Shown here piece after piece: positions 1 to 64,000 of a stretch of DNA of 64,000 nt (its first letter is position 1; every line of letters starts with the position of its first letter). The stretch covers positions 1,302,001 to 1,366,000 of the forward strand of contig NZ_CP044532.1 in the NCBI RefSeq assembly GCF_026427775.1, read 5' to 3'. The stretch is from Arthrobacter sp. CDRTa11. Lineage in GTDB: Bacteria > Actinomycetota > Actinomycetes > Actinomycetales > Micrococcaceae. The notes beneath the pieces are model-generated. The model made no database searches, had not been told where the DNA came from, and saw nothing but the letters and a program-made list of their open reading frames with translations. Made by a program: the position numbers and the translations under genes.

Positions 1-960
1 GACGGCGACGCCTCGCAGCGTTACTGGATGGAGCTGGTAAACGTAGACACGTGGGGGAGTGAGCTCATCGCTCCCGATACATCCCGATACGACCTGATGC
101 ATGACGTCCGAATCGGCGATGTCGTGCTTCACTGGGTGGGGAAAAACAATCCGATGGGATTCAAATCGGGGATGTACGGCGCCTCCATTGTGGCGGGCGA
201 GTTGCAGCCACGGGCGGGGGACTGGTTCGGCAAGCCTGCGAACACGATCCCGCTGACGGACTACACTCCGCTGCCGCGCCCGTATCTCTTGACGGATCTG
301 CGTGCTGACCATCAATCGGACATCCTTGGCATCAAGGGGAACCTCGAAACCGAATATCCTACTGGGCGCGGCAAATTCACAATTTACTTCCCCTTCCAGA
401 AACACCCCAAGAGCGGCCTGAAACCGAACCAGGGATATTTGTTCAAGCTTCCCGCGGAGGTCCTCCAGGCTGCCCCGGATTTGCTTCCTGATAGCGACTG
501 GGCCGGATTCGACCGGCCACTCGTCGCACCGCCTGTAAGCGGACAAAATGGCGTGAGGCAGCGCTACGCCGGATTCTGCGCCGATCCGGTCCTCAAGAAA
601 GCCATCGAGATGCAGGCGGTCCAGCAGGCGATTGTTCACTACGAAGCAGCAGGCTACAGTGTCGACGACGTCGGCGCCTTCCGCTCCTACGATTTACTGG
701 CAATACGTGGGGGCGAAGAGCGTCACATCGAAGTGAAGGGCTCTCAGGGATACGTCCAGAAAGTCATCCTGACGCGTAATGAGGTTACGCACGTTAATGA
801 CTATGGCCTGACGGACTTGGTAGTGGTGGCTGATATCCAGTGGGAGCGCCACCTCGATGGTTCCATCACCACCGACGACGGGACGATGAGTGTCTACCCG
901 GATTGGCGGCCTTCGCCGGAGAACCTGAAGCCGCTGAGCTACGAGTACTTCCTGGACTGA
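1..960 (+). CDS. EVE/PUA-like + NO VEIN (DUF3883) protein, 5' end outside window
   Basis: The reading frame is open from base 1, so the gene begins upstream of the window; an internal ATG lies at 28. The N-terminal 170 residues resemble the EVE/PUA-like fold that reads modified bases (pattern of GDVVLHW followed by an IVAGE segment). The C-terminal part, from about residue 200, matches the NO VEIN/DUF3883 domain, with a conserved YDLLA strand followed by HIEVKGS. This D...ExK arrangement is the pattern of PD-(D/E)XK nucleases. Function is inferred: a reader of modified DNA joined to a nuclease-like domain, acting in the cytoplasm against foreign DNA. It converges on the drmB end of the DISARM-like operon, separated by a strong terminator. 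Family assignment of the C-terminus is fairly sure; the N-terminal fold is a guess from pattern. Confidence 0.8.
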   Translation, partial: DGDASQRYWMELVNVDTWGSELIAPDTSRYDLMHDVRIGDVVLHWVGKNNPMGFKSGMYGASIVAGELQPRAGDWFGKPANTIPLTDYTPLPRPYLLTDLRADHQSDILGIKGNLETEYPTGRGKFTIYFPFQKHPKSGLKPNQGYLFKLPAEVLQAAPDLLPDSDWAGFDRPLVAPPVSGQNGVRQRYAGFCADPVLKKAIEMQAVQQAIVHYEAAGYSVDDVGAFRSYDLLAIRGGEERHIEVKGSQGYVQKVILTRNEVTHVNDYGLTDLVVVADIQWERHLDGSITTDDGTMSVYPDWRPSPENLKPLSYEYFLD

Positions 961-969
961 GACCCGGGT

Positions 970-1005
970 TTGCTTGGGGGGTCGGAGGACCGACCCCCCA
1001 AGCAA
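970..1005. terminator. Bidirectional terminator hairpin
   Basis: A perfect 16-bp inverted repeat (970-985 and 990-1005) with a 4-base loop lies between two convergent genes. It ends 4 bases before the stop of drmB on the minus strand and starts 10 bases after the stop of the DUF3883 gene. There is no clear T-tract, but stem strength and position support termination of both transcripts. Confidence 0.8.
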
Positions 1006-1008
1006 GCA

Positions 1009-3102
1009 CTAGTAGACCTTGTCGGCCAGCTTGTCCGCGAGGTCCGCGGGTGCAAAATCGTTCGTGTGGTAGGTAGTCCAACCTTGTTCCGCGAGCCAGT
1101 CGTCGCGTTCGTCATCCCGTTCGACAAGTACGGCAACCCGCGAGGGTGCCCACGATAGATCAACTTGCCACTGGTTCTCGGGGCCGATATCGGCGCCCCA
1201 ATCTCCAAGCTCCACATTCACCTCGACGAGCTCGGGAATGAGTTCCTGGAGCTCGGGACCGGATTCGGCGAAGACTGCCAACCAGGGGCTATGACGCACG
1301 CTGACAGGGACGTTGTCGTCGTGGGAAACGTCCGAAACGCTGCCTGGTCTTCCAGCGCTAGTGGTGGTCACCGGGTTTAGTGCTGCCCAGTCAATGAAGC
1401 CCAGCCCGATCTGACCATGAACGCCAAACAGGGAGCCCCGGTCGAGATTGGAATTGAAGAGTTCGCAGCTTGTTTCCGGCACAAGGACGCAGCAGTGGCA
1501 GGCCGCCAGGTTTCGTGCATCGGTACCAGATCCGCGGGACTCGATGCAGACAGGATCGGCCGAACACCAGGACGTGCGGAACAGTCCTTCATCCAAGGAA
1601 GGGCCGAGGCGCTTGGGGCTCGCCTGTGCTGCGATGCCGCCCAGGCTGCCTGCAGAGTCGGACGATGCCGTATACAAAAGCACTCCGACTTGATCCGGAC
1701 CCACATAGAGGCGTTCCCGAATCGACGACGCGGGGTAGCCAGCGTCCAGCGAAAGCTGGTCGATGATGATGTGGGAGAGCGTGTGGATCAGGGTTTCAAC
1801 AATGCTCACGGGAATCGGGTCCTGGCCGCGCTGCTCAGCTGCGCGCTTCGCATTCAGGCGGAGAGTTTTCTCCCTGCCGGCTGCGAAATCCGTTTCAGCC
1901 CAAGCCTCAACCTGTGATCGGTCCAGCGCCACAAAGAGTCCCTCACCCAGCGTCTCAATCGCGGGCAGCCAATTCGGGCGGTTGTCGTCAGGTGACAGCG
2001 GCGACAACTTGGCGTCAGGCTTGTCTTCGCTTTTGGGGTGCAGACGGCTAAAGCCGCACAAGGCGCGGACCTCTCTGAGCCGGGTGACCTTTCGTGCCGC
2101 CTTGATCCAGTGCTGATGGGCCTCCGGTACAGCGACTTTCTCAGCTACAAAATCGGTGTCCGGGCTGTCACGGCGGCCGTTCATCAGCGCTAGGAACTCC
2201 TGCTCTCGCAGCTGGTCCTCGGAAAGCTCAGTTTCCTCACTGCCATGGAATTGACGCCTGATTTCAGAGCGAAGTTCGTCCACGGAGAAGCGGCCGTCAA
2301 ATTCCTGAACCACGCCCTCGAGAACCCAAGTCGAACCGGGCTCCAGAGCCTGCGGTTGACTGAGCTGGGAAGTTTTTGACGTCACCACCTTGGCCAGAAA
2401 TTCGGAATATGGCGGGATCGAGATTGCCGACCGAACCACCGGGAACCAGACATTTGACGCGCCGCGCTGAACCGTCTTAGGAGCCTTGCCGCAGTCGCGT
2501 TCCCGATAACCCCAGCCGAGCCAAGGACGATTGCCTTGGCATTTCATCTCCCTCAATGCCACGGAATTGAACGCGTCCGCCATGGTCCGGGATTTCCCGC
2601 AAGAACACCGCACCACCATGTCTGCCAGCGATGAGGTGCGGCCTTCAGAAGCAAGGGAGAGCAAATGGTTAGCATCTTCAGTCGGCGTGAAGCCGTGTAC
2701 CCAGTAGGAATACGGGAAGTCATCGATATGTCCGTCTTCGCAGGCGACGACAAAGCGGGACGGGGTGAGCGGTGCCAAGGACTTGCACAAGCCACACTTC
2801 GGGTCCTCGTAGGAGGCCTGCAGCTGCTGAATACGTCCTAGTCGGTTGCAGTTAGGGCATACGAGCATTTGCGGAAACCGAACGACAGGAATCTTCCCGC
2901 GCGCGCCCGCTGGCGGCAGTAGAAGCTCGGCCACCCCCAAGCTACGGGCAAGGCGTGGCTCACTAACCGGTTTCAGGTGCTTCCTGTCCCATTGATCGAT
3001 GCTTGTGATCATGAAACTGTTGTTTTCGGCCGGGAATAGGCTCCCCACCCCGAACGTGGAGATCAACTGGCTGCGTCGTGCAGCGTAGGTCTTTCTAGCC
3101 AA
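1009..3102 (-). CDS. drmB: DISARM protein DrmB (DUF1998)
   Basis: This 697-residue protein matches DrmB, a core component of the DISARM anti-phage system that works together with DrmA. The N-terminus has the typical RRSQLISTFGVGSL opening. A cysteine cluster follows near residues 80-105 (CPNC ... CGLC), another near 160-200 (CSCG ... RERDC), and the C-terminal DUF1998 region near 535-560 holds CHCCVLVPETSCE, all likely zinc-binding. Its start overlaps the end of drmA by 8 bases, so the two are probably translationally coupled. It is the last gene of a minus-strand operon that also carries the methyltransferase and two further helicases. No nuclease motif is visible. Confidence in the family is high; the biochemical role of DrmB itself is to assist DrmA on DNA. 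Confidence 0.9.
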   Translation of the reverse strand: MARKTYAARRSQLISTFGVGSLFPAENNSFMITSIDQWDRKHLKPVSEPRLARSLGVAELLLPPAGARGKIPVVRFPQMLVCPNCNRLGRIQQLQASYEDPKCGLCKSLAPLTPSRFVVACEDGHIDDFPYSYWVHGFTPTEDANHLLSLASEGRTSSLADMVVRCSCGKSRTMADAFNSVALREMKCQGNRPWLGWGYRERDCGKAPKTVQRGASNVWFPVVRSAISIPPYSEFLAKVVTSKTSQLSQPQALEPGSTWVLEGVVQEFDGRFSVDELRSEIRRQFHGSEETELSEDQLREQEFLALMNGRRDSPDTDFVAEKVAVPEAHQHWIKAARKVTRLREVRALCGFSRLHPKSEDKPDAKLSPLSPDDNRPNWLPAIETLGEGLFVALDRSQVEAWAETDFAAGREKTLRLNAKRAAEQRGQDPIPVSIVETLIHTLSHIIIDQLSLDAGYPASSIRERLYVGPDQVGVLLYTASSDSAGSLGGIAAQASPKRLGPSLDEGLFRTSWCSADPVCIESRGSGTDARNLAACHCCVLVPETSCELFNSNLDRGSLFGVHGQIGLGFIDWAALNPVTTTSAGRPGSVSDVSHDDNVPVSVRHSPWLAVFAESGPELQELIPELVEVNVELGDWGADIGPENQWQVDLSWAPSRVAVLVERDDERDDWLAEQGWTTYHTNDFAPADLADKLADKVY

Positions 3103-6100
3103 GGGAGGCGTCCTTCCTCATAGGGGCTGGCCGAAGGGCGGTTTCGGCATCAACGTCGCGCATGCTTCGAGGTGTCGGCCAAGGAATGCTGCTCGTGCTG
3201 TAGACGAAGTCGGGATCTTCGAGGGCCTTGCTTGAATCGATGAGGAGCGAGCGGGGGGACTTCTTTGTGTCTTGGTATGGGAGATCATCGTCGGCAAGCG
3301 CAGCTTTCCGCCAGATGTTGAGCAGTCGCTCGAGCTCTTCACTCGTGGCCGCAGCTTCCTCCGGGTCAACAGCGAGGACCCGATTGCGTATCCACGACAT
3401 AATTTCGTCCACGGCTGGTGACTCATCCCGGACGTGGCCGGCAGAGCTTCTCAAATCGGGGACCAGCATTCTTAGCGCCGAGACCAGCGTGGCGTGAAGG
3501 CCGCGATCCCTCGATCTGGCTGCAAACGGCGTCGCGCTGGTTGCTTCAACGGCCCGATACAGGGCTCCGTGGAAGTCGTTGAAGGATTCGTAGTGTGAGC
3601 GGTCCCGTGTGCGCGCTGCGTTGAAGATGGTTACTACCAAGCCCGGGTGCTGTCGTCCGACGCGGCTTGTGGCCTGGATGTACTCAGCGCTTGATTGGGG
3701 CTGTCCCATGACCGCCATGAGACCCAGGCGGTCGACGTCCAGGCCAACTGAGATCATGTTCGTTGCCAGCACCACGTCTTCGGGTCTCTGGCTACTCATC
3801 AGGCTCTTCTCCAAAGACTTGAGCGCCTCCGGAATCTTGTGGTTTTCCACGCGGCTTGTGAGCTCACTCAATTGGATTTCACGCCCCTCGAGCCTGCCGT
3901 CTCGCTTGGCCAGCAGATTCAAGCGGGCCCGGACGTCGTCGTACACCTGCAGGTAGGCGGAGCCAAGCACGCGCAGGCTATTGAAGTAACCGACCAGCGT
4001 CCAGTACGGGTCGCGGTCCTCTGTTGCGGCCCCTTCGATAACGTTGGATGAGTGAAGTAGGGATGCGTAGGTGCGCACCATGAGCGTGGCGTGGCTCGTG
4101 CCAGATGCCAGGACGCCGACATATTGCCGTGTTCCGAACTGATCGGAGGGCGCCTTGTTGGCGAAGAAGGAGTCGTCGGGGTCAAGCCCGGGCGGCGGGA
4201 ACAGGCTGGAATCGCGGTTGAAGACGGAACGGATCTGATCCTTGGCTCTTCGGATTGTTGCCGTCGAGGCAATGATTTTAGGCTTTCGACTGGCGGAGCC
4301 ACCTTCGCGTCCTATGCCGCTTGCCGCCAGGTCGACCGCGGTTTCAAAGAGACCAACGGTTGAACCGAGGGGCCCCGAGATGAGGTGCAGTTCGTCCTGG
4401 ATGATGAGGTCCGGGCCTAGATCGGCAGGCGAGATACGTCCGAACAGGGTTGCGATTTCGCCTCGCCAGGACATACCGGCAAATTTGTCCACGGTCCCGA
4501 TCACGAGTTCTGGACGTTCACGGTAGACGTCTGTGTCGATAATGTGAACAGGTAGGCCGTTCGCGAACTCGCAAGCCGTGTTGGAGCAGCTGACGAGCAT
4601 CCGGTCAGACGGCACTTTGACGATCCGATAGTCGTCGACCGTTAGCCGAGTGCCGCACCAAGGGCAGGCCTCGATCTGCTTCGGGTTTCCTTCGACGACT
4701 TCCTGATTGTTGCGAAGCTTTCCCAGATTCGTTCGTGCAGTTGCGATGTCGTTCGGCGTTGCGCCTCCGCCCACCCAAAGTCCGATGCCGAACGGTGCTT
4801 CGCCAACCCGGTCCTTATTCTCCAGCCGAACCGATTCCAGGGAACAAATGAGCATAGCAGCACGCTCGAATTGTTGGATCGTCAGAAGCCGGAGCGTATA
4901 CCGCATGATCACGGCCACGCCGCGGACACTTGTGTTCCGCAGCCGTCGGAGCAGCAGGAGGTATGCGACAAGCCCCAGATAGGCTTCTGTCTTTCCTCCA
5001 CCTGTGGGGAACCATAGGAGATCAGCGGTGTCGCGTTCCAAGTGCTGATCGTCGGTTACTGACGGCAAGTTAATGAGGATGAACGCAATCTGGAAGGGTC
5101 GCCACGCCTGGGCGCCAAGCACGAACTCGCCTCCAGCACCTTTCCGGACCCAGTCCTGGCGCGAACGCTGCATGTGCATAGCCCGATTCGCCAGCTGGAA
5201 CGCCTCAAAGGCTTTGTCATCGTTGACCAGCAGCTGAATGCCCGCTCTAATGCGGGCGTGAGCGGTCCCGGCCTGCTTCATGTGTTCGGCCGCGACATCT
5301 CGCAAGTGCGGCGGGACCTGGGCCGCGCCGTCCGCTGTCACAGAGTCACTGGATGCAGTGATCCACGAAGAGTAGTCCTCCGCGAGCAAGTTCAACTGCG
5401 CGACGACGTCGTCGCGGGTAGCCGAACCCATGAACGAGAGCGACAGGTTGGCATGGCTGACGCCAGCCATGGACCGGTGGACATCCTGCCGGGGAACAAA
5501 CGTGGTGGTCACTCGCTGACAGAGCCGGCCATCGACGTCGGACGCCTCCACATCGACCGCACAGCCGTGCCCGGCGCCGAAGACCATGTGGTTTCGGTAG
5601 AGGAGTTCGGAAGACGCCAGGTCGGGGTCCGAGGGAAGGGTGGTGCGCAGCTTCGAACGATCCACAAGAGCGTGCTTCTCGGTATGAACGGAAAGGCCGG
5701 CCTGAAACCAGCACGCCACGTCTTTATCTGATGTGGGGTCAGGCTTGGGCTGCGTGTTCCGCAGCACCACGGTCACGGTGACGACAGTCTCTTCGGGAAT
5801 GCGTACCAAGGCGTATAGCTCCAAAGCCCCGCCCTCCAACAGATGCCTTTGTGGCCCAGCTGAAGCCAGGTCGATTTCCACCTCGGGGAGTTCTGCAGGC
5901 AAACGCTGCCAGTCATATACGTCGCGGCGCTTGCTATCGCTGTCCCGGACAGTGGGGATTGGCGCATATCTGGCGGCAGTAGGCGAGACGAGAAGGACGG
6001 TAGAAAGCGTGGTGTCGACGGAGACCGTCATGCCTACGCTGCTCGGGTAGGTCAGCCGTGCGTTCGCCACGGGGCTGTCGACGGAGGCCTCGCCGGAAGT

Positions 6101-6301
6101 GGCAGCTACGGACTCCGGTTCGTCCGGGGCCTCGGCATACGTGTCATCTGCAGCCGGCCAAAGCACTCCTGTCACATACCGCTCTAAAGGCCGCTCCGTG
6201 ATGAGCTCATCGGAAGCACCGGGCCCGTAGAGGTCGGTGACAAGGCGATCCACGATTTCGCGGCGGAAGGCGTATTTACTGTCCAGTTTCGACACTTTCA
6301 T
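3095..6301 (-). CDS. drmA: DISARM helicase DrmA
   Basis: This 1068-residue SF2-type helicase matches DrmA of DISARM. Walker A (FPTGGGKTEAYLGL) lies near residue 433, the Walker B-like QDELHLISGP near 634, SATIRR near 680, and the arginine-finger motif ATSRVGRQHPGL near 880. A zinc ribbon (CPWCG ... CSNTAC) is inserted at about 545-575, between motifs I and II. The first 400 residues are a long domain without motifs I can name. DrmA is known to bind DNA and, with DrmB, to block unmethylated incoming DNA. It starts 4 bases after the UvrD-like gene with an AGGAGA just before the ATG, and its end overlaps drmB. Length is normal for the family and the frame is intact. Confidence 0.9.
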   Translation of the reverse strand: MKVSKLDSKYAFRREIVDRLVTDLYGPGASDELITERPLERYVTGVLWPAADDTYAEAPDEPESVAATSGEASVDSPVANARLTYPSSVGMTVSVDTTLSTVLLVSPTAARYAPIPTVRDSDSKRRDVYDWQRLPAELPEVEIDLASAGPQRHLLEGGALELYALVRIPEETVVTVTVVLRNTQPKPDPTSDKDVACWFQAGLSVHTEKHALVDRSKLRTTLPSDPDLASSELLYRNHMVFGAGHGCAVDVEASDVDGRLCQRVTTTFVPRQDVHRSMAGVSHANLSLSFMGSATRDDVVAQLNLLAEDYSSWITASSDSVTADGAAQVPPHLRDVAAEHMKQAGTAHARIRAGIQLLVNDDKAFEAFQLANRAMHMQRSRQDWVRKGAGGEFVLGAQAWRPFQIAFILINLPSVTDDQHLERDTADLLWFPTGGGKTEAYLGLVAYLLLLRRLRNTSVRGVAVIMRYTLRLLTIQQFERAAMLICSLESVRLENKDRVGEAPFGIGLWVGGGATPNDIATARTNLGKLRNNQEVVEGNPKQIEACPWCGTRLTVDDYRIVKVPSDRMLVSCSNTACEFANGLPVHIIDTDVYRERPELVIGTVDKFAGMSWRGEIATLFGRISPADLGPDLIIQDELHLISGPLGSTVGLFETAVDLAASGIGREGGSASRKPKIIASTATIRRAKDQIRSVFNRDSSLFPPPGLDPDDSFFANKAPSDQFGTRQYVGVLASGTSHATLMVRTYASLLHSSNVIEGAATEDRDPYWTLVGYFNSLRVLGSAYLQVYDDVRARLNLLAKRDGRLEGREIQLSELTSRVENHKIPEALKSLEKSLMSSQRPEDVVLATNMISVGLDVDRLGLMAVMGQPQSSAEYIQATSRVGRQHPGLVVTIFNAARTRDRSHYESFNDFHGALYRAVEATSATPFAARSRDRGLHATLVSALRMLVPDLRSSAGHVRDESPAVDEIMSWIRNRVLAVDPEEAAATSEELERLLNIWRKAALADDDLPYQDTKKSPRSLLIDSSKALEDPDFVYSTSSIPWPTPRSMRDVDAETALRPAPMRKDASLG

Positions 6302-6305
6302 TCTC

Positions 6306-8111
6306 CTAATCCTTGATCCGGCTGATAAGTCCGGTAAGCCGGGGTACCAGCCACATTCCGGAGGAACCGAGTCCTGCGAGTTTGGTCTCCTCCGGATGAC
6401 CGGTGGCGCACTCGATGGAAGTGACCCGGGCGCCGGTAAAGGCGATGGGCCACTCTTGGCCGCGGTGTCCTTTGAAGCCGAAATTCTTCTTCAGTGCGTA
6501 CGCAAAAGATTGACTCGTTCGGCCAAGCACGCTGCCGTCGCTGGTAGTTAGCGTGTAGCGGGGAACGTCACCGGGTTCGGGCTGGGAGTAAATGCGGCCG
6601 GAAACGACTTCTCCCAGAAGGTCATCCAGTACAAGGCTGTTTTGCACCGCCTGAGCGTCTTCGTCTGCTGGGTAATAGGGCGAAACGTCGTCGATGTCGG
6701 AATTCACGAACTCCATCCGCGCCGTGTATTGACCGGATTTCCCGTAACCCTTCTCCAGCCATCGTCCCGTTGACCCGTCGGCGCGCTTGAGGATCTTTTT
6801 CGGCAGTTTGGTGGAGACGATCTCTTCCCGGGCACGGCTCAGGGCTACGTACTTCTGCTTCAAGGTAGCTGCGTTCTGTTCTGCGGCGGGAGATCCGAAC
6901 TCCGGTTGCAGGTAAAGGACATTGGTGAACTCGAGCCCTTTGGCCCGATGTACTGTCGAAACGATCAACGGGGCGACATCGGCCACCGTGAGGGTCAACG
7001 GGATCGATCTGCTGCGCAGCCGTTGGCTGAGCTGGGGGACATTTAGTGAGTCGTACGCTGAGAAGTTGCCCTCGGCTGTCTTCAACGCGAGCCAGCGGTC
7101 GGCAGCTGCGTCTCCGAAGAGCTGTTGCAGGCGTGACTTTATCTCATCGGCGTCGTACGTCCTGTCTTCCAAATCCTTGAAGACCTGATGAACCCAAGGC
7201 GCCACACTCATGTCCTGTGCCTTCCGCCGGATCAGGTGCGGATACCCGTTCTCCCACAGGAGTTCACTCGCGATGAGGACTTCGTAATTTGTCGAACACA
7301 AAAGGGCGGTCGTGTCGCCGTCATTCGGACTGAGCGCACCGGACTCATTCAGCACGGAGGTGCTGGAAACTTCCCTGCGGAAGTCGTCGAGCAGGCTATG
7401 CGCGGCTTCGCACGCTGGGTTGTCGAGCGCTCCGAGGCTGCGGATCTCGTCGCCAACGGAGATCAGCTCCCTCGTGCGATCGGTCACCGCCCTGTAGTGC
7501 TTTGCCAGCGTCTGTCGCTCGGCGCCAAACTCCTTGACGAGGGTCTCGATGAGCTCCACCGAGGTGAGTTTGGATTCGGATTCTTCCAATTGAAAGTCGT
7601 AAATGCCTTGCAATGGGTCGCCGAGCACTGTGAAACCGAAGTCGTCACCCAGGACGGAGAACAACGCCAAGACTAGCTCCGCGCGGTCTCCCACGAGGTC
7701 CTGAGCTTCGTCGACCAGGATGTGCTTCAGATATGTGAGCCGATCGGGCGTCTCGTCTCCGGCGATATATTTCGTGGCTTTTCGGATCCGGGCGTCAAAG
7801 CTGTCGCCCAGAGTCTCTTCGTCCATGTCGATCAGAATCTGCGCCGCAAAGGAGTCGAAAGTACGGATTTGAAGTCCATCGAGATCATGGATGCGTGCCC
7901 GTTTCCTGACAGCTTCGACAGCCGCCCGGGAAAAGCTGAGCACGAGGATTTCGTCGGCGGGATTCAAGCCATCTTCTACCAAGGTCTTTACCCGGGCCAG
8001 AAGGACCTCTGTTTTTCCTTGCCCGGCCGCGGCCGTCACGAACATTCGCGCATCCGGCTCGGCTTCCGCAACGTCTCGCTGGCTTTCGTCCAGTTCAATC
8101 TCGGCGAGCAC
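6306..8111 (-). CDS. UvrD/Rep-like SF1 helicase in the DISARM-like operon
   Basis: An SF1A ATPase of about 601 residues. Motif I (TAAAGQGKTEV) lies near residue 27, the Walker B VDEAQDLV near 135, motif V STVHRAKGLEF near 388 and motif VI ALSRAREE near 424. A longer frame runs to 8288, but I prefer the GTG at 8111: it forms a TAGTG stop-start overlap with the upstream gene, has GGAAAGA at proper spacing, and the extra 59 residues are low-complexity Arg/Pro. It presumably translocates on DNA. Canonical DISARM has no UvrD-like subunit, so its tight coupling here (1-base overlap upstream, 4-base gap downstream to drmA) suggests an accessory or replacement subunit. The C-terminal 130 residues are unrecognised. 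Confidence 0.88.
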   Translation of the reverse strand: MLAEIELDESQRDVAEAEPDARMFVTAAAGQGKTEVLLARVKTLVEDGLNPADEILVLSFSRAAVEAVRKRARIHDLDGLQIRTFDSFAAQILIDMDEETLGDSFDARIRKATKYIAGDETPDRLTYLKHILVDEAQDLVGDRAELVLALFSVLGDDFGFTVLGDPLQGIYDFQLEESESKLTSVELIETLVKEFGAERQTLAKHYRAVTDRTRELISVGDEIRSLGALDNPACEAAHSLLDDFRREVSSTSVLNESGALSPNDGDTTALLCSTNYEVLIASELLWENGYPHLIRRKAQDMSVAPWVHQVFKDLEDRTYDADEIKSRLQQLFGDAAADRWLALKTAEGNFSAYDSLNVPQLSQRLRSRSIPLTLTVADVAPLIVSTVHRAKGLEFTNVLYLQPEFGSPAAEQNAATLKQKYVALSRAREEIVSTKLPKKILKRADGSTGRWLEKGYGKSGQYTARMEFVNSDIDDVSPYYPADEDAQAVQNSLVLDDLLGEVVSGRIYSQPEPGDVPRYTLTTSDGSVLGRTSQSFAYALKKNFGFKGHRGQEWPIAFTGARVTSIECATGHPEETKLAGLGSSGMWLVPRLTGLISRIKD

Positions 8112-11100
8112 TACGAACCGTCTTTCCACAGGTAGTCGAGCTGGGTAAACGCAAGCTTGTCGCCGTACTGGTCTAAGTTGTCCTTGACGTTGACTATGAG
8201 GACCTCTTGGCTTCCGCCGTTGAGCGGTCCCCGGAGCCCGCGGCCGATCATCTGGATGTATTTGTTCGGCGAGAACGTAGGCCGGCAAACGTATACGGCG
8301 TCGACCTTGGGTGCGTCGAAACCTTGGGTAAGCACGTCGAAGTTGGTGAGCACGCGGATCTTTCCGTTGCGAAAATCCTCGATTATGGAGCGTCGGTGGC
8401 CCAAGTCCGTTTTTCCCGAGATGGCCGCTGCAGGAACGCCCTCAACGGACAGGACAGCTGCGAGAGCTTCGGCGTGTTCCACTGAAGCAGCGAAGACCAG
8501 GGTGGGCCCCTTCGTCTCAGAAGCCTTGATATGGTCGAGGATCGCTTCGTTGCGCTGCTTGCTGTCCGCTACGTGCTGCAGGTCGATCCGGGCTTCGAGC
8601 ATTGCACTTTGCGAATCCTCGTCCGTGGCCGAGCGCATGTCTTTCAGCTTGAGCTCGATACCCTTCAGCTCGCGATGCTTGACCTTGGCCAGAACGCCCA
8701 TACCCTGGAGATACTCGTGGGCGTTTTCTGCGCTGAACTCATCCGGCTCGATAAGGTTTCGTCCGAATCGGGCAACGAGCCGCTCAGTCTCCTTCTCGTT
8801 CGTGCCCCGATACGGTGTGGCTGAAAGACCGAGCAGCGACCGGGACTTTTCGGTGAATGAGCGGCCGAACCAGGAGAGAACCGGAGTGTAAGACGTTGCG
8901 GTCGCCCCATGGGCTTCATCAATGATGACCAGGTCAGGGTTAGACATCCATTCGTACATTGAGCGACGGGTCTGTTGGATGCTGGCGAGCGTTTGAATGG
9001 TTGCCACGACAAGGTGAAGTTTGGTCTCCTCTCGGACAGCGCTGTTGCCACCCCAGAGCCTACTCACGGCCATCCGCTCGCCGGGAGCTCCCGCCGCCTG
9101 CCACACGTAGGTCCAGGTTTCGATGGCCTGCTCGCAGAGTTCTTCGGATTGAGCTACCCAGATGACGAGGCGGTGTTCCTCCTTTGGCGTGGCTTTGATA
9201 TCCCGGATTACGGATTCAACTGCCACGCGAGTCTTGCCAGCACCCGTGGGCAATTGAACCAGACCGCGGCTGTGCTTTGTGCCCCCGGTGAGGAGGTCAA
9301 CGATCTTCTTACTGGTTGTTTCCTGGTACTGGTGAAGAGGGTTCAAACCCACCGGTCCAACGAACTCCTCGCGCTCCGGCTTCTTCTTGATGGATTCACC
9401 GGCCATTGCGGGGGAAAACCCGAGCTCTTTGACGAACTCTTGGGCCGTGCGCCCACCGCGGAAGTGATCAGGAGTTTCAATGCCAGCTTCAGACAGGGCA
9501 GGCTTGAGCACTTTGAGGAGGCTGCTGCCGTGCAAATTGCTGACGATTTCGAACAAGCGTTCGTCGGTGAGCTCGAGTTCACGGGCATCCAGCATCTTCA
9601 TGATCGCGTCTGGAATTAGCTTTCGAAGGGTCTCACGACCAACAAGTTCGGCGATCTTTCCGGCATCAGTCTTTTGTTTGTTGACTCGTCCAATTCGAGC
9701 TTGGGCTTCGTCGTCCTTTTTGAGCTGCCGCATTGTCTGCATGACCTGCGCTGTCGCGCGTTTACTGCCGAAGGCACCGAGAATTGTTGTGAGCAACGCC
9801 TGGTCACCCTGCGGGGCCCGGTAGTAGAGGACACCATCCTGGAGGTAGGACGCTTTGGGCGTAGCTTCCGCGCGCGAGTCGAAGCTGTTCGTTCGGACTT
9901 CGTCTACGGAAGTGCAAGGAACGCATAGGGTCTGGACGGCAACTTCACTTGCTGCGCGTTTAAGGAACGGAAACTTCGACTTAACGCTTTCGGGTGTCTC
10001 CCCTTCTACAGGCGTAGCGCGGGCTGAGGTATGGAACTCGACTGTGACCGGTTTGAGCCCCCAGTTCTGGGCTAGCGCTTCGTCCAAATCTGGATGACCG
10101 GTGTATATGACGGGCGCGTCCGCTGTTTCAGCCAGATAGTCGCGGGAGTCGAGATCCGCAGCCAAAATTACATCAGACGTCAGGTAGCGTGTGTTTCGCC
10201 CTCCGCTGAGAGGGGTTAGAAGTTCCTTCGGTGGACGCACATCGAGGACGGCTAGCGCGCCATAGAGTTCGTGCAACTGGAGAATGGGCAGCCGCTGTTC
10301 TGCCAACGAAAGGACGAAACTCCATTGGACCTTGCGTGTATCGGTGGGCAGTCCCAACGCCTTGGCTTCCTCCTCACCGGGAAATGGCAAGTAGTCTGTG
10401 GGAATCCCATCGATTTCGCCCACGCAGTGCTTGGTGTCCACTAAGCCGAGAGGGGTTTCAAAAGCGCCGTGGTTTTTAACCCACCAAAGGTCCGGCCCGT
10501 CGATTGTTTCAGCGGCTCTAAAGCCGCTGCTGAACTCAACTTTTGTCGGGTACTGCGCCCGGCCCAAAATTGTTCTCGTAACCTTTGCTCGGGTGGCTGC
10601 AGACGCATCCGCCAACAGGTGGAGACCATCTGTAGTCAAAGCCTGGCTAAAGCGGATCCCCGCTTCGGAAAGACCGACGGGTCCGTTCCGGGACTCATTT
10701 GAAAAACGGGTTGCCTCTTGCCCTTTCCACAAATCGTAGGTGCCCCCGGCGCGGACCATCTTCGAGTCCGGAAGTGACGTTCGTGCACCAAGATTTCTCA
10801 GAAGGGCGAGGTCGTGGGCGTGGAACTGATCGTCTACTAGAATGTGCTCATCCCCGATATTGGTCTGGGGAATCAGACCACCCGGCACCCAGACATCACC
10901 GAGCGTGCGCCACTTGTGATCGCGGCAACGAACGAGAATTTTTGTCGGTTCTGTCCTCTCATTAAGTATGGAGAGACTTTCCGGAACGGACAGCGACCGG
11001 GTTAATTTCCAAAGGGATCCAGCTAGTTCTGAGTCTAGATAGTCTCCCGCGACGTCGCTCGCGACACGATTGACGATACCTCTGCCGTCTTGCGCCTGGA

Positions 11101-12760
11101 GATCAAGGGCCCGAAGGTAAGCGTTCGCATTCCCATGATGCATAAGCTCGTAAGACACAACATTGGCTGCCTCGTCATCCACCTTCATGGGCAGAAATAC
11201 TCTCGAGGTGATTGGCGGTTGGACGCTGCCATCTGACATGAGCACAATCCGGCTTCGTCGCATTGCGGGCCGGTAGTCGGTGTAAGACTTGTCGATCATC
11301 GCTGCGATCTGTAGGGCGTTTTCATAATCCTGGAGCCCTGCACCTGCGACAACTTCTTCCAGCCACTCCTCGATGGATGCGCGCTTGAGATTCGCTTCCT
11401 TCAAGATGCGTATTACCTGGGATTCCCGCCGCAAGGCTGACGAGTGTAGCCAGTGCCGGTCCGCTGGCACCCATGTGTCCCACAGAGAGATGAGTCGAGT
11501 GGCTTCTTCCAGTGCTGGTTGTACTTTGATTTCACTGGGGCGCCTGAGTACGCCTGATCTGTCCGGCAGACAGGGTGCGAATGGCAGAATTTCAAAAATG
11601 GGTTTGTTGATAACGGAGTCGGCCCACGAACTTGACTCCTTGTCACGCGACGGCAGAATGTCCAGAAAGAGAGCTGGATCTTCTGGTGTCCTGAGGTCGT
11701 TTAGGGCGCTTGCCACCATACGGGGAAGCGTCCGGATTAGAATTTCCCGGTTGTAGAGGGTCTCCAGCATGCTATGGCGGTCTTCGTTCATTTTGAAGGC
11801 CGCGTTAACGATGCCGCGAAGCGAAGTCTCGTGCTGAGTCGGGAAGTAGTTCCAGAATCGACCCATCTTGCGCCGCTGGTTGCCTGTCAACGGGACAGCC
11901 CAAGTCACGTCGACATTTTGTCGCGCAACGATGCTTCCGGCCTCGATCGCAGCTTGAGGGCTGACTTCGTGCTTGTGTTTGAATATCAGCCATTCGCTAC
12001 TGTTGGCGCCGTCATAGAGGCTGACACGGCTGCCGTCGCGTGTTGCTGTCCACGTCCAGGAAGAGCTTTGGGCCCTGTCCTCAAATTCAAGGGAACCAAT
12101 TTTGTCCGAGAAGAGCAGGAACTCCTCGGGAAACTTCTTCATTTCCTCCGAGAGCCAGGTGACGCTGCCACTCAGGGGAAGCTTGACCACCGTGGTCGCC
12201 CATCCAAATAGCTCAGAGAGGACGGGGTCCTTGGCGGCCTCGATGTCGGGGTCCACAGGCGAGGCTAAGCGAAGAATGGGATAGGCAGTCAGACCCGGGT
12301 ACAGGTTTTCGAGGAGCTTTCGGCTTTGATCCTGGCTCCATGAAACCGAGCCGCTGCGGCTAAATATCCGTGGTTCATCAGTCACCTGAATAACTGATTT
12401 AAAGCCAAGCCCGAAACGGCCGATCTCGTCATCACGCTTTTCAGAGGAGTGAGACAGCATCAGCGTCCTGAAACCTGCCTCGGTAAAGGGTGCCCCTTCG
12501 TTCGCGCAATAAAGGGCATTCGTTGTCAGGACAACTCGGATGCGTCCGCCGGGTTCCTTAATGGCGTCTGCAGCGTTTTGGACCAGTTCGTTTAGCTGTT
12601 TGCGACCGTAGCCGCCTTGGGAGATGGCGGCCTCAATATTGCTGTGTTCTCGGACGAGGTCCGGGCGGGCGCGATACGCATTCAGCGCGCTCTCAGTTTC
12701 AGCCGCGACGAACTTGCTCAGCGGCGACGTCCTACCCGCCCATGAATCCCGAACCATCAT
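8111..12760 (-). CDS. Sacsin-type GHKL ATPase fused to SF2 DEAH helicase
   Basis: A protein of about 1549 residues. The first 200 residues form a GHKL/HSP90-like ATPase: N-box ELVQNAADA near residue 60, then GRFGLGFKSVIQV near 115. The middle 900 residues show no motif I can name. The last 380 hold an SF2 helicase: PTGAGKTRVAVES near 1170, IIDEAHGA near 1282, LSATPYRG near 1310, and a helicase-C end with QGFDAPKVD and QMIGRGLRG near 1490. The longest frame begins at 12778, but an ATG at 12760 follows GGGGGAC at good spacing. It is cotranscribed with the methylase upstream and UvrD, drmA and drmB downstream. In class 2 DISARM the large first subunit is DrmE; this fusion sits in the corresponding place. 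Role inferred: an ATP-driven sensor or remodeller of phage DNA. Confidence 0.85.
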   Translation of the reverse strand: MMVRDSWAGRTSPLSKFVAAETESALNAYRARPDLVREHSNIEAAISQGGYGRKQLNELVQNAADAIKEPGGRIRVVLTTNALYCANEGAPFTEAGFRTLMLSHSSEKRDDEIGRFGLGFKSVIQVTDEPRIFSRSGSVSWSQDQSRKLLENLYPGLTAYPILRLASPVDPDIEAAKDPVLSELFGWATTVVKLPLSGSVTWLSEEMKKFPEEFLLFSDKIGSLEFEDRAQSSSWTWTATRDGSRVSLYDGANSSEWLIFKHKHEVSPQAAIEAGSIVARQNVDVTWAVPLTGNQRRKMGRFWNYFPTQHETSLRGIVNAAFKMNEDRHSMLETLYNREILIRTLPRMVASALNDLRTPEDPALFLDILPSRDKESSSWADSVINKPIFEILPFAPCLPDRSGVLRRPSEIKVQPALEEATRLISLWDTWVPADRHWLHSSALRRESQVIRILKEANLKRASIEEWLEEVVAGAGLQDYENALQIAAMIDKSYTDYRPAMRRSRIVLMSDGSVQPPITSRVFLPMKVDDEAANVVSYELMHHGNANAYLRALDLQAQDGRGIVNRVASDVAGDYLDSELAGSLWKLTRSLSVPESLSILNERTEPTKILVRCRDHKWRTLGDVWVPGGLIPQTNIGDEHILVDDQFHAHDLALLRNLGARTSLPDSKMVRAGGTYDLWKGQEATRFSNESRNGPVGLSEAGIRFSQALTTDGLHLLADASAATRAKVTRTILGRAQYPTKVEFSSGFRAAETIDGPDLWWVKNHGAFETPLGLVDTKHCVGEIDGIPTDYLPFPGEEEAKALGLPTDTRKVQWSFVLSLAEQRLPILQLHELYGALAVLDVRPPKELLTPLSGGRNTRYLTSDVILAADLDSRDYLAETADAPVIYTGHPDLDEALAQNWGLKPVTVEFHTSARATPVEGETPESVKSKFPFLKRAASEVAVQTLCVPCTSVDEVRTNSFDSRAEATPKASYLQDGVLYYRAPQGDQALLTTILGAFGSKRATAQVMQTMRQLKKDDEAQARIGRVNKQKTDAGKIAELVGRETLRKLIPDAIMKMLDARELELTDERLFEIVSNLHGSSLLKVLKPALSEAGIETPDHFRGGRTAQEFVKELGFSPAMAGESIKKKPEREEFVGPVGLNPLHQYQETTSKKIVDLLTGGTKHSRGLVQLPTGAGKTRVAVESVIRDIKATPKEEHRLVIWVAQSEELCEQAIETWTYVWQAAGAPGERMAVSRLWGGNSAVREETKLHLVVATIQTLASIQQTRRSMYEWMSNPDLVIIDEAHGATATSYTPVLSWFGRSFTEKSRSLLGLSATPYRGTNEKETERLVARFGRNLIEPDEFSAENAHEYLQGMGVLAKVKHRELKGIELKLKDMRSATDEDSQSAMLEARIDLQHVADSKQRNEAILDHIKASETKGPTLVFAASVEHAEALAAVLSVEGVPAAAISGKTDLGHRRSIIEDFRNGKIRVLTNFDVLTQGFDAPKVDAVYVCRPTFSPNKYIQMIGRGLRGPLNGGSQEVLIVNVKDNLDQYGDKLAFTQLDYLWKDGS

Positions 12761-12876
12761 TGGTTCCGTCCCCCACATCGAAATCAGTGCTTTCGGCGTC
12801 CACCGAAGTCTTCAAGACAATATTTACCATCCAGATGTGACATTTATGCTAAGCCAGGCTTATTAGGCTCGATCTA

Positions 12877-13986
12877 CTAGAAATGTTGCAGCAGTTGAGC
12901 CGCAATGGCGCGTCCAAGGGCTGTCGGAACTGCGTTGCCGATCTGCTTGGCGATCGCGGTCTTGGACCCGACCCACAGTCGATCGTCCGGGAAGCCCTGG
13001 AGCTTTGCGGCTTCAAGGTGGGTGATGGCACGGTGTTCGACGGGGTGAAGATATCGGCCTTTTTCTGGCTTGAAAAATTCGGTTCTGACGGTGACTGAAG
13101 GCTTATCCCAATGCATTCGGCCCATGACATCCCCGGAGCCAGATTCGTGCTTCAGCCAGCAGGCTGCTTTGAGGTTTTTGGGCAGATCGAACCGGTTGCC
13201 GCCTGCGGGAATGTTAACAAACCTGTTCAACGACAGTTCTGCGTAGTCACGGCCAAGATGAAGCTCGGACGTTTGAAATGATCCCGTGAAGGTCCTACCG
13301 GCGTACTGTGTTGTGCGCTCCGGAAGCTTCGTCTCGGATACCCGCGACATCACGCCTTTGAGTGCTTGCCGGACTGTACGATGACGACCTACATGTGAGG
13401 GCATCGGAAAGCCGGGGAAGGGCAAGTCCCGGTGGTGACCAATCAGAATTGCTCTCTTACGTGCTTGCGGTGCGCCATAGTCCGCTGCGTTGAGGACGTG
13501 CCATTGGAAGTCGTAGTCCCGGATGAGCCCTTCCGGACCGGTAGCATCCCGGAAGTCCTGAAGCTGCTGGGACTTGCTGAAGGCTGGAACGTTTTCGACG
13601 ATGAAATATTTCGGCTTCGCCCGGCGAAGCGCCTCAGCGTACGGGCGCCAGAGTTGGTTCCTAACATCGTCCGGGTCTTGCTTGCCAAGCTGCGAGAACC
13701 CCTGGCACGGCGGTCCACCAATGACAACATCTACCTCGGGAACAGCTTCGTTCCCTAGCCAGTCCTGAATCGGTCCTGGGTAAACTTTGTCGCCAAAGGT
13801 TGCCGCGAACGATGCCGCCGCCGCCGGTTCGAACTCCACGGCGCGTTCGGTAACGAATCGAGGAGAGGCGGCATAGAACCCCTGAGTGAGTCCGCCGGCT
13901 CCCGAGAAGAGGTCCAACACGGTGATGGAGTTGGGGGTCTTCTTTCGTGCGTAGGGTGCGGACTTGCTAACAGGATCTCTACTCAT
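12877..13986 (-). CDS. DNA (cytosine-5) methyltransferase, DrmMII-like
   Basis: A 369-residue m5C methyltransferase that transfers methyl from S-adenosylmethionine to cytosine C5. Motif I LDLFSGAGGLTQGF is at about residues 24-37, the catalytic-loop motif IV GGPPCQGFSQLG near 92 with the nucleophilic Cys, motif VI ENVPAF near 131, and motif X QIGNAVPTALG near 346. All key motifs are intact. It is the first gene of the minus-strand run ending in drmB, with a 116-base gap to the fused helicase. In class 2 DISARM an m5C methylase (DrmMII) marks host DNA as self, and that role is inferred here. No good ribosome-binding site precedes the ATG. A conventional type II methylase partner to a nearby restriction enzyme is the alternative, but no type II endonuclease is recognised. 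Confidence 0.9.
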   Translation of the reverse strand: MSRDPVSKSAPYARKKTPNSITVLDLFSGAGGLTQGFYAASPRFVTERAVEFEPAAAASFAATFGDKVYPGPIQDWLGNEAVPEVDVVIGGPPCQGFSQLGKQDPDDVRNQLWRPYAEALRRAKPKYFIVENVPAFSKSQQLQDFRDATGPEGLIRDYDFQWHVLNAADYGAPQARKRAILIGHHRDLPFPGFPMPSHVGRHRTVRQALKGVMSRVSETKLPERTTQYAGRTFTGSFQTSELHLGRDYAELSLNRFVNIPAGGNRFDLPKNLKAACWLKHESGSGDVMGRMHWDKPSVTVRTEFFKPEKGRYLHPVEHRAITHLEAAKLQGFPDDRLWVGSKTAIAKQIGNAVPTALGRAIAAQLLQHF

Positions 13987-14097
13987 TGTGGACTAAGGAT
14001 ATCCGGCATGGCAGACGAAATAAGCGCACTGCGACGAAGGGCGAAACGGGTCTAGGCTGTTTGGCCCGTAGCAGTTGGTAAGAGGGCAACAGGGAGC

Positions 14098-16161
14098 TCA
14101 ACTGAGCAGGATCCTCTCTGCCGTGCTGATGACTGTTTCATCGTCGTCCAACCCGTCGGGCCGGTCGTCCGAGATCGCGTCATCTGTCGCGAGAAAGTAC
14201 GTTGTGACGCCCCTCGCTATTCTCCTTTGAGCTGCGTCAAAGTTGTCCCAGTCCGCTAGCAGCACTTCAACACGACGGGCCAGCCCTGTCCCGGTTTCCC
14301 CGTGGACAGGGTGGCCCAGTAAATGGGCGGGCAATAGTTCGGAGAGCTGCATTAGCTCTTCGCTAGTTGTCTCAATGCAGTACGGCTCGACGTGTTCCCA
14401 GAGTGGACCTAGCTCGGCTTGGAAGTGTGCCACCGTGCCCGTAGGGACTTCTCGGAGTGACCGGTCGGCAGAGGGGGGCTTGGGCCAGACTTGATCTGAT
14501 AACTGACCGAGCCAGCGCTGCCGCTCCTCGATCTCGTCAACTCCCCAACTGGGAATGTTCGTGAGTGCAGTGGTCAAAGTCACTTGAGATTCAGCGTAAT
14601 GCGTCTTCTTGTCGGCAAAACTCTTATTGCTCGCAGGAATGTTCAGCCCGGAAAATAGGAGAGTCAGATTTCCCCAGCGGTTCACGTAGTCGGAATGCAG
14701 ATCAACGTTTTCGCCCAAGTCGTCCCGCCAGTCTGCGGATAGCGTCTGTGGCATTATGTGCTCGATGTGGACCGAGCTGGAGTCCTTTAACTGTTGTTCC
14801 TTGTTGTAGGAGAGCGTCTCCTCTATGCGCTGCAGGGTATATCGCAAGAGATATTGTCTGCCCATTTTGAGGGTCTGGAACGAAGCAAGGAACTGTTCGC
14901 TATCGGGGATGCCCCCGATGAGAAGAGACCGAGCGTCCTCCACCCGGCCACCCTCACTTTCAACGAGCAGCTGAGCGGCGTCTCTATACCGCCTTTCTAT
15001 GTCGTTTGTGCCGAGCCCCACCACGCTGCTGTATCGGAAAGTTACGACCTCGGCGAGCCGAGCGAACTCGACGAAGTCCGTTTCGGACAGGTAGCGCCGC
15101 GCAGGCAATAGTGCGATATAGCAAGACCTAGCGCGAAGAGTTTGAAGATCGGTGAGTACCCTTCGAGCTGGTTCATAGGTAACTTTGCTTGGCGTCTCAA
15201 ATTCGCCGTAATAGGTGGCGGAAACTAAAAGATCATCCAAGACCCAGGTCGCGCCCCTGCTCGCAACCAGTGTCTTGAAATGTCCGAAGACTTCCTCTTT
15301 TCGGACAGAGGGCACCGTAGCCAAAAGATAGTGTCTCAAGAAGCGACTCACATCGACCTGGGTGCCAAGGCTCTCGAGCATTTTGTCCCAGTCCGTGGAG
15401 GCAGCGTCCACGTCTTCGTCCGATGAGTTCTTGGCGATCTGGCCCAGAACGTGGCTCTTTAGAAGGTCTGCTGCCGACAACTGCAAGCCTCTGTCATTGA
15501 GAGTTTCGAATAGCAGGAAGGCGTCAGCGAGGTCGCGAACTTCGATTACTACGATCTCAACCTTCTCCATCAGGTTCTTTTCAAACGACCGCAGCCAAGC
15601 TGAACCTTCATTATGTGGCAGAGACTGGAGATGTCCGGCGAGATGACCTCGCAGTCTCCTCAAGTTGGCCAGAAGTGGTCTGTTCCGCGAGCGCACTTCC
15701 TTTTGTAAAGAAGATTCCTCGTCCAGGAGCTTTCGCTGAGGATCGTGGGGACCCCTCAACACGAAGTCGCGAAAGACTGGCCAGTTGGCGGAGCCGGTTT
15801 TGAACTTGAAGTATGCGTCACCCTCGGCCAGGTCATCTGCAGTCAGCCGCTTTTCGATCCGCTGCACATCTTTAGTCATGCCACGGGCGAAGCATTCATC
15901 GCGTAGGGCAGCAAGCAATAGCATCAGAGTCGTTAAGCGCTGCTGTCCGTCGATGACAAGAGGGCGATCTTCATCCTCTGTGGTCATAACTATCGATCCA
16001 AGGAAATGACCGGACCGAGCGTTCTCCAGCAGGTCCCCCCACAAGTCGTCAACTTGCTCGAAAGTCCACGAGTAGGGGCGCTGGTAAGGCGGTATGCGGA
16101 ACTGCTGCTCTTCTATTGATAGCAATGCCTTCAGTGACTTCTTATCAGCCTTCAAGTCCAC
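14098..16161 (-). CDS. DUF262 + HNH (DUF1524) protein, GmrSD-like
   Basis: About 687 residues with the two-domain layout of GmrSD-type modification-dependent restriction enzymes. The N-terminal DUF262 (ParB/Srx-like, NTP-hydrolysing) part shows IPPYQRPYSW and, near residue 75, IDGQQRLTTLMLL. The C-terminal DUF1524 has the HNH signature HIEHIMPQ near 470, followed by WGNLTLLFSGLNIPASN. Enzymes of this family cut DNA carrying glucosylated or otherwise modified bases. The longest frame starts with a TTG at 16194; a GTG at 16161 preceded by GGAGAG is better. It lies 111 bases upstream of, and in the same direction as, the DISARM-like methylase. It could be an independent type IV restriction gene or serve as a nuclease for the operon. 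Domains are intact. Confidence 0.87.
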   Translation of the reverse strand: MDLKADKKSLKALLSIEEQQFRIPPYQRPYSWTFEQVDDLWGDLLENARSGHFLGSIVMTTEDEDRPLVIDGQQRLTTLMLLLAALRDECFARGMTKDVQRIEKRLTADDLAEGDAYFKFKTGSANWPVFRDFVLRGPHDPQRKLLDEESSLQKEVRSRNRPLLANLRRLRGHLAGHLQSLPHNEGSAWLRSFEKNLMEKVEIVVIEVRDLADAFLLFETLNDRGLQLSAADLLKSHVLGQIAKNSSDEDVDAASTDWDKMLESLGTQVDVSRFLRHYLLATVPSVRKEEVFGHFKTLVASRGATWVLDDLLVSATYYGEFETPSKVTYEPARRVLTDLQTLRARSCYIALLPARRYLSETDFVEFARLAEVVTFRYSSVVGLGTNDIERRYRDAAQLLVESEGGRVEDARSLLIGGIPDSEQFLASFQTLKMGRQYLLRYTLQRIEETLSYNKEQQLKDSSSVHIEHIMPQTLSADWRDDLGENVDLHSDYVNRWGNLTLLFSGLNIPASNKSFADKKTHYAESQVTLTTALTNIPSWGVDEIEERQRWLGQLSDQVWPKPPSADRSLREVPTGTVAHFQAELGPLWEHVEPYCIETTSEELMQLSELLPAHLLGHPVHGETGTGLARRVEVLLADWDNFDAAQRRIARGVTTYFLATDDAISDDRPDGLDDDETVISTAERILLS

Positions 16162-16306
16162 GGATAGCTCTCCATCGTTTTGCCTCGAGATCAACTGATC
16201 TGCAGTTGGTGCACTACAAAAACAACTTCATAGTAGATGTCTATGCGTATCCCAACGGTAAGGCGCAGCCCTGAATTGATGAATTGTGCTGCGAAAACCG
16301 CTGCCT

Positions 16307-16666
16307 TTATTTGAAGATCGTTGGAAGATCGCCCGTTAGTGAGAGACCGCCAGAGCTCAGCTGTCTAGGTTGGCCGGAGTTACCGGAGCTACCGGGAATG
16401 CGGAGGCCGTCGATCACTTCCAGCGTCGACATGTCGTCAGCTTTCAGGAGTTGTTGCAGTGACGCCTTGCCGATCGAGAGAACGCCGGATCTGTTGGGGT
16501 CAGGCCCATCCCGAGGGTCCCACTTGCACTCGAGCGTGATTCCCCGGTGTACGATCTTGAACGCGAGCTGCTGCTGCTTCGGCAAGAGTTCCTTCAGAGC
16601 TACGCCACACCGGATACGACCACCTGGAATGCCAGCTGCGGTTATACGTTGCTTCGGATGACTCAT
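16307..16666 (-). CDS. Hypothetical protein in defence island
   Basis: A 119-residue protein with no family I recognise. The ATG has GGAAG at about 9 bases upstream, which supports translation. The N-terminal half is basic with a KELLPKQQQ segment, followed by an alternating beta-like stretch (HRGITLECKWDPR) and a short acidic helix. The C-terminus is Gly/Ser/Pro rich and probably disordered. It is on the same strand as the DUF262-HNH gene, 145 bases away, and may be cotranscribed with it. No catalytic motif, signal peptide or membrane segment is visible. Confidence 0.55.
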   Translation of the reverse strand: MSHPKQRITAAGIPGGRIRCGVALKELLPKQQQLAFKIVHRGITLECKWDPRDGPDPNRSGVLSIGKASLQQLLKADDMSTLEVIDGLRIPGSSGNSGQPRQLSSGGLSLTGDLPTIFK

Positions 16667-16773
16667 CCAATTACTTCCAACGAATTGGAATGACGCCCAG
16701 TGTCATCCGAAGTCTGCCCAATGCAGCGTATCCATTCGCCAAAGTTGAACACTGGGAGTGGAATGATTCAAGG

Positions 16774-17001
16774 CTATTTCTTCCGCGCCTTTTTTATAAG
16801 CTCCGAGGCCTGACGGTACGCCCGCCTGGCCTCGGGGCTTGTCGCGGCTCGATAAACCTTTTTGCCGTCGTCGAGTAGTTTTCTGCTCCTGGCTTGCATC
16901 TCTGGGTCCGTGGCGATCGAGTACAGCTTTGCTCCGCCAGCTTTTGCCTTAGTTCCGCCTTTCTTCAACACAGCTGCAGCCTTGTCCACTTTTCCAGACA
17001 T
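16774..17001 (-). CDS. Small basic helical protein
   Basis: A 75-residue protein rich in Lys, Ala and Arg, predicted to be almost entirely helical and strongly basic (C-terminus ELIKKARKK). GGAG lies at good spacing before the ATG. It sits 80 bases downstream of the 436-residue membrane-segment protein and is probably in the same transcript. The composition suggests a nucleic-acid or membrane-surface binding peptide; function is unknown. Found only by frame and ribosome site, so moderately supported. Confidence 0.6.
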   Translation of the reverse strand: MSGKVDKAAAVLKKGGTKAKAGGAKLYSIATDPEMQARSRKLLDDGKKVYRAATSPEARRAYRQASELIKKARKK

Positions 17002-17081
17002 AGTGTTCTCCGTAAGGTCGGTAGTTCGTCAAGCGGGACTAGCACTGGGCAAAACTCTGGCGGTCGTGTGTGACGACTTCC

Positions 17082-18392
17082 TTAGGCTGCGACTACAGGG
17101 AAAACGACGAGCGATCCGTCGCTGCTTCGTTCGATCTCAATCGCAACGTCAGCCTCGTGGATTCCCACGTGGCGGTCGTCGCCAAAGGCGCGAAGACGAT
17201 ATGCAGCCTGGAGTAGTTGGTCGACCTCGCCCGGCGTGAACGCGGGGATCCGAAAACCGCCGTCGCGCTTCAACTCGAGATTTGAAATACGAAATAGAAC
17301 TGAGCTAATGCCTGATTCCAACTCATCTATGCCGCGTTCGTCGTCGCGCAATGACCCTATGAAGCTCTTAAATGGATTGTTCGTGTCGAGTTGAGCGTGT
17401 TCAACTGCTTGGAGCACGAGCACTCGGCGTTTGAGTGCAATGGCGAGCCGGGCAATCTCGAGGTGTGCGCGGAATGCGCCGCCTTCCTCGTTGATACCGG
17501 GGAATGATTTCGTCAATGCCCCGACTTCGACCGGACCGTCGGGCAGTGAATCCAGTGCAGCTTGCCACTTTTTGAGCCGCCGACGGGTTGCTGCGATCGC
17601 GGTGCTGATCGCGTGCGATGACGAATCCAGTCCTAGCGACAGGCCTATTCTGCCCTGGTCGAGGAGGATCGACGTCGCCTTGTCGATCGCTTCAGGACAG
17701 GCATCTAGCTCGTTGCGTTCGCTCTCGAGGTTGTCGTCGTGTAACTGCTCCAGAAGATCGGTGATTCGTTCGATCGCTTGCTGCCGTTGGTGATCGGCGT
17801 AGGCGCTGGCGCTGACGGCGACGGCCATCAGCACAAGAGGCGCAGCCACTGTTAGTGCCCCGGCACTAGCGACTGCCAAACCAGCGGTGGCGGCCGAACC
17901 GGTTGCAGCGCCTGCGGCAGCGGCCTTGCCAGCAACGGGCACAAAAGTGGCGTTAGCCACGACGCCGGTGGAGTCGCGCAGCGCGCTGTAAACGCCTCCT
18001 GCGACTGTCTTCGAAGCCATGGGATTCACGAGTCCTTTGCCGACCTGCGCGGCAACCTTTGCGGGAACTACCATTCGGTAGAGGACCTCACCGCTGGCGG
18101 CGACATTCAGCTTCGAAGGCGCCGACTTCGCGGTCTCCGTCACAAGGTGCGATAACTGCTTTGCGAGCGGACTGGCTGCATGAAGGAGTATCCCGCCGTC
18201 CCGCTGGCTCTTCGTCGGCATTGCATGCGCTTCCAACGTGACAACTGGGGAATCCGCAAGTGCAGCTAGGACTGTTCTTAGTTCGGCGAGACGGGCCGGT
18301 GTCATGCCATCATCGTCCAGCACGTTCGACACGCTCACGGCCTCCGTAGCAAGTGTCCATACCGGCACGAGATCCTGGTTATCAGTAGTCAC
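17082..18392 (-). CDS. Unrecognised protein with Ala-rich hydrophobic hairpin
   Basis: About 436 residues. The longest frame starts at 18482, but a GTG at 18392 sits 7 bases after GGGAGGGG and gives a cleaner N-terminus. The first 140 residues are soluble and mixed. Residues about 150-198 are an Ala/Gly/Val-rich hydrophobic stretch that could form two membrane helices. After it comes a charged helical segment (QRQQAIERITDLLEQL) and a helical C-terminal half. No catalytic motif is recognised. It heads a possible minus-strand transcript with the 75-residue gene, beside the restriction genes. A membrane-acting effector is possible but is inference only. Confidence 0.65.
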   Translation of the reverse strand: MTTDNQDLVPVWTLATEAVSVSNVLDDDGMTPARLAELRTVLAALADSPVVTLEAHAMPTKSQRDGGILLHAASPLAKQLSHLVTETAKSAPSKLNVAASGEVLYRMVVPAKVAAQVGKGLVNPMASKTVAGGVYSALRDSTGVVANATFVPVAGKAAAAGAATGSAATAGLAVASAGALTVAAPLVLMAVAVSASAYADHQRQQAIERITDLLEQLHDDNLESERNELDACPEAIDKATSILLDQGRIGLSLGLDSSSHAISTAIAATRRRLKKWQAALDSLPDGPVEVGALTKSFPGINEEGGAFRAHLEIARLAIALKRRVLVLQAVEHAQLDTNNPFKSFIGSLRDDERGIDELESGISSVLFRISNLELKRDGGFRIPAFTPGEVDQLLQAAYRLRAFGDDRHVGIHEADVAIEIERSSDGSLVVFPVVAA

Positions 18393-18716
18393 GTATTGTC
18401 CCCTCCCGAACTGACGTCCACCATAGGTGGCGGTAGCAACGCATACGGCGCTCAGAGAGCAGGCCCAAACTCGTGCCGACACGCCAACGCCGTTCGTTAT
18501 CGTCCCACACTGGCGTGCAGATGAACGACTAGCTGCCTACGGAAAAGCGCGGGGTGTAACTGCCCGCCCCGCCGTTGCGATGGCACCCCAGAGTCACACG
18601 CCTGCCAAGCCGTTCACAAACGCTACACTAAGGCTGCATTAGCCCACCCGGCACCCGCCGGACGGGCAACTAATCGGAACGGCTCCAAGGCGTTTCACCG
18701 GGGGGATGAGGGGCCG

Positions 18717-19340
18717 ATGATCGGCAAGCTGTTGAAGGGTGTCGCGCTGGTTGTGGCTGGTGCGCTCGTGGCGGTGGCGCTGACCGGGCTCGGTGTCGTG
18801 AACATGTTCGGTTCCAACCCGTTCCAAGTGAGTCGGACCGACCGTAGCCAGCCCGTGCTTCTGAAATCTGTACAGGAATTGAGCCAGTACAACGCTGCAC
18901 TAGGCAACTTTGAGCTCGTCCTCGATATCGAGGACGACGTCGCGTGGATGCCCGACATCATCGCCGGTCAGCGGACATTGTTTGTCGCCGCGGGCACCGT
19001 TAATACTTACATCGACCTTTCCGGCCTCGCCGATAAGGATCTGGCGCTATCCGCAGACGGCAAGTCGGTGATGGTGCGGCTGCCCGAGCCGAAACTCGAC
19101 AAGCCCAACCTCAACTTTGACCGGTCGTACATCTACGATCAGGACCGCGGCATTTTCGACCGGATCGTCGATGCTTTTGAGACGCCCGCGCAGACAGAGA
19201 TCTACAAGCTCGCCGAAACCAAGATGGCCACTGCCGCGGAGGAATCAGACCTCCGGAAGCAGGCCACCGAGAACACCAAGTCGATGCTTACCGGCATGTT
19301 CGGCTCGCTCGGAATCCAGATCACCTTCGACGACGCTTAG
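18717..19340 (+). CDS. DUF4230 membrane-anchored protein
   Basis: A 207-residue protein of the DUF4230 family. Residues 1-31 form one N-terminal membrane helix (GVALVVAGALVAVALTGLGVV), followed by an extracytoplasmic domain with alternating strands containing LSQYNAALGNFELVLDIED and a C-terminal helix. Family function is unknown. The ATG has GAGGGG at proper spacing. It is divergent from the 436-residue gene and marks the right edge of the defence island. Frame intact and length typical. Confidence 0.85.
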   Translation: MIGKLLKGVALVVAGALVAVALTGLGVVNMFGSNPFQVSRTDRSQPVLLKSVQELSQYNAALGNFELVLDIEDDVAWMPDIIAGQRTLFVAAGTVNTYIDLSGLADKDLALSADGKSVMVRLPEPKLDKPNLNFDRSYIYDQDRGIFDRIVDAFETPAQTEIYKLAETKMATAAEESDLRKQATENTKSMLTGMFGSLGIQITFDDA

Positions 19341-19580
19341 TCCTGCCAGGCCGGGATGGACCAGCGTTTTGTTCCAACCCTCATATCGACGGTGGTGAGT
19401 TACGAGTCCGTCTCGCCGGGTGGCCTGCGCTAAAGTCACCCGCTGCTTCGGCGTCCCGATGGCCAGATGGGGCAATCAGACCAAGATGCACAGGGACCCA
19501 GCCATGTCGTCTCAGCTTTGACACAGCATTGGATCAAGACCGGCTTTGCTCGTGGTATCGCGTGAGAGGATTCACGCATC

Positions 19581-20423
19581 ATGCGCATCACGGACAATTT
19601 GGGGGTCTCCAACAATGAATTACAAAAGGTCAATACCAGCCCTTGCGCTGACGGCTGCGTTCGGGCTCCTACGTGTCGAGCAGACGGGATGCACGGAATG
19701 ACCGCCTGCGTTGACACCACCTTCGACTTCCACTGGGATACTCCGGACGGCAAGGACCCTGATAAATACAGCCAGAAACTGCTCGAGTACCACCAGCTGC
19801 TGTGGAACAAGGAGTTGCCCTGCGGTGAACGGTTCGATCTGAGACCCGAGCCCGGCGCTTATCTCGTGCACCGATCCGCCGTGGGTGTGTTCTTCCTCGC
19901 CAGCGAGGCCTTCACCACCAGGCTGCGCGGCAAGGCGGCGGGAGTCATACGAGGGATTTTGGCCGAGGACCTGCCTGAGTACATCGGCTACACGGTCGGA
20001 AGCACTCTTGTGTTCCCGGGCAACAGGATCGGCAGAAAGATGACAATCAATGGTGCGCGCGGATTCCACCCCAGAATCGCCGATCGCCCCGACCTGACCC
20101 TGGAGTGCATCCGTCGCCACTATCTTGGTGAGCTGCCGAACCCCCTTGCGGAGCCCCTAGCACGGTACGAGGCTTTCTTCGCCCTGTTCGAGACCTTCAG
20201 CGGGTACGTCGACTTCTTCCTGCTGCAGGATCTCCTAAAGGATGACGGCAAGACCGTCGACTTTTTCCACCCGCTCGGCAATTTCAGAGCAAAGGACGCC
20301 GTTCCGAGTGACGAGAAGGAGTACCTCAGCTACCTACGATGCAGCAACGATTTCATCAGCGCACGCAATCGCAGGATCGACGCATGGCAAAAGGAAGTAG
20401 CTGCGACACTGCACTGCCCGTGA
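19581..20423 (+). CDS. DUF6994-like protein
   Basis: Up to 280 residues. The recognisable part begins at about residue 41 with TTFDFHWDTPDGKDPDKYS, typical of DUF6994-type proteins that carry a Trp-Asp-Pro-rich opening and a KLLWNK segment. The start is uncertain: the 19581 ATG has GAGAGG 11 bases away, but ATGs at 19689 and 19698 would remove an odd Cys-rich leader of 36-39 residues. No catalytic residues or membrane segments are evident, so it is probably cytoplasmic. Function unknown. It stands alone between DUF4230 and the convergent hemerythrin gene. Confidence 0.75.
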   Translation: MRITDNLGVSNNELQKVNTSPCADGCVRAPTCRADGMHGMTACVDTTFDFHWDTPDGKDPDKYSQKLLEYHQLLWNKELPCGERFDLRPEPGAYLVHRSAVGVFFLASEAFTTRLRGKAAGVIRGILAEDLPEYIGYTVGSTLVFPGNRIGRKMTINGARGFHPRIADRPDLTLECIRRHYLGELPNPLAEPLARYEAFFALFETFSGYVDFFLLQDLLKDDGKTVDFFHPLGNFRAKDAVPSDEKEYLSYLRCSNDFISARNRRIDAWQKEVAATLHCP

Positions 20424-20452
20424 GGAATGTCCGGGCTGCCGGGCTTCAACGA

Positions 20453-20489
20453 GACCAGGCGTTCCCCGTATCGCCGGAAGCGCCTGGTC
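20453..20489. terminator. Hairpin between convergent genes
   Basis: A 9-bp perfect stem (20453-20461 with 20481-20489) and a 19-base loop lie between the DUF6994-like and hemerythrin genes. The loop is long and there is no T-run, so termination is only suggested by position. Confidence 0.4.
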
Positions 20490-20572
20490 GGAAGCTTACT
20501 CGCTTCCAAGGGCCTTAAATCCGAAATACCTTCCACTCCTCTTGGGCAGCGATCAGGCCGCCCGGGCGGTGC

Positions 20573-21298
20573 CTACAGCGTCTTGGGAATCGGGCGCCCC
20601 GGGAAGAGTGTCGCGTACTGTTTTCGGTACATCCTGCGACCCACGAGGCGGTAGCCAAGGCGGACCGGTGCGGGGATGTCCTTTAACATTTCCTTCTGGT
20701 CTTGTGGTGGATTCGTGGACAACACCATCCCGAGGTAGCCGACCAGGAACTTCCTGTCGAGCTGATCGATCCCGTGCTTCGCGCCCTCCTGCAATTCCTT
20801 CTCGGTCAGCACCCTGTCCACGACGGGCATCACCTCGGTGACTTCGCGGCGCAGGTGAACGTTGAGAACAGTCTTTAAGTCCTCGTAGCGCTCAGCGAGT
20901 TCCCGGCCGGCTTTTGCGTCTGCGGTCTCCATCCAGCGAAGCCGGACCGGCTCGATGCCCTGGAGCCGGTCCGTCACCTGCCGGTGCTGCTCAAGCATCT
21001 GCGCTACGTGCAACGCACACGCCGGCGCCCTTTCCGCGAGCTGCGGGTACATGCTCTGGTCCTCGCCCTCATGGTGCATATGGAGCACCTTGTCGAAGTT
21101 CCCCAGCACGTCGCCCACATAAGCGGCACGGGCGGTGTCGCCGGCTGCGGCGGAGCGCACCAGTCCCGGCGCCTCGTCGTACGCCCAGAGGAAAAAGCGG
21201 TGGATGCGCCGCATGCCTGCCGTTCCCTGACACAGGACGGGTCCCGGTGGCAGCGGCGCTGCGGTCTCGCCGGGCTGCATGGTGAAGAAATCAGTCAT
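20573..21298 (-). CDS. Hemerythrin-domain protein
   Basis: A 241-residue protein with an N-terminal hemerythrin HHE-like four-helix bundle. Histidines and acidic residues sit in the expected helices: RIHRFFLWAYDE near residue 32, HMHHEGEDQSMYP near 72, and EQHRQV near 102. HHE proteins bind a di-iron centre and sense or buffer oxygen, NO or redox state. The C-terminal 90 residues resemble other actinobacterial members of unknown role. The ATG at 21298 follows AGGGG; a longer frame to 21412 has no ribosome site. The third HHE helix reads HLRREVTEVMP, as expected for iron ligation. Confidence 0.85.
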   Translation of the reverse strand: MTDFFTMQPGETAAPLPPGPVLCQGTAGMRRIHRFFLWAYDEAPGLVRSAAAGDTARAAYVGDVLGNFDKVLHMHHEGEDQSMYPQLAERAPACALHVAQMLEQHRQVTDRLQGIEPVRLRWMETADAKAGRELAERYEDLKTVLNVHLRREVTEVMPVVDRVLTEKELQEGAKHGIDQLDRKFLVGYLGMVLSTNPPQDQKEMLKDIPAPVRLGYRLVGRRMYRKQYATLFPGRPIPKTL

Positions 21299-21477
21299 TG
21301 GATTGGCCCCTAACGGTCGACGTGCGAGACCAGGACCTCTCCCCGGCAGCATCGTATCGCTGGCCCGTCCGCCGCACAATGGCCGGTTCGCCAGCCACGG
21401 CTGACTGAACAACAGCGGCGGGAACGGTCAGCGGAAGTGCCGGCCGCCGCGCCGTCGTCAGCTGCTTATTGCCGCCC

Positions 21478-21596
21478 CTGCAGCCCCGTGCCGCCGTCTT
21501 GGATCGCGAGGAGGCTTCGTGCTGAGGGGGGATCTCGGCGTCGTGACGCAGTCCAGAATCCGCAAGTCCGCGGTGAGGGCGTTCTTGATCGTGCTG
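21478..21596 (-). pseudogene. Fossil 3' end of a PhoD-type phosphatase gene
   Basis: Read on the minus strand, this stretch encodes NALTADLRILDCVTTP followed by SPLSTK, then drifts out of frame. It matches the last 40 residues of the intact PhoD at 50664-52247 (DALTADFRVLDYVTTP, then SAVSTK). At the DNA level the two places align over about 120 bases with many shared words, for example ggcgtcgtgacg. The fragment has lost frame near its end and has no upstream remainder, because the hemerythrin promoter region follows. It is a relic of a second phoD copy. Confidence 0.75.
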
Positions 21597-21899
21597 CCCA
21601 AAGTGCTCGCAGCAATTGCAACAGAAGCGTAACTACGTAGGCACTTTCGTCAGCGGGTCAGACTTTATAAAAAAACCATTGTATGAAAGACCTGTATAGC
21701 CTAAGCTTCTTTCAATCGCAGAGTTCCCCTTGTGTCCCCGAACACACTTGAAGGTTCGGTTGCCATGAGCAAGGCACAGGGAAACAACCTAGACGGCAAC
21801 CGCTCATCCAAGGCTGCGAGCCCACGATTCACTGAGCACTACGAGCTTCGCATCAGCTCACGCATGCCAACGACGGCGTGCATCAGAAAGGCGAACAAC

Positions 21900-23285
21900 A
21901 TGGCAATAGCCAACGAGGCGTCAAAGACGACCGGCCTCCTGACCTCAGCGTCCCCCCGCTTGACCGTTCAGGGACTACTCAATCAGGCGCCACTGGGTAA
22001 CAGGCGGCGCGTGATCATCCTTCTCGGGTTCCTTACCATGACCCTGGAAGGAGTTGAAATCGGCCTGTGGGGATTTATCTACCCCCAAATAGTCACCCAG
22101 TGGGGTACCTCGCTGGCAACGGTGACAACCATGGTCACGCTGGGGGTGGTGGGGCTCACCGTCGGTTCGATGGTTGCCGGCCCGCTGTCTGACCAGATTG
22201 GCCGAAGGCTCCCGATTATCGTGGGCACGGCCGGGTTCGGTCTCGCCACGTTAGGCGGCGCGCTTTCACAAAACGACCTGTCGTTGGGAATCTTCCGGGT
22301 GGTGGCATGCCTGTTCCTGGGAGCCGTCATGCCCCTGGTCATCACGCTCGTGGCCGAGTTCGCGCCCGAAAAGCGGAAGGCCGCCATCGTGGCGATCACG
22401 TTCACCGGGTTCCCACTGGGGACAGTCATCACCGGCTTCCTGGCATCAACCATCATTCCCACCCTGGGCTGGCAGTGGCTGCTCGGAACCGGAACAGTCC
22501 TCGCCTTGATTCTTCTGCCCGCACTGGTATGGGGCCTGCCGGAATCCACCGTCTTCATGATCCGACGGGGAGGACGGACAGAAAACGTGACGAAGGTACT
22601 GGGCGCCATCATTCCCGGGTTCGACATGAAGACGGTTGACCTGACAGGCGCAGCCCCCGTGGGCGGTGCCAAGCCGGTTGGCGGCGTCCGGGCGGTACTG
22701 TCCAGGAAACTTGTGGTGGTGTCGCTGCTGATCTGGCTCTGCTACTTCATTTGCGCCGCGGTGGTCTACATGTTCCTGAACTACCTGCCGCTCATCGTCA
22801 AGCAACTCAACATCGACGCCGCGGGCACAGGCAATGTGGTGTCCATGTTCGGCCTCGGCGGTGTGATCGGAGCCCTGGCCATCGGTTTTGCCATGGAGAA
22901 GCTGGGCAAATATGTATCCCTGGGTGCGGCCTTCACGCTGGCAGCAGGAGCGGCCTGGATCCTTGCATCAGTCAACCTGACCTTGCCCCTGCTGCTTGTT
23001 CTGGGCTTCACCATCGGCGTGGTGCTGGTGGGGGCCAACAGCGGCATGAATGCCCTGAGCACCTCGGTTTTCCCCACCGAGGCCCGCGCAACCGGGGTGT
23101 CATGGATGCACAGCTTCGGCAAAGCCGGTTCCATCGTCAGCGGTGTGCTGGGTGGCGTGATGCTGGGCGCCGGATGGGGCGTGGACCAGATCTTCTTCGC
23201 CCTGGCCATACCGCTCCTGGCGGGAGCCGCGGCCGTGGCTGCAGTGAAAGCTATGACCACCCGGCGTTCGGCCGCAGCTGCATAG
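21900..23285 (+). CDS. MFS transporter, aromatic acid/sugar-acid type
   Basis: A 461-residue, 12-helix major facilitator. Helix 1 begins near residue 35 (VIILLGFLTMTLEGVEIGLWGF). The loop 2-3 signature GPLSDQIGRRLPII lies near 98 and the PEKRKA loop near 155; a long central loop is at about 225-265. The pattern fits the AAHS/aromatic acid:H+ symport and related sugar-acid families, in the cytoplasmic membrane. The frame extends back to a GTG at 21732 with no ribosome site; I chose the ATG at 21900 after AAGGCG. An AT-rich stretch at 21665-21715 is the likely promoter. The PcaF-like thiolase cluster 4 kb downstream makes an aromatic or cyclic acid substrate plausible, but this is inference. 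Confidence 0.85.
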   Translation: MAIANEASKTTGLLTSASPRLTVQGLLNQAPLGNRRRVIILLGFLTMTLEGVEIGLWGFIYPQIVTQWGTSLATVTTMVTLGVVGLTVGSMVAGPLSDQIGRRLPIIVGTAGFGLATLGGALSQNDLSLGIFRVVACLFLGAVMPLVITLVAEFAPEKRKAAIVAITFTGFPLGTVITGFLASTIIPTLGWQWLLGTGTVLALILLPALVWGLPESTVFMIRRGGRTENVTKVLGAIIPGFDMKTVDLTGAAPVGGAKPVGGVRAVLSRKLVVVSLLIWLCYFICAAVVYMFLNYLPLIVKQLNIDAAGTGNVVSMFGLGGVIGALAIGFAMEKLGKYVSLGAAFTLAAGAAWILASVNLTLPLLLVLGFTIGVVLVGANSGMNALSTSVFPTEARATGVSWMHSFGKAGSIVSGVLGGVMLGAGWGVDQIFFALAIPLLAGAAAVAAVKAMTTRRSAAAA

Positions 23286-23367
23286 CAGCTGAGGTTCCCC
23301 GACCCGACGTCGGCCGAATAGCACCATCGGTGACCGGCCCTCGGTCACAACACCGCAGCGGTACAGA

Positions 23368-23413
23368 AGCCCGAGCCACCTTGCTCCTGATCCGGAGCAG
23401 GGTGGCTCGGGCT
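23368..23413. terminator. Long bidirectional terminator hairpin
   Basis: A 13-bp perfect outer stem (23368-23380 with 23401-23413) continues, after one unpaired base, into an inner TGCTCC/GGAGCA stem. It lies between the convergent MFS and proline iminopeptidase genes. Confidence 0.75.
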
Positions 23414-23485
23414 GTTGGCGGAGGCAGCCGCCCTCATCAGATGCCGCTTCCTGCAGGGTGGAACCTGCACAAAGCTGTGACGTGT

Positions 23486-24460
23486 TCAAAGCCGGTTCGA
23501 AGTCCCGCGACGAGATCCGGCGAAATTGTCCAGCACCTCGACGAGCCTGGCCTGGGTGTTGTCTCCGCCGCCGTGTGCGTCAGCCTCCACCACCTCAAGC
23601 GTTGCGAGCGGCAGTCTGCCGGCAACCTCGTAGGCGCTTCTCAACGGTGACGCTATATCCAGCCGCCCCCTCAAAAAGTACGCCGGAATGTTGTTCAGCC
23701 GGTCCAGGCGGCCTGTGATCGCGTCATCATCGAGGAAAGCGTGGTTGCCGAAGTAGTGCGTGACCAGTCTGGCGAAGCCAAGACGCTGCCGCGGATCCTG
23801 GAAACGTGCGCTTGGCTGAAGCGGACCACTGAGGGTGGACAGGCGGTCCTCCCACTTGCACCAGGCAAGTGCGGCAGCGCCACTCACGTCCGGATCGCTT
23901 GATCGAAGCAGCTCATGGAGGGCCGCCGCGATGTTGCCGTCCCGCTGGGCAGCGGGGACGGCTGCCAGCAATTCGTCGTACTCCTGCGGATAGATCTGCC
24001 CCATCGTGTGCGTCAGCCAGGCCACGTCGCTGGCCCTGGTAGTGACCACCGCCCACAGCACGAGCTCCGAGACACGGTTGGGATGTTCCACCGCGTAGGC
24101 CAGGCCAAGGGTCGATCCCCATGAGGCGCCGAAGAGCAGCCATTGATCGATGCCAAGGTGCTCGCGCAGCTGCTCCATGTCTCTCAGCAGGTCCGCGGTG
24201 GTGTTGTTTTCAAGACCGGCAAGGTCGTCGCAGGCGTTGGGCAGGCTGCGGCCACAGCCTCTCTGGTCAAACAGGACAACGCGGTAGCGCTCGGGGTCGA
24301 AGTACTGGCGCCACCACGGCGCGGCCCCGGACCCCGGCCCGCCATGAAGGACGATGGCCGGCTTGCCGTCAGGGTTCCCGCAAACCTCCCAATAGATCCG
24401 GTGGCCGTCACCCGTATCGAGCATTCCGGAGTCATAGGGATCAGGGATTGGGTAAGGCAC
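23486..24460 (-). CDS. pip: Proline iminopeptidase
   Basis: A 324-residue alpha/beta hydrolase of peptidase family S33 that removes N-terminal proline from peptides in the cytoplasm. The oxyanion motif HGGPGSG is near residue 39, DQRGCGRS near 65, and the nucleophile elbow GASWGSTLGLAY near 112. The acid RGRLDIASP is near 268 and the catalytic His is in EADAHGGGDN near 297. Length and order are typical. It appears to be a single-gene unit, with the terminator at 23368-23413 after it. Confidence 0.92.
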   Translation of the reverse strand: MPYPIPDPYDSGMLDTGDGHRIYWEVCGNPDGKPAIVLHGGPGSGAAPWWRQYFDPERYRVVLFDQRGCGRSLPNACDDLAGLENNTTADLLRDMEQLREHLGIDQWLLFGASWGSTLGLAYAVEHPNRVSELVLWAVVTTRASDVAWLTHTMGQIYPQEYDELLAAVPAAQRDGNIAAALHELLRSSDPDVSGAAALAWCKWEDRLSTLSGPLQPSARFQDPRQRLGFARLVTHYFGNHAFLDDDAITGRLDRLNNIPAYFLRGRLDIASPLRSAYEVAGRLPLATLEVVEADAHGGGDNTQARLVEVLDNFAGSRRGTSNRL

Positions 24461-24576
24461 GTTCCGATCCTACTGTCAGCTGTCGCTGCTTTTCCCACAA
24501 CGCCAGCCCCCGACGTCGGACGTTGACTTAGGCGCGTCCGCGCCGGATTTGCTGTGGTTACGGGTGTGCGGAAGCG

Positions 24577-25587
24577 TCAGCGACGTCTCTTGGCCGGCGC
24601 ACCATGGACGAGCGTCCGTATTCCGATACCCAGGACAAAAGCCGTGGCAAGGCCTACGAGGGCCCAGGAGATCAGATCCGAGCCGGAGACGCCGAGGGTT
24701 CCGAGCCATCTGATGCCGTAGTTCGCCGACGTTGACACCGGGAAGGTGAAGATCCAGAACGTCAGCGAAAACGGCAGGCAGGTGTACTGGGGGATCAGGA
24801 CAACCTGCATCAGGATCATCATGAAGAGGATTCCCGTGAGGCCCAGCTGGATGATGCCGGAACCGTCCGGGCGGATGACGATCCAGGCTACGCAGGCGGT
24901 GGCGGGGGCGGCCAGGTATCCGGCCAGGACGGGCTTGAGGTCGTCCGGCATTTCAATCCCGGCCATGAAACGGACGGTGACTACAGTCCCGATCATCAGC
25001 CAGAAAAATCCACCGGTTCCCCAGGCAGCGACAGCCACCTGGGGCCAACCCATGGTGGAGAAGCCGATGCTGGCGATGAACGGACCTGCAGCAACCGGCA
25101 GCAGGTAACCGGGGTGGACCCACTCCAGGGTCACTCCGCCGGTTACCCAGAGGGCCAGAAGCCTGGCTCCGAGGAGCGTGAGGGCGATGATGAAGAACAG
25201 GCACAGCGCGGACCAGAACACCTTGTTGTATTCGATGTAGTGGCTGCTCAGGAGGATGCCCACCAGGGGAATGAACGATGCCGACGGGCCGGTTCCGGGG
25301 TGTCTCAGTTCTTTGTCGAAGTGCCCCTTGGTCCTGGACCGGAAACTTTTGGCGAGGTACCAGACAAGCAGGACGGACCAGATGGCGGCACTGATCCCGT
25401 AGAAGACTTCAGCCGGCCACGCCGGGGCGTGAAGAGTCACACGGGCCGCCTGCCAGGCGCCCCCCAACCCGGTGATGCCCAGCGGAATGGCAAACAGGTT
25501 GAAGGGGTGCATCGAAGGCTTGGGCGAACGTTCGGCCAGGACATCGGGCCGGACAACTGCTTCCGAGGCCGGCGCGGCCGGCTCCAT
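24577..25587 (-). CDS. SLAC1/TDT-family anion channel or dicarboxylate transporter
   Basis: About 336 residues with ten predicted membrane helices of the tellurite-resistance/dicarboxylate transporter (TDT, SLAC1-like) family. Helices start with NLFAIPLGITGLGGAWQA near residue 30, and the last one precedes a short basic tail. Such proteins are channels or transporters for anions such as malate, chloride or nitrate. The frame continues upstream to 25638, overlapping the MBL gene by 31 bases; the ATG at 25587 has AGGCGG before it and lies 20 bases after that gene, so the two probably share a transcript. Confidence 0.85.
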   Translation of the reverse strand: MEPAAPASEAVVRPDVLAERSPKPSMHPFNLFAIPLGITGLGGAWQAARVTLHAPAWPAEVFYGISAAIWSVLLVWYLAKSFRSRTKGHFDKELRHPGTGPSASFIPLVGILLSSHYIEYNKVFWSALCLFFIIALTLLGARLLALWVTGGVTLEWVHPGYLLPVAAGPFIASIGFSTMGWPQVAVAAWGTGGFFWLMIGTVVTVRFMAGIEMPDDLKPVLAGYLAAPATACVAWIVIRPDGSGIIQLGLTGILFMMILMQVVLIPQYTCLPFSLTFWIFTFPVSTSANYGIRWLGTLGVSGSDLISWALVGLATAFVLGIGIRTLVHGAPAKRRR

Positions 25588-25607
25588 CGTGGCCGCCTGG
25601 CGGCTGG

Positions 25608-26459
25608 TCAACTGAGCAGTTTCAGCGCCGCACCCCACAACGCGCCGGGGTTGATCCGGCCAGGGTGCAGGGCAAGCATTGCCGAGAAGAACTCCTCCGG
25701 CGTCGGCTTTTCGGCCAGGAGCTTCGACGCGTCCTGCAGGTAGCTGCGGGTCTCCTGGATCTGTCCGGGGAGATCGGGCAATGCGGGGTTCTTGTGCCCG
25801 GCCACCACGAACTTTGGCTCCAGGCTCTCAGCGATGTCCAGCGCCCGCAGCCAAGATTCGAGGCCGCCGTTCTCCGATTCAGTCAGGTAGGGGTGGACCC
25901 CGTTGTAGACCGCGTCCCCAGCTACCAGGAGCCCGATGGATGGAACGAACAGCATGGTGGTGTTGTCAGTATCGGTGTGGCCCACTTCAACAATCCGCAG
26001 TTCATGACCCTCGAGTTCGAACGACCCGCTCTCCACTGGCTGGGTCACCGTGGTGGTGGGCGGAATCTGGTCCGGGAAAATCGAGTCCCAGAACGAGGAG
26101 CGGAACCCGGGGGAGCCGTGCATTTCCATCTCCTGGAGCGTGCCCGGGGTTGCCAGCACTTTCACACCCGGAAACCGCTCCACCAGCGGGCCCGCGCCGA
26201 ACCAGTGGTCACCGTGGCCGTGGGTGATGTAGATGTGGCTGAGATTTTTCCCCGATGCCTCGATCCAGTCGCCCACCTTCTGTGTCTGTTCCACCGTCAT
26301 GGGCGGGTCAACCAGCACCGCGTTCTCCCGTCCGGAGATCAGCGTTGCGGACAGCGGGGACCAGATGCGCGGGTCCCCGTTCGGGAGGGTCCCCCGTCCT
26401 GTTTGAGGCAGGGTGCCGGAGACGAAGACGTCGTAAGCCAGTTCGGTTGTGGGTGCCAT
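25608..26459 (-). CDS. MBL-fold metallo-hydrolase
   Basis: A 283-residue metallo-beta-lactamase-fold hydrolase. The zinc-binding motif THGHGDHW is near residue 79, further ligands are GHTDTDN near 158, GDAVYN near 179 and AGHK near 221. The set is complete, so the enzyme should be active, probably on an ester, lactone or thioester. It lies between the alpha/beta hydrolase and the SLAC1-type transporter on the same strand, 35 and 20 bases from them. Together these three could import and hydrolyse a small carboxylate ester, but the substrate is not known. Confidence 0.88.
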   Translation of the reverse strand: MAPTTELAYDVFVSGTLPQTGRGTLPNGDPRIWSPLSATLISGRENAVLVDPPMTVEQTQKVGDWIEASGKNLSHIYITHGHGDHWFGAGPLVERFPGVKVLATPGTLQEMEMHGSPGFRSSFWDSIFPDQIPPTTTVTQPVESGSFELEGHELRIVEVGHTDTDNTTMLFVPSIGLLVAGDAVYNGVHPYLTESENGGLESWLRALDIAESLEPKFVVAGHKNPALPDLPGQIQETRSYLQDASKLLAEKPTPEEFFSAMLALHPGRINPGALWGAALKLLS

Positions 26460-26494
26460 AGTATGTGTCGCTTTCCCTGAAGTTTCGTGGTGGC

Positions 26495-27388
26495 TTAGAG
26501 GTGCTGCAAAAACCAGCCGAGGGCGGCGGAACTTGAGTCTTCAAAGTTCTCGACGTACGGCTCGAAATGGCCGCCCGGAAGCATCACCAGGGATTTAGGC
26601 TCCTGGGCCTGTTCGTAGGCTTCCAGGGCCAGGTCCGTGCCGGTCAGTTCATCATCCTCGGCCACGATGAAGAGCAATGGCTTCGGCGACACCCGTGAAG
26701 CCCAGACTCCCGGCTCGTAGAGGCGCGCTGCCCGCGTGGACTGCAACGTGACGGTGTTGTCCCAGCCAAATTCTTCCGGGCCGGGCTGTGTATAGAAGGC
26801 GACGGCGGACGGCAGCCGGTACGCGGCACGCTGGCTTGGGTCGCTGCTCACCACAGCGATCATCCGGGGTGCCTTGCCCGCGGCCTGGTCCCGTTCGTCG
26901 TCGACGAAGGACTGTTCCAGCGCCGTCCTGGCATCGCCCACCGCGCGCCGGGAACCGGCCACATGGCCGTTGATGGCGGGCACCTGGGAGACCACTGCCT
27001 TCAGCCGGGGTTCGGTTGCTCCCAGAACCAGGGCGTGCCCGCCGGAGTAGCTGGACCCCCACAGGCCGATGCGGGAGGCGTCTACCTCGGGCCTGCCCTC
27101 AAGGTAGGTAACCGCCCGGCGCCAGTCCTTGATCTGCTGCCAGGGATTGATGTCGTGGCGGAGTTCGCCCTCGCTGGCGCCGAAATTCCGGTGGTCGTGG
27201 ACCAGGACCACAAATCCGTTGTCGGCAAAGCGGGAGGCATATGCATCCAGTCGGTGGGCGCGTGTGCCCGCATAGCCGTGGGCCATGGTGATGGCCGGAT
27301 GCGGCCCTGGCCCATCCGGAATGTAGAGCCAAGCACGAAGCTTGATGTCTCCCTCGGCGGTGAATTCAACATCCAGTCGTTCTGCCAT
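26495..27388 (-). CDS. Alpha/beta hydrolase (dienelactone hydrolase/acetyl xylan esterase-like)
   Basis: A 297-residue hydrolase. The strand-turn HGYAGTRAHRL is near residue 38, the nucleophile elbow LWGSSYSGGHAL near 111, the acid in FIVAEDDELTG near 238, and His in LPGGHFEPY near 273. The N-terminus has a beta-sandwich-like start (EFTAEGDIKLRAWLYIPDG) as in peptide or ester hydrolases of this type. The frame extends upstream to 27547, but the ATG at 27388 with GAGAG upstream is preferred. It heads the minus-strand MBL/transporter run and is divergent from the thiolase across a 286-base promoter region. Confidence 0.85.
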   Translation of the reverse strand: MAERLDVEFTAEGDIKLRAWLYIPDGPGPHPAITMAHGYAGTRAHRLDAYASRFADNGFVVLVHDHRNFGASEGELRHDINPWQQIKDWRRAVTYLEGRPEVDASRIGLWGSSYSGGHALVLGATEPRLKAVVSQVPAINGHVAGSRRAVGDARTALEQSFVDDERDQAAGKAPRMIAVVSSDPSQRAAYRLPSAVAFYTQPGPEEFGWDNTVTLQSTRAARLYEPGVWASRVSPKPLLFIVAEDDELTGTDLALEAYEQAQEPKSLVMLPGGHFEPYVENFEDSSSAALGWFLQHL

Positions 27389-27674
27389 GAGTCTCTCTTT
27401 TCTCTCCAGCACTCGCGGCCGGGTAGGTGTGGAACCGCGGGAGCCACGCCGCGCGCCGCGGGAAAAATTGGAACGGATCAGTTGCGTGGTGCTTGAAGGG
27501 CCTGCGTCCCGGTTTCCAGCCAGAAAACCCAGCCTTTGCGGGTACAAGGTGTGAAATAAGCGTACAGCGTTAGACTATGTCTTGCAACGCTTTTAGGCGT
27601 ATGCTCCTCTCACGGCCGCGGGCCGGCCACCCATTCCAGATCTTCTTCACGCATGCGCAACGAAAGGCAGAACG

Positions 27675-28844
27675 ATGGCAGGCAGCTTCATTTATGACGG
27701 GATCCGTACCCCCTTCGGAAAATTCGGGAAGTCATTGGCGGGCATCCGCCCCGACGATTTGTCTTCACATGTGATCCGCGAGGTGGTGGGCAGGCAGCCG
27801 GGGCTCGAAACGTACAGGATTGATGAGGTGATTCTGGGCAACGCCAACGGTGCGGGGGAAGATAACCGCAATGTGGCGCGCATGGCTGCGCTGCTGGCCG
27901 GGCTTCCGACGTCGGTGCCTGGCGTCACGGTCAATCGGCTGTGCGGTTCCGGCCTGGAGGCTGCCATCCAGGCGAGCCGGGCGGTGGAAATTGGAGATGC
28001 CAGCCTGGTTGTAGCCGGCGGCGTCGAATCCATGAGCAGGGCGCCCTGGATCCTCGCAAAACCAGAGCGGGCCTTTCCTGCCGGCCCCGAAACCCTGCAC
28101 AGTTCGACGGTGGGCTGGCGCATGGTCAACCCCAGGATGAACGAGGCATGGACCATCTCCAATGGCGAAACGGCGGAAAACCTCGCCGACAAGTTCAGCA
28201 TCTCAAGGACGGAACAAGACCAGTTTGCCGTGCGTAGCCACCGGTTAGCCGCCAAGGCCTGGTCCGAGGGAATCTACGACGACGAGGTGGTGCCTCACCC
28301 CGATTCGCAGCTCCTCACCGACGAGGGTGTCCGCCCCGCCACCTCTGAGGAAGCCCTTGCCGGCCTGGTTCCGGCATTCCGTGCCGGCGGTTCCGTCACT
28401 GCAGGCAATTCGTCTCCGCTCAATGACGGTGCAGCAGCCATGCTCATCGGCCGGGAGGGCGCCCTGGACACGGAACCCCTGGCGCGCATCGTTTCACGTG
28501 GAGTGGCCGGCAACGATCCGGACATCTTCGGCATTGCGCCAGTGGAGGCTGCCAACCAGGCCCTGGCCCGGGCGGGGAAGACCTGGGCAGACGTGGATGT
28601 TGTGGAGCTCAATGAGGCCTTCGCGGCCCAAAGCCTGGCATGCCTGCGGCTGTGGCCTGACCTGGATCCGGAGAAGGTGAATATCCATGGCGGCGCGCTG
28701 GCCTTGGGACACCCGCTGGGCGCGTCCGGCTCCCGCGTTCTGATCCACCTGGCGCGGGAGCTGAAACGCCGCGGGGGAGGGGTTGGAGTTGCCGCTATTT
28801 GCATCGGGGTGGGGCAGGGCCTCGCTGTTGTTCTGGAGCGCTAA
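27675..28844 (+). CDS. Thiolase, 3-oxoadipyl-CoA/acetyl-CoA C-acyltransferase
   Basis: A 389-residue thiolase catalysing thiolytic cleavage of a 3-oxoacyl-CoA. The acyl-accepting Cys is in NRLCGSGLEA near residue 91, the catalytic His in ALGHPLGASGSR near 347, and the second Cys in CIGVGQGLA near 378. The opening (IRTPFGKFGKSL) and AGEDNRNVARMAALLAGLP are typical of PcaF-like 3-oxoadipyl-CoA thiolases, which finish aromatic ring catabolism to succinyl-CoA and acetyl-CoA. It is the first gene of a plus-strand run with flavin reductase, hydrolase, enoyl-CoA hydratase and CGNR regulator. AAAGGC precedes the ATG. The exact substrate is not established. Confidence 0.9.
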   Translation: MAGSFIYDGIRTPFGKFGKSLAGIRPDDLSSHVIREVVGRQPGLETYRIDEVILGNANGAGEDNRNVARMAALLAGLPTSVPGVTVNRLCGSGLEAAIQASRAVEIGDASLVVAGGVESMSRAPWILAKPERAFPAGPETLHSSTVGWRMVNPRMNEAWTISNGETAENLADKFSISRTEQDQFAVRSHRLAAKAWSEGIYDDEVVPHPDSQLLTDEGVRPATSEEALAGLVPAFRAGGSVTAGNSSPLNDGAAAMLIGREGALDTEPLARIVSRGVAGNDPDIFGIAPVEAANQALARAGKTWADVDVVELNEAFAAQSLACLRLWPDLDPEKVNIHGGALALGHPLGASGSRVLIHLARELKRRGGGVGVAAICIGVGQGLAVVLER

Positions 28845-29017
28845 GGGAATTCTGACAAGACCTCTTGAATGACATAGGTAAAATAGGTACGCTTACTTCA
28901 GCTGATTAATCAAAGCTCTAACACTTCCACCACCGCGGGCCGCGCCGATGCAGCCTCAGGTCGCGTTTCCTCTTCGGAACGCCCCCACATACTGACAGGG
29001 AAAGATACAGGCCCTCA

Positions 29018-29740
29018 ATGATCATCAACAGTGCAGATCTCGACGCCGTCGACTCCTACAAGCTCCTCATCGGGAGCATCATTCCCCGGGCCATTGCTTG
29101 GGTGAGCACCATCTCCGAAGACGGAGTGGCCAACCTCGCCCCCATTTCCTTCTTCACGGCGGTGGGACGAAAGCCGCCCATGGTCTCCATCTCGCTGCAG
29201 CCACGCTCAGACGGCAGGACCCTCAAGGACACGTTCGTCAACATCCGCGACACGGGAAACTTTGTGGTCAACGTGGCCACGCTTCCACAGGCCCACGCCC
29301 TGCACTCCTCCGCCTTCGAATTCCCCTCGGGAATCGACGAGTTTGAAGCGGTGGGGCTTGAAAAGGAGGCGTCACAGGCCGTGTCAGCACCCAGGATTAA
29401 AGACGCGCCCATCGCGATGGAATGCATCGTCAACCGCATCATTCCCGTGGGCGATATGAACGATCACGTCGTCTGGGGCGAAGTTGTCCGGTTCCACGTC
29501 AAGGACGAGCTGTACCTGGACCGGGGCCGGATTGATACCGCAGCGGTCACCGCCGTGGGCCGGCTGGCGGCTGAATACACCCTGGTTGAAAACGTGTTCA
29601 CCACACCCCTTGAGGAGGACCTCCTCAAGTCCAAGCACAAGCAGCGCATGGCACGGCTGGACGGTCAGCCGGATGACTGGTCACCCATCAATACGGCAGC
29701 CTGGTCGGCGTCCGGTTCCACCCTCACCAAGGAGCAGTAA
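29018..29740 (+). CDS. Flavin reductase family protein
   Basis: A 240-residue protein with the FMN-binding split-barrel of the flavin reductase-like family. The signature IPRAIAWVSTISEDGVANLAP is near residue 23 and KPPMVSISL near 51. Members either supply reduced flavin to monooxygenases or bind FMN with other roles. No partner monooxygenase is visible nearby, which leaves a role as an independent FMN oxidoreductase open. It is followed without gap by the next gene (stop then ATG), so the two are coupled. The AT-rich 28855-28905 stretch upstream, with a repeated ATAGGTA word, is a plausible promoter/operator. Confidence 0.88.
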   Translation: MIINSADLDAVDSYKLLIGSIIPRAIAWVSTISEDGVANLAPISFFTAVGRKPPMVSISLQPRSDGRTLKDTFVNIRDTGNFVVNVATLPQAHALHSSAFEFPSGIDEFEAVGLEKEASQAVSAPRIKDAPIAMECIVNRIIPVGDMNDHVVWGEVVRFHVKDELYLDRGRIDTAAVTAVGRLAAEYTLVENVFTTPLEEDLLKSKHKQRMARLDGQPDDWSPINTAAWSASGSTLTKEQ

Positions 29741-30955
29741 ATGAGCACTGTAATGGAGCAGTTGCAGGAGCAGGATCCTTCTCTCACAACGACGGGCAGC
29801 GGCGATGTGGCCGTGCTCTTCATCCACGGTTTCCTGGACGATCAGAGTGTCTGGGACGACGTCGTCTCCGAACTCGCCACCGCGGACGCCCAACTGCTGA
29901 GGCTGGACCTGGCAGGGATGGGGGACCGGAGCGGTGACGCGGGCCCCTACAGTCTGGAGCGGTACGCCGACGACGTCGATCGCGTCGTTGCCGGGCTGGA
30001 CAAGCCCGTGGTACTCGTCGCGCAAAGCATGGGCACGCTCGTGGCCGAGCTGGTTGGTGTCCGCCACCCGGACAAGGTGCTGGGCGCAGTATTCCTAACG
30101 CCCGTGCCGTTGGCAGGGACACACCTTCCGGAGGAAGCTGTGGGTTCCTTCCGGCATCTTGGTGGGGATGTAGAAGCGCAGCGCGGCGTCCGGATGTACC
30201 TGGGCGGCGGGCTGAATGAATCCGGGCTGGATAAGCTCACCTCCATAGGCAGCCGCATCCGCCCGGAAGTTGTGACCCACCTTGTTGACTGCTGGAACGA
30301 GGGGATTCCGGGCGCCCCTGAGAAGAGTGAATTTAGCTCACCTGTGCTAATAATCCGCGGTGAAGCCGACGGGTTCGCCACCGCCGACCTGGTGTCCGCA
30401 GCGGTCACCCCACGGTTCCAGCACGTGAAGGAGGAAGTACTCAGCGGTGCGGGCCACTGGCCGCACGTCCAGCAGCCCCAGAATGTGGCCGGACTCATCG
30501 GCCGGTTCCTCAACGAACTTTCGGAAGGATCTGCCAGTGCGCCTGACGCAGCCGGCGCCCAAGGCTGGATCAACGCCTTTGCCAGCAAGTCCGCGGACGA
30601 CTTTGGCGAGGCCTTCCACCGCGACGTTGTCCTTGAGGCTTCTGTCCTCAGGTCTCCGATCACCGGCCGGGAGAACGTCAAAACGGCGATGAGCGCAGCC
30701 AGCTCCGTCTACGAGTCCCTGGAGTTCACGCACCAAACCGCTAATGGTGCACGCACCTATCTTGAGTGGCAGGCGACGGCGTTCGGCGGACTCAAGCTCT
30801 ACGGAGTCACCATCCTCACCAAGGACGAGAACGGTCAGATCGTCTCAGCCGCCATCCACCACCGGCCGCTTGACGCGGCGCTCCGCTTTTCGGCTGAACT
30901 CGGTAAGCGGATCGGGAAGACCGTGGGCGAATCCCGTTTCTACTCCGCGGACTGA
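29741..30955 (+). CDS. Alpha/beta hydrolase fused to NTF2/SnoaL-like domain
   Basis: A 404-residue two-domain protein. Residues 1-260 are an alpha/beta hydrolase: FIHGFLDD near 28, nucleophile elbow AQSMGT near 92, acid in RGEADGFAT near 206, and catalytic His in GAGHWPH near 236. From about residue 270 the sequence changes to a NTF2/SnoaL-like cone (WINAFASKSADDFGEAFHRD ... EWQATAFGG), which often forms a small-molecule pocket. The fusion suggests hydrolysis of a C-C or ester bond plus a binding or isomerising step on one substrate. The start abuts the flavin reductase stop, and 56 bases separate it from the enoyl-CoA hydratase. Confidence 0.87.
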   Translation: MSTVMEQLQEQDPSLTTTGSGDVAVLFIHGFLDDQSVWDDVVSELATADAQLLRLDLAGMGDRSGDAGPYSLERYADDVDRVVAGLDKPVVLVAQSMGTLVAELVGVRHPDKVLGAVFLTPVPLAGTHLPEEAVGSFRHLGGDVEAQRGVRMYLGGGLNESGLDKLTSIGSRIRPEVVTHLVDCWNEGIPGAPEKSEFSSPVLIIRGEADGFATADLVSAAVTPRFQHVKEEVLSGAGHWPHVQQPQNVAGLIGRFLNELSEGSASAPDAAGAQGWINAFASKSADDFGEAFHRDVVLEASVLRSPITGRENVKTAMSAASSVYESLEFTHQTANGARTYLEWQATAFGGLKLYGVTILTKDENGQIVSAAIHHRPLDAALRFSAELGKRIGKTVGESRFYSAD

Positions 30956-31011
30956 ATCGTGCGGCACTCAGCCGGAACACAACTTTTTCCACAACGAAAG
31001 GGCCTAAGCCA

Positions 31012-31800
31012 ATGACCCACCTGACGTTCACTGTCCAGGACCAGATTGCCACGATCGTCCTGGACAATCCGCCCCAGAACCGAATCGACCTTCAGATGGC
31101 GGACGAGCTTTCCGAAGCCGTCACCGCCATCGGCAGCAGTGACGCCCGTGTGGTGATCATCCGATCTGAAGGCCCGGACTTCAGCTTCGGAGGTGACATC
31201 ATGACGTGGCCAGGGGCCGAAACGCGGGAGCTGCGTGCCTTGTTTGAGCGCTACATGTCAGTCTTCAACCAGCTTGAATTGCTGCCGATGCCGGTCATTG
31301 CCGAAGTCCAGGGCCTTTGCTTTGGAGGCGGATTTGAACTCGCCCTGCGGGCCGACCTCATCTTTGCCGCAGAGTCAGCGGAGTTCGGGCATCCCGAGCA
31401 GACTCTTGGCATCGTTACCCTCCTGGGCGGCATCTACCGGGTGGCAGAAAGGGCGGGCAAGGCACGGGCAGCGGAATGGGCCATGACCTCGGAGAAAGTG
31501 CCGGCGTCGGAAATGAGCCGCGCCGGAGTAGTGAACCGGGTGGTTTCCGATGACAAGCTCCGCGAGGAAGTCTTGGCTTTTGCGCAGCGAATCGCCACCG
31601 GCGCCACTCGGGCCTACGCCGCGCACAAGGCGCTGCTGCGGACCTGGTCGCTGGGCGGCGTCGCTGCGGCAGACCAGGCCATGTTTGATATCGCCATGCC
31701 CTTGTTTGAGCGCGAAGACACCCAGGTGGGGCTCAACTCGGCAGTGGAAGCCCTGAAAGCCGGACGGCCACGGCCCGTGTTGGAATTTCAAGGACGCTGA
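31012..31800 (+). CDS. Enoyl-CoA hydratase/isomerase family protein
   Basis: A 262-residue crotonase-fold enzyme. The oxyanion-hole segment GGDIMTWPG is near residue 62 and the GLCFGGGFELALRADL segment near 102. The catalytic acid position lies in EFGHPEQTLGIV near 124-135. It would hydrate, isomerise or cleave an acyl-CoA in the cytoplasm. In this cluster it may act together with the thiolase at 27675. The related crotonase subgroup includes C-C hydrolases acting on cyclic diketones, so cleavage of a ring diketone is another possibility. Confidence 0.88.
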   Translation: MTHLTFTVQDQIATIVLDNPPQNRIDLQMADELSEAVTAIGSSDARVVIIRSEGPDFSFGGDIMTWPGAETRELRALFERYMSVFNQLELLPMPVIAEVQGLCFGGGFELALRADLIFAAESAEFGHPEQTLGIVTLLGGIYRVAERAGKARAAEWAMTSEKVPASEMSRAGVVNRVVSDDKLREEVLAFAQRIATGATRAYAAHKALLRTWSLGGVAAADQAMFDIAMPLFEREDTQVGLNSAVEALKAGRPRPVLEFQGR

Positions 31801-31856
31801 AGGCCTTTAAGCTAGTGGTTGGCCAAGTGCCCTAAAAGTTGGCGAAAGAGGATGCA

Positions 31857-32474
31857 GTGAGCGACTGGAAAGCGACGCGGCGCTATGACATGGAAAGTGC
31901 TCCTGGCGGGCTCGGTTTTGTGCATGACCTGCTCAACACAAAATCCGCCGGAAAGCCGCGACGGTCCGATCTACTGCTTGACCTTGGGCCCGCCCAGGCC
32001 TGGGTGGATGCGGGGCTCCAACAGTGGGCACTGGCAACCGGCAGGCGCTATGTCGACGTCAAACTCACGGAACGCGACCTCGAACATCTGCGGTACTTCC
32101 GTGATGAACTTGCCGGCACGCTCAACGCCGAAGGCGACCCTGCCGCCGTCGTCAGTTCCGACGTCGACGCCCTGCCCACAGTCTGGACAACCGCCACGTC
32201 CTTGAAGCTCAAATCCAATGGAACGGTCCAGGCAGAACCGCAGGGAGCGGGAGCCGGGCACATTGAATCCCTGGCCATGACAGAGATTTTCCAGGCCCAG
32301 CTCGCAGGAACCTGGCACCGGCTCAAACTCTGCCGCAGCGAAAAATGCAGGGTTGCGTTCTTTGACCGTTCACGCAACAACAGCGGCGTGTGGCATGACG
32401 TAAAAATCTGCGGCAACCCGGCGAACCTTCGGGCGCACCGGGCGCGAAAACATGAATCAAAGCTCGTGAATTGA
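31857..32474 (+). CDS. CGNR zinc-finger transcriptional regulator
   Basis: About 205 residues. The C-terminal CGNR zinc finger (LCRSEKCRVAFFDRSRN ... ICGNPANLRAHRAR) is complete, with cysteines in the order C-x4-C-x(20)-C and the RAHRAR helix. The N-terminus is the stress-induced ABATE-type ligand domain (GGLGFVHDLLNT). A TTG at 31839 gives a longer frame, but the GTG at 31857 with AGAGGA six bases upstream is better. As last gene of the thiolase cluster it is probably its local regulator. Confidence 0.9.
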   Translation: MSDWKATRRYDMESAPGGLGFVHDLLNTKSAGKPRRSDLLLDLGPAQAWVDAGLQQWALATGRRYVDVKLTERDLEHLRYFRDELAGTLNAEGDPAAVVSSDVDALPTVWTTATSLKLKSNGTVQAEPQGAGAGHIESLAMTEIFQAQLAGTWHRLKLCRSEKCRVAFFDRSRNNSGVWHDVKICGNPANLRAHRARKHESKLVN

Positions 32475-32555
32475 CCCGTTCCTGTTCGTGGATGAACAGG
32501 TTGGCAGGGGGAGGTCTTTTCGCTGACGGGCTATTAATCCCATCAAAGGACCTCA

Positions 32556-33439
32556 ATGCACGCTTTACCTCCAGACAATTCTGACCGAATCGCAGAGTAC
32601 GCACATTCCGACAGGCTGGTCACGGCCGAATGGCTTGTGCAGCACAGGGCCGACCCCAGGCTGGTCATCGTGGAGTCGGACGAGGATCCGCTGCTTTATC
32701 AAGTGGGCCATATACCGTCGGCCGTGAAAATTGATTGGCATACAGACCTGAACGACCAGGTGATGCGCGACTATTTGACGGGCCAGGAATTGCCAACCTG
32801 ATGACGTCCCGCGGTATTTCACGGGACAGCACCGTGGTCATTTATGGTGACAAGCACAACTGGTGGGCGGCCTACACCTTGTGGGTGTTCAGGCTGTTTG
32901 GCCATCCTGACGTCCGCTTGCTCGACGGCGGGCGTGAGAAGTGGATTTCCGAAGGGCGTCCCCTCGAGACTGCGCCTGCGCCGGCCAGGAGCGCAGCGCC
33001 GTATCCGGTGGTCACGCGGGACGACACGTCCATCCGGGCGTTTAAGAATGACGTCCAGGAACACATCGGCCTGCCCCTGATAGACATCCGCAGCCCTGAG
33101 GAATTCACGGGTGAGCGCACGTCAATTCCCGATTACCCGCAGGAGGGGGTCCTCCGCGGCGGGCATATCCCCGGGGCGCGCAATGTCCCGTGGGCGCGGG
33201 CTGTTTCCGACGACGGGACTTTCCGGCCGCGGAGCGAACTCGAGGATATCTACTTCAACGAAGTCGGACTGCAGGCCGACGATGAAGTCATCACCTACTG
33301 CCGCATTGGCGAGCGTTCAAGCCATTCGTGGTTTGCGCTGACTTTCCTGCTGGGCATGGACAGGGTGAGGAATTACGACGGCTCCTGGACCGAATGGGGC
33401 AACGCTGTTCGGGCTCCCATAGCTGTAGGTAGTTCCTGA
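32556..33439 (+). pseudogene. Sulfurtransferase (rhodanese), frameshifted
   Basis: A two-domain thiosulfate/3-mercaptopyruvate sulfurtransferase split by a one-base loss. The first frame ends in [10 protein letters not shown] with TGA at 32799; the second frame continues from [18 protein letters not shown] to the C-terminus. Adding one base after position 32791 restores a normal DYLTGQEFANLM join. The catalytic loop [14 protein letters not shown], with the active Cys, is intact in the second half, as are [13 protein letters not shown] and [15 protein letters not shown] precedes the ATG. It is either a recent pseudogene or a sequencing error; reinitiation at 32801 (ATG) could give the catalytic half alone. 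Confidence 0.85.
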
Positions 33440-33445
33440 CTCGGT

Positions 33446-33461
33446 GCCCGCACTAGCGGGC
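33446..33461. terminator. Small hairpin after sulfurtransferase
   Basis: A perfect 6-bp GC stem (GCCCGC/GCGGGC) with a 4-base ACTA loop starts 7 bases after the sulfurtransferase stop. There is no T-tract, so termination is tentative. Confidence 0.35.
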
Positions 33462-33643
33462 TGTATGGCGGAGATGTTCCTATAGACAAGTGTTCGGGTC
33501 GTCTGGCGGCGCAAGTGGTGCCGGAGGACCCGCCTCTTGTGCTGGCTGAATGGCTCGTACCGCAAGAGTACGTTTCGATGGTGACCCGATTTCATCCGAT
33601 GTACGGTGCCATACTCGATCAGATTTCTGCGTTGGCCAACCGG

Positions 33644-34843
33644 TCAGCAAGCCATGTTGAGCGCTTCGAGGGCTACGTCTACCATCTGGTTCACACGCGG
33701 ATCGAACTCCTCGCGGGGCGATGCGGGTGGTAGCGCCACCGCCATCGCTATTTGCCGGGAGCCATCGGCACTGGTCAGGGCAACGGTCCCGTATCCCGGA
33801 ACGTCCCCAACATGGCCGAGATAGTTGCTATCGGAGCAGGCATCACCGAAAAGAGTGAGACCCAAGCCATAATCCTCGTACTTTGAAGAGTGCATTTCTT
33901 TTACGGTTTCGGCCTTCACTAATTTTCCCTGCACAAGTGCGGCCGTAAAAGTGTTGAGGTCTGCGACCGTAGAAATCACTCCGCTGTCAGCGTTACCGAT
34001 GTCGTGTGCGGGGAGTGTTGTGTCAACACGTTCGCCTCCCAGGAGTACGTATCCATGGGCCATCTTCTGTGGAGCAGATTCCGCGCGCGTCATGAGGGTA
34101 TCCTGCAACCCCAGTGGTTCTGCAACCTCAGCATCGAGGACATCTCCTATGCCCTGGCCGCGCAGCCGCTCTACCAAGAGGCCCAAGACAGCATAGTTCG
34201 AGTTTGAGTAGCTGAACTCGCTAACTGGCTCCCCGACGGGTGTGTCCGCCCGTGTTCCCCAAGGGACGGTCGCCGCGACCGCCAAGCGCTCCTCATGGGA
34301 CATGCGTTTGGCCAGAACCTCGCGCATCGGTGTGGACTTCAGCAGGATCTCCCAATAACTGGGCATTCCAGACCGATGGTTCAGCAGGCTGCGCACGCTC
34401 ACGGCATCGGGGGCGTTGATGACGTCGCGCAGTTCCGGAAGATACTGCGTAATCGGTTCGTCCAGCCGGATCTTACCCTCATCGACCAGCTTCATGACCG
34501 AAACTGCCACCATCGACATCGTGACGTCGCCGATATGGACCTGATCCGTCAGCTGCGCCGGCTCCTGGTTCTCAAGGCTCCGGAAGCCGACCGCCTTGGA
34601 CCATTCCCCCAGCCGCGAATTCATCTGGATGTGGACCGACGGGGCTCCGAGAGCAACCACATCCTCGGTGTACTTCTCCAGAACGGAGGCGAAGGCCGGC
34701 GGCGGCGAGGATTGTTCTGCCGGGGACTGCCGGTCAGGCGGATCCGGCGCGGCCGTGCAGCCTCCGATTGAGGACAAGAACATGGCTGCAGTGGCGACGA
34801 TCGCAACGCGGATCGAGATCAGACTGTTGAAAGCTGTCTGCAT
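33644..34843 (-). CDS. Serine-hydrolase-like (beta-lactamase class C fold) lipoprotein, catalytic motif lost
   Basis: About 399 residues. The ATG at 34843 follows AAGGGA; the frame runs on to 34969 only by chance, up to the IS110 element. The start is a lipoprotein signal (ATAAMFLSSIGGC) with a Pro-rich linker after the Cys. The rest is the class C beta-lactamase/D-Ala-D-Ala carboxypeptidase fold. The place where SxxK is expected reads IGDVTMSMVAVSVMKLV, that is S to D and K to M. The second motif YSNSNYAVLG and the third region LGHVGDVPGY are kept. By family knowledge the serine nucleophile and general base are missing, so it is probably a non-catalytic binding protein outside the membrane. 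Confidence 0.85.
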   Translation of the reverse strand: MQTAFNSLISIRVAIVATAAMFLSSIGGCTAAPDPPDRQSPAEQSSPPPAFASVLEKYTEDVVALGAPSVHIQMNSRLGEWSKAVGFRSLENQEPAQLTDQVHIGDVTMSMVAVSVMKLVDEGKIRLDEPITQYLPELRDVINAPDAVSVRSLLNHRSGMPSYWEILLKSTPMREVLAKRMSHEERLAVAATVPWGTRADTPVGEPVSEFSYSNSNYAVLGLLVERLRGQGIGDVLDAEVAEPLGLQDTLMTRAESAPQKMAHGYVLLGGERVDTTLPAHDIGNADSGVISTVADLNTFTAALVQGKLVKAETVKEMHSSKYEDYGLGLTLFGDACSDSNYLGHVGDVPGYGTVALTSADGSRQIAMAVALPPASPREEFDPRVNQMVDVALEALNMAC

Positions 34844-34969
34844 TTTATGTCCCTTCAGCAGGCCGGTCCCCACCTGGACTTCGAGAGACGGCCAGCTGCA
34901 CCGGCACTTTTGATGTTCCTCGTAGCTTCGAGCAGCGTCAAGATCACACTGGCTTTGGCGATATAACAT

Positions 34970-36043
34970 TCAGTGCTCTGCGCCCGACAGGTCTCGCTTG
35001 AGGCTGTAGTAGATTTCGCGGGCGATGAAGCGTTTGAGGCAGCGGATTGCATCGGCGGATGAATGGCCCTGGGCTCGTTTTCGATCACGGTAGGCCTTGG
35101 TTCGGGGATCATAGCGCAGGCGGCAGATGGCGATGAGGTAGATGACCCGGTTCGCTTGCCGGTTGCCTCCCCGGTGTAGCCTCATGCGATGTGATTTCCC
35201 CGAAGAAACCGGGATTGGTGCGACGCCACAGAGGCGGGCGAAGGCGGCTTCGTTGCGGAATCGGTCGAAGTTTTCGCCCGCGCTAATGAGCAGTTGGGCT
35301 ACGCTGACCGGTCCGACCTGTGGGAGGGCGAGTGTGTTGGGTGCGACTGCGCTGACCAGACGGAGCAGGTGCTTATCGATGTCGTTGATTTGGTTAGTCA
35401 GTTCGTAGACGCGGCGGCCCAGCTCGCGGAGGGCATATTTCACGGCGTGTTCGGGTTCATGGATCCGCTTTGGGTTTGGCCGCAGGCTTCTGGCTTGGGT
35501 TGCTTTGCCCTCAAGGGTCTTGGCATTCAGGCGTGCCCTGAGGTCGCCAGGGGCTGTGAGTAGGATGTCGCGCAGCTGGACGAAGGCGGCGCTGCGGGCT
35601 TTGATCGCTGAATCCCTGACTAGGTGCAGGTTCCGGATTGCTTCCACTGTTCCTGTGGTGTCTTTTGCCGGGGCGGAGCATTCTCCGGAGAGAACCTTGC
35701 GGGCGGCTGCTTCTGCATCGACGGCATCGGTCTTCCCCACCCTGTTTTTGACTTGGATATGGCTGTGGTTCACCTCGACGACGTCGATTCCGGCGGCGAG
35801 AATGTACCTCGTAAGCCCGGCGCCGTAGGAGCCGGTGCATTCGATGCCGAACACGTTGATAATGCCGAAACCGGAGGCCCAGTCCAGCAGTTGCCGGTAG
35901 CCATCCAGGTCGGCGGCGAATCGTTCGTCCCCAAGGAATCGGCCGTCCTGGTCCACCGCGGCTGCATGATGCATTAAGGAGTGGGTGTCCACACCGATCG
36001 TGATGGTCCTGATGGGCTGGGTCATTACTAGCGTCATGCTCAC
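34970..36043 (-). CDS. IS110-family transposase (DEDD recombinase)
   Basis: A 357-residue recombinase. The N-terminal RuvC-like DEDD domain shows IGVDTH near residue 16, FGIECTGSYG near 67, and KTDAVDAEAA near 105. The C-terminal Tnp domain, with its catalytic Ser, shows PQVGPVSVAQLL near 252 and RLCGVAPIPVSSGKSHR near 279, followed by RLHRGGNRQANRVIY. All parts are present and no stop interrupts it, so it may be active. The longest frame begins with GTG at 36043; ATGs at 36037 and 36025 are alternatives. Known IS110 enzymes are directed by a bridge RNA from the element's own non-coding end. Confidence 0.92.
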   Translation of the reverse strand: MSMTLVMTQPIRTITIGVDTHSLMHHAAAVDQDGRFLGDERFAADLDGYRQLLDWASGFGIINVFGIECTGSYGAGLTRYILAAGIDVVEVNHSHIQVKNRVGKTDAVDAEAAARKVLSGECSAPAKDTTGTVEAIRNLHLVRDSAIKARSAAFVQLRDILLTAPGDLRARLNAKTLEGKATQARSLRPNPKRIHEPEHAVKYALRELGRRVYELTNQINDIDKHLLRLVSAVAPNTLALPQVGPVSVAQLLISAGENFDRFRNEAAFARLCGVAPIPVSSGKSHRMRLHRGGNRQANRVIYLIAICRLRYDPRTKAYRDRKRAQGHSSADAIRCLKRFIAREIYYSLKRDLSGAEH

Positions 36044-36065
36044 TCATTCCTGTCGATGCTGGGAA

Positions 36066-36270
36066 GGCGAGCACGGTCGACCGGGCCGGGCGGACAGAGC
36101 ATTGAAGAGCTAAGCTGCACGTTCCTATCAAGTCACTACCCCGTCCGGCCCGGTCGCCCATAATGAGTGGCAGGGAAGTGGAGCCGACAGATCTCCACGG
36201 AGACAGAATCCGGAACGGCCTCGGATCGTCACGCAGCGGGTAGGTCAGGAACCTCTCCCCTGCCACTTGC
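36066..36270 (-). ncRNA. Candidate IS110 bridge RNA region
   Basis: The 5' non-coding flank of the transposase is packed with inverted repeats. 36079-36093 pairs with 36141-36155 (14 of 15). 36166-36176 pairs with 36256-36267 with one bulge. Inside the latter lie GTGGAG/CTCCAC (36178-36183 with 36193-36198), ATCCG/CGGAT (36208-36212 with 36222-36226) and AGGT/ACCT (36242-36245 with 36251-36254). A chain of stems with internal loops upstream of an IS110 recombinase is what known bridge RNAs look like. Strand is assumed to follow the transposase. The target and donor guide loops were not identified. Confidence 0.4.
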
Positions 36271-36352
36271 CCCTATTCTCCTCAGTGCCCAGCGGGAGTC
36301 GTATGCTCATGTCTAAGTCATGCGTGCGGCTGAATCGATGGAGGTTCGCAGG

Positions 36353-37702
36353 ATGAACGATGTGGACGTCGTCGTCGTGGGCGCAGGCCTGGCCGGCCTG
36401 AGTGCAGCCCGCAAACTGGTTCAGGCCGGGAGGACAGTTGCAGTGCTGGAGGCGCGTGACCGGGTGGCCGGCCGCACACTGGGAGGCTTTCTCAGCAACG
36501 GGGTGCCGGTGGAGATGGGCGGCCAATGGGTGGGCCCCACACAGGACGTGGTGCTCGGGCTCATCGAGGAACTGGGCCTCAAGACCTTCCCCACCTTCGA
36601 TGGGGGCGACGCCCTGACCGTTTTCGACGGCAACGTGGTCCGGTACGCCGACGAGACCTTCGGCCTTCCGCCGGAGTCGGCGATGGAGGTTGGCCGGCTC
36701 TGGGAGGACCTGGAGATCCTGGCCTCCACGGTTGCGCTTGAGGCGCCGTGGGAAACTGACGGCGCGAAGGACCTGGACCGGCAGACGCTGGACGGGTGGC
36801 TGGCTGCCAACACCGAAGACAGCATTGCGCTGCGGTTCTTCCGCCTGGTGGTGCCTGTCCTGTTCTCCGCCGAGTCCCCGGAGCTTTCCCTCCTGCACTT
36901 CCTCTTTTACATCAAGTCCGGCACCAGCCTTGAGGCACTGATGACGATCACAGGGGGTGCCCAGGAGAGCCGCGTTCTGGGAGGCACCCACCAAATCTCG
37001 GAGCGGATGGCTGCCGAACTGGGCGACTGGGTCCGGCTCAATGCCGTGGTCCGGACCATCCGCCAGGATGAGACGGGCATCCTTGTCGAATACGAAGGCG
37101 GCAGTGTCACGGCCCAGCACGTCGTCGTCGCCATACCGCAGACGCTGGCCGGACGGTTGCGCTACGTCCCGCCGCTGCCCGCGCTGCGCGACGGGCTCAC
37201 CCAGCAGATGCCGGCCGGGTCAGTCATCAAGGTCCAGGTCGGTTTCGACGCACCGTTCTGGCGCGAGGACGGAAGGAGCGGAACGGTACTCAGCCTCGAT
37301 GACGCCTTCAGCGTGGTCCTGGACAACAGCCCGGACGACGGCTCCTGCGGGGTGCTGGTCGGCTTCCTCGAGGGCGCCCACGCCCGCACCGCGAGCCTGA
37401 TGAGCGCAGCCGAGCGCCGCGAACTGGTTATCGCCGCGCTGGTGAAATACTTCGGCCCGCAGGCGGCGCACCCCTTCGACGTCGTCGAGCAGGACTGGAG
37501 CGCTGAAGAGTTCACCCGCGGCTGCTACGGTGGGCGGCTCGGCGCGGGCGCCTGGACCCAGTACGGCCCGGCCCTCGCTGCGCCGGTGGGCCGGATCCAC
37601 TGGGCGGGCTCGGAAACCTCCACGGTCTGGAACGGCTACATGGACGGTGCAATCCGTTCCGGGCGCCGGGCCGCCGACGAGATCCTCAAGGAACTCCTGT
37701 AG
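36353..37702 (+). CDS. Flavin monoamine oxidase
   Basis: About 449 residues of the FAD amine oxidase family, which oxidises primary amines or polyamines to aldehyde, ammonia and hydrogen peroxide. The FAD dinucleotide fold VVVVGAGLAGLSAARKL opens the protein, followed by LEARDRVAGRTLGG near 36. GGQWVGPTQD near residue 58 and the C-terminal FAD-binding segment HWAGSETSTVWNGYMDGAIRS near 417 are complete. The frame starts at 36320, but the ATG at 36353 has GGAGG at good spacing. It lies directly beside the IS110 element, so its promoter region may have been altered by the insertion. It converges with the BTAD regulator. Confidence 0.9.
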   Translation: MNDVDVVVVGAGLAGLSAARKLVQAGRTVAVLEARDRVAGRTLGGFLSNGVPVEMGGQWVGPTQDVVLGLIEELGLKTFPTFDGGDALTVFDGNVVRYADETFGLPPESAMEVGRLWEDLEILASTVALEAPWETDGAKDLDRQTLDGWLAANTEDSIALRFFRLVVPVLFSAESPELSLLHFLFYIKSGTSLEALMTITGGAQESRVLGGTHQISERMAAELGDWVRLNAVVRTIRQDETGILVEYEGGSVTAQHVVVAIPQTLAGRLRYVPPLPALRDGLTQQMPAGSVIKVQVGFDAPFWREDGRSGTVLSLDDAFSVVLDNSPDDGSCGVLVGFLEGAHARTASLMSAAERRELVIAALVKYFGPQAAHPFDVVEQDWSAEEFTRGCYGGRLGAGAWTQYGPALAAPVGRIHWAGSETSTVWNGYMDGAIRSGRRAADEILKELL

Positions 37703-37760
37703 GCAGCGTCCTTCTCCGGCCGGGCAGCTTGGACACTCCCGGGGCCGGCACTACCGGCAC

Positions 37761-39584
37761 TCACACGTTTAGACTCAGCCCAGCGTGCCGCTGTGCCAGG
37801 AACGCCGTCAACGCAGGGTTGCCAATCTCGCTCGCCAGCCATGGCACGGCCTGCGCTGCTGCCTCGTCGCCGAGCACGGCCCGGTGCGACTGCGCCCGCA
37901 CCACGAACTCCCGCATGCCGCTCCGGCTCGCCAACTCGGCCAGCCGCTCAACGAACTCCGACGCACGCGGAGACCTGCTGGCGATGGCAACTTCCGCCGC
38001 GGTATCCAGCAGCCGGGCCGAGTACCAGAGGTACCAGGGCTTCGGTTCCAGGCCCCGGTCGATCCAGTGCTCGGCCGCTGCCAGGTCGCCGTGCGCCAGG
38101 AACAGGTGTGCTTCGGCGCCTGCCGCCAGGGCCATGTAACAGTGGTCGCCTGCCTGGTCCGCCATCACCCAGGACCGGTCAATCAGGGCTGCGGCTTCCT
38201 CAAGCTGCCCCGCGGCAAGATAGGTCTCGCCGCGCACCCCATCGGCGAACGGCTCGAACACCGTCCAGTGTTCCTCCGCTATCCACTCCAGCGCCCTGTC
38301 CAGTGAGCCGGCCGCCAGCTCCAGTTCCCCGCAAAGCAGCCGCACCCGGCCCAGAAGGGCCTCGCTGAACGCCTGCTGCCGGCGGTTCCGGACAGCCCTG
38401 GCAAGCCTTCCGGACTGGGTCAGTGCGGCCACCGCGTCCTGGTACCGCGCCGTGTCCGAGGCCAGCATGCCCTCGATGGCAAGAACTCTGGCCTGCTCGT
38501 CAGGGAATCCTTCGGCAGCCTGCATTGCCCGGCCCAGCCAGCCTGCCGCACGGTCCGGGACGCCCCGCTGTACGGACAGGTAGCCCAGTTCGCGGTAGGC
38601 AGCAGCGGCAGTCCGGGAGGCGCCGTCGGACTCTTCCGCCTGCAGCGCCCGGTGCAGGAAGTCCGCCACCTCGGCGCCCCGGCCGCCCGCCTGGTGGATG
38701 AGCGCCCCGGCGAGCGTCACCAGGGACTCGGCCAGCAGATGCGGCTCGTTCATGCGCTGGGCCAGCACCACCGCGAGCCGCAGCTGATCGAGCGCCCGGT
38801 CCACGGCGCCGGCCGAGAGCGACGCGCCGCCGGCGTCAAGATAGGACCGCACCGTCGCCATAGTGGCCGGCATCCCAGGGTCCGCCACCGGGGCCGCGCC
38901 CGACAGGGCCCGCCGGACTTCCGACGGCAGCGGCAGGCCAAGCTCCTCCCGGTACAGCTTCCCGCATCTGGTGACGTGTTCACGGGCCCTGCGGTGCTCA
39001 CCCAGGGCCACCAGCGCCTTGACCAGGACGGCGTTGCAGTCCGCATGGAACGGATCGCGCTGCAGCGCCAGCGTGGCCAGCTCCGCCGCGCCGCCCGGAT
39101 CGCCCGACGCCAATGCGGCCAGCGCGGCCTCGTAGAGCAGGGACTGGACACAGTTATCGAGCCGGTAACGCTGCTCCGCCAGCCAGGAATCGAAGACGGG
39201 GCAGTCATCGAAGGACAGCCCCTCCAGCAGCTGGCCGCTGAACCTGCGCGGGTCAAGGCCGGGGTGAGCTGCCGAGTCCAGTACCTCCAGCGCGTCGCAG
39301 CGCCACGGCGGCTGTATGTCCAGCCGCAGGGGATCGCCGGTGACCCTCACGCCGGCGAGGGTCCGGCGCAGCTCTGACAGGTTCCAGCGCAGGGCGCCGA
39401 GCGGGTCCGCCGCATCCGGAAACAGCAGCGACGCCATGCGGGAACGGGTCCCGTCCGCCTGAAGGGCGAGGTAGGCCAGCACGGCCCAGGCCTTGCGGCC
39501 CCTGGGCTGCGGGGGCGTTGCGCCGGGGGACTCGATCGCGGGCGGACCGAGGAGCCGAATCCAATTCTCGGCCATACGGATCAT
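37761..39584 (-). CDS. BTAD/AfsR-type transcriptional regulator with TPR-like tail
   Basis: About 607 residues. The N-terminus is a winged-helix OmpR-like DNA-binding domain with RGRKAWAVLAYLAL near residue 30 and LRWNLSELRRTL near 65. It is followed by a bacterial transcriptional activation domain (LLYEAALAALASGDPGGAAE ... YREELGLPLPSEVRRAL). The rest is Ala/Leu-rich helical repeats resembling TPRs, without an NB-ARC P-loop. The start is uncertain: a TTG at 39599 and ATGs at 39584 and 39575 have no strong ribosome site. Convergence with the amine oxidase suggests, but does not prove, a regulatory link. Confidence 0.85.
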   Translation of the reverse strand: MIRMAENWIRLLGPPAIESPGATPPQPRGRKAWAVLAYLALQADGTRSRMASLLFPDAADPLGALRWNLSELRRTLAGVRVTGDPLRLDIQPPWRCDALEVLDSAAHPGLDPRRFSGQLLEGLSFDDCPVFDSWLAEQRYRLDNCVQSLLYEAALAALASGDPGGAAELATLALQRDPFHADCNAVLVKALVALGEHRRAREHVTRCGKLYREELGLPLPSEVRRALSGAAPVADPGMPATMATVRSYLDAGGASLSAGAVDRALDQLRLAVVLAQRMNEPHLLAESLVTLAGALIHQAGGRGAEVADFLHRALQAEESDGASRTAAAAYRELGYLSVQRGVPDRAAGWLGRAMQAAEGFPDEQARVLAIEGMLASDTARYQDAVAALTQSGRLARAVRNRRQQAFSEALLGRVRLLCGELELAAGSLDRALEWIAEEHWTVFEPFADGVRGETYLAAGQLEEAAALIDRSWVMADQAGDHCYMALAAGAEAHLFLAHGDLAAAEHWIDRGLEPKPWYLWYSARLLDTAAEVAIASRSPRASEFVERLAELASRSGMREFVVRAQSHRAVLGDEAAAQAVPWLASEIGNPALTAFLAQRHAGLSLNV

Positions 39585-39692
39585 GGTACGCCGCAGCAAT
39601 GCCGGCGTCAGCAGAGCTCACACGGTTGCTCACACGCCGGCTGGAGACACTGAAATCACCCAATCCGCAACACTCACTCGAGGTGCATTTTC

Positions 39693-39848
39693 ATGGAACT
39701 GCTCGGCATCCTGCTACTTGGACTCTGGGTTCTCAGCGCCGCTGTTCGCGCCATCGTGAACGACGGCCGTGGCCACACGCCCAGCGTCCGGTCCACCGCG
39801 CCGTGGACGGCAGGCAACCTTCCCAGCGCTCCCTACTCTGCTGGCTGA
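39693..39848 (+). CDS. 51-residue single-span membrane protein
   Basis: A short gene: ATG at 39693 with GAGGTG eight bases upstream, TGA ending at 39848. The product starts MELLGILLLGLWVLSAAV, one clear membrane helix, then a short cytoplasmic or external tail of Arg, Gly, Pro and Ser ending PSAPYSAG. The codon bias is typical of the host. No function is known. It stands alone between the BTAD regulator and the NmrA-like gene. Confidence 0.65.
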   Translation: MELLGILLLGLWVLSAAVRAIVNDGRGHTPSVRSTAPWTAGNLPSAPYSAG

Positions 39849-40022
39849 GTCAGTCTCGACACGCTCAACCGCTGAGGAAGGTACGACGGCGGGGCGGCTG
39901 GCAGCATGTGCCGGCCGCCCCGCCCTCAAGCAGCCATGCGGCATCGCGCAGTATGAGCGTCGTCGGGCACCAGAAGTCCTTCGTCCCAGGTCAAACCCTC
40001 GGCCCAAGTGGGATACTAAGCC

Positions 40023-40898
40023 ATGGTTTCTTCCTCTGGCGGGGACTCTCCCGGTGTGGTGGCAGTGGTCGGCGCGACTGGGCGGCAGGGATCGTCTGTG
40101 GTCCGGCATCTCCTCAACGACGGATGGCAGGTGCGTGCCCTCACCCGGAATCCATCCAGTGACGCTTCACAGGCGCTGCTCGCGCTCGGCGCCGACATCC
40201 AGAAGGTGGACACCGAGGATCCTGGCTCCCTTCGGACGCCGTTCCAGGGGGCCTACGGGCTCTTCAACGTCCAGAATCCGCAGACAATTGGGTTCGATGC
40301 TGAAGTGCGGCAGGGCCGCAACGTGGCGGAGGCCGCAGCTGAAGCCGGCATACGCCACGTGGTGTACGGCGCGGCAGGCGTAGGAGACCAAGCGACGGGC
40401 GTTGGCTCCTGGGACTCGAAGCTGGTCATCGCCCAGCGCTTCCGCGAACTGGGCCTGCCGCTCACGGTGCTGCGGCCCATGGCCTTCATGGAGCTGATGA
40501 CGGACAAAGGCTATTACCCGCAGTTTTCCACCTGGCACCTGATGCCGAAGCTGATGGGCCCGTCCCGGCCGGTCGGCTGGCTGTCCGTTGACGATCTGGG
40601 TGCCATCGCCGCCCGGATGTTCGCCGATCCCGAACGGTGGAGCGGTGCAGTGCTGGGACTGGCATCTGACGTGCGGTCAATAGACGAGTGCCGCACCATG
40701 TGGCAGGAACGGACCGGGCGAAGGCCACGTGGGTTACCGATGCCGGAGAAGCTCTTTGAACGGTTCGTGGGAAAGGACCTCACCACAATGTGGCGGTGGC
40801 TGCGGACCGGGCAGTTCGACATGGGCACCCAGGCGACGCTCGACATTCTGCCGGAGGCTCGGACCGTTAGGGAATGGCTGGCGCCACAGGGCAAATAG
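40023..40898 (+). CDS. NmrA/HSCARG-like NAD(P)-binding protein
   Basis: A 291-residue atypical short-chain dehydrogenase. The nucleotide-binding VVAVVGATGRQGSSVVRHLL lies at residues 12-31, the second strand with RALTRNP near 43, and VLRPMAFMELM near 155. NmrA-like proteins sense the redox state of NAD(P) or act as reductases; the usual YxxxK catalytic pair is not evident. Length normal. It precedes the convergent sensor kinase. Confidence 0.85.
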   Translation: MVSSSGGDSPGVVAVVGATGRQGSSVVRHLLNDGWQVRALTRNPSSDASQALLALGADIQKVDTEDPGSLRTPFQGAYGLFNVQNPQTIGFDAEVRQGRNVAEAAAEAGIRHVVYGAAGVGDQATGVGSWDSKLVIAQRFRELGLPLTVLRPMAFMELMTDKGYYPQFSTWHLMPKLMGPSRPVGWLSVDDLGAIAARMFADPERWSGAVLGLASDVRSIDECRTMWQERTGRRPRGLPMPEKLFERFVGKDLTTMWRWLRTGQFDMGTQATLDILPEARTVREWLAPQGK

Positions 40899-40937
40899 CG
40901 GGGTGGGGGCGGCAGGACAGCCGCCGCCCCGCCGTCG

Positions 40938-42686
40938 TCACGGCGGGATTGGCAGCACGGCATGCACCCGGCCGCCCCGGGGGGTGCACTCGGCGGAGAG
41001 CGTGCCGCGGAGCTCCGCAGCCCGCTCGCGCATAGAGGCGATGCCGACGCCGGGCTGCCACGGCGTACCGGTGCTCCCGTCGTCGGTGATCTCGATCTCG
41101 AGGGCCTCCTCACAGAGTGTGAGGCTGACCGTCGCGTTAGTCGAGGTGGAGTGCCTGGCCACGTTGGTCAGCGCCTCGACGACGATGCGGTAGGCCGCCA
41201 CCTCGACGGCGGCGGGCAGCGCCTGCAGCCTGTCTGCGCGCAGATCGACTCGCAGTGGTGTCCCGTTAGGAGTGCGCAGGGCAAGTGCCTGCTGCCGCAG
41301 GGCGGTGACGAGGCCGAGCTCGTCGAGCGCAGGTGGCCGCATCGCGTAGACCAGCCCCCGGATGTCCTCGAGCGCGGTCACTGTCTCCTGGCGCAGGGTC
41401 CGCAGCAGGTCCTCTGCCCCGGTAGGGTCGGTGCGCAGGGTGTTACGCAAGGCATCCGACGTGAACGCGATACCAGACAGCCGGGCGCCGAGGCCGTCGT
41501 GCAGGTCGCGGCGCAGCCGACGGCGTTCCTCCTCGATTGCGGTGATGGCCTGGCCGCGTGACTCCCGCAGCTCGTCGGCCAATGCCCGGGCGCGCAGGGT
41601 CTGGGCCAGCAGCGGCGCCACCAGGCTGAGCACGTGGCTGTCACCCGGGGGCAGCGTCAGGTCACCGGGCCGCAGCCCCACCGCGAGCTCCCCGTGCCGG
41701 TCCGGGCCCAGGGCGAGCGGGAGCGTCCTGGTGTGGGTGACCGCTGCCCCGGACTCGGCGACCGTCTTTCCGTCCAGGCGGAGCGCACAGTACGGGAGGA
41801 CCAGTGCCTCGCGAATCGCCCGCAGTGCGAGCACCGGGTCGTCACCGATGTGGCCGACTACCTGGGTGGCCGCCCCCAGCGGGTCCGGACGCGCGCCGAA
41901 AAGGAGCACGTCCACAACGGCCCGCAGAACCACCTGCAGCGGATGGAACGTTGTGGCCGCGACGGCGCCGATGATGGCCAATGTGCCCGGAGGCGGGACG
42001 CGGCCGCCCAGGATCTCGACTAGCGACTCGACGGTCATGAAGAGGGCCACGTAGCCGACCACCGCGGTCACGAAAACCACGAACCGCACCATCAGGCCCC
42101 TGACATCGACCACCTCGGGCCGGCGGACCCCGACGTACAGGGCGGGTGCGACGGTGCTCATGGCGAGGTAGGCGATGACCTCCCCGACCGGACCGGGCTG
42201 CAGGAATGGGCTGATGAACATGGTTATCACCACCAGTGAACCCGCGAGCGCCATCCACTTGAGTGCCCACCGGTCGCGGTCCGGGGCACGTTCGATCTTC
42301 CACCAGGTGTGCGCGATCAGGGCACAGCCGATGACCAGGAGCATCGTGGTGACAGCTGCGTCGCTCTCTGCCCAGACCACCGCCAGGACCCCCGAACCTC
42401 CGATCACCACCAGTGAGACGAAGTCCACCGGGTGGCGCCAGGTGAGCGCCGGGTACGCGGTCAATGCGAGCGGCGCCAGCAACGCGCCGCCGATGATGAA
42501 CGTCAGGCGCGGTGCGTAGCCTCCCCGTGTCGCTTCCAGAACGGCCCCCGAGATGATGGCCAGTCCTGCGAATACCATGAGCACGGCGCTCGGCCGGACC
42601 CGCCGCACGCCGAGCAACGCCAACCCGCTGACGGCCGCGCTCACGCCAAGGACGGCCAGCGCGAGCAGTGCAGGATAAGCGGTCAC
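40938..42686 (-). CDS. Sensor histidine kinase, NarL/DesK type
   Basis: A 582-residue membrane kinase. The first 245 residues have about seven or eight hydrophobic helices, followed by a GAF-like cytoplasmic region. HisKA_3 has the phospho-acceptor in RRRLRRDLHDGLGARLSG near residue 395. The HATPase has EALTNVARHS near 505 and DDGSTG near 540, GVGIASMRERAAELRG near 555. It overlaps the upstream response regulator by 4 bases (ATGA), forming a two-component pair. Signal unknown; a membrane-embedded sensor suggests an envelope or lipophilic cue. Confidence 0.9.
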   Translation of the reverse strand: MTAYPALLALAVLGVSAAVSGLALLGVRRVRPSAVLMVFAGLAIISGAVLEATRGGYAPRLTFIIGGALLAPLALTAYPALTWRHPVDFVSLVVIGGSGVLAVVWAESDAAVTTMLLVIGCALIAHTWWKIERAPDRDRWALKWMALAGSLVVITMFISPFLQPGPVGEVIAYLAMSTVAPALYVGVRRPEVVDVRGLMVRFVVFVTAVVGYVALFMTVESLVEILGGRVPPPGTLAIIGAVAATTFHPLQVVLRAVVDVLLFGARPDPLGAATQVVGHIGDDPVLALRAIREALVLPYCALRLDGKTVAESGAAVTHTRTLPLALGPDRHGELAVGLRPGDLTLPPGDSHVLSLVAPLLAQTLRARALADELRESRGQAITAIEEERRRLRRDLHDGLGARLSGIAFTSDALRNTLRTDPTGAEDLLRTLRQETVTALEDIRGLVYAMRPPALDELGLVTALRQQALALRTPNGTPLRVDLRADRLQALPAAVEVAAYRIVVEALTNVARHSTSTNATVSLTLCEEALEIEITDDGSTGTPWQPGVGIASMRERAAELRGTLSAECTPRGGRVHAVLPIPP

Positions 42687-43324
42687 GTGCCGAGTCCGCC
42701 TTCACGGGCGCGGATGATCGCGGCGGCCCGGTCAAGCACCTCGAGCTTGGCGAAGATGCTGGTCAGGTGATTGCTGACCGTCTTGGGGGAGAGGAACAGC
42801 GCCTCGGCGATCGCCGTCGTACGCCGTCCGGATGCCAGCAGATCGAGGATCTCGCGCTCGCGTGCGGTCAGCTCCGGGAAGGGGGCGGGCCGTGGCGCGG
42901 GTGGTGCAGTGAAGTAGCCCAGTATGCGTGCCGCCACGCCCGGCCCGAAGATCGCCTGCCCGGTGACCACCGCGCGGATGGCGGCGACGATCTCCTCCTG
43001 CCCGGCCCCCTTGAGCAGGTAGCCGCGGGCTCCGGCCTGCATTGCGGTGAAGACGGTCGCGTCGTCGTCGTACATGGTCAGCATGAGCACGGCCGTTTCC
43101 GGCACCGCGGCACGGATCCGGCGGGTGGCCTCCACGCCGTCGAGACCGGGCATCCGGACGTCCATGAGTACGACGTCGGGCCGCAGGAGTTGGGCCTCCC
43201 GTACGGCGGTCTCGCCGTCGCCTGCCTCGCCGGCCACCTCGAGTCCCTCCAGGGTTTCGATCAGCGCCCGGAGCCCGCCGCGGACGACAGGATGGTCGTC
43301 CGCGATCAGCACCCTGAGGTTCAT
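42683..43324 (-). CDS. NarL/LuxR-family response regulator
   Basis: A 213-residue regulator. The receiver domain has the acidic pair in IADDHPVV, phosphorylatable Asp in VVLMDVRMPGLDG near residue 53, and Lys in GYLLKGAGQEE near 103. The C-terminal LuxR helix-turn-helix reads LTAREREILDLLASGRR ... SPKTVSNHLTSIFAKL. It is cotranscribed with the kinase at 40938 and divergent from the 124-residue membrane protein at 43485, which is a likely target. Confidence 0.92.
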   Translation of the reverse strand: MNLRVLIADDHPVVRGGLRALIETLEGLEVAGEAGDGETAVREAQLLRPDVVLMDVRMPGLDGVEATRRIRAAVPETAVLMLTMYDDDATVFTAMQAGARGYLLKGAGQEEIVAAIRAVVTGQAIFGPGVAARILGYFTAPPAPRPAPFPELTAREREILDLLASGRRTTAIAEALFLSPKTVSNHLTSIFAKLEVLDRAAAIIRAREGGLGT

Positions 43325-43484
43325 GAACCCATTATGGGCGCGTACGCTCCCGGTTGATCCGGGAACTTCCTCCCTTTCGCCGGGAACCGCGGGAAAATGG
43401 ACGGGGAGGCCGTCCCTCGCGGAGGGAAGCGGCGCGGGCGGACAGTGGAGTTGTCCGCTTCATCCACCCATCCGAGGAGCAATC

Positions 43485-43859
43485 ATGAAAACCACATCGA
43501 AACGGCAGAAGGTCGGCCTCCTTCTGGCCGGCTTCTACAGCGCGCTGAACGTCGTGGGCGTGCTGTTCCCTCCTCCGGAAGGCCAGGTTGGCCCGCCCAT
43601 CGGCATCCTCATCATTGACAGCGTGCTCGGCCTGGTTGGCCTGGTCGCCGTGATCATCACGTGGCGTACCGGCAACCGCGCCGCGCTCCGCGTCGCGGCC
43701 GGTGCGATCATCATCATGACCCTCACAGCACTGCCGGCGTTCTTCGTCGACGTGCCTGCAGTGATCAAGCTGCTGGTTGGCGTGTTCGTGCTGCTCACGA
43801 TCGCGGCCGTCGTACTCATGTTCTCACCTGGGCGCCGCACGACGCCGGTCCTGGACTGA
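43485..43859 (+). CDS. Small four-helix membrane protein
   Basis: A 124-residue protein with ATG at 43485 and GAGGAG six bases before it. Four hydrophobic segments: residues about 10-27, 38-60, 66-88 and 92-114, ending in a short charged tail. No family name is recognised; it resembles small uncharacterised actinobacterial membrane proteins. It is divergent from the two-component system, from which only about 160 bases separate it, so it is probably controlled by that regulator. Confidence 0.75.
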   Translation: MKTTSKRQKVGLLLAGFYSALNVVGVLFPPPEGQVGPPIGILIIDSVLGLVGLVAVIITWRTGNRAALRVAAGAIIIMTLTALPAFFVDVPAVIKLLVGVFVLLTIAAVVLMFSPGRRTTPVLD

Positions 43860-43885
43860 GCCTGATCGCAGTCCTCGCGGTCCTT

Positions 43886-43929
43886 ATCCGCCTTCGTGGC
43901 CGGCCATTCCTCCGCCCGCGAAGGCGGAT
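43886..43929. terminator. Hairpin between convergent genes
   Basis: An 11-bp perfect stem (43886-43896 with 43919-43929) with a 22-base loop lies between the small membrane gene and the GNAT toxin gene. Confidence 0.5.
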
Positions 43930-43983
43930 CGGCGCTGTTGCAATTCGCCGGACTGGTTCCCATGCGCAAGCTTTCCGGCGACA

Positions 43984-44517
43984 CTAGTCGGCGGGGCCCA
44001 GGTACTTCCTGGCCGTCGCCACCTTCATGTACAACCTCAAGGGGCTGCCGCCAGTTGAAGCAAACCCGTGCCGTTCGTACCACCCGACCAACCCGGCGTT
44101 GTCCGCGTCGACGACGATGATCTGGCCGCCGCCCACCTCGGAGGCGCTGATTATTCTTTCCAAGGCTGCTCGCAGTAGTTGCGAGCCCCACTGATGGGCC
44201 TTGTCGCCACGCCTGGTGCGGTCGAGTGCCAACTTGGCCAGGAGCCAGCCCGGTGCGCTGCGCAGCACTTTTCGTTGGAGTAGCTTCGGCATGTCATCGC
44301 GGACTACGAGAGTTGGGCAAATCGCGAAGTATCCAACAACGCGCTCCTGGGCATCTGGCGCCGCCTCCAGAAGCAGGTAGACCATGCTGGCTCCGGCATC
44401 AACCGCCTGCATTCCATGATCGGTTAGCCATTGGTTGTACGCGGGCTCACCGCAGTCAAAAGCCCCCAGGTCATACCCGGGGGCCAGTTTGGCGATGCGG
44501 AAAGACGAGACGCTCAT
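43984..44517 (-). CDS. GNAT acetyltransferase toxin, TacT-like
   Basis: A 177-residue GNAT-fold acetyltransferase. The acetyl-CoA binding segment LALDRTRRGDKAHQWGSQLL near residue 94 has the RxxGxG-like turn in variant form, and the ending GWYERHGFASTGGSPLRLYMK is typical of TacT/AtaT-type toxins, which acetylate the amino group of aminoacyl-tRNA and stop translation. It overlaps the DUF1778 antitoxin gene upstream by 4 bases (ATGA), the standard arrangement of such pairs. The tyrosine in the YERHGF segment is the expected catalytic position. Confidence 0.9.
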   Translation of the reverse strand: MSVSSFRIAKLAPGYDLGAFDCGEPAYNQWLTDHGMQAVDAGASMVYLLLEAAPDAQERVVGYFAICPTLVVRDDMPKLLQRKVLRSAPGWLLAKLALDRTRRGDKAHQWGSQLLRAALERIISASEVGGGQIIVVDADNAGLVGWYERHGFASTGGSPLRLYMKVATARKYLGPAD

Positions 44518-44783
44518 CGGCCGATTAGCCGGGGGAGCCTGGCCAGTTCCGCCAGTTCCGCGGACTCATCGGGACTGTCGAGGGAGGCCATCATGAGGTC
44601 AAACACCTCGGGCGCCATGAGAGTCATATCCGCCCGCGAGACCACCTTTTGTGCAGCCTGTCGTGCCGCGTCAGCCACGAACGCGGACTTGGTCACGTGA
44701 AGCAGTTCGGCGGCTTCCGTTATTAGGGCGTCGGTGCTCTCGTCGGTGCGCAATTCAAGCCGACGTGATTTGGTGTTGGGCAT
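44514..44783 (-). CDS. DUF1778 (TacA-like) antitoxin
   Basis: An 89-residue protein. The N-terminus is a ribbon-helix-helix DNA-binding domain (RRLELRTDESTDALITEAAELL) with SAFVADAARQAA as the second helix. The C-terminal tail (PEVFDLMMASLDSP ... LARLPRLIGR) is the expected toxin-wrapping region. GGAGG lies about 8 bases before the ATG. It should neutralise the GNAT toxin and repress the operon through the repeat at 44806-44823. Confidence 0.9.
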   Translation of the reverse strand: MPNTKSRRLELRTDESTDALITEAAELLHVTKSAFVADAARQAAQKVVSRADMTLMAPEVFDLMMASLDSPDESAELAELARLPRLIGR

Positions 44784-44805
44784 AGTGTGAACCTCCGCTC
44801 CCGAC

Positions 44806-44823
44806 TGTACGGCATTTGTACGG
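44806..44823. promoter_or_regulatory. Direct-repeat operator of the TacAT pair
   Basis: Two copies of TGTACGG (44806-44812 and 44817-44823), 11 bases apart, lie just upstream of the antitoxin gene. Spacing by one helical turn is what two ribbon-helix-helix dimers would contact. The core also overlaps the likely -10 region. Autoregulation is inferred. Confidence 0.55.
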
Positions 44824-44850
44824 TTGTCGGTAGGGCTAACCGAAGGGCCC

Positions 44851-45309
44851 CTACTCGCGGGAGTTCAGGGCGTCGAACTGCTCCTGCCAGAGGGACAGTT
44901 CGCGGTCCATGTACTGCCTGCGCGCCGGGGTCCATTTGGGCCAGATGTCGGAGGTGACCTCGGCTGCCGCCCGGTGGGGGATCTGGGGTACTTTCGCCCG
45001 CTGGGGGAGCGGGGCTGCTTTCGGCCTACGCGGGACGGGGGCTGCTTTCGGCCTTGAGCCGACAGCGGGCTGTGGGCCAGCGAGCCAGAGTTTGGGGTCC
45101 ATGAGCCAGAGCGCCAGTTTGCACACGCACCAGACGATGCCGGCGAGGACGAGAACGCCAAGAAGGAAGGCAACGTATAGTAGCCAACCCATTGCAAGGA
45201 AGACCAACATGGTCCATTTTACCCACCCAAACCTCGTTTTTGGGTTGTCACGGGATGGATTGACCGGGTTGCCGATCCCCATTGACCCAATCGGCCCCCG
45301 GCAGTTCAT
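44851..45309 (-). CDS. Hypothetical membrane protein with Pro-rich tail
   Basis: Up to 152 residues. A long hydrophobic stretch at about residues 33-70 (MLVFLAMGWLLYVAFLLGVLV and following) probably makes two helices. It is followed by a repeated Arg/Pro/Lys-Ala linker with three copies of a PKAAP/RAKVP-like unit, and a C-terminal amphipathic helix (RRQYMDRELSLWQEQFDAL). No good ribosome site precedes the first ATG; starts at residues 10 or 34 are possible. Unknown function. Confidence 0.55.
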   Translation of the reverse strand: MNCRGPIGSMGIGNPVNPSRDNPKTRFGWVKWTMLVFLAMGWLLYVAFLLGVLVLAGIVWCVCKLALWLMDPKLWLAGPQPAVGSRPKAAPVPRRPKAAPLPQRAKVPQIPHRAAAEVTSDIWPKWTPARRQYMDRELSLWQEQFDALNSRE

Positions 45310-45441
45310 TGTTTTGCAGAAGAACTAATGGGCGCGGCCCTAGACAGGGCTCATAGTCTCTGAAGGTGCGCCGGAAATGGGGCGCTCGCCGCTGGGGGCG
45401 GTCGCGTAGGCGGCGGCCTTTAAGCAGCCGTAGAGCGACGA

Positions 45442-45480
45442 GAAGAGCCCACCCTTGCTTTCTCCCTGGGTGGGCTCTTC
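45442..45480. terminator. Perfect 13-bp hairpin
   Basis: GAAGAGCCCACCC (45442-45454) and its exact complement (45468-45480) flank a 13-base pyrimidine-rich loop. It lies alone in the divergent region between the hypothetical membrane gene and the lipoprotein gene, ahead of the promoter at 45519. No T-run follows directly, so it may instead act as a leader or end structure of an unannotated short transcript. Confidence 0.5.
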
Positions 45481-45518
45481 GTGGGCTGAGGATTCCATTT
45501 TGCCGGCCACTGAGGCCG

Positions 45519-45547
45519 TTGTGCGGGCGAAAGTTGCCTCTTATAAT
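45519..45547 (+). promoter_or_regulatory. Sigma-70-type promoter for the lipoprotein gene
   Basis: A perfect TATAAT (45542-45547) is preceded at exactly 17 bases by TTGTGC (45519-45524). It lies 38 bases before the ATG at 45586, giving a short leader with GGGAGGA as ribosome site. Confidence 0.65.
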
Positions 45548-45585
45548 TCCGCCATAAGGCCCTATTTCATAGGGAGGAACGGGCA

Positions 45586-46164
45586 ATGAAGCTCAGAGTT
45601 CTCTTTGCGGCCGCGGCCGTTGCGATAGCTTCGCTCTCCGGTTGCGGAGGTTCAAACACAGTTACACCCGGCCCTACGCCACTGCCTACCGGAGCCGGCC
45701 CTACGGCACCGCCCACCGGAGCAGGGCCCGAACCCACGCAGAACCCACAGGTGAAGACCTCCGGCGCCTTCGGCGACACGATCACCTTTCCCAGCGCGAT
45801 AGCTGTAAGAGTCCCGCCGGGCAAGGCTGTACCTGCCAGCCAAACCGGTATGGGCGCCGTTGAGGGCAAGATCGTGGTTTTCGAGGTCGTCGTGACGAAC
45901 GGCGGAACGGAGCCGATCAATGCCGTCGGCATGGGCACTCCGAAGGTTAGCTATGGCGCTCAAGGCATCCAGGCTCAGTACGCTTTCGACTCGCAGGCGT
46001 TGGGCGGGACTGGCGGCTCTTTCTCAACGATTCTGCCAGGCGAGACGCAGACAGTGACGATGGCTTATGGCATCCCGGCGGCGGGCTTCGGCGACGTGCG
46101 GATGGAGGTCCACTCGGCGAATTACTCTGATCCACCGGCGATCTTCAAGGGCGCGGTTCAGTAA
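45586..46164 (+). CDS. DUF4352-like lipoprotein
   Basis: A 192-residue secreted lipoprotein. The signal ends in the lipobox SLSGC at residue 20, followed by a Thr/Pro/Gly linker with a repeated PTGAGP unit (residues 34-48). The remaining domain has the beta-sandwich pattern of DUF4352 (VVFEVVVTNGGTEPINAVGM, FSTILPGETQTVTMAYGIP). Such proteins are anchored at the outer face of the membrane and have unknown or immunoglobulin-like binding roles. The frame is intact, with a good promoter and ribosome site. Confidence 0.85.
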   Translation: MKLRVLFAAAAVAIASLSGCGGSNTVTPGPTPLPTGAGPTAPPTGAGPEPTQNPQVKTSGAFGDTITFPSAIAVRVPPGKAVPASQTGMGAVEGKIVVFEVVVTNGGTEPINAVGMGTPKVSYGAQGIQAQYAFDSQALGGTGGSFSTILPGETQTVTMAYGIPAAGFGDVRMEVHSANYSDPPAIFKGAVQ

Positions 46165-47113
46165 TCATTTCCGCCCGCTAGGTACGTCTCCAATCGGTCG
46201 ATTCCCGCCAGCCGCTCCAGGACACAGGCCTTGCCGAGGCCAGGGTAGACAGCCATGATCGCGGTATGCCGAGCCCACGAGCGTTCTATCGTTGCCGCTG
46301 GCTGCGTGAGCGGCGGCGTAATGGCACGCCGCGCGTCCAAGGCTTCGGACGGCGTACTGGGCGGCGCGGCAAGCGCCAGGGCGGGAGGTCGCCGGCGCGG
46401 TCCTTCGGGGTCACTGTTCTTGGCGCCGGCAACGGGAGGACCGGCCTTTTCCGGGCCACGTCAGCGGCTCCAACGGGAGCGTGCGGCCTTCCGGGCCTGC
46501 CGGGAGACTGAGGGGCGGACGCCGTTCTCGCCGGGCGCCTCTTCGTCGTCGAGGCGCAGGTCCAGGAGGCCCAGGAGGCGGACCAGGATAGCCCGTTGCT
46601 GCCGGGCCTCGGCGAGGAGCGGGGAGGGTCTGCCGTTCACGACGGGACCGGTCTCGCGGATCGCGTCTTCAATGATGCGTAGCGTGTCGACGGTCTCGGC
46701 GGCCTAGAGCAGGGCGGCCCGCTCGGGGATGGTGAGCTCGTACTCGGCGACGGCGGAGCGGTAGAGGGAAGCGCCGAAGGCGCCCAGGTGCGCCGGGACG
46801 TCGGCGCCGGCAGACTCGTCGCTGGACAGGATCGAAGGGATCCTGCTCCTGGCGCTCACTGCCGGCGTGGTGCTCCTGTCCTTTGCAGTGGGCGTGGGCG
46901 CCGCGGCGCTTCTGCTGCTGGCCGCCTATCACGCGTGGTTCCGGGACCGGCGTCGCGTCAGTCAACGTCCCGCAAGGGCGTAATTCATGACAGTACGACG
47001 GCGGCGCCCGCCTCCGCGCTTCCCGCACCTGTGCAGTCAGGCAGGGGAAATTAGGTAGGGCAAATTGCCGGTTTCCCTATCCGGCGGCTGCGGGTTGGAG
47101 CAAGATAGCCCCC
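46165..47113. other. Decayed region without intact genes
   Basis: Nearly 950 bases hold no credible intact gene. The minus strand has a terminase-small-subunit-like pseudogene (46461-46859). On the plus strand at 46822-46983 a hydrophobic frame (EGILLLALTAGVVLLSFAV ... AAYHAWFRDRR) lacks a start codon in frame and looks like the tail of a lost membrane gene. Minus-strand 46158-46340 ends in LERLAGIDRLETYLAGGNDY with no identified family. The stretch is very GC-rich with short frames on all strands. Confidence 0.5.
46461..46859 (-). pseudogene. Phage terminase small subunit-like gene with internal stop
   Basis: From a GTG at 46859 the minus-strand frame reads PAHLGAFGASLYRSAVAEYE, then LTIPERAALL, and meets TAG at 46704-46706. 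The same frame continues for 80 codons (AAETVDTLRIIEDAIRETGP, VVNGRPSPLLAEARQQRAIL, VRLLGLLDLRLDD) to a TGA at 46461. The order of an ALYRSVVAEYEL helix, an AAxTVDxL helix, a VNGRPSPLLAEARQQR segment and a leucine-rich end is that of P27-type terminase small subunits. One stop codon separates it from an intact gene. Assignment by pattern only. Confidence 0.5.
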
Positions 47114-48370
47114 ATGAAAAAGACTCTTGTGGCTGGGTTCGCAGCCGCGATGATGGCGTTTGGCGCAATGAATTCGGCTGTTGTGACTAACGCGGCGCCG
47201 CCCGAGCCATCCCACACTCCGGGGCAAATCATGGTCAAGTTCCGCGACAACGGCGCGCCTGCTGCTGGCGCCCTCCGCCAGCATGGCCTCAGCGAAGGCA
47301 CGGGAATCGGCAGCACCGGTGCACACCTCATCACGGTCCCTGCCGGCAAGGAACTCCAGCTCGCCGAGGCACTCAGCCGGAACCCGGCAGTGGAGTACGC
47401 GGAGCCGGACCCCGTCGTTACGGCCGCTACAACCGACCAATACTTCCCGCGCCAGTACGCCCTGCAAAACACCGGCCAATCGTTCACCAACACCTCCGGC
47501 ACACTGACGGTGGACAAGGGCACGCCGGACGCTGATGTGGACGCCGTTGAAGCATGGACCGTCACCACCGGCGTCGACGTCAAAGTTGCCGTTCTGGATT
47601 CCGGTGTTGCCAACGACAACCCCGATATCAATCCGAAGGTGGTTGCACGGGCCAACTTCACCAACGGGGAAACCGGCGACGACAACTATGGCCATGGCAC
47701 CCACGTGGCCGGCATCATCGCGGCCACCGCCAACAACACCCTAGGCGTGGCAGGCACGTGCCCTGGCTGCAGCATTCTGGACGGCAAAGTGCTGAACGAC
47801 AGCGGGATTGGATCGAGCTCAGGCCTGGCGGACGGCATCAACTGGGCTGTCAGCAATGGTGCCAAGGTCATCAACATGAGCCTCGGGGTGAGGCCATCAC
47901 GAACGCTCGAATCTGCCGTCAACAACGCGTGGACTAAGGGTGCTGTGCTGGTGGGCGCGGCAGGCAACGGCGGCAACCAGACCAAGATCTACCCGGGGGC
48001 GTACCCCAACGTGATTGCCGTTGGCGCCACCGACAACACCGATGCCAAAGCGTCGTTCTCAACCTACGGAGCCAGCTGGGTGGACGTCGCGGCACCGGGA
48101 GCCAACGTCTACTCAACGTTCCCGAACCACACCTTCGTCCTCGGTACCCAGAACAAGCGGTCCTTCGGTTACGACGTCGGCAACGGCACGTCAATGTCGT
48201 CAGCTATCGTCGCCGGTGTTGCCGCGCTCGCCTGGAGCTCACATCCTGGCGACACTCAGGCATCAGTGCGCTATTACGTCGAATCAACTGCCGAGATGAA
48301 ATCCGGCCAGGCGACCTTCTGGGCACATGGCCGGGTGAACGCAGATAAGACTGTCCGGGCTGTCCGCTAG
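47114..48370 (+). CDS. Secreted subtilisin-like serine protease (S8)
   Basis: A 418-residue peptidase of family S8, thermitase-like. A Sec signal peptide occupies residues 1-28. An inhibitor_I9/fervidolysin-type prodomain follows (PGQIMVKFRDNGAP near 36). The triad is complete: Asp in AVLDSGVAN near 158, His in YGHGTHVAGI near 195, Ser in GTSMSSAIVAGVAAL near 360. The oxyanion Asn lies in GAAGNGGN near 280. It is exported and degrades extracellular protein. Two cysteines in TCPGCS near 216 may bridge. The gene stands alone, close before the convergent nickel-transporter end. Confidence 0.93.
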   Translation: MKKTLVAGFAAAMMAFGAMNSAVVTNAAPPEPSHTPGQIMVKFRDNGAPAAGALRQHGLSEGTGIGSTGAHLITVPAGKELQLAEALSRNPAVEYAEPDPVVTAATTDQYFPRQYALQNTGQSFTNTSGTLTVDKGTPDADVDAVEAWTVTTGVDVKVAVLDSGVANDNPDINPKVVARANFTNGETGDDNYGHGTHVAGIIAATANNTLGVAGTCPGCSILDGKVLNDSGIGSSSGLADGINWAVSNGAKVINMSLGVRPSRTLESAVNNAWTKGAVLVGAAGNGGNQTKIYPGAYPNVIAVGATDNTDAKASFSTYGASWVDVAAPGANVYSTFPNHTFVLGTQNKRSFGYDVGNGTSMSSAIVAGVAALAWSSHPGDTQASVRYYVESTAEMKSGQATFWAHGRVNADKTVRAVR

Positions 48371-48376
48371 TTCCCG

Positions 48377-49402
48377 TCAGATCGCTGCCGCCGGACTCCG
48401 CCTGTGCCGGACGTACCAAACGGACCAGGTGATAAGAAAGGCACAGGTCAACATGTAGCCACCGCCGTCTCTTATGATTCCCGCTCCAGCTTCGAGAACC
48501 AGTTCCCGGCCTGACGCGCTGGCAACGACAGAGGCCAGCTGCAGGGAACCCACCGCGAAGGCGGCTATGACCGCGATCGCCGTGACCACCGTGTTGTAGT
48601 GGGTCCTTCGGTCAGGCCGCCATGATGCCCAATTGTAGGCCGCGCTCATGAAAGAGCCATTGAGGGTGTCCAGCAGGATCATGCCGGCAGCAAAAAGAAC
48701 CGGCAGCATCACCGGCGCGAAGGGGTTCGCGAACAGGAGCCCTCCCGCCGCAATCACGAGGAAGGCAACCTCCAGGGTGGTGTCCAGGCCCAGTCCAAAG
48801 AGCATCCCCACCAGGAACATCCCGCCGGGCCTGTCCGTTACCCACGACGTTCGTGCCAGCACCATACTTACCGGCGTTCTGACGGCGGGAACTGTTCCCT
48901 CGCCCAGGCCGGAAGCGGCAGGCGGCAAGCTGCGCTGTTTCAAAACAGCAAGCAGCGGCTTGAGGTTGGCAATGCCGATCGCGACGAGGAAAAGTCCCGC
49001 AACGAGGGCCCCGGCCAGGCCAAACACCTGAAAGGCGGCCCCTTCCGCTGCCGGTCCGGCGGCGAGGCTATGTGCCCCCAGCGTCAACAGCCCGGACAAC
49101 ACCAGCACCAAGGAGCAGTGGCCGGCGGAGAACCAGAATCCGACAGATGCGGAGGGGCGGCCCTGTTCACTGAGCTTGCGCGTCACTCCGTCGATCGCGG
49201 CGATATGGTCCACATCGAAGGCGTGGCGCAATCCCAGCAGGTATGCCGTCAGCCCCAGTCCCGCCAAACCCAGCTCTGCGCCAAACACTCCAGGCACCGA
49301 TGATGACGGAGCGAGCAGCACCAGGCCGCCCCATCCGAGCACGTGCAGAAACAGGATGAAGGCCGTCTTTCCCGGTACGGAAGATCGGCCCCGCACGTTC
49401 AC
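48377..49402 (-). CDS. NiCoT nickel/cobalt transporter (HoxN/NixA family)
   Basis: A 341-residue high-affinity Ni/Co permease with eight membrane helices. The signature of helix 2 is LGLRHAFDVDHIAAIDGVTR near residue 57, and the second family motif GLGLDTTLEVAFL lies near 203. Both hold the metal-coordinating His/Asp residues. The canonical first motif is HAFDADHI; here Ala is replaced by Val. The GTG start (49402) directly follows the stop of the cupin gene, so the pair is translationally coupled and controlled by the operator at 49953-49978. Confidence 0.92.
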   Translation of the reverse strand: MNVRGRSSVPGKTAFILFLHVLGWGGLVLLAPSSSVPGVFGAELGLAGLGLTAYLLGLRHAFDVDHIAAIDGVTRKLSEQGRPSASVGFWFSAGHCSLVLVLSGLLTLGAHSLAAGPAAEGAAFQVFGLAGALVAGLFLVAIGIANLKPLLAVLKQRSLPPAASGLGEGTVPAVRTPVSMVLARTSWVTDRPGGMFLVGMLFGLGLDTTLEVAFLVIAAGGLLFANPFAPVMLPVLFAAGMILLDTLNGSFMSAAYNWASWRPDRRTHYNTVVTAIAVIAAFAVGSLQLASVVASASGRELVLEAGAGIIRDGGGYMLTCAFLITWSVWYVRHRRSPAAAI

Positions 49403-49921
49403 TTATCCCCTAGGGCGGGGAGGTGTCAGGTTGTAGCGGGAGATGATCTCGGGCAGCCACGGCGCCTCGGCGAACTGAAGCCCGAAATCGGCCGCCAGTT
49501 TTTCGATGAGTTCCGGATCCGGCGGACCGGCCTCCAGGTGGTCGGCGAGGCCCCAGAAGAAGTGTTCGAAACCGGCCGGGCTGATGATCTCGATCATGCG
49601 GGCCGGTACTTTGCCGGCATTCCACATGGTGTGCAGCTCGTTCCGGGGTTTGGTGATGTAGCCGCCCGCACCCAAAACAGCCTGCCGCTCACCGGACCGG
49701 AAACCAATCTCTCCTTCGAGGACTATGGAGTACTCGTCCTCGCGGGTGTGGATGTGGGGAGGCACCAGGGCCCCCACCGGAAAGGGATGCTCCACAATGG
49801 ACAGCTGTTCATGTGTGTCGTCCCCGAAAAGCTTAAACACGACGCCGATGGTCCCCAGCGGTCCTTCGCGTCCCTGCCCGGGCTCCACGACAGTCAGCCG
49901 CGGAGCCTCATCATGTTCCAT
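49403..49921 (-). CDS. Cupin-domain protein (possible metal dioxygenase)
   Basis: A 172-residue monocupin. The metal motif PPHIHTREDEYSIVLEG near residue 45 gives two His and a Glu; the second motif holds a His in NELHTMWNAG near 91. These are the four ligands of active cupins. The C-terminal 60 residues form a helical extension. Related single cupins include quercetinases and other dioxygenases that take Ni, Co or Fe. Coupling to a nickel permease suggests, as inference, a nickel-dependent enzyme. It is the first gene of a TetR-controlled operon. Confidence 0.85.
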   Translation of the reverse strand: MEHDEAPRLTVVEPGQGREGPLGTIGVVFKLFGDDTHEQLSIVEHPFPVGALVPPHIHTREDEYSIVLEGEIGFRSGERQAVLGAGGYITKPRNELHTMWNAGKVPARMIEIISPAGFEHFFWGLADHLEAGPPDPELIEKLAADFGLQFAEAPWLPEIISRYNLTPPRPRG

Positions 49922-49952
49922 GACGGATTCCTTTCCCAGTGGGAGGTCCAGT

Positions 49953-49978
49953 TTCGATATACACTGGTGTATATCGAA
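49953..49978. promoter_or_regulatory. TetR operator, perfect 26-bp palindrome
   Basis: TTCGATATACAC (49953-49964), two bases, then its exact complement (49967-49978). It lies in the 89-base gap between the divergent cupin operon and the TetR-family gene, and overlaps the only AT-rich promoter-like bases there. This is the expected position and size for a TetR dimer-pair site that represses both directions. Confidence 0.85.
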
Positions 49979-50010
49979 TTATCGCCACGGCAAAGGACTG
50001 AGTCAATAGT

Positions 50011-50616
50011 TTGAGTGAACAGGAGCGTTCAACCAAAGGTCGGCAGTACCAGATGCGCAAGCGAGCGGACCAGATGGACGGCACGCGCCAACGCATTGTG
50101 GAGGCGACCTCCCACCTCCATGCCACCGTGGGCCCCGCACGGACCACGATTGCCGGCATCGCCGAGCAGGCGGGGGTGACCCGGTTGACCGTCTACCGGC
50201 ACTTTCCGGAGGACGTTGATCTCTTCAACGCCTGTTCGGCCCATTGGCGGTCACAACAGCAGCTGCCGGACCCCGCAGCGTGGTCAGCGGTCGGCGACCC
50301 CTACGGCCGCCTGCGCCTGGGACTGTCCGATACCTACCGTTTTTATCGGGAAGGTGCAGACATGCTCCTGCGGCTCCACCGGGACGTGGATGTCCTGCCG
50401 GAGGGCCTGCGCCGCAATCTGCAGGACCGCGATGCGCATTTCCGAGACGTCCTTTTAGAGCCGTTTTCCGAGCGTCGGGATGACAACACCCTGCGGGCCG
50501 TTGTGGGCCATGCTGTCTCCTTCTGGACCTGGCACTCCCTGTGCAGGCAGAACGGGCTCACGGAAGAGGCGGCAGTTGAAGCGATGGCGGCGCTGGTAGC
50601 CGTGGTTCCCTCGTGA
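50011..50616 (+). CDS. TetR-family regulator of cupin/nickel operon
   Basis: Up to 201 residues. The helix-turn-helix reads IVEATSHLHATVGPARTTIAGIAEQAGVTRLTVYRHFPED at about residues 29-68, typical of TetR. The C-terminal ligand domain has no named family. The longest frame starts with TTG at 50011; an ATG at 50053 is an alternative. It is divergent from the cupin gene and probably binds the palindrome at 49953-49978, repressing itself and the operon until a ligand is bound. Confidence 0.9.
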   Translation: MSEQERSTKGRQYQMRKRADQMDGTRQRIVEATSHLHATVGPARTTIAGIAEQAGVTRLTVYRHFPEDVDLFNACSAHWRSQQQLPDPAAWSAVGDPYGRLRLGLSDTYRFYREGADMLLRLHRDVDVLPEGLRRNLQDRDAHFRDVLLEPFSERRDDNTLRAVVGHAVSFWTWHSLCRQNGLTEEAAVEAMAALVAVVPS

Positions 50617-50663
50617 CAACGGTCCGTCCGCAGGAACCTCCTGCATAGAACCGGCTGGCAGTC

Positions 50664-52247
50664 CTAAGACTGCAGCCCCGGCACGCCGTCCTGGATGGTG
50701 AAGGAGGCCTTCGTGCTGACGGCGGATCCTGGCGTCGTGACGTAGTCCAGGACCCGGAAGTCCGCCGTCAGCGCGTCCTTGGTAATCTTCGTGTTCACGT
50801 AGCCGCGGTTGTCGTTGTAGAACTTCAGGTGCGGGTTCCATGCCATCACCGGGTCGATGGTGGAGCCTGAGCCGTCGCCGTTGGACGTGATGGAGGTGCA
50901 CACGAGTTCCGAGCCGACCACGGGGGAGGCCGGGTCCGTGTAGTCCACCTTAATGTCGTTGGCCCAGTTGCGGTGCACGTCGCCGGTAAGGACGACGGCG
51001 TTGCGGACATTTGCGTCCACCCAGCCCTGGGTGATGCGGCGGCGCGAAGCGGCGTAGCCGTCCCACCCGTCCATGGAGACGTCGTCGATCTCCGGGGCCT
51101 GGTTCCGGTCCTTTTCGGCGAAGAACACCTGCTGGCCAAGGATGTCCCAGCACTGCGTGGAGTTTTTGAATCCGTCCAGCAGCCACTTCTCCTGCTCGGC
51201 GCCGGTGATGGTGCGGTCCTCGGCTAGGCGTTCGGCCACGTTCTTCTGCCAGCCGTCGCCGGCGAGCTGGTCGTCCCGGTACTGCCGGGTGTCCATCATG
51301 TGGAAGTTGGCCAGCTGGCCCCACTGGATGGTGCGGTAGATCTTCATGTCGAACCCGGCCGGCACGGAGGAAGCCCGCAGCGGCATGTTCTCGTAGTACG
51401 CCTGGAAGGCGGCGGCGCGGCGCTGCCGGAACCGCTCGGTGGTGTCGTTCAGCTGGCCGGCGTCGTTGTTCTCCGGGACCTCGTCCGCCCAGTTGTTGTC
51501 CACCTCGTGGTCATCCCACACCACCAGCCACGGGGCGATGGCGTGCGCGGCCTGCAGGTCGGCGTCGGACTTGTACTGCGCGTGCCGCTGCCGGTAGCCG
51601 GCCAGGCTGGAGGTCTCCGGGCCCTGGTGATCGCGCGGGTTTCCGCCGCCAATCACATAGCTGTCCTTCTTGTACTCGTACATGTAGTCGCCCAGGTGCA
51701 GCACCAGGTCCGGGTGGTCCTGGGCCAGCCGCGTGTAAGCGGTGAAGTAGCCGTGCTCGTACTGCGAGCAGCTGGCGAACGCCATGGCCAGCGCCGCCGG
51801 CATCTCGTGAGGGGCCGGGCTGGTGAGGGTACGGCCCACCGCACTGACGTGCCGGCCGGTGCGGAACCGGTAGAAGTATTCACGGCCCGGCCTGAGCCCT
51901 TTGAGCTCCACGTGGACGGAGTGGGCCGTTTCGATCCGGGCCTGCTCGATGCCGCGGGCCACTACCGTGCGCATGCCCGGGTCCTCGGCCACTTCCCAGG
52001 CGACCGCGACGTTGCGGGAGGGCATTCCACCCAGTCCGTCCTCGGCGACCGGATCCAGCGCCAGACGGGTCCAGATCACAAAGCCGTCCGGCCACGGCTC
52101 GCCGGAGGCGATGCCCAGGAGGAACGGATCGGTGCGGAGGCCGGCGTCGTCCGCTATGGAGGTGGCGACGGCGGCACCCGGCAGAGCGGCGACCAGCCCG
52201 GCCCCGAGTCCGACGGAAAGGAGGGATCTGCGCGAAATGTTGTCCAT
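50664..52247 (-). CDS. phoD: Alkaline phosphatase D (PhoD), Tat-exported
   Basis: A 527-residue phosphodiesterase/alkaline phosphatase that frees phosphate from organic phosphates outside the cell. A twin-arginine signal (SRRSLLSVGLGAGLVAALPG) opens it. The N-terminal PhoD domain (FLLGIASGEPWPDGFVIWTRL) is followed by metal ligands in LHLGDYMYEY near residue 182, WDDHEVDNNW near 248 and LTGDVHRNW near 420. The Ca/Fe-binding Asp, Tyr and His positions are all there. A fossil of a second copy's 3' end lies at 21478-21596. It is probably induced by low phosphate, but no pho box was recognised. Confidence 0.93.
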   Translation of the reverse strand: MDNISRRSLLSVGLGAGLVAALPGAAVATSIADDAGLRTDPFLLGIASGEPWPDGFVIWTRLALDPVAEDGLGGMPSRNVAVAWEVAEDPGMRTVVARGIEQARIETAHSVHVELKGLRPGREYFYRFRTGRHVSAVGRTLTSPAPHEMPAALAMAFASCSQYEHGYFTAYTRLAQDHPDLVLHLGDYMYEYKKDSYVIGGGNPRDHQGPETSSLAGYRQRHAQYKSDADLQAAHAIAPWLVVWDDHEVDNNWADEVPENNDAGQLNDTTERFRQRRAAAFQAYYENMPLRASSVPAGFDMKIYRTIQWGQLANFHMMDTRQYRDDQLAGDGWQKNVAERLAEDRTITGAEQEKWLLDGFKNSTQCWDILGQQVFFAEKDRNQAPEIDDVSMDGWDGYAASRRRITQGWVDANVRNAVVLTGDVHRNWANDIKVDYTDPASPVVGSELVCTSITSNGDGSGSTIDPVMAWNPHLKFYNDNRGYVNTKITKDALTADFRVLDYVTTPGSAVSTKASFTIQDGVPGLQS

Positions 52248-52416
52248 GCCTCGACCGTACGGAGGACGGTTGGACGGGTCCTGAGGACGACGTGAATTGA
52301 CGGTTAACTGCGTGACAAAACCTGTTGAGTCCGCCTGAGAACGTGCCAGGCCTGGGGAAGGTCAACTCCACCGACAACAATGTGAGTCGTGCGGCCACGG
52401 CAAGGTTTCCAGATGA

Positions 52417-53274
52417 TCAACGGTCTCCACGGACGTCGTCCAGAATCTCCGCTGTGCCGGACTCTGATGTGACGCGCGGCAGGACGCGAAAATCGGCAGG
52501 CCCCGCCGCCGGGTTGCCTTCCGCCGCTTCCCAGTGGCGCCGAAGCAACTCGGCCAGCCGCTCCGGCTCGATCCGATGCGGCGGGTCGAAGTGATGGCGG
52601 TGCGGGAACACCTCCAGATGGAAGTCCGGGAAGAAGACCCTTGCCAGCCGGCCGGCGATCTCGCCGTAGTCATCAGGATTGCTCAGCCCGCCCAGGGCGA
52701 AGAACACCGGCTGCGGAAAGGCGGCCAGGCGCTCCCTCGCCAGGTCGTAGCTCTTGAAAGTCTGCAGGAAGGCCTTGATACCCGCGGGCCGCTTGGCCAT
52801 CCACGGCGGCGGGGGACCCGGCGGCGGTGGCGGCAGGACGACGTCGGGCTTAACTCCCAGCCTCATAAAGGCTGGCATGAACTGCTCAGGCGGCAGGGCT
52901 TCCAGCTCGTCGTACTTCTTCCAGAGCTCGGCATGGGCAGGGCTCCAGTCCCAGTTGCCGGCCCAGGCGGGCTCCAGCAGCGCCAGGCTGCGCAGCCTGT
53001 CGGGGTGCCTGGCGGCGAAAGCCAGCGCCGCCGCGCCGCCGCCTGAGTAGCCGACCAGATGGAACGCCTCCCAACCGAGGGCATCAGCCTCGCGGAGCAC
53101 GCCGTCCACCTCTGTGTCCAGGTTCCAACCGGGCGGTGGCTCGTCGTCGGCGTAGAGCTCCATGTCCTTCGCGACGGCCTGTACCTCGGGTCCCAGGGCT
53201 TGAATCAAATCGCCATAGGCCAGTTGGGCGGGGAGCACGCTCCCGGGAAGCAGGATGGCCCGAATCGGTTCCAT
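52417..53274 (-). CDS. Alpha/beta hydrolase, copy 1 of duplicated pair
   Basis: A 285-residue hydrolase. The N-terminus runs MEPIRAILLPGSVLPAQLAY; the nucleophile elbow is LVGYSGGGAAALAF near residue 92, and a conserved ending HRHHFDPPHRIEPERLAELL carries the catalytic His. A Pro-rich loop (LPPPPPGPPPPW) lies near 167. It is very similar along its length to the gene at 54290-55069, but has an extra C-terminal 25 residues. The two flank the prephenate dehydratase gene in the same orientation. Substrate unknown. Confidence 0.87.
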   Translation of the reverse strand: MEPIRAILLPGSVLPAQLAYGDLIQALGPEVQAVAKDMELYADDEPPPGWNLDTEVDGVLREADALGWEAFHLVGYSGGGAAALAFAARHPDRLRSLALLEPAWAGNWDWSPAHAELWKKYDELEALPPEQFMPAFMRLGVKPDVVLPPPPPGPPPPWMAKRPAGIKAFLQTFKSYDLARERLAAFPQPVFFALGGLSNPDDYGEIAGRLARVFFPDFHLEVFPHRHHFDPPHRIEPERLAELLRRHWEAAEGNPAAGPADFRVLPRVTSESGTAEILDDVRGDR

Positions 53275-53353
53275 AAGCGAACCTTACGCCCGGTCCCGCC
53301 GTTCGTGACAGGTAGAACGCGGAGCGTCCCCGTGACGTGGGAGCATGTGCTTT

Positions 53354-54226
53354 ATGGTTCGAAATATTGCATACCAGGGTGAACCTGGGGCCAACTCACA
53401 CATCGCCTGCTTGGAAATGTATCCAGACATGGAGGCAGTTCCCTGTGCCAGCTTCGAGGACGTCTTTGCGCTCGTCACGGCCGGTGAGGCGGATTTGGCG
53501 ATGATTCCGATCGAGAACTCGATCGCCGGCCGCGTGGCTGACATCCATGCACTCCTCCCGGACTCCAACTTGCAGATTGTGGGTGAGCATTTCCTGCGGA
53601 TCCGCTTCGACTTGCTGGGGATACCGGGGAGCACCATCGAACAGGCCAGGGAAGTGCACAGCCATCTGCATGCCCTCGGGCAGTGCCGCAAGCTGATTCG
53701 CTCCCACGGGCTGAAGCCCGTTATCGCGGGGGATACCGCCGGTTCGGCACGGGAGGTGCGGGAATGGAACGACCCAACCAAAGTCTCCCTGGCCCCACCG
53801 CTCGCCGCCGGAATGTACGGGCTTGATGTCCTCGCAACCGAGGTAGAGGATGACCCGACCAATACCACCCGCTTCGTGGTCCTTGGGGAGAAGCGTCCAC
53901 TTCCCGTGCGCCAGGAGCTGCCGGAGTCAGTTATTACAAGCCTGGTTTTCCGGGTCCGGAACGTGCCCTCTGCCCTGTACAAGGCGCTCGGTGGATTTGC
54001 CACCAACGGCGTCAACATGACCAGGCTCGAAAGCTATATGGTGGGGGCGGAGTTCGCCGCCACCATGTTCCTGGCCGACGTTGAAGGGCACCCGGAGGAC
54101 ACCCCGTTGAGCCTGGCGCTGAACGAACTGGAGTTCTTCACGTCCGAGGTGCGGATTCTCGGCGTTTATGCAGCCCATCCCTACCGGACGGGCGTTGAAT
54201 CCGCCGCTGGCCCGCCGGCCCGCTGA
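53354..54226 (+). CDS. pheA: Prephenate dehydratase, alphaproteobacterial-type
   Basis: About 290 residues. It converts prephenate to phenylpyruvate in phenylalanine synthesis. Periplasmic-binding-like lobes show AYQGEPGANSHIA near the start, ENSIAGRVADIHALLP near 53, HSHLHALGQCRKLI near 97, and the catalytic TTRFVVLG near 174. An ACT domain follows, where the usual ESRP allosteric motif is replaced by LESYMVGAEFAATMF. This LESYMVG version is, from knowledge of the family, the pattern of alphaproteobacterial enzymes, unlike standard actinobacterial PheA. ATG at 53345 or 53354; GGGAG precedes the latter. It lies opposite in strand to the two hydrolase copies around it. Confidence 0.88.
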   Translation: MVRNIAYQGEPGANSHIACLEMYPDMEAVPCASFEDVFALVTAGEADLAMIPIENSIAGRVADIHALLPDSNLQIVGEHFLRIRFDLLGIPGSTIEQAREVHSHLHALGQCRKLIRSHGLKPVIAGDTAGSAREVREWNDPTKVSLAPPLAAGMYGLDVLATEVEDDPTNTTRFVVLGEKRPLPVRQELPESVITSLVFRVRNVPSALYKALGGFATNGVNMTRLESYMVGAEFAATMFLADVEGHPEDTPLSLALNELEFFTSEVRILGVYAAHPYRTGVESAAGPPAR

Positions 54227-54289
54227 CGGGAGCAGTCGCGCCAGGAACATCGGTCCGCAGGGATCGGGCTGTCACGTAGTTACGGCGCG

Positions 54290-55069
54290 TCAAAGGGTGA
54301 CTTGATGCTCCCTGCCTTCCGCGCGGTCCCAGAGCTCCCGCAGCAGTACCGCCAGCCGCAGCGGTTCGGCCCGGTGCGGCGGGTCGAAGTGGTGGCGTTC
54401 CTCGAACACTTCGATGTGGAAGTCCGGGAAGACCTTGGCCAGCCGGTCCGCGATCTCGCCGTACGCGTCCGGGTTACTCAGGCCGCCGAGGGCATAGAAC
54501 ACGGGCTTGCGGAAGGCTGCGAGCTTCTCCCGGTCCAGGTCGTAGCTCTTGAACGTCTCCAGGAAGGCCCTGACACCGGCGGGCCGCCTGGCCATCCACG
54601 GCGGCGGGGCGCCTTCAACCGGCGGCGGAAGGACGACGTCGGGCTTCACACCCAGCCTGGTGAACTCCAGTATCAACTCGTCGGGCGGAAGTTCTTCCAG
54701 CTCCCGGTATTTCCTCCACACTTCTTCGTGGGCGGGGCTCCAGTCCCAGCTGCCGGCCCAGGCGGGCTCGAGCAGAGCCAGGCTGAGCAGGCGTTCGGGA
54801 TGTTCGGCGGCCACGGCGAGCGCCGCTGCACCGCCGCCGGAATAGCCGACCAGGTGGAAGGTCTCCCAGCCGAACGCGTCGGCTTCGCGGAGCACGCCGT
54901 CCACCTCGGTGTCCAGGCTCCAGCCGGGCGGCGGCTCGTCGCGCTCATAAAGTTCCAGGTCCTTGGCGATGGCGTCCACGCCTGGGGCCAGGTCTTCGAT
55001 CAGGTCGCCATAGGCCAGCTGGGCAGGGAGGATGCTCCCGGGAAGCAGGATGGCCCGAATCGGTTCCAT
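54290..55069 (-). CDS. Alpha/beta hydrolase, copy 2 of duplicated pair
   Basis: A 259-residue paralogue of the gene at 52417-53274. It shares MEPIRAILLPGS(I)LPAQLAY, the nucleophile elbow LVGYSGGGAAALAV, the SYDLDREKLAAF segment, and the His-bearing ERHHFDPPHRAEP. The Pro-rich loop is shorter (LPPPVEGAPPPW). The two differ throughout at third positions and at scattered residues, so the duplication is not recent. Substrate unknown. Confidence 0.87.
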   Translation of the reverse strand: MEPIRAILLPGSILPAQLAYGDLIEDLAPGVDAIAKDLELYERDEPPPGWSLDTEVDGVLREADAFGWETFHLVGYSGGGAAALAVAAEHPERLLSLALLEPAWAGSWDWSPAHEEVWRKYRELEELPPDELILEFTRLGVKPDVVLPPPVEGAPPPWMARRPAGVRAFLETFKSYDLDREKLAAFRKPVFYALGGLSNPDAYGEIADRLAKVFPDFHIEVFEERHHFDPPHRAEPLRLAVLLRELWDRAEGREHQVTL

Positions 55070-55141
55070 GGGAAAACCCTACGCCGGGTGTCCCGGCAGG
55101 CCAACGGGCCAGCCCGCTAAGAGCGACGCCCGGGTTTTCGT

Positions 55142-55888
55142 TTAGAGCCCCGGGGCATCACTGTCGTTCGCCGTGTCCGGCGCCAGCCTTGCTGTGAGTG
55201 TGCGCACCTGCTCGGCCAGGTTGGCCACCTCCCGGCGCAGGGGATCCTCCGAGGCATCCGTCTCTTCGGCCACCTCGAGGGAGACCTCCTCCACCAGCCA
55301 GGACGCGACAGAGGCCGTGATCACGCCCAGGACGGCGATGCCGCCGAGCAGGAGCCCGATGGCCACCAACCGCCCCACCAGGGTGACCGGGAAATGATCG
55401 CCGTACCCGACGGTACTGATGGTGACCACCGCCCACCAAAGGGCATCGCCAAAGTTGTTGATGTTCGATCCTTCGGCGCCCTTCTCGACGTCGAGGATGG
55501 CTACCGCGCCGACGTACGTAACCAGGACGGCAGCGCCAAGGACATAGGTCAGGACGCGTCCCCGGAGGGTGCGGCCCGCCGTCCGGTGCAGGACCTGCAA
55601 CAGGGTGACCAGGCGGAGCAGCCGCAGCGGGCGCAGGACCGGGAGGACCAGGATGATCAGCTCGTGGATGTTGCGAAAGAACCATCTGGGCCGGTTCTCG
55701 GCAAGGATCAGGTTGGCCAGGTAGTCGATCCCAAAAAGTCCCCACGTCAACCAGATCACCAGCTCCAGAACGTCGTCCTGGCTCGGGGGCAGGTCGTAGA
55801 TGACCTGGACGGAGTAGGCGGCAAGGAACAGGGTTGCAACGCCGACGAGCGGCCATTCGGTGTGTTTGCGCCAGAGCAGTTGGGTCAT
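55142..55888 (-). CDS. Voltage-gated-type potassium channel
   Basis: A 248-residue protein with six membrane helices. A voltage-sensor-like S4 (RPLRLLRLVTLLQVLHR) lies near residue 85 and the selectivity filter TISTVGYGDHFP near 157. The C-terminal 45 residues are an acidic coiled coil (LRREVANLAEQVRTLTARL) that probably drives tetramer assembly. The TVGYGD filter indicates K+ selectivity. S4 has four arginines at roughly the usual spacing, so voltage sensing is plausible. It stands alone. Confidence 0.9.
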   Translation of the reverse strand: MTQLLWRKHTEWPLVGVATLFLAAYSVQVIYDLPPSQDDVLELVIWLTWGLFGIDYLANLILAENRPRWFFRNIHELIILVLPVLRPLRLLRLVTLLQVLHRTAGRTLRGRVLTYVLGAAVLVTYVGAVAILDVEKGAEGSNINNFGDALWWAVVTISTVGYGDHFPVTLVGRLVAIGLLLGGIAVLGVITASVASWLVEEVSLEVAEETDASEDPLRREVANLAEQVRTLTARLAPDTANDSDAPGL

Positions 55889-56032
55889 GCACGAATGCTA
55901 GGCCAAACCGGCGCCAGGCGGTTCGATATCCTGTCCCTGTTAGCTGCCGCCGCCGAAATTGGCGGGGCCATCAGCCGGCTTTCGCTACCGAGCCAGTGGC
56001 TCACTTGGGCGCAGCAAGGGGAGGTGAACGCA

Positions 56033-56557
56033 TTGGGCGGAGCATCCAACCAGGGCGGACCGCATTGGCGCCGCGTGGTGGCTGCCCTCGCTAACCGGGA
56101 CGCGCGGACCGCCTACGCGCAGATAGTGCTCGGGGCCAAGGCACCGGATGTGCTTGCCGGTATGTCCGAACAACGGCGCACCCGTGCCGTTGAGGTCCTG
56201 CTGGCAGCCGGCCTGGTGGAACGGACACGTGCCAATGAACTGGAAGCCTCCGGCACCATCTTCCAGGACCTCCTCACCCAACAACCCAGGCGCCTGCCGC
56301 AAACCGGCGTCGATCGTTTTATGCGCCTGGGCCGGATTGACAGGTACCCGGCCAACATGGCGCAGCGGCGGGAACTGCTCGCCTGGATTGCCGGTGACGC
56401 CATCCGGCAGGGCGAGGAGCTCACCGAACAGCAGGTCAACGAACGGCTCCTGAGCTACACCGACGACGTTGTGCTGCTCCGCCGCTACCTGATCGACTTC
56501 GGGCTGCTGACGCGGACGCCGTCGGGATCCTCCTATTCCCGGCAGGAAGAAGAATAG
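56033..56557 (+). CDS. DUF2087 domain protein
   Basis: About 174 residues. The N-terminal half is a helical, probable winged-helix region (HWRRVVAALANRDARTAYAQIVLG ... RRTRAVEVLLAAGLVER). The C-terminal DUF2087 domain has FMRLGRIDRYPANMAQRREL and the ending DVVLLRRYLIDFGLLTRTPSGSSYSR. DUF2087 proteins resemble small regulators; no enzyme motif is present. The open frame extends far upstream against the channel gene. Preferred start is a TTG at 56033, seven or eight bases after AAGGGGAGG; a GTG at 56024 lies too close. Confidence 0.82.
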   Translation: MGGASNQGGPHWRRVVAALANRDARTAYAQIVLGAKAPDVLAGMSEQRRTRAVEVLLAAGLVERTRANELEASGTIFQDLLTQQPRRLPQTGVDRFMRLGRIDRYPANMAQRRELLAWIAGDAIRQGEELTEQQVNERLLSYTDDVVLLRRYLIDFGLLTRTPSGSSYSRQEEE

Positions 56558-56673
56558 GCAAGCCTTGGGATGACTGTTTTCACAAAGTAGGCTCGGCGAT
56601 GTCGATTTCCAGCCCCGCCTCCGACTTCTTGATGTCACGGCCGCACGGCCACGTCTACGAAAGGGTCGAGCTC

Positions 56674-56787
56674 ATGAAATTCGCCGTCCTCATCCACTCC
56701 AACCCGCAGCCGTGGGGACACCGTACGGGTGACTACCTGGCCGAGAACCTGGCGCTGCCGAAGGAGCAGCGCGGCGGAATCCCTTGA
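56674..56787 (+). pseudogene. N-terminal fragment of a YciI-like protein
   Basis: The frame starts at the ATG at 56674 and reads MKFAVLIHSNPQPWGHRTGD followed by a LPKEQR segment, then stops after 37 residues. This is the opening of a YciI-like (ferredoxin-fold) protein, which is normally over 100 residues; the remainder is missing and the next gene begins 31 bases later. It looks like a deletion remnant. The assignment is by N-terminal pattern only. Confidence 0.6.
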
Positions 56788-56818
56788 TGCGCGGAGGCCG
56801 GCATGAAAGATTACCGTC

Positions 56819-57583
56819 ATGGCCACCTTCACCGGATCTGACGACCTGCAGGGTGCGGAGTTCTTCGACGTGAACCTGCGCGGGGCCCGATTCGTCCGGA
56901 CTGACCTGTCCGGTGCGGTGATGCGCGGGGTGGATGTGGAGCGGGCGGACATCGACGCGCCGTGGCTCCTCGAAGGCAGAAGCTTCCTGCGGGTCAACGG
57001 TGTGGATGTGGCCCCGTTCGTCGAGGCCGAACTTAATCGCCGTTTTCCCGGCCGCGAGAAGAGGCGCGCCGAGGATACTGAGGGCCTGCGCGAAGCCTGG
57101 GCTGTGCTCGAACGGACCTGGGCGGCCACCCTGGAACGCGTAGCGGCGATGGCGGCCGGCACGGTGGACATTTCTGTGGACGGCGAATGGACGTTTGCGC
57201 AGACGCTGCGGCATCTGGTGATGGCCACGGACAAGTGGATGAGCGGGGGGATTCTGGAGAATGAGCAGCCATTCCACCCCATCGGCCAACCGAATGCCGA
57301 ATATAAGACCGACGGCCTCGACATGTCCGTCTTCAGCGCGGCCACACCGTCCTACTCGGAGGTGCTAGAGGTCCGGGCCAGCCGGATGGCCATGGTTCGC
57401 GAGTTCCTGGCCGGCCTTAGGGAGGAGGACCTTGAACGGCCGCACAAGGCCCCCGATGCTCCCGAGTACACGGTGACCACACTCCAGTGCCTGCACACCA
57501 TACTTTTGGAGGAGTGGGAGCACCACCGCTTCGCCGTCCGCGACCTTGACGCCATCGAGGCGGAAATCAATACGCAGGGCTAG
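56819..57583 (+). CDS. DinB-family protein with pentapeptide-repeat start
   Basis: A 254-residue two-part protein. The first 50 residues carry pentapeptide-like repeats (LQGAEFFDVNLRGARFVRTD). The rest is a DinB four-helix bundle with the metal-site pattern FAQTLRHLVMATDKW near 130 and a C-terminal HTILLEEWEHHRFAVRDL near 225, giving three His residues. DinB proteins are metal-dependent thiol transferases or related enzymes. Family match good; substrate not known. Confidence 0.87.
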   Translation: MATFTGSDDLQGAEFFDVNLRGARFVRTDLSGAVMRGVDVERADIDAPWLLEGRSFLRVNGVDVAPFVEAELNRRFPGREKRRAEDTEGLREAWAVLERTWAATLERVAAMAAGTVDISVDGEWTFAQTLRHLVMATDKWMSGGILENEQPFHPIGQPNAEYKTDGLDMSVFSAATPSYSEVLEVRASRMAMVREFLAGLREEDLERPHKAPDAPEYTVTTLQCLHTILLEEWEHHRFAVRDLDAIEAEINTQG

Positions 57584-57689
57584 TCCTCGCTTCGCTGGGC
57601 TCACACATCTTTGATTGCAGGCAACAGCTGCCGCCGCAATTCCGGTAGATTGCGTCCGGGAGCAGAAAGCCAACAAAGGGGAGACGGAC

Positions 57690-58079
57690 ATGGAAACTCA
57701 GGTCAGCGGAAGCGCCCAACTCAAGGACGCTCCGCCGTCGTACATCGCTTCAATCATGGTCAGCGCCGTGGACGCCGAGCGGCTGGCCGCTTTCTGGTCC
57801 CAGTTCCTGAACCTCGAGGTGGCCTCGCGAATCGATCAGTTCATCTGGCTGAAAGCAGCCGGCCCGGGAACGCCCCAACTGGGGTTCCAGCAGGTGGCCA
57901 GCCCCACCGGCGGGCGCCGGCGCCTTCACCTGGACATTCATACCCCGGATGCCGCCAGCCTGCGCAGGCACGCCGAGTTCCTGGGTGCCTCGTTTGTGGA
58001 GGGTCACGACGTCGGCGATTTCCATTGGGACGTTATGCAGGACCCCGAAGGCAACGAGTTCTGCATCGCCCAGGACTGA
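57690..58079 (+). CDS. VOC-family (glyoxalase-like) protein
   Basis: A 129-residue vicinal-oxygen-chelate protein with one paired beta-alpha-beta unit. It shows YIASIMVSAVDAERLAAFW near the start, LHLDIHTPDA near 75 and WDVMQDPEGNEFCI near the end, which give the metal-binding His and Glu residues. Members include glyoxalases, dioxygenases and antibiotic-binding proteins. The ATG at 57690 follows AAGGGGAG; a longer frame from 57615 has no ribosome site. Confidence 0.88.
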   Translation: METQVSGSAQLKDAPPSYIASIMVSAVDAERLAAFWSQFLNLEVASRIDQFIWLKAAGPGTPQLGFQQVASPTGGRRRLHLDIHTPDAASLRRHAEFLGASFVEGHDVGDFHWDVMQDPEGNEFCIAQD

Positions 58080-58105
58080 GGACGCTCTAGAGAACGGCGG
58101 TTGCT

Positions 58106-58654
58106 GTGGACATATTGAGCGGCGTAAGCGTGGACTGGCTCAAAGCTCTCACGTGGCTCTCTGCCATCGCCACCGGACTGATGCTGGGCTTGTGGCGCCC
58201 CCGCCGTCTCCACTTGGCTGCGCTGGGATCGGTGTTCGTCTTTCTGGTCACCAACGCCGGGGCGGGCATCTACGTCCTGAACCACGTGGGTGACCCCCGC
58301 TGGAGCGGCAAAGATGAGGACCGTGTGGGGGTGCCTCCGCTCACTGATACGCCCGTTGTGGGACGTTTCCTGGAGTCCCTTGAGGCGCAGCTGCGTGGAA
58401 TAGCTGACAACGTCAATGACTTCGTTGACTTCAGCGCTGCCCTTCCCCAGGCCATGGAGTTCTTCGTGGCGGCAGGCTGGGCGCTGGTCATTTCCCTGCC
58501 CCTGGCGCTCGCCGCCCTGATTGTCGGCTACGCCGAAGCAAGACGCCGGAAAGCGGAATTCCTCACGTACAAGCTCCAGGTGGAAGAGCTCAAACGTGAC
58601 CTCGACGACGTCAAGCGCCGCCTCGCGTCCCCGGACCGGGGGTCGCCGTCATGA
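58106..58654 (+). CDS. Two-span membrane protein with C-terminal coiled coil
   Basis: A 182-residue protein starting at a GTG. Hydrophobic helices lie at about residues 14-28 and 37-55 (LHLAALGSVFVFLVTNAGAGI), with a further one near 115-137 (FFVAAGWALVISLPLALAALI). The C-terminal 40 residues are a charged coiled coil (KLQVEELKRDLDDVKRRL). It overlaps the next gene by 4 bases (ATGA), so the two are coupled. Unknown function; no family recognised. Confidence 0.7.
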   Translation: MDILSGVSVDWLKALTWLSAIATGLMLGLWRPRRLHLAALGSVFVFLVTNAGAGIYVLNHVGDPRWSGKDEDRVGVPPLTDTPVVGRFLESLEAQLRGIADNVNDFVDFSAALPQAMEFFVAAGWALVISLPLALAALIVGYAEARRRKAEFLTYKLQVEELKRDLDDVKRRLASPDRGSPS

Positions 58655-59139
58655 AGCCGATCATTCTGCTGGACATCGACGGCGTCCTGAACCCCGTGGT
58701 GCGTCCCGGCGCCGACCGTCCGGAACTGTCACTGCCTCCTGCCACAGCCGCGCTGGTGCGACGGCTGGCCCGTTGCGGCCGGCTCGCCTGGGTGTCCACG
58801 TGGCCGGCGGATCAGACGGGAGGCCTGGAATCGCAGCTGGCGCTGGACGCCGACCCTTTGCGTGTGACGCTCATCTTCCGTGCCGCCGACGAGGATGAGC
58901 CGACGCCGAAACTGCGGTCGGTGAGGCGTTGGCTGGCCCGGATGAGGGACTCCGGAGAGGCGGACTGGGACTCAGTGGTCTGGATCGACGACGTGCTGGG
59001 ACCCGACGCCCGCGAGTGGGCCCATCAGTACGACCAGCCGGTCCTGCTGGAGAAGCCGGTCCCGGCCCAGGGGCTGACAGAACTGCAGGTGGTGGCCGTC
59101 GAAGTGTTTATCGACAGCGATGAGGAGACCGGGCGGTAG
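58651..59139 (+). CDS. HAD-like hydrolase
   Basis: A 162-residue haloacid-dehalogenase-fold protein. Motif I LLDIDGVLNPV (DxD) is at residues 6-16, motif II in LAWVSTWPADQ near 46, and the acidic motif IV in VVWIDDVLGPDAREWA near 111. This matches the HAD group linked to RNA-repair proteins (Swiss Army Knife type), which remove phosphates. Its start overlaps the end of the upstream membrane protein gene. No lysine motif III is obvious. Confidence 0.82.
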   Translation: MKPIILLDIDGVLNPVVRPGADRPELSLPPATAALVRRLARCGRLAWVSTWPADQTGGLESQLALDADPLRVTLIFRAADEDEPTPKLRSVRRWLARMRDSGEADWDSVVWIDDVLGPDAREWAHQYDQPVLLEKPVPAQGLTELQVVAVEVFIDSDEETGR

Positions 59140-59181
59140 ATTGGCGTTAATTCCCGCCGCCCACTGAAGAGGAATCTGCCA

Positions 59182-59943
59182 ATGAGTGCCGCATCATTCG
59201 CCGCCAAAGCCCGGGCCCACCAGACCGTCGTCGGATATTGGGTGGTCCTGGATTCACCGGTGTCCACCGAGCGGGTGGCGCGCCTCGGGTACGACTACGT
59301 GGCGCTGGACGCGCAGCACGGGCTGATGGGCTATTCCGGCTGGCTGCACGGTTTGATGGCCATCGACGCCTCCGGCGCAGCCGGGATTGTCCGCGTACCG
59401 TCCAACAACGCCGCTTTCATCGGACAGGCGCTCGACGCCGGTGCCGCCGGCGTCATTGTGCCGCTGGTCAACAACGCGGAGGAAGCCGCCGCCGCAGTGC
59501 GCGCCGTGCGCTACCCGCCGCACGGCATCCGGTCCTACGGACCCATGCGCTCCGGGCTCCGGATCGGGCCGGTGCCCGCGGAGGCGGACGCCACCGTGCT
59601 GTGCCTGGCCATGATCGAGACCCCCGGGGGGCTGGCCAACGTCCGCGAGATCTGCGCCGTCCCCGGGCTCGACGGCGTCTACATCGGACCGTCCGATCTT
59701 TGCCTTGCGGTGGGCGGCAGGTTCCCCGATGATCCGGACGTGGCCGAAGTGTTCGACGCCGCCCTGGTCACCATCCGTGATGCAGCCCGGGGCGCGGGCA
59801 TCATCGCGGCGATCCACACCGGCAGCGGCGAGATCGCCCGCCGGCGGATCGACGAAGGCTTTACGTTCGTGACAGTGTCCTCGGACCTGACCCACCTCGA
59901 AGACGCGGCGGCCCGCCATCTTTCGACTGCACTGGGCGAGTAG
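59182..59943 (+). CDS. HpcH/HpaI-family aldolase
   Basis: A 253-residue class II aldolase that cleaves or forms C-C bonds of 2-oxo acids with a divalent metal. Key parts are ALDAQHGLMGY near residue 42 (catalytic His), RVPSNNAAFIGQALDAGAAG near 73, and PPHGIRSYGP near 114. CLAMIETPGG near 140 and GVYIGPSDLC near 165 hold metal-binding Glu and Asp. AGAGGA lies upstream of the ATG. The substrate could be 4-hydroxy-2-oxo-heptanedioate or 2-dehydro-3-deoxygalactarate. Confidence 0.9.
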   Translation: MSAASFAAKARAHQTVVGYWVVLDSPVSTERVARLGYDYVALDAQHGLMGYSGWLHGLMAIDASGAAGIVRVPSNNAAFIGQALDAGAAGVIVPLVNNAEEAAAAVRAVRYPPHGIRSYGPMRSGLRIGPVPAEADATVLCLAMIETPGGLANVREICAVPGLDGVYIGPSDLCLAVGGRFPDDPDVAEVFDAALVTIRDAARGAGIIAAIHTGSGEIARRRIDEGFTFVTVSSDLTHLEDAAARHLSTALGE

Positions 59944-60011
59944 GCGCGCGAGCAGGTGGGGGAGCAGGCGCGTGAGTAGGGGCGGGAGCCTCCGGCCGCC
60001 GTCGTACGCCC

Positions 60012-60041
60012 TTGACTGGGTCTCAAGGGACCGGTGGTAAT
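60012..60041 (+). promoter_or_regulatory. Candidate cold-shock gene promoter
   Basis: TTGACT (60012-60017) and GGTAAT (60036-60041) are 18 bases apart. A start near 60048 would give a leader of about 170 bases before the cold-shock ATG, as is typical of cspA genes. The leader holds CGCGG/CCGCG (60113-60117 with 60126-60130) and the stem at 60167-60196. Confidence 0.45.
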
Positions 60042-60166
60042 TGGTCTCCGGGATCTCGTGTAGAGTCGATCTTGTTGTTGTGTTTTTAGCAGTTCGTAGT
60101 TCAGGCAGTACGCGCGGTCGAAAGTCCGCGTTCTTCTGAAGTAAGCGGTTGTGAACACCCCACGCA

Positions 60167-60196
60167 GGAGGACCCGAAAGTCGGGACTTTTCCTCC
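60167..60196 (+). promoter_or_regulatory. Leader hairpin ahead of the cold-shock gene
   Basis: An outer GGAGGA/TCCTCC stem (60167-60172 with 60191-60196) encloses a CCCGA/TCGGG hairpin (60173-60177 with 60181-60185). It ends 22 bases before the ATG, just upstream of the ribosome site GAAGGA. A temperature-dependent switch is a plausible reading. Confidence 0.5.
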
Positions 60197-60218
60197 ACCT
60201 TCACGAAGGACATAAAAA

Positions 60219-60422
60219 ATGGCTACTGGTACCGTCAAATGGTTTAACGCTGAAAAGGGCTTCGGCTTCATTTCCCCCGATGACTCCTCACAGGACGTTT
60301 TCGCTCACTACTCCGCGATCGCCTCTTCCGGCTTCCGCTCACTCGAAGAGAACCAGAAGGTCTCCTTCGAGACCGAGCAGGGCCCCAAGGGCCCGCAGGC
60401 CGTCAACATCCAGGCACTCTAA
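60219..60422 (+). CDS. Cold-shock protein, CspA family
   Basis: A 67-residue single cold-shock domain. RNP1 (KGFGFI) is at residues 15-20 and RNP2 (DVFAHYSAI) at 29-37, the RNA-contacting motifs. The protein melts RNA structure and helps translation at low temperature. GAAGGA lies at good spacing before the ATG. The gene has its own long leader and a very strong terminator, so it is a single-gene unit. Confidence 0.95.
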
Positions 60423-60461
60423 TTCATTAGAGAATCTGGGGCCGCAAGGTTTCATCTTCTA

Positions 60462-60496
60462 AAGCAGGGCCGGTCATTGACCGGCCCTGCTTTTGT
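60462..60496 (+). terminator. Intrinsic terminator of the cold-shock gene
   Basis: A 15-bp perfect inverted repeat (60462-60476 with 60478-60492) followed by TTGTT. Very strong rho-independent terminator, 40 bases after the stop. Confidence 0.9.
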
Positions 60497-60547
60497 TAAC
60501 CCGGCCGTGCTGTGAGCGTGGACGTGCAGCACGTGATTGGTCAGGGC

Positions 60548-61024
60548 TCAGGGCACCGCAAACTGGATGGGCGGGGTGGTGATGGGTCCGCCGCACTGCT
60601 CGGTTCCACCCACCCTGGTCCACACAAGGCCCTGATCTTTCTCGGCAATGACGGTGCCGTCCGCGGCGATGGCCTTCACGGTGACTTCCGGCGGCGTCCC
60701 GGAATTCAGCGTGAACACCCAGGTGTCCTTGTCCTCGCGGTGGCTGTAAAAGGGTGCCAGGCTGACGGTCGGCTGGGGCGCGGGGGCGAACTCGGTGACC
60801 ACGGTTTTCGAGGGTGCCGGCGCGGCCGTGGGCTCCGGCTGGGAGCATCCGGTCTTGCCGCACACGCTCACCCGATCGACGGCCGCGGCATTTCCCTCGA
60901 TGTTCACAGTGATGCTGCTGACGTAGCCGATGGCCGGGCACGCCAGGGGTGTGCAGCCTGTGCTCGGCACAACCCCAATCACGGCGACGATCAGCACACC
61001 CAGGGTCCCCCAACCTGATTTCAT
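60548..61024 (-). CDS. Hypothetical lipoprotein
   Basis: A 158-residue secreted protein. The signal peptide ends in a lipobox-like STGC at about residue 24. Cysteines at positions near 29, 55 and 60 could form a disulfide pair, followed by a Pro/Ala linker and a C-terminal beta-rich domain (WVFTLNSGTPPEVTVKAIA). The product probably sits at the outside of the membrane. No family recognised. Confidence 0.7.
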   Translation of the reverse strand: MKSGWGTLGVLIVAVIGVVPSTGCTPLACPAIGYVSSITVNIEGNAAAVDRVSVCGKTGCSQPEPTAAPAPSKTVVTEFAPAPQPTVSLAPFYSHREDKDTWVFTLNSGTPPEVTVKAIAADGTVIAEKDQGLVWTRVGGTEQCGGPITTPPIQFAVP

Positions 61025-61103
61025 GGTGCGAGTCTACGCGGCCGAAGGATCCGGCATGCTCGACTCCGGGCCGCTCCCGCCCGGCACAACAACCCGGCAC
61101 AAC

Positions 61104-61165
61104 AAACTGACTCGCAGCTAACGTCGTCAAACGCGCTGATGAGGACGTTAGCTGCCAGTCAGTTT
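61104..61165. repeat. 22-bp imperfect inverted repeat after ctaD
   Basis: Left arm 61104-61125 and right arm 61144-61165 pair at 21 of 22 positions, with an 18-base loop. On the minus strand the structure is followed by TTTGTTGTG, so it can act as terminator for ctaD, ending 24 bases after its stop. The stem is unusually long for a terminator. A 13-bp tandem duplication (CCCGGCACAACAA at 61080-61092 and 61093-61105) adjoins and slightly overlaps the left arm. Confidence 0.75.
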
Positions 61166-61188
61166 GGAAGAGAGATTAGGGGCGAGCG

Positions 61189-62943
61189 TTACTCGTCCGG
61201 ATTGGGGCTGCGGACGTCCTTTTCGCCGATGTCGGCGGCGCCCAGGGCCGCGGCGGCCGGAGAGTGGACGGGTTCGTGTTCGCGGACCCTGATCTCCGGA
61301 TGGTGCAGGTCCAAGGCCGGGCGCTCCGAGCGGATGCGCGGCAATGACGTGAAGTTGTGGCGCGGCGGCGGGCAGGACGTGGCCCACTCCAGCGAGGCGC
61401 CGAAGCCCCACGGATCGTCCACGGTGACCTTCTCGCCGGCCCGCCACGTGACGTAGACGTTCCAGAGGAACGGGATCATGGACGCGCCGAGCAAATAGGA
61501 GCCGATGGTGGAGAACTGGTTCATCCACATGAAGTTGTCCTCCACCAGATAATCTGCGTACCGGCGGGGCATGCCCACGGCGCCGAGCCAGTGCTGGATG
61601 AGGAACGTGCCGTGGAAGCCCAGGAACAGCATCCAGAAGTGGATCTTGCCCAGGCGCTCGTTGAGCATGGTGCCGGTGAACTTGGGCCACCAGAAGTAGA
61701 AGCCGGCGAACATCGCGAACACCACCGTGCCGAACACCACGTAGTGGAAGTGCGCCACCACGAAGTAGGAGTCGGAGACGTGGAAGTCCAGCGGCGGCGA
61801 CGCCAGGATGATGCCGGTCAGGCCGCCGAAAAGGAAGGTGATGATGAAGCCCAGGCTCCAGAGCATGGGCGTCTCGAAGGTCAGCGAGCCGCCCCACATG
61901 GTGCCGATCCAGTTGAAGAACTTCACGCCGGTGGGCACCGCGATCAGCATGGTCATAAAGGCGAAGAACGGCAGGAGCACGGATCCTGTCACGTACATGT
62001 GGTGCGCCCAGACTGTCATGGACAGGGCGGCGATGGCGATGGTGGCGTACACCAGGCCCTTGTAGCCGAAAATCGGTTTGCGGCTGAAGACCGGGAAAAT
62101 TTCGGACACGATGCCGAAGAACGGCAGCGCGATGATGTACACCTCGGGGTGGCCGAAGAACCAGAACAGGTGCTGCCAGAGTACGGCGCCGCCGTTGTTC
62201 GGATCGTAGATGTGGGCGCCGAACCGCCGGTCAGCGCCGAGTCCGAACAGGGCTGCGGCCAGCGGCGGGAACGCCATGATCACCAGGATGGACGTGACCA
62301 GGGCATTCCAGGTGAAGATGGGCATCCGCCACATGGTCATGCCGGGGGCGCGCATACAGATGATGGTGGTGATGAAGTTGACGGCGCCCAGGATGGTGCC
62401 GAAGCCGGACAACGCCAGGCCGAACACCCACAGGTCCCCGCCGACGCCGGGGCTGAACGTTGTGTTGTTCAGCGGCGCATAGGCGAACCAGCCAAAGGAC
62501 GCCGCGCCCTGGGGTGTGATGAATCCGGAGACGGCGATGGTCGAGCCGAAGAGGAAGAACCAGAATGCCAGGGCGTTCAGCCGCGGGAACGCGACGTCAG
62601 GGGCGCCGATCTGCAGCGGCATGATGACGTTCGTGAACCCGGCGAAGAGCGGGGTGGCGAACATGAGCAGCATCATGGTGCCGTGCATGGTGAACAGCTG
62701 GTTGTACTGCTCCTTGGTCTGCAGGATCTGCATGCCAGGTTCGTAAAGCTCAGCCCGGATGAGCAGGGCCATCACCCCGGCCATCATAAAGAACACAAAC
62801 GACGCGATCAGGTACATGTACCCGATGACCTTGTGGTCTGTGGAGGTAACCCAAGTGACGATGAGGCTGCCTTTGCGCCGCGGTACCACCGCGGGTGATG
62901 CCGTGGCGGCTACCCCTTCAGATGATTGTCCTGTGATGGCCAA
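61189..62943 (-). CDS. ctaD: Cytochrome c oxidase subunit I
   Basis: A 584-residue haem-copper oxidase subunit with 12 membrane helices, the catalytic core reducing oxygen to water. Haem-a ligand His in [12 protein letters not shown] near residue 85, the active-site WFFGHPEVY near 263 with the His-Tyr crosslink pair, HHMY near 313, and HFHYVVFG near 398 with the haem-a3 ligand are all there. The start is a TTG at 62943 with GAGGTG six bases upstream. The C-terminal 60 residues are a hydrophilic tail ([21 protein letters not shown]). It is not beside ctaC, ctaE or ctaF here, so it may be a second copy. Confidence 0.95.
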
Positions 62944-63092
62944 TTTTTCACCTCGTCCGGACGGTGCCTATGGGCCCGTGTGCATGAGCCCCCTCATCAG
63001 CCCGGAATAACATTCCGAGGTCCTGATTTCCTTCAGGTTACCCATGAATGCCGCTCCGGGAAAGGGTTTCAGGGGTGCACGCGGAGGGGTTC

Positions 63093-63827
63093 TTAGGGCA
63101 GCCCCATCGCGTTCCGCACTTCGTCCAGGATGTGGTGCATGGCGGTCTCGGCGGTGGTCGCGTCACCGCGGGCGACGGCGGCGGCAACATCCTCGTGCGC
63201 CTGAAGTGCTTCGTCCCGTGGCCTGAACGGCATCAGGCCCTGCTTCGTCCGGCTGGTCAGGACCTCGGCCACCATCCCTTCTAGGGCAGTGAACATTTCG
63301 TTGCCGCAACTCTGCAGCAGCAGGCAGTGGAATTGGATATCGGCGGCCAGGAACGCCTCCAGCTCCCCGGCTTCGCCCAGGCGCCTCAGCTCGGCGGCAA
63401 GGGCAGTCAGTTTGGCGCGCTCCGCCGCGCTGGCACGGCGGGCAGCCCCGGCCGCGGCGATGGGTTCGACGGCGATCCGCAACTCCGTGAGGCTGCTGTA
63501 CTGTTCCGCCCGGCTGTCGGAGGCAAGGCGCCAGCGCACCAGCTTGGGGTCAAAAACATTCCACAGCGCCCGCTCCTGGACCACAATGCCAACGCGGCGC
63601 CGCGAGTAGACGAGGTTCATCGACTCCAAAACCTTCATGGTGTCGCGCGCGACGGTCCGGGAAACCCCATACTCCTGCTGAAGCGTGTCCAAGGTGAGGC
63701 GGCTGCCTGGCGGGAGGCTGCCGGAAGCGATGGCAACGCCTACCGCCTCAAGAACGCGTCCCTGCATCGCGGGGGAAGCCCCGCCGTCGTCCGCTTCATC
63801 CGCGGGCCCAACTGTCGCCGTCGACAT
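63093..63827 (-). CDS. GntR-family regulator with FCD domain
   Basis: A 244-residue FadR/GntR-type regulator. The winged helix (GSLPPGSRLTLDTLQQEYGV) is followed by SRTVARDTMKVLESMNLV. The C-terminal FCD domain has the metal-ligand pattern LRIAVEPIAAAGAARRASA near 110, with the later DIQFHCLLLQSCGN near 165 and EAHEDVAAAVARGD near 207, His residues kept. Such regulators respond to organic acids or sugar acids. The operator-like region at 63883-63939 lies just upstream, so the gene may control itself and a divergent gene beyond the window. Confidence 0.9.
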   Translation of the reverse strand: MSTATVGPADEADDGGASPAMQGRVLEAVGVAIASGSLPPGSRLTLDTLQQEYGVSRTVARDTMKVLESMNLVYSRRRVGIVVQERALWNVFDPKLVRWRLASDSRAEQYSSLTELRIAVEPIAAAGAARRASAAERAKLTALAAELRRLGEAGELEAFLAADIQFHCLLLQSCGNEMFTALEGMVAEVLTSRTKQGLMPFRPRDEALQAHEDVAAAVARGDATTAETAMHHILDEVRNAMGLP

Positions 63828-63882
63828 TTTGCTGCCTCCATCCGCGCTCGAGGCGCCCTCTCATCATAGGCAATATGACGAA

Positions 63883-63939
63883 AAGGTATGACTTGTGACA
63901 CTCAAAGATAGTATCTATCGCGATGAAAGGTGATACCTT
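63883..63939. promoter_or_regulatory. Nested inverted repeats, candidate GntR operator
   Basis: AAGGTAT (63883-63889) and its complement ATACCTT (63933-63939) face each other across 43 bases. Between them is GATAG-TAT-CTATC (63907-63919). The stretch is AT-rich and lies 55 bases upstream of the GntR gene start. Position and symmetry suggest an autoregulatory and divergent promoter site. Confidence 0.5.
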
Positions 63940-64000
63940 ATCTCCAGTGCACTCGCCTGCTATCCAGACGGCAGTGCACGTGAGCTTCTTCACTAAGCCA

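What the first reader, a model, noticed from the sequence alone, without database searches (positions are those of the whole stretch)
1009..13986. DISARM-like operon with a GHKL-ATPase/SF2-helicase fusion and a UvrD helicase in place of known class-specific subunits
Seen: drmB, drmA, a UvrD-like gene, a 1549-residue GHKL-SF2 fusion and an m5C methylase on one strand, the last four genes joined by overlaps or a 4-base gap and the methylase 116 bases upstream of the fusion. Known: class 1 DISARM has drmD and an adenine methylase, class 2 has drmE and an m5C methylase, and both carry drmC (phospholipase D). Here drmC, drmD and drmE are not seen. Inference: this is a variant class in which the ATPase-helicase fusion takes the sensing role and UvrD assists. 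I cannot exclude that it matches a recently named DISARM-related type.
Basis: partly seen in the sequence, partly recalled or inferred. Interest (0 to 1): 0.85.

Follow-up and report, generated by a model that had tools for sequence, protein, structure and literature searches.

The report
DISARM-like operon with Hsp90-like helicase
A soil actinobacterium carries a recurring version of a known anti-phage defence system, not found described in the papers searched, in which an Hsp90-like ATPase fused to a DNA helicase and a second helicase stand where the usual nuclease and partner proteins would be, next to a DNA-marking enzyme that close relatives have exchanged.

Summary
In detail: m5C methylase, GHKL-SF2 fusion (FUS), UvrD, DrmA and DrmB lie on one strand with overlaps or tiny gaps. 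DrmA and DrmB match the solved DISARM core. FUS-UvrD-DrmA-DrmB in this order and direction recurs in 66 of 83 FUS loci, those 66 all Actinomycetota. Their DrmAs form one branch (36 of 57 rows, one without FUS; support 100), apart from class 1-like DISARM (10 rows, 99). drmC was found in none of 84 fetched loci, while each of four drmC queries was found by two others. Left of the window is no drmC but a convergent ARMADA type II-like operon, with a second FUS paralogue beyond it. FUS is modular: without its helicase part it heads Mza-like operons, behind a related methylase. In 4 of 5 near relatives with a readable methylase the backbone is 79-94% identical but the methylase 24-27%: it was swapped. 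No paper found describes this combination; one preprint says many uncharacterised DISARM-like classes exist. Verdict: a real, conserved new variant of a known kind. FUS as sensor, and the way phage DNA is stopped, remain inference.

The parts
12877..13986 (-). m5C DNA methyltransferase (369 aa), the only PF00145 match in the 5.16 Mb genome
   Evidence: PF00145 E 8.7e-55; PADLOC DruM2/MTase_II/DrmMII; 1 match in own genome
8111..12778 (-). FUS: N-terminal GHKL/Hsp90-sacsin-type ATPase, about 650-residue middle, C-terminal SF2 helicase (1555 aa)
   Evidence: PADLOC TmtA E 1.9e-50 on 20-475; ResIII/Helicase_C on 1148-1516; conserved ATPase and helicase motifs in 81 aligned members; model of 1-1140 matches Hsp90 and sacsin
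6306..8111 (-). UvrD/GajB-like SF1 helicase, probable start GTG at 8111 (the ORF opens at 8288)
   Evidence: PF00580 E 1e-20, GajB E 4e-22; junction TAGTG; model matches UvrD 2is6 E 3e-16 and GajB 8jqb E 3e-11
3095..6301 (-). DrmA, YprA-family SF2 helicase (1068 aa)
   Evidence: PADLOC DrmA E 1.3e-237; PDB 7s9v_A E 2.2e-168
1009..3102 (-). DrmB, DUF1998/MZB protein (697 aa) with an extra C-terminal stretch of about 130 aa, seen in the window and L020-L025 among 67 members compared
   Evidence: PADLOC DrmB E 6.9e-70; PDB 7s9v_B E 4.3e-79; C-termini compared
970..1005 (.). perfect 16-nt inverted repeat between the two convergent operons, a likely shared terminator
28..960 (+). NOV_C-domain protein, behind the GajB-like gene of the convergent ARMADA-like operon (neighbour, not a part of the DISARM-like operon)
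   Evidence: PF13020 E 3.4e-7; present in L020-L025
14098..16194 (-). GmrSD type IV restriction protein upstream, same strand, 111 bases before the methylase; no counterpart cluster in the relatives' loci, probably an independent neighbour
   Evidence: PF03235/PF07510, PADLOC HEC-06; unclustered

Best explanation
The operon encodes an anti-phage system of the DISARM kind in which DrmA-DrmB is the DNA-loading motor core, the UvrD/GajB-like protein is an additional strand-separating motor, and FUS is an ATP-gated Hsp90/sacsin-like clamp fused to a second SF2 motor that most likely recognises an aberrant DNA state (ends, forks, unmarked DNA) and commits the complex to it. The m5C methylase marks self DNA and is an exchangeable front-end. 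Without a recognised nuclease of its own the complex probably blocks or unwinds incoming or replicating phage DNA and leaves degradation to host or neighbouring nucleases. Shown: gene identities, intact conserved motifs, conserved order, one branch of DrmA partners, lack of drmC nearby, methylase exchange. Inferred: anti-phage function, sensor role of FUS, complex formation, block or unwinding as the effector step, self-marking.
For: DrmA/DrmB homology to the cryo-EM core, which a paper describes as autoinhibited by a trigger loop and activated by 5' overhang DNA, with DrmC apparently non-essential (PMC9142583, passages). The alignment runs from DrmA residue 69 against chain residue 216, inside the trigger-loop region 176-232, so a loop of that place remains while the N-terminus is about 150 residues shorter. 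FUS-uvrD-drmA-drmB co-directional in 66 of 83 loci. Among 396 sampled genomes of the phylum 4 match the 1130-aa N-terminal FUS query over its whole length, with open frames of 1566-1738 aa, and these 4 hold the 4 best-scoring DrmAs among 24 DrmA genomes (without the own genome 3 of 3, about 2e-4 by my own hypergeometric arithmetic). The DrmA partners are one branch. FUS is also joined to a second, distant DrmAB lineage that carries a NERD-helicase in the UvrD place (L065, L080, L087, L098). Motifs of both FUS ATPases, UvrD and DrmA are conserved. m5C-type methylases (a broad cluster) lie in the loci of 79 of 86 FUS copies, although 20 genomes examined hold only 1-11 PF00145 match pieces each and the own genome one. 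Defence island: ARMADA-like operon and GmrSD next door.
Against: No functional data. UvrD-DrmA-DrmB also exists without FUS. The methylase is within 1 kb of FUS in only 22 of 86 copies, and in some loci it sits with Vsr or NaeI-type genes, so there it may be an independent type II system. No site class in FUS, UvrD, DrmA or DrmB follows the methylase type (3, 0, 1, 0 sites, fewer than for other pairings), which gives no support for a direct reading of the methylated motif. FUS does not split cleanly by context in its own tree. The C-terminal extra stretch of DrmB and the middle of FUS were not identified, so a hidden nuclease is not excluded.
Confidence: 0.6

Rival explanations
1. Two systems side by side: m5C methylase plus GHKL protein is one exchangeable module (Tiamat- or Mza-like), UvrD-DrmA-DrmB another, and the operon is a co-mobilised pair without joint function.
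For: m5C plus helicase-less FUS heads the same three gene clusters in L027, L028, L030, L032, matched to MzaB, MzaD, MzaC for L027, and similar annotated genes on plasmid NZ_KJ410765; among the 15 methylases compared the window's is, after L025, closest to those four (53-69%); UvrD-DrmA-DrmB without FUS in L100, L102, L106, L114.
Against: FUS stop and probable UvrD start overlap; order conserved in 66 of 83 loci over many families; FUS joined to two DrmAB lineages. In the Mza-like loci FUS lacks its SF2 part together with DrmAB, but other DrmAB-less copies (L019, L085, L093, L096, the own second copy) keep full length, so this point is weak.
Confidence: 0.2
2. A degenerate class 2 DISARM that lost drmC and drmE; FUS and UvrD are accessory.
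For: m5C methylase as in class 2; DrmC reported as apparently non-essential.
Against: DrmA partners form their own branch; no drmC relative in 84 fetched loci. No confirmed class 2 DrmA was in the tree (the candidate L111 carries DrmMII, but its 801-aa gene matched no PADLOC model), so this stays open.
Confidence: 0.12
3. FUS, UvrD and DrmAB are a module of the neighbouring ARMADA system: one large composite defence array.
For: armC in 13 of 50 FUS genomes, in 9 just beyond the fetched locus by coordinates; G278 has UvrD-DrmA-DrmB ... armA-armB-armC-armD-FUS on one strand within about 40 kb; a paper shows ARMADA synergy with Druantia (PMC12458937).
Against: 37 of 50 FUS genomes have no armC match at that threshold; in the window the two operons converge on an inverted repeat.
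Confidence: 0.05
4. DNA repair or maintenance operon rather than defence (YprA/MrfA-like).
For: Most of the enzymes are DNA motors; YprA/MrfA relatives repair DNA (PMC12458937).
Against: Patchy: full-length FUS in 4 of 396 genomes; methylase swapping; defence neighbours.
Confidence: 0.03

Closest known systems
DISARM (class 1 and class 2)
   Same: DrmA and DrmB as adjacent genes, DNA methylase, solved core complex homologous
   Different: No drmC; no drmD in the operon; no drmE in the rows shown; adds FUS and UvrD; DrmA on its own branch apart from class 1
ARMADA type II (Bell et al. 2025 preprint, PMC12458937)
   Same: YprA-family helicase with a GajB-like UvrD helicase and a methylase; physical neighbour here
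   Different: ARMADA has BrxHII-like helicase, PglX-like methylase and a one-piece YprA with DUF1998; the window operon has split DrmA/DrmB, an m5C methylase and FUS
Tiamat (PADLOC TmtA; that TmtA stands for Tiamat is recalled)
   Same: N-terminal GHKL region, E 1.9e-50
   Different: The match covers residues 20-475 and positions 9-448 of a 1538-position model; FUS has an SF2 helicase end and operon partners
Mza (PADLOC MzaB, MzaC, MzaD)
   Same: m5C methylase plus a 50-55% identical GHKL protein precede MzaB-D-C-like genes in relatives
   Different: No SF2 part in that GHKL protein, no UvrD, no DrmAB there
Gabija GajB
   Same: UvrD-like helicase related to GajB
   Different: No GajA in the rows shown for the 8 window proteins scanned

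Membership tests
DISARM, any class | DrmA helicase and DrmB DUF1998 protein as adjacent genes | tested here: met
DISARM, any class (PADLOC type I/II definition, PMC9252829, passage) | DrmC phospholipase D-like protein | tested here: not met
   four DrmC queries, each found by two others; 0 of 84 FUS loci. PLDc_2 matches in the own genome lie at least 1.6 Mb away even if the contig is circular. A paper calls DrmC apparently non-essential
DISARM class 1 | DrmD and DrmMI adenine methylase in the operon | tested here: not met
   only in the convergent ARMADA-like operon left of the window
DISARM class 2 | DrmMII m5C methylase | tested here: inconclusive
   m5C methylase present, best DrmMII score E 1.9e-43 against DruM2 1.5e-92
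DISARM class 2 | DrmE | tested here: inconclusive
   no DrmE in the rows shown for 8 window proteins (best 25 each), but the only candidate positive control gave no match either
DISARM class 1 | DrmA on the class 1 branch | tested here: not met
   10 class 1-like rows one branch (99), window with 35 others on another (100)
ARMADA type II | BrxHII-like helicase, PglX-like methylase, one-piece YprA, RelE-GajB helicase | tested here: not met
   not in the window operon; four matching proteins in L002 next door; the RelE part and inserted domains of those were not tested
Tiamat | TmtA over its whole length | tested here: not met
   only residues 20-475 match
Mza | MzaB, MzaC, MzaD partners | tested here: not met
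   none in the rows shown for 8 window proteins; present in relatives of the GHKL part
DISARM and all above | anti-phage activity | not testable with these tools
   needs phage assays

The most novel reading that the evidence does not exclude
A third class of DISARM built on an Hsp90/sacsin-like sensor-helicase, in which an interchangeable 'methylase plus GHKL' front-end is plugged into at least two different effector back-ends (UvrD-DrmA-DrmB and MzaB-C-D), so that the GHKL protein is a general read-out unit for foreign DNA across several defence families, and the motors alone, without an own nuclease, stop the phage.
Probability: 0.35. Interest if true: 0.78.

Novelty: new variant of a known kind. 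Interest (0 to 1): 0.62.

Why it matters
The DISARM-like clade of YprA helicases is said to hold many uncharacterised classes (PMC12458937, legend). This one recurs across Actinomycetota, is internally consistent, and gives a direct test of two open questions: how DISARM-type systems work without a nuclease, and what GHKL (Hsp90-, MutL- and sacsin-like) ATPases do in bacterial immunity. The swap of the methylase on a nearly unchanged backbone, and the use of a related front-end before unrelated effectors, would be a clear case of modular self/non-self recognition.

Tried and rejected
drmC beyond the window edge: rejected. A strict PLD motif scan gave 0 of 84 loci, but it recognised only 1 of 4 annotated DrmCs, so it was dropped and replaced by tblastn and a profile; a looser motif gave 5 ORFs, 2 of them in the methylase cluster, not followed further. 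DrmB's C-terminal stretch as a general replacement nuclease: rejected, only the window and L020-L025 have it among 67 members. Co-variation of the backbone with the methylase type: no signal. DrmA in viral contigs (pattern scan) and phage records: none. A class 2 DrmA for the tree: not obtained; the four extra DISARM hits looked at were class 1 or class-1-like, and L111, first labelled class 2, could not be confirmed. It and L116, both long branches, were left out of the second tree, whose result agrees with the first. The label class 1 is loose: of its 10 rows some lack drmD or drmC in the stretch seen (L107, L108, L109, L112, L152, L153, L154). My first guess of the UvrD start (8114) was wrong: the codon there is GTA; the UvrD model starts one residue before the GTG at 8111. 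One-linkage ORF clusters missed uvrD in some loci, so the counts of order use tblastn. The FUS tree (FastTree, 38 rows) shows FUS does not split cleanly by context: 8 changes for the DrmAB-UvrD label; it places the window's FUS beside the Mza-like copies. That tree labels every FUS copy not otherwise named as DrmAB-UvrD linked, and the copies in L026, L041, L049, L098 as second copies. Pfam gave no family for several neighbours.
Full report
1. What is there. The window lies at G000:C1:1302001-1366000 of a 5.16 Mb one-contig genome. Nearest named relatives of the fusion are Pseudarthrobacter and Arthrobacter (94% and 90%), so the host is probably a Micrococcaceae soil bacterium (inference). On the minus strand, in the order of transcription: m5C methylase, FUS, UvrD, DrmA, DrmB. 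FUS and UvrD overlap at TAGTG, UvrD and DrmA are 4 bases apart, DrmA and DrmB overlap by 8. DrmA and DrmB are genuine: PADLOC E 1e-237 and 7e-70, and the only PDB sequence relatives at E 0.001 are the two chains of the DISARM core 7s9v/7s9w.

2. The fusion. Residues 20-475 match PADLOC TmtA (1.9e-50; Tiamat by recall), residues 1148-1516 an SF2 helicase; the best solved sequence relative of that part is RadD (3.8e-19). ELxQNxAD, IGRFGxG, and the helicase motifs GAGKT, DEAH, ATP, QGFDAP and QMxGRGLRG are conserved at 93% or more in 81 aligned members (that these are the ATPase and helicase motifs is recalled). UvrD (AxAGxGKT, DExQDL, HRAKGLE; 60 members) and DrmA (FPTGGGKT, DELH, SRVGR; 71 members) are likewise intact. 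The UvrD model (26 sequences, pLDDT 86.7, pTM 0.85) matches UvrD (3e-16) and GajB (3e-11).

3. Left of the window. L002 (the 20 kb to the left) holds, on the plus strand and convergent with our operon, a DrmD/BrxHII-like helicase (953 aa), a PglX/IIG-like methylase (1540 aa), a YprA helicase with MZB (2121 aa) and a GajB-like UvrD (765 aa), followed by the NOV_C gene at window 28-960. The first four are the gene set and order of ARMADA type II as described in PMC12458937 (parts 1-4 of 8 and the legends read). Divergent from it lies a second FUS paralogue, 29% identical (L015:14848-19998, cut by the end of that stretch). A perfect 16-nt inverted repeat separates the two convergent operons.

4. 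Conservation. With L017-L019 these are 83 loci; some lie on the same contig (L089/L093; L049/L099), so they are not all independent. 66 of 83 show FUS-uvrD-drmA-drmB as neighbours among the tested genes, in order and co-directional. The other 17: 3 with a NERD-helicase in the UvrD place (L065, L080, L087); 2 cut by the end of the stretch (L018, L047); 3 with drm genes on the facing strand (L026, L049, L098); 1 with an armD-like gene (L093); 8 with none of the tested genes after the main FUS (L019, L027, L028, L030, L032, L041, L085, L096), of which L041 has another, partial FUS before uvrD-drmA-drmB and L019 follows armD. The sample is biased toward close relatives of the query. A less biased sample: among 396 genomes of the phylum matches to the 1130-aa N-terminal FUS query at 1e-20 occur in 9, over the whole query in 4; DrmA at 1e-60 in 24; the 4 best DrmA scores are those 4 genomes (2398, 1091, 812, 785 bits; next 582). 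In G278 the two genes are about 29 kb apart, with ARMADA between.

5. Phylogeny. In a DrmA tree of 54 de-replicated rows the FUS-UvrD rows (34) plus the Tsukamurella plasmid row form one branch (99); the four FUS+NERD-helicase rows form another, distant one (100). Rebuilt with more class 1-like rows and the G278 row and without two long branches: 36 of 57 rows (35 FUS, 1 Tsukamurella), support 100; 10 class 1-like rows, 99. Support is SH-aLRT from a short search. No confirmed class 2 DrmA was available.

6. Modules. In L027, L028, L030, L032 and on plasmid NZ_KJ410765 an m5C methylase and a helicase-less FUS relative (50-55% identical) head three further genes; for L027 these match MzaB, MzaD and MzaC. 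The window's methylase is 53-69% identical to those of the four contigs. Among the near relatives L020-L025 the proteins FUS, UvrD, DrmA and DrmB are 79-94% identical to the window's; L020 ends before the methylase; of the other 5, L025 keeps the methylase (88%), L021-L024 have a methylase only 24-27% identical in the same place. So the methylase has been exchanged on a stable backbone. No backbone site class follows the exchange. m5C-type methylases (one broad cluster) lie in the loci of 79 of 86 FUS copies, 22 of them within 1 kb; the 7 without are L018, L019, L020, L085, L095, L096, L099, some of them cut by a contig or locus end. The own genome has one PF00145 match in all, this one. In several loci the methylase sits with Vsr or NaeI-type genes, so it need not always belong to the DISARM-like unit.

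7. ARMADA linkage. armC was sought in the genomes of 50 of the 80 scan loci and found in 13. In 9 (L020, L022, L023, L025, L029, L074, L076, L086, L092) the coordinates continue directly beyond the fetched stretch; that they are the same contigs is inferred from the coordinates and from arm or NOV_C genes at the locus edge. L021 has an armD match at its edge but no armC match. On the Tsukamurella plasmid UvrD-DrmA-DrmB is followed head to tail by genes whose annotation fits ARMADA, and a 464-aa RelA/SpoT-domain protein stands in the FUS place.

8. Mechanism. The solved DrmAB core is described as autoinhibited by a trigger loop, activated by 5' overhang DNA, with DrmC apparently non-essential (PMC9142583, passages). 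Our DrmA aligns from residue 69 to chain residue 216, so a loop before PSSxGMT remains, while the N-terminal part is about 150 residues shorter. I infer a motor complex that loads on aberrant phage DNA, with FUS as an ATP-gated clamp and second motor, UvrD as a third motor and methylation as self-mark. Pfam shows no nuclease domain in the five proteins; blocking or unwinding, or host nucleases, are the likely end step. A paper on Druantia III reports inhibition of phage DNA circularisation and replication by a helicase system without a canonical nuclease domain (PMC13316683, passages); against this parallel, another abstract calls the same helicase, DruE, a helicase-nuclease effector (PMC13192584, abstract start in listing).

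9. What is known. PADLOC's DISARM types I and II require DrmC (PMC9252829, passage). [quoted passage not shown] GHKL, Hsp90 and Tiamat do not occur in its main text; its supplements were not read. PMC11090510 mentions a DISARM-like system beside McrBC without detail (passages). Two further papers were looked at by passages and had nothing on this operon (PMC10693628, PMC13118837). Ten library searches showed, among the rows listed, no paper that describes this combination; the original DISARM paper is not held, and what I say of it is recalled. Subscription papers and most preprints are outside the library.

Noticed in passing
L002:3771-19918 and window 28-960: ARMADA type II-like operon just left of the window, followed by a NOV_C-domain gene that is conserved in the Arthrobacter-type relatives (cluster 14, 7 loci with the own one).
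   Followed up: partly
L015:12495-19998: Second GHKL-SF2 fusion in the same genome (29% identical to the first), divergent from ARMADA, followed by a 751-aa protein with pentapeptide repeats. Two FUS copies near each other also occur in L041, L098 and on the L049/L099 contig.
   Followed up: partly
L027:8594-18989, L150:7182-17386: m5C methylase plus helicase-less GHKL protein in front of MzaB, MzaD, MzaC-like genes: a hybrid of two defence families.
   Followed up: partly
L100:11741-13135: Tsukamurella plasmid: a 464-aa RelA/SpoT-domain protein stands in the FUS place before UvrD-DrmA-DrmB.
   Followed up: no
L102:3520-18576, L106:1353-14955, L114:852-14967: Alphaproteobacterial UvrD-DrmA-DrmB-NERD-helicase operons without FUS, with different large neighbours; a sister variant.
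   Followed up: partly
L070:6938-9088 and neighbours; clusters 5, 7, 6: In Streptomyces and some other genera a divergent three-gene module (HTH protein of about 716 aa, 331 aa, DUF6339 protein; PADLOC PDC-M33A/C candidates) sits upstream of FUS (cluster 5 in 47 loci).
   Followed up: partly
window 1009-1420 (DrmB C-terminus): Extra C-terminal stretch of about 130 aa on DrmB in the window and L020-L025 only, among 67 members; looks like a Vsr/DUF559-type fold to my eye, not tested.
   Followed up: no
L101:8084-16934: Streptomyces fungicidicus plasmid: a 1273-aa protein with an MzaA match precedes DrmA-DrmB, another unusual front-end.
   Followed up: no
window 14098-16194: GmrSD-type type IV restriction gene directly upstream of the methylase, same strand.
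   Followed up: no
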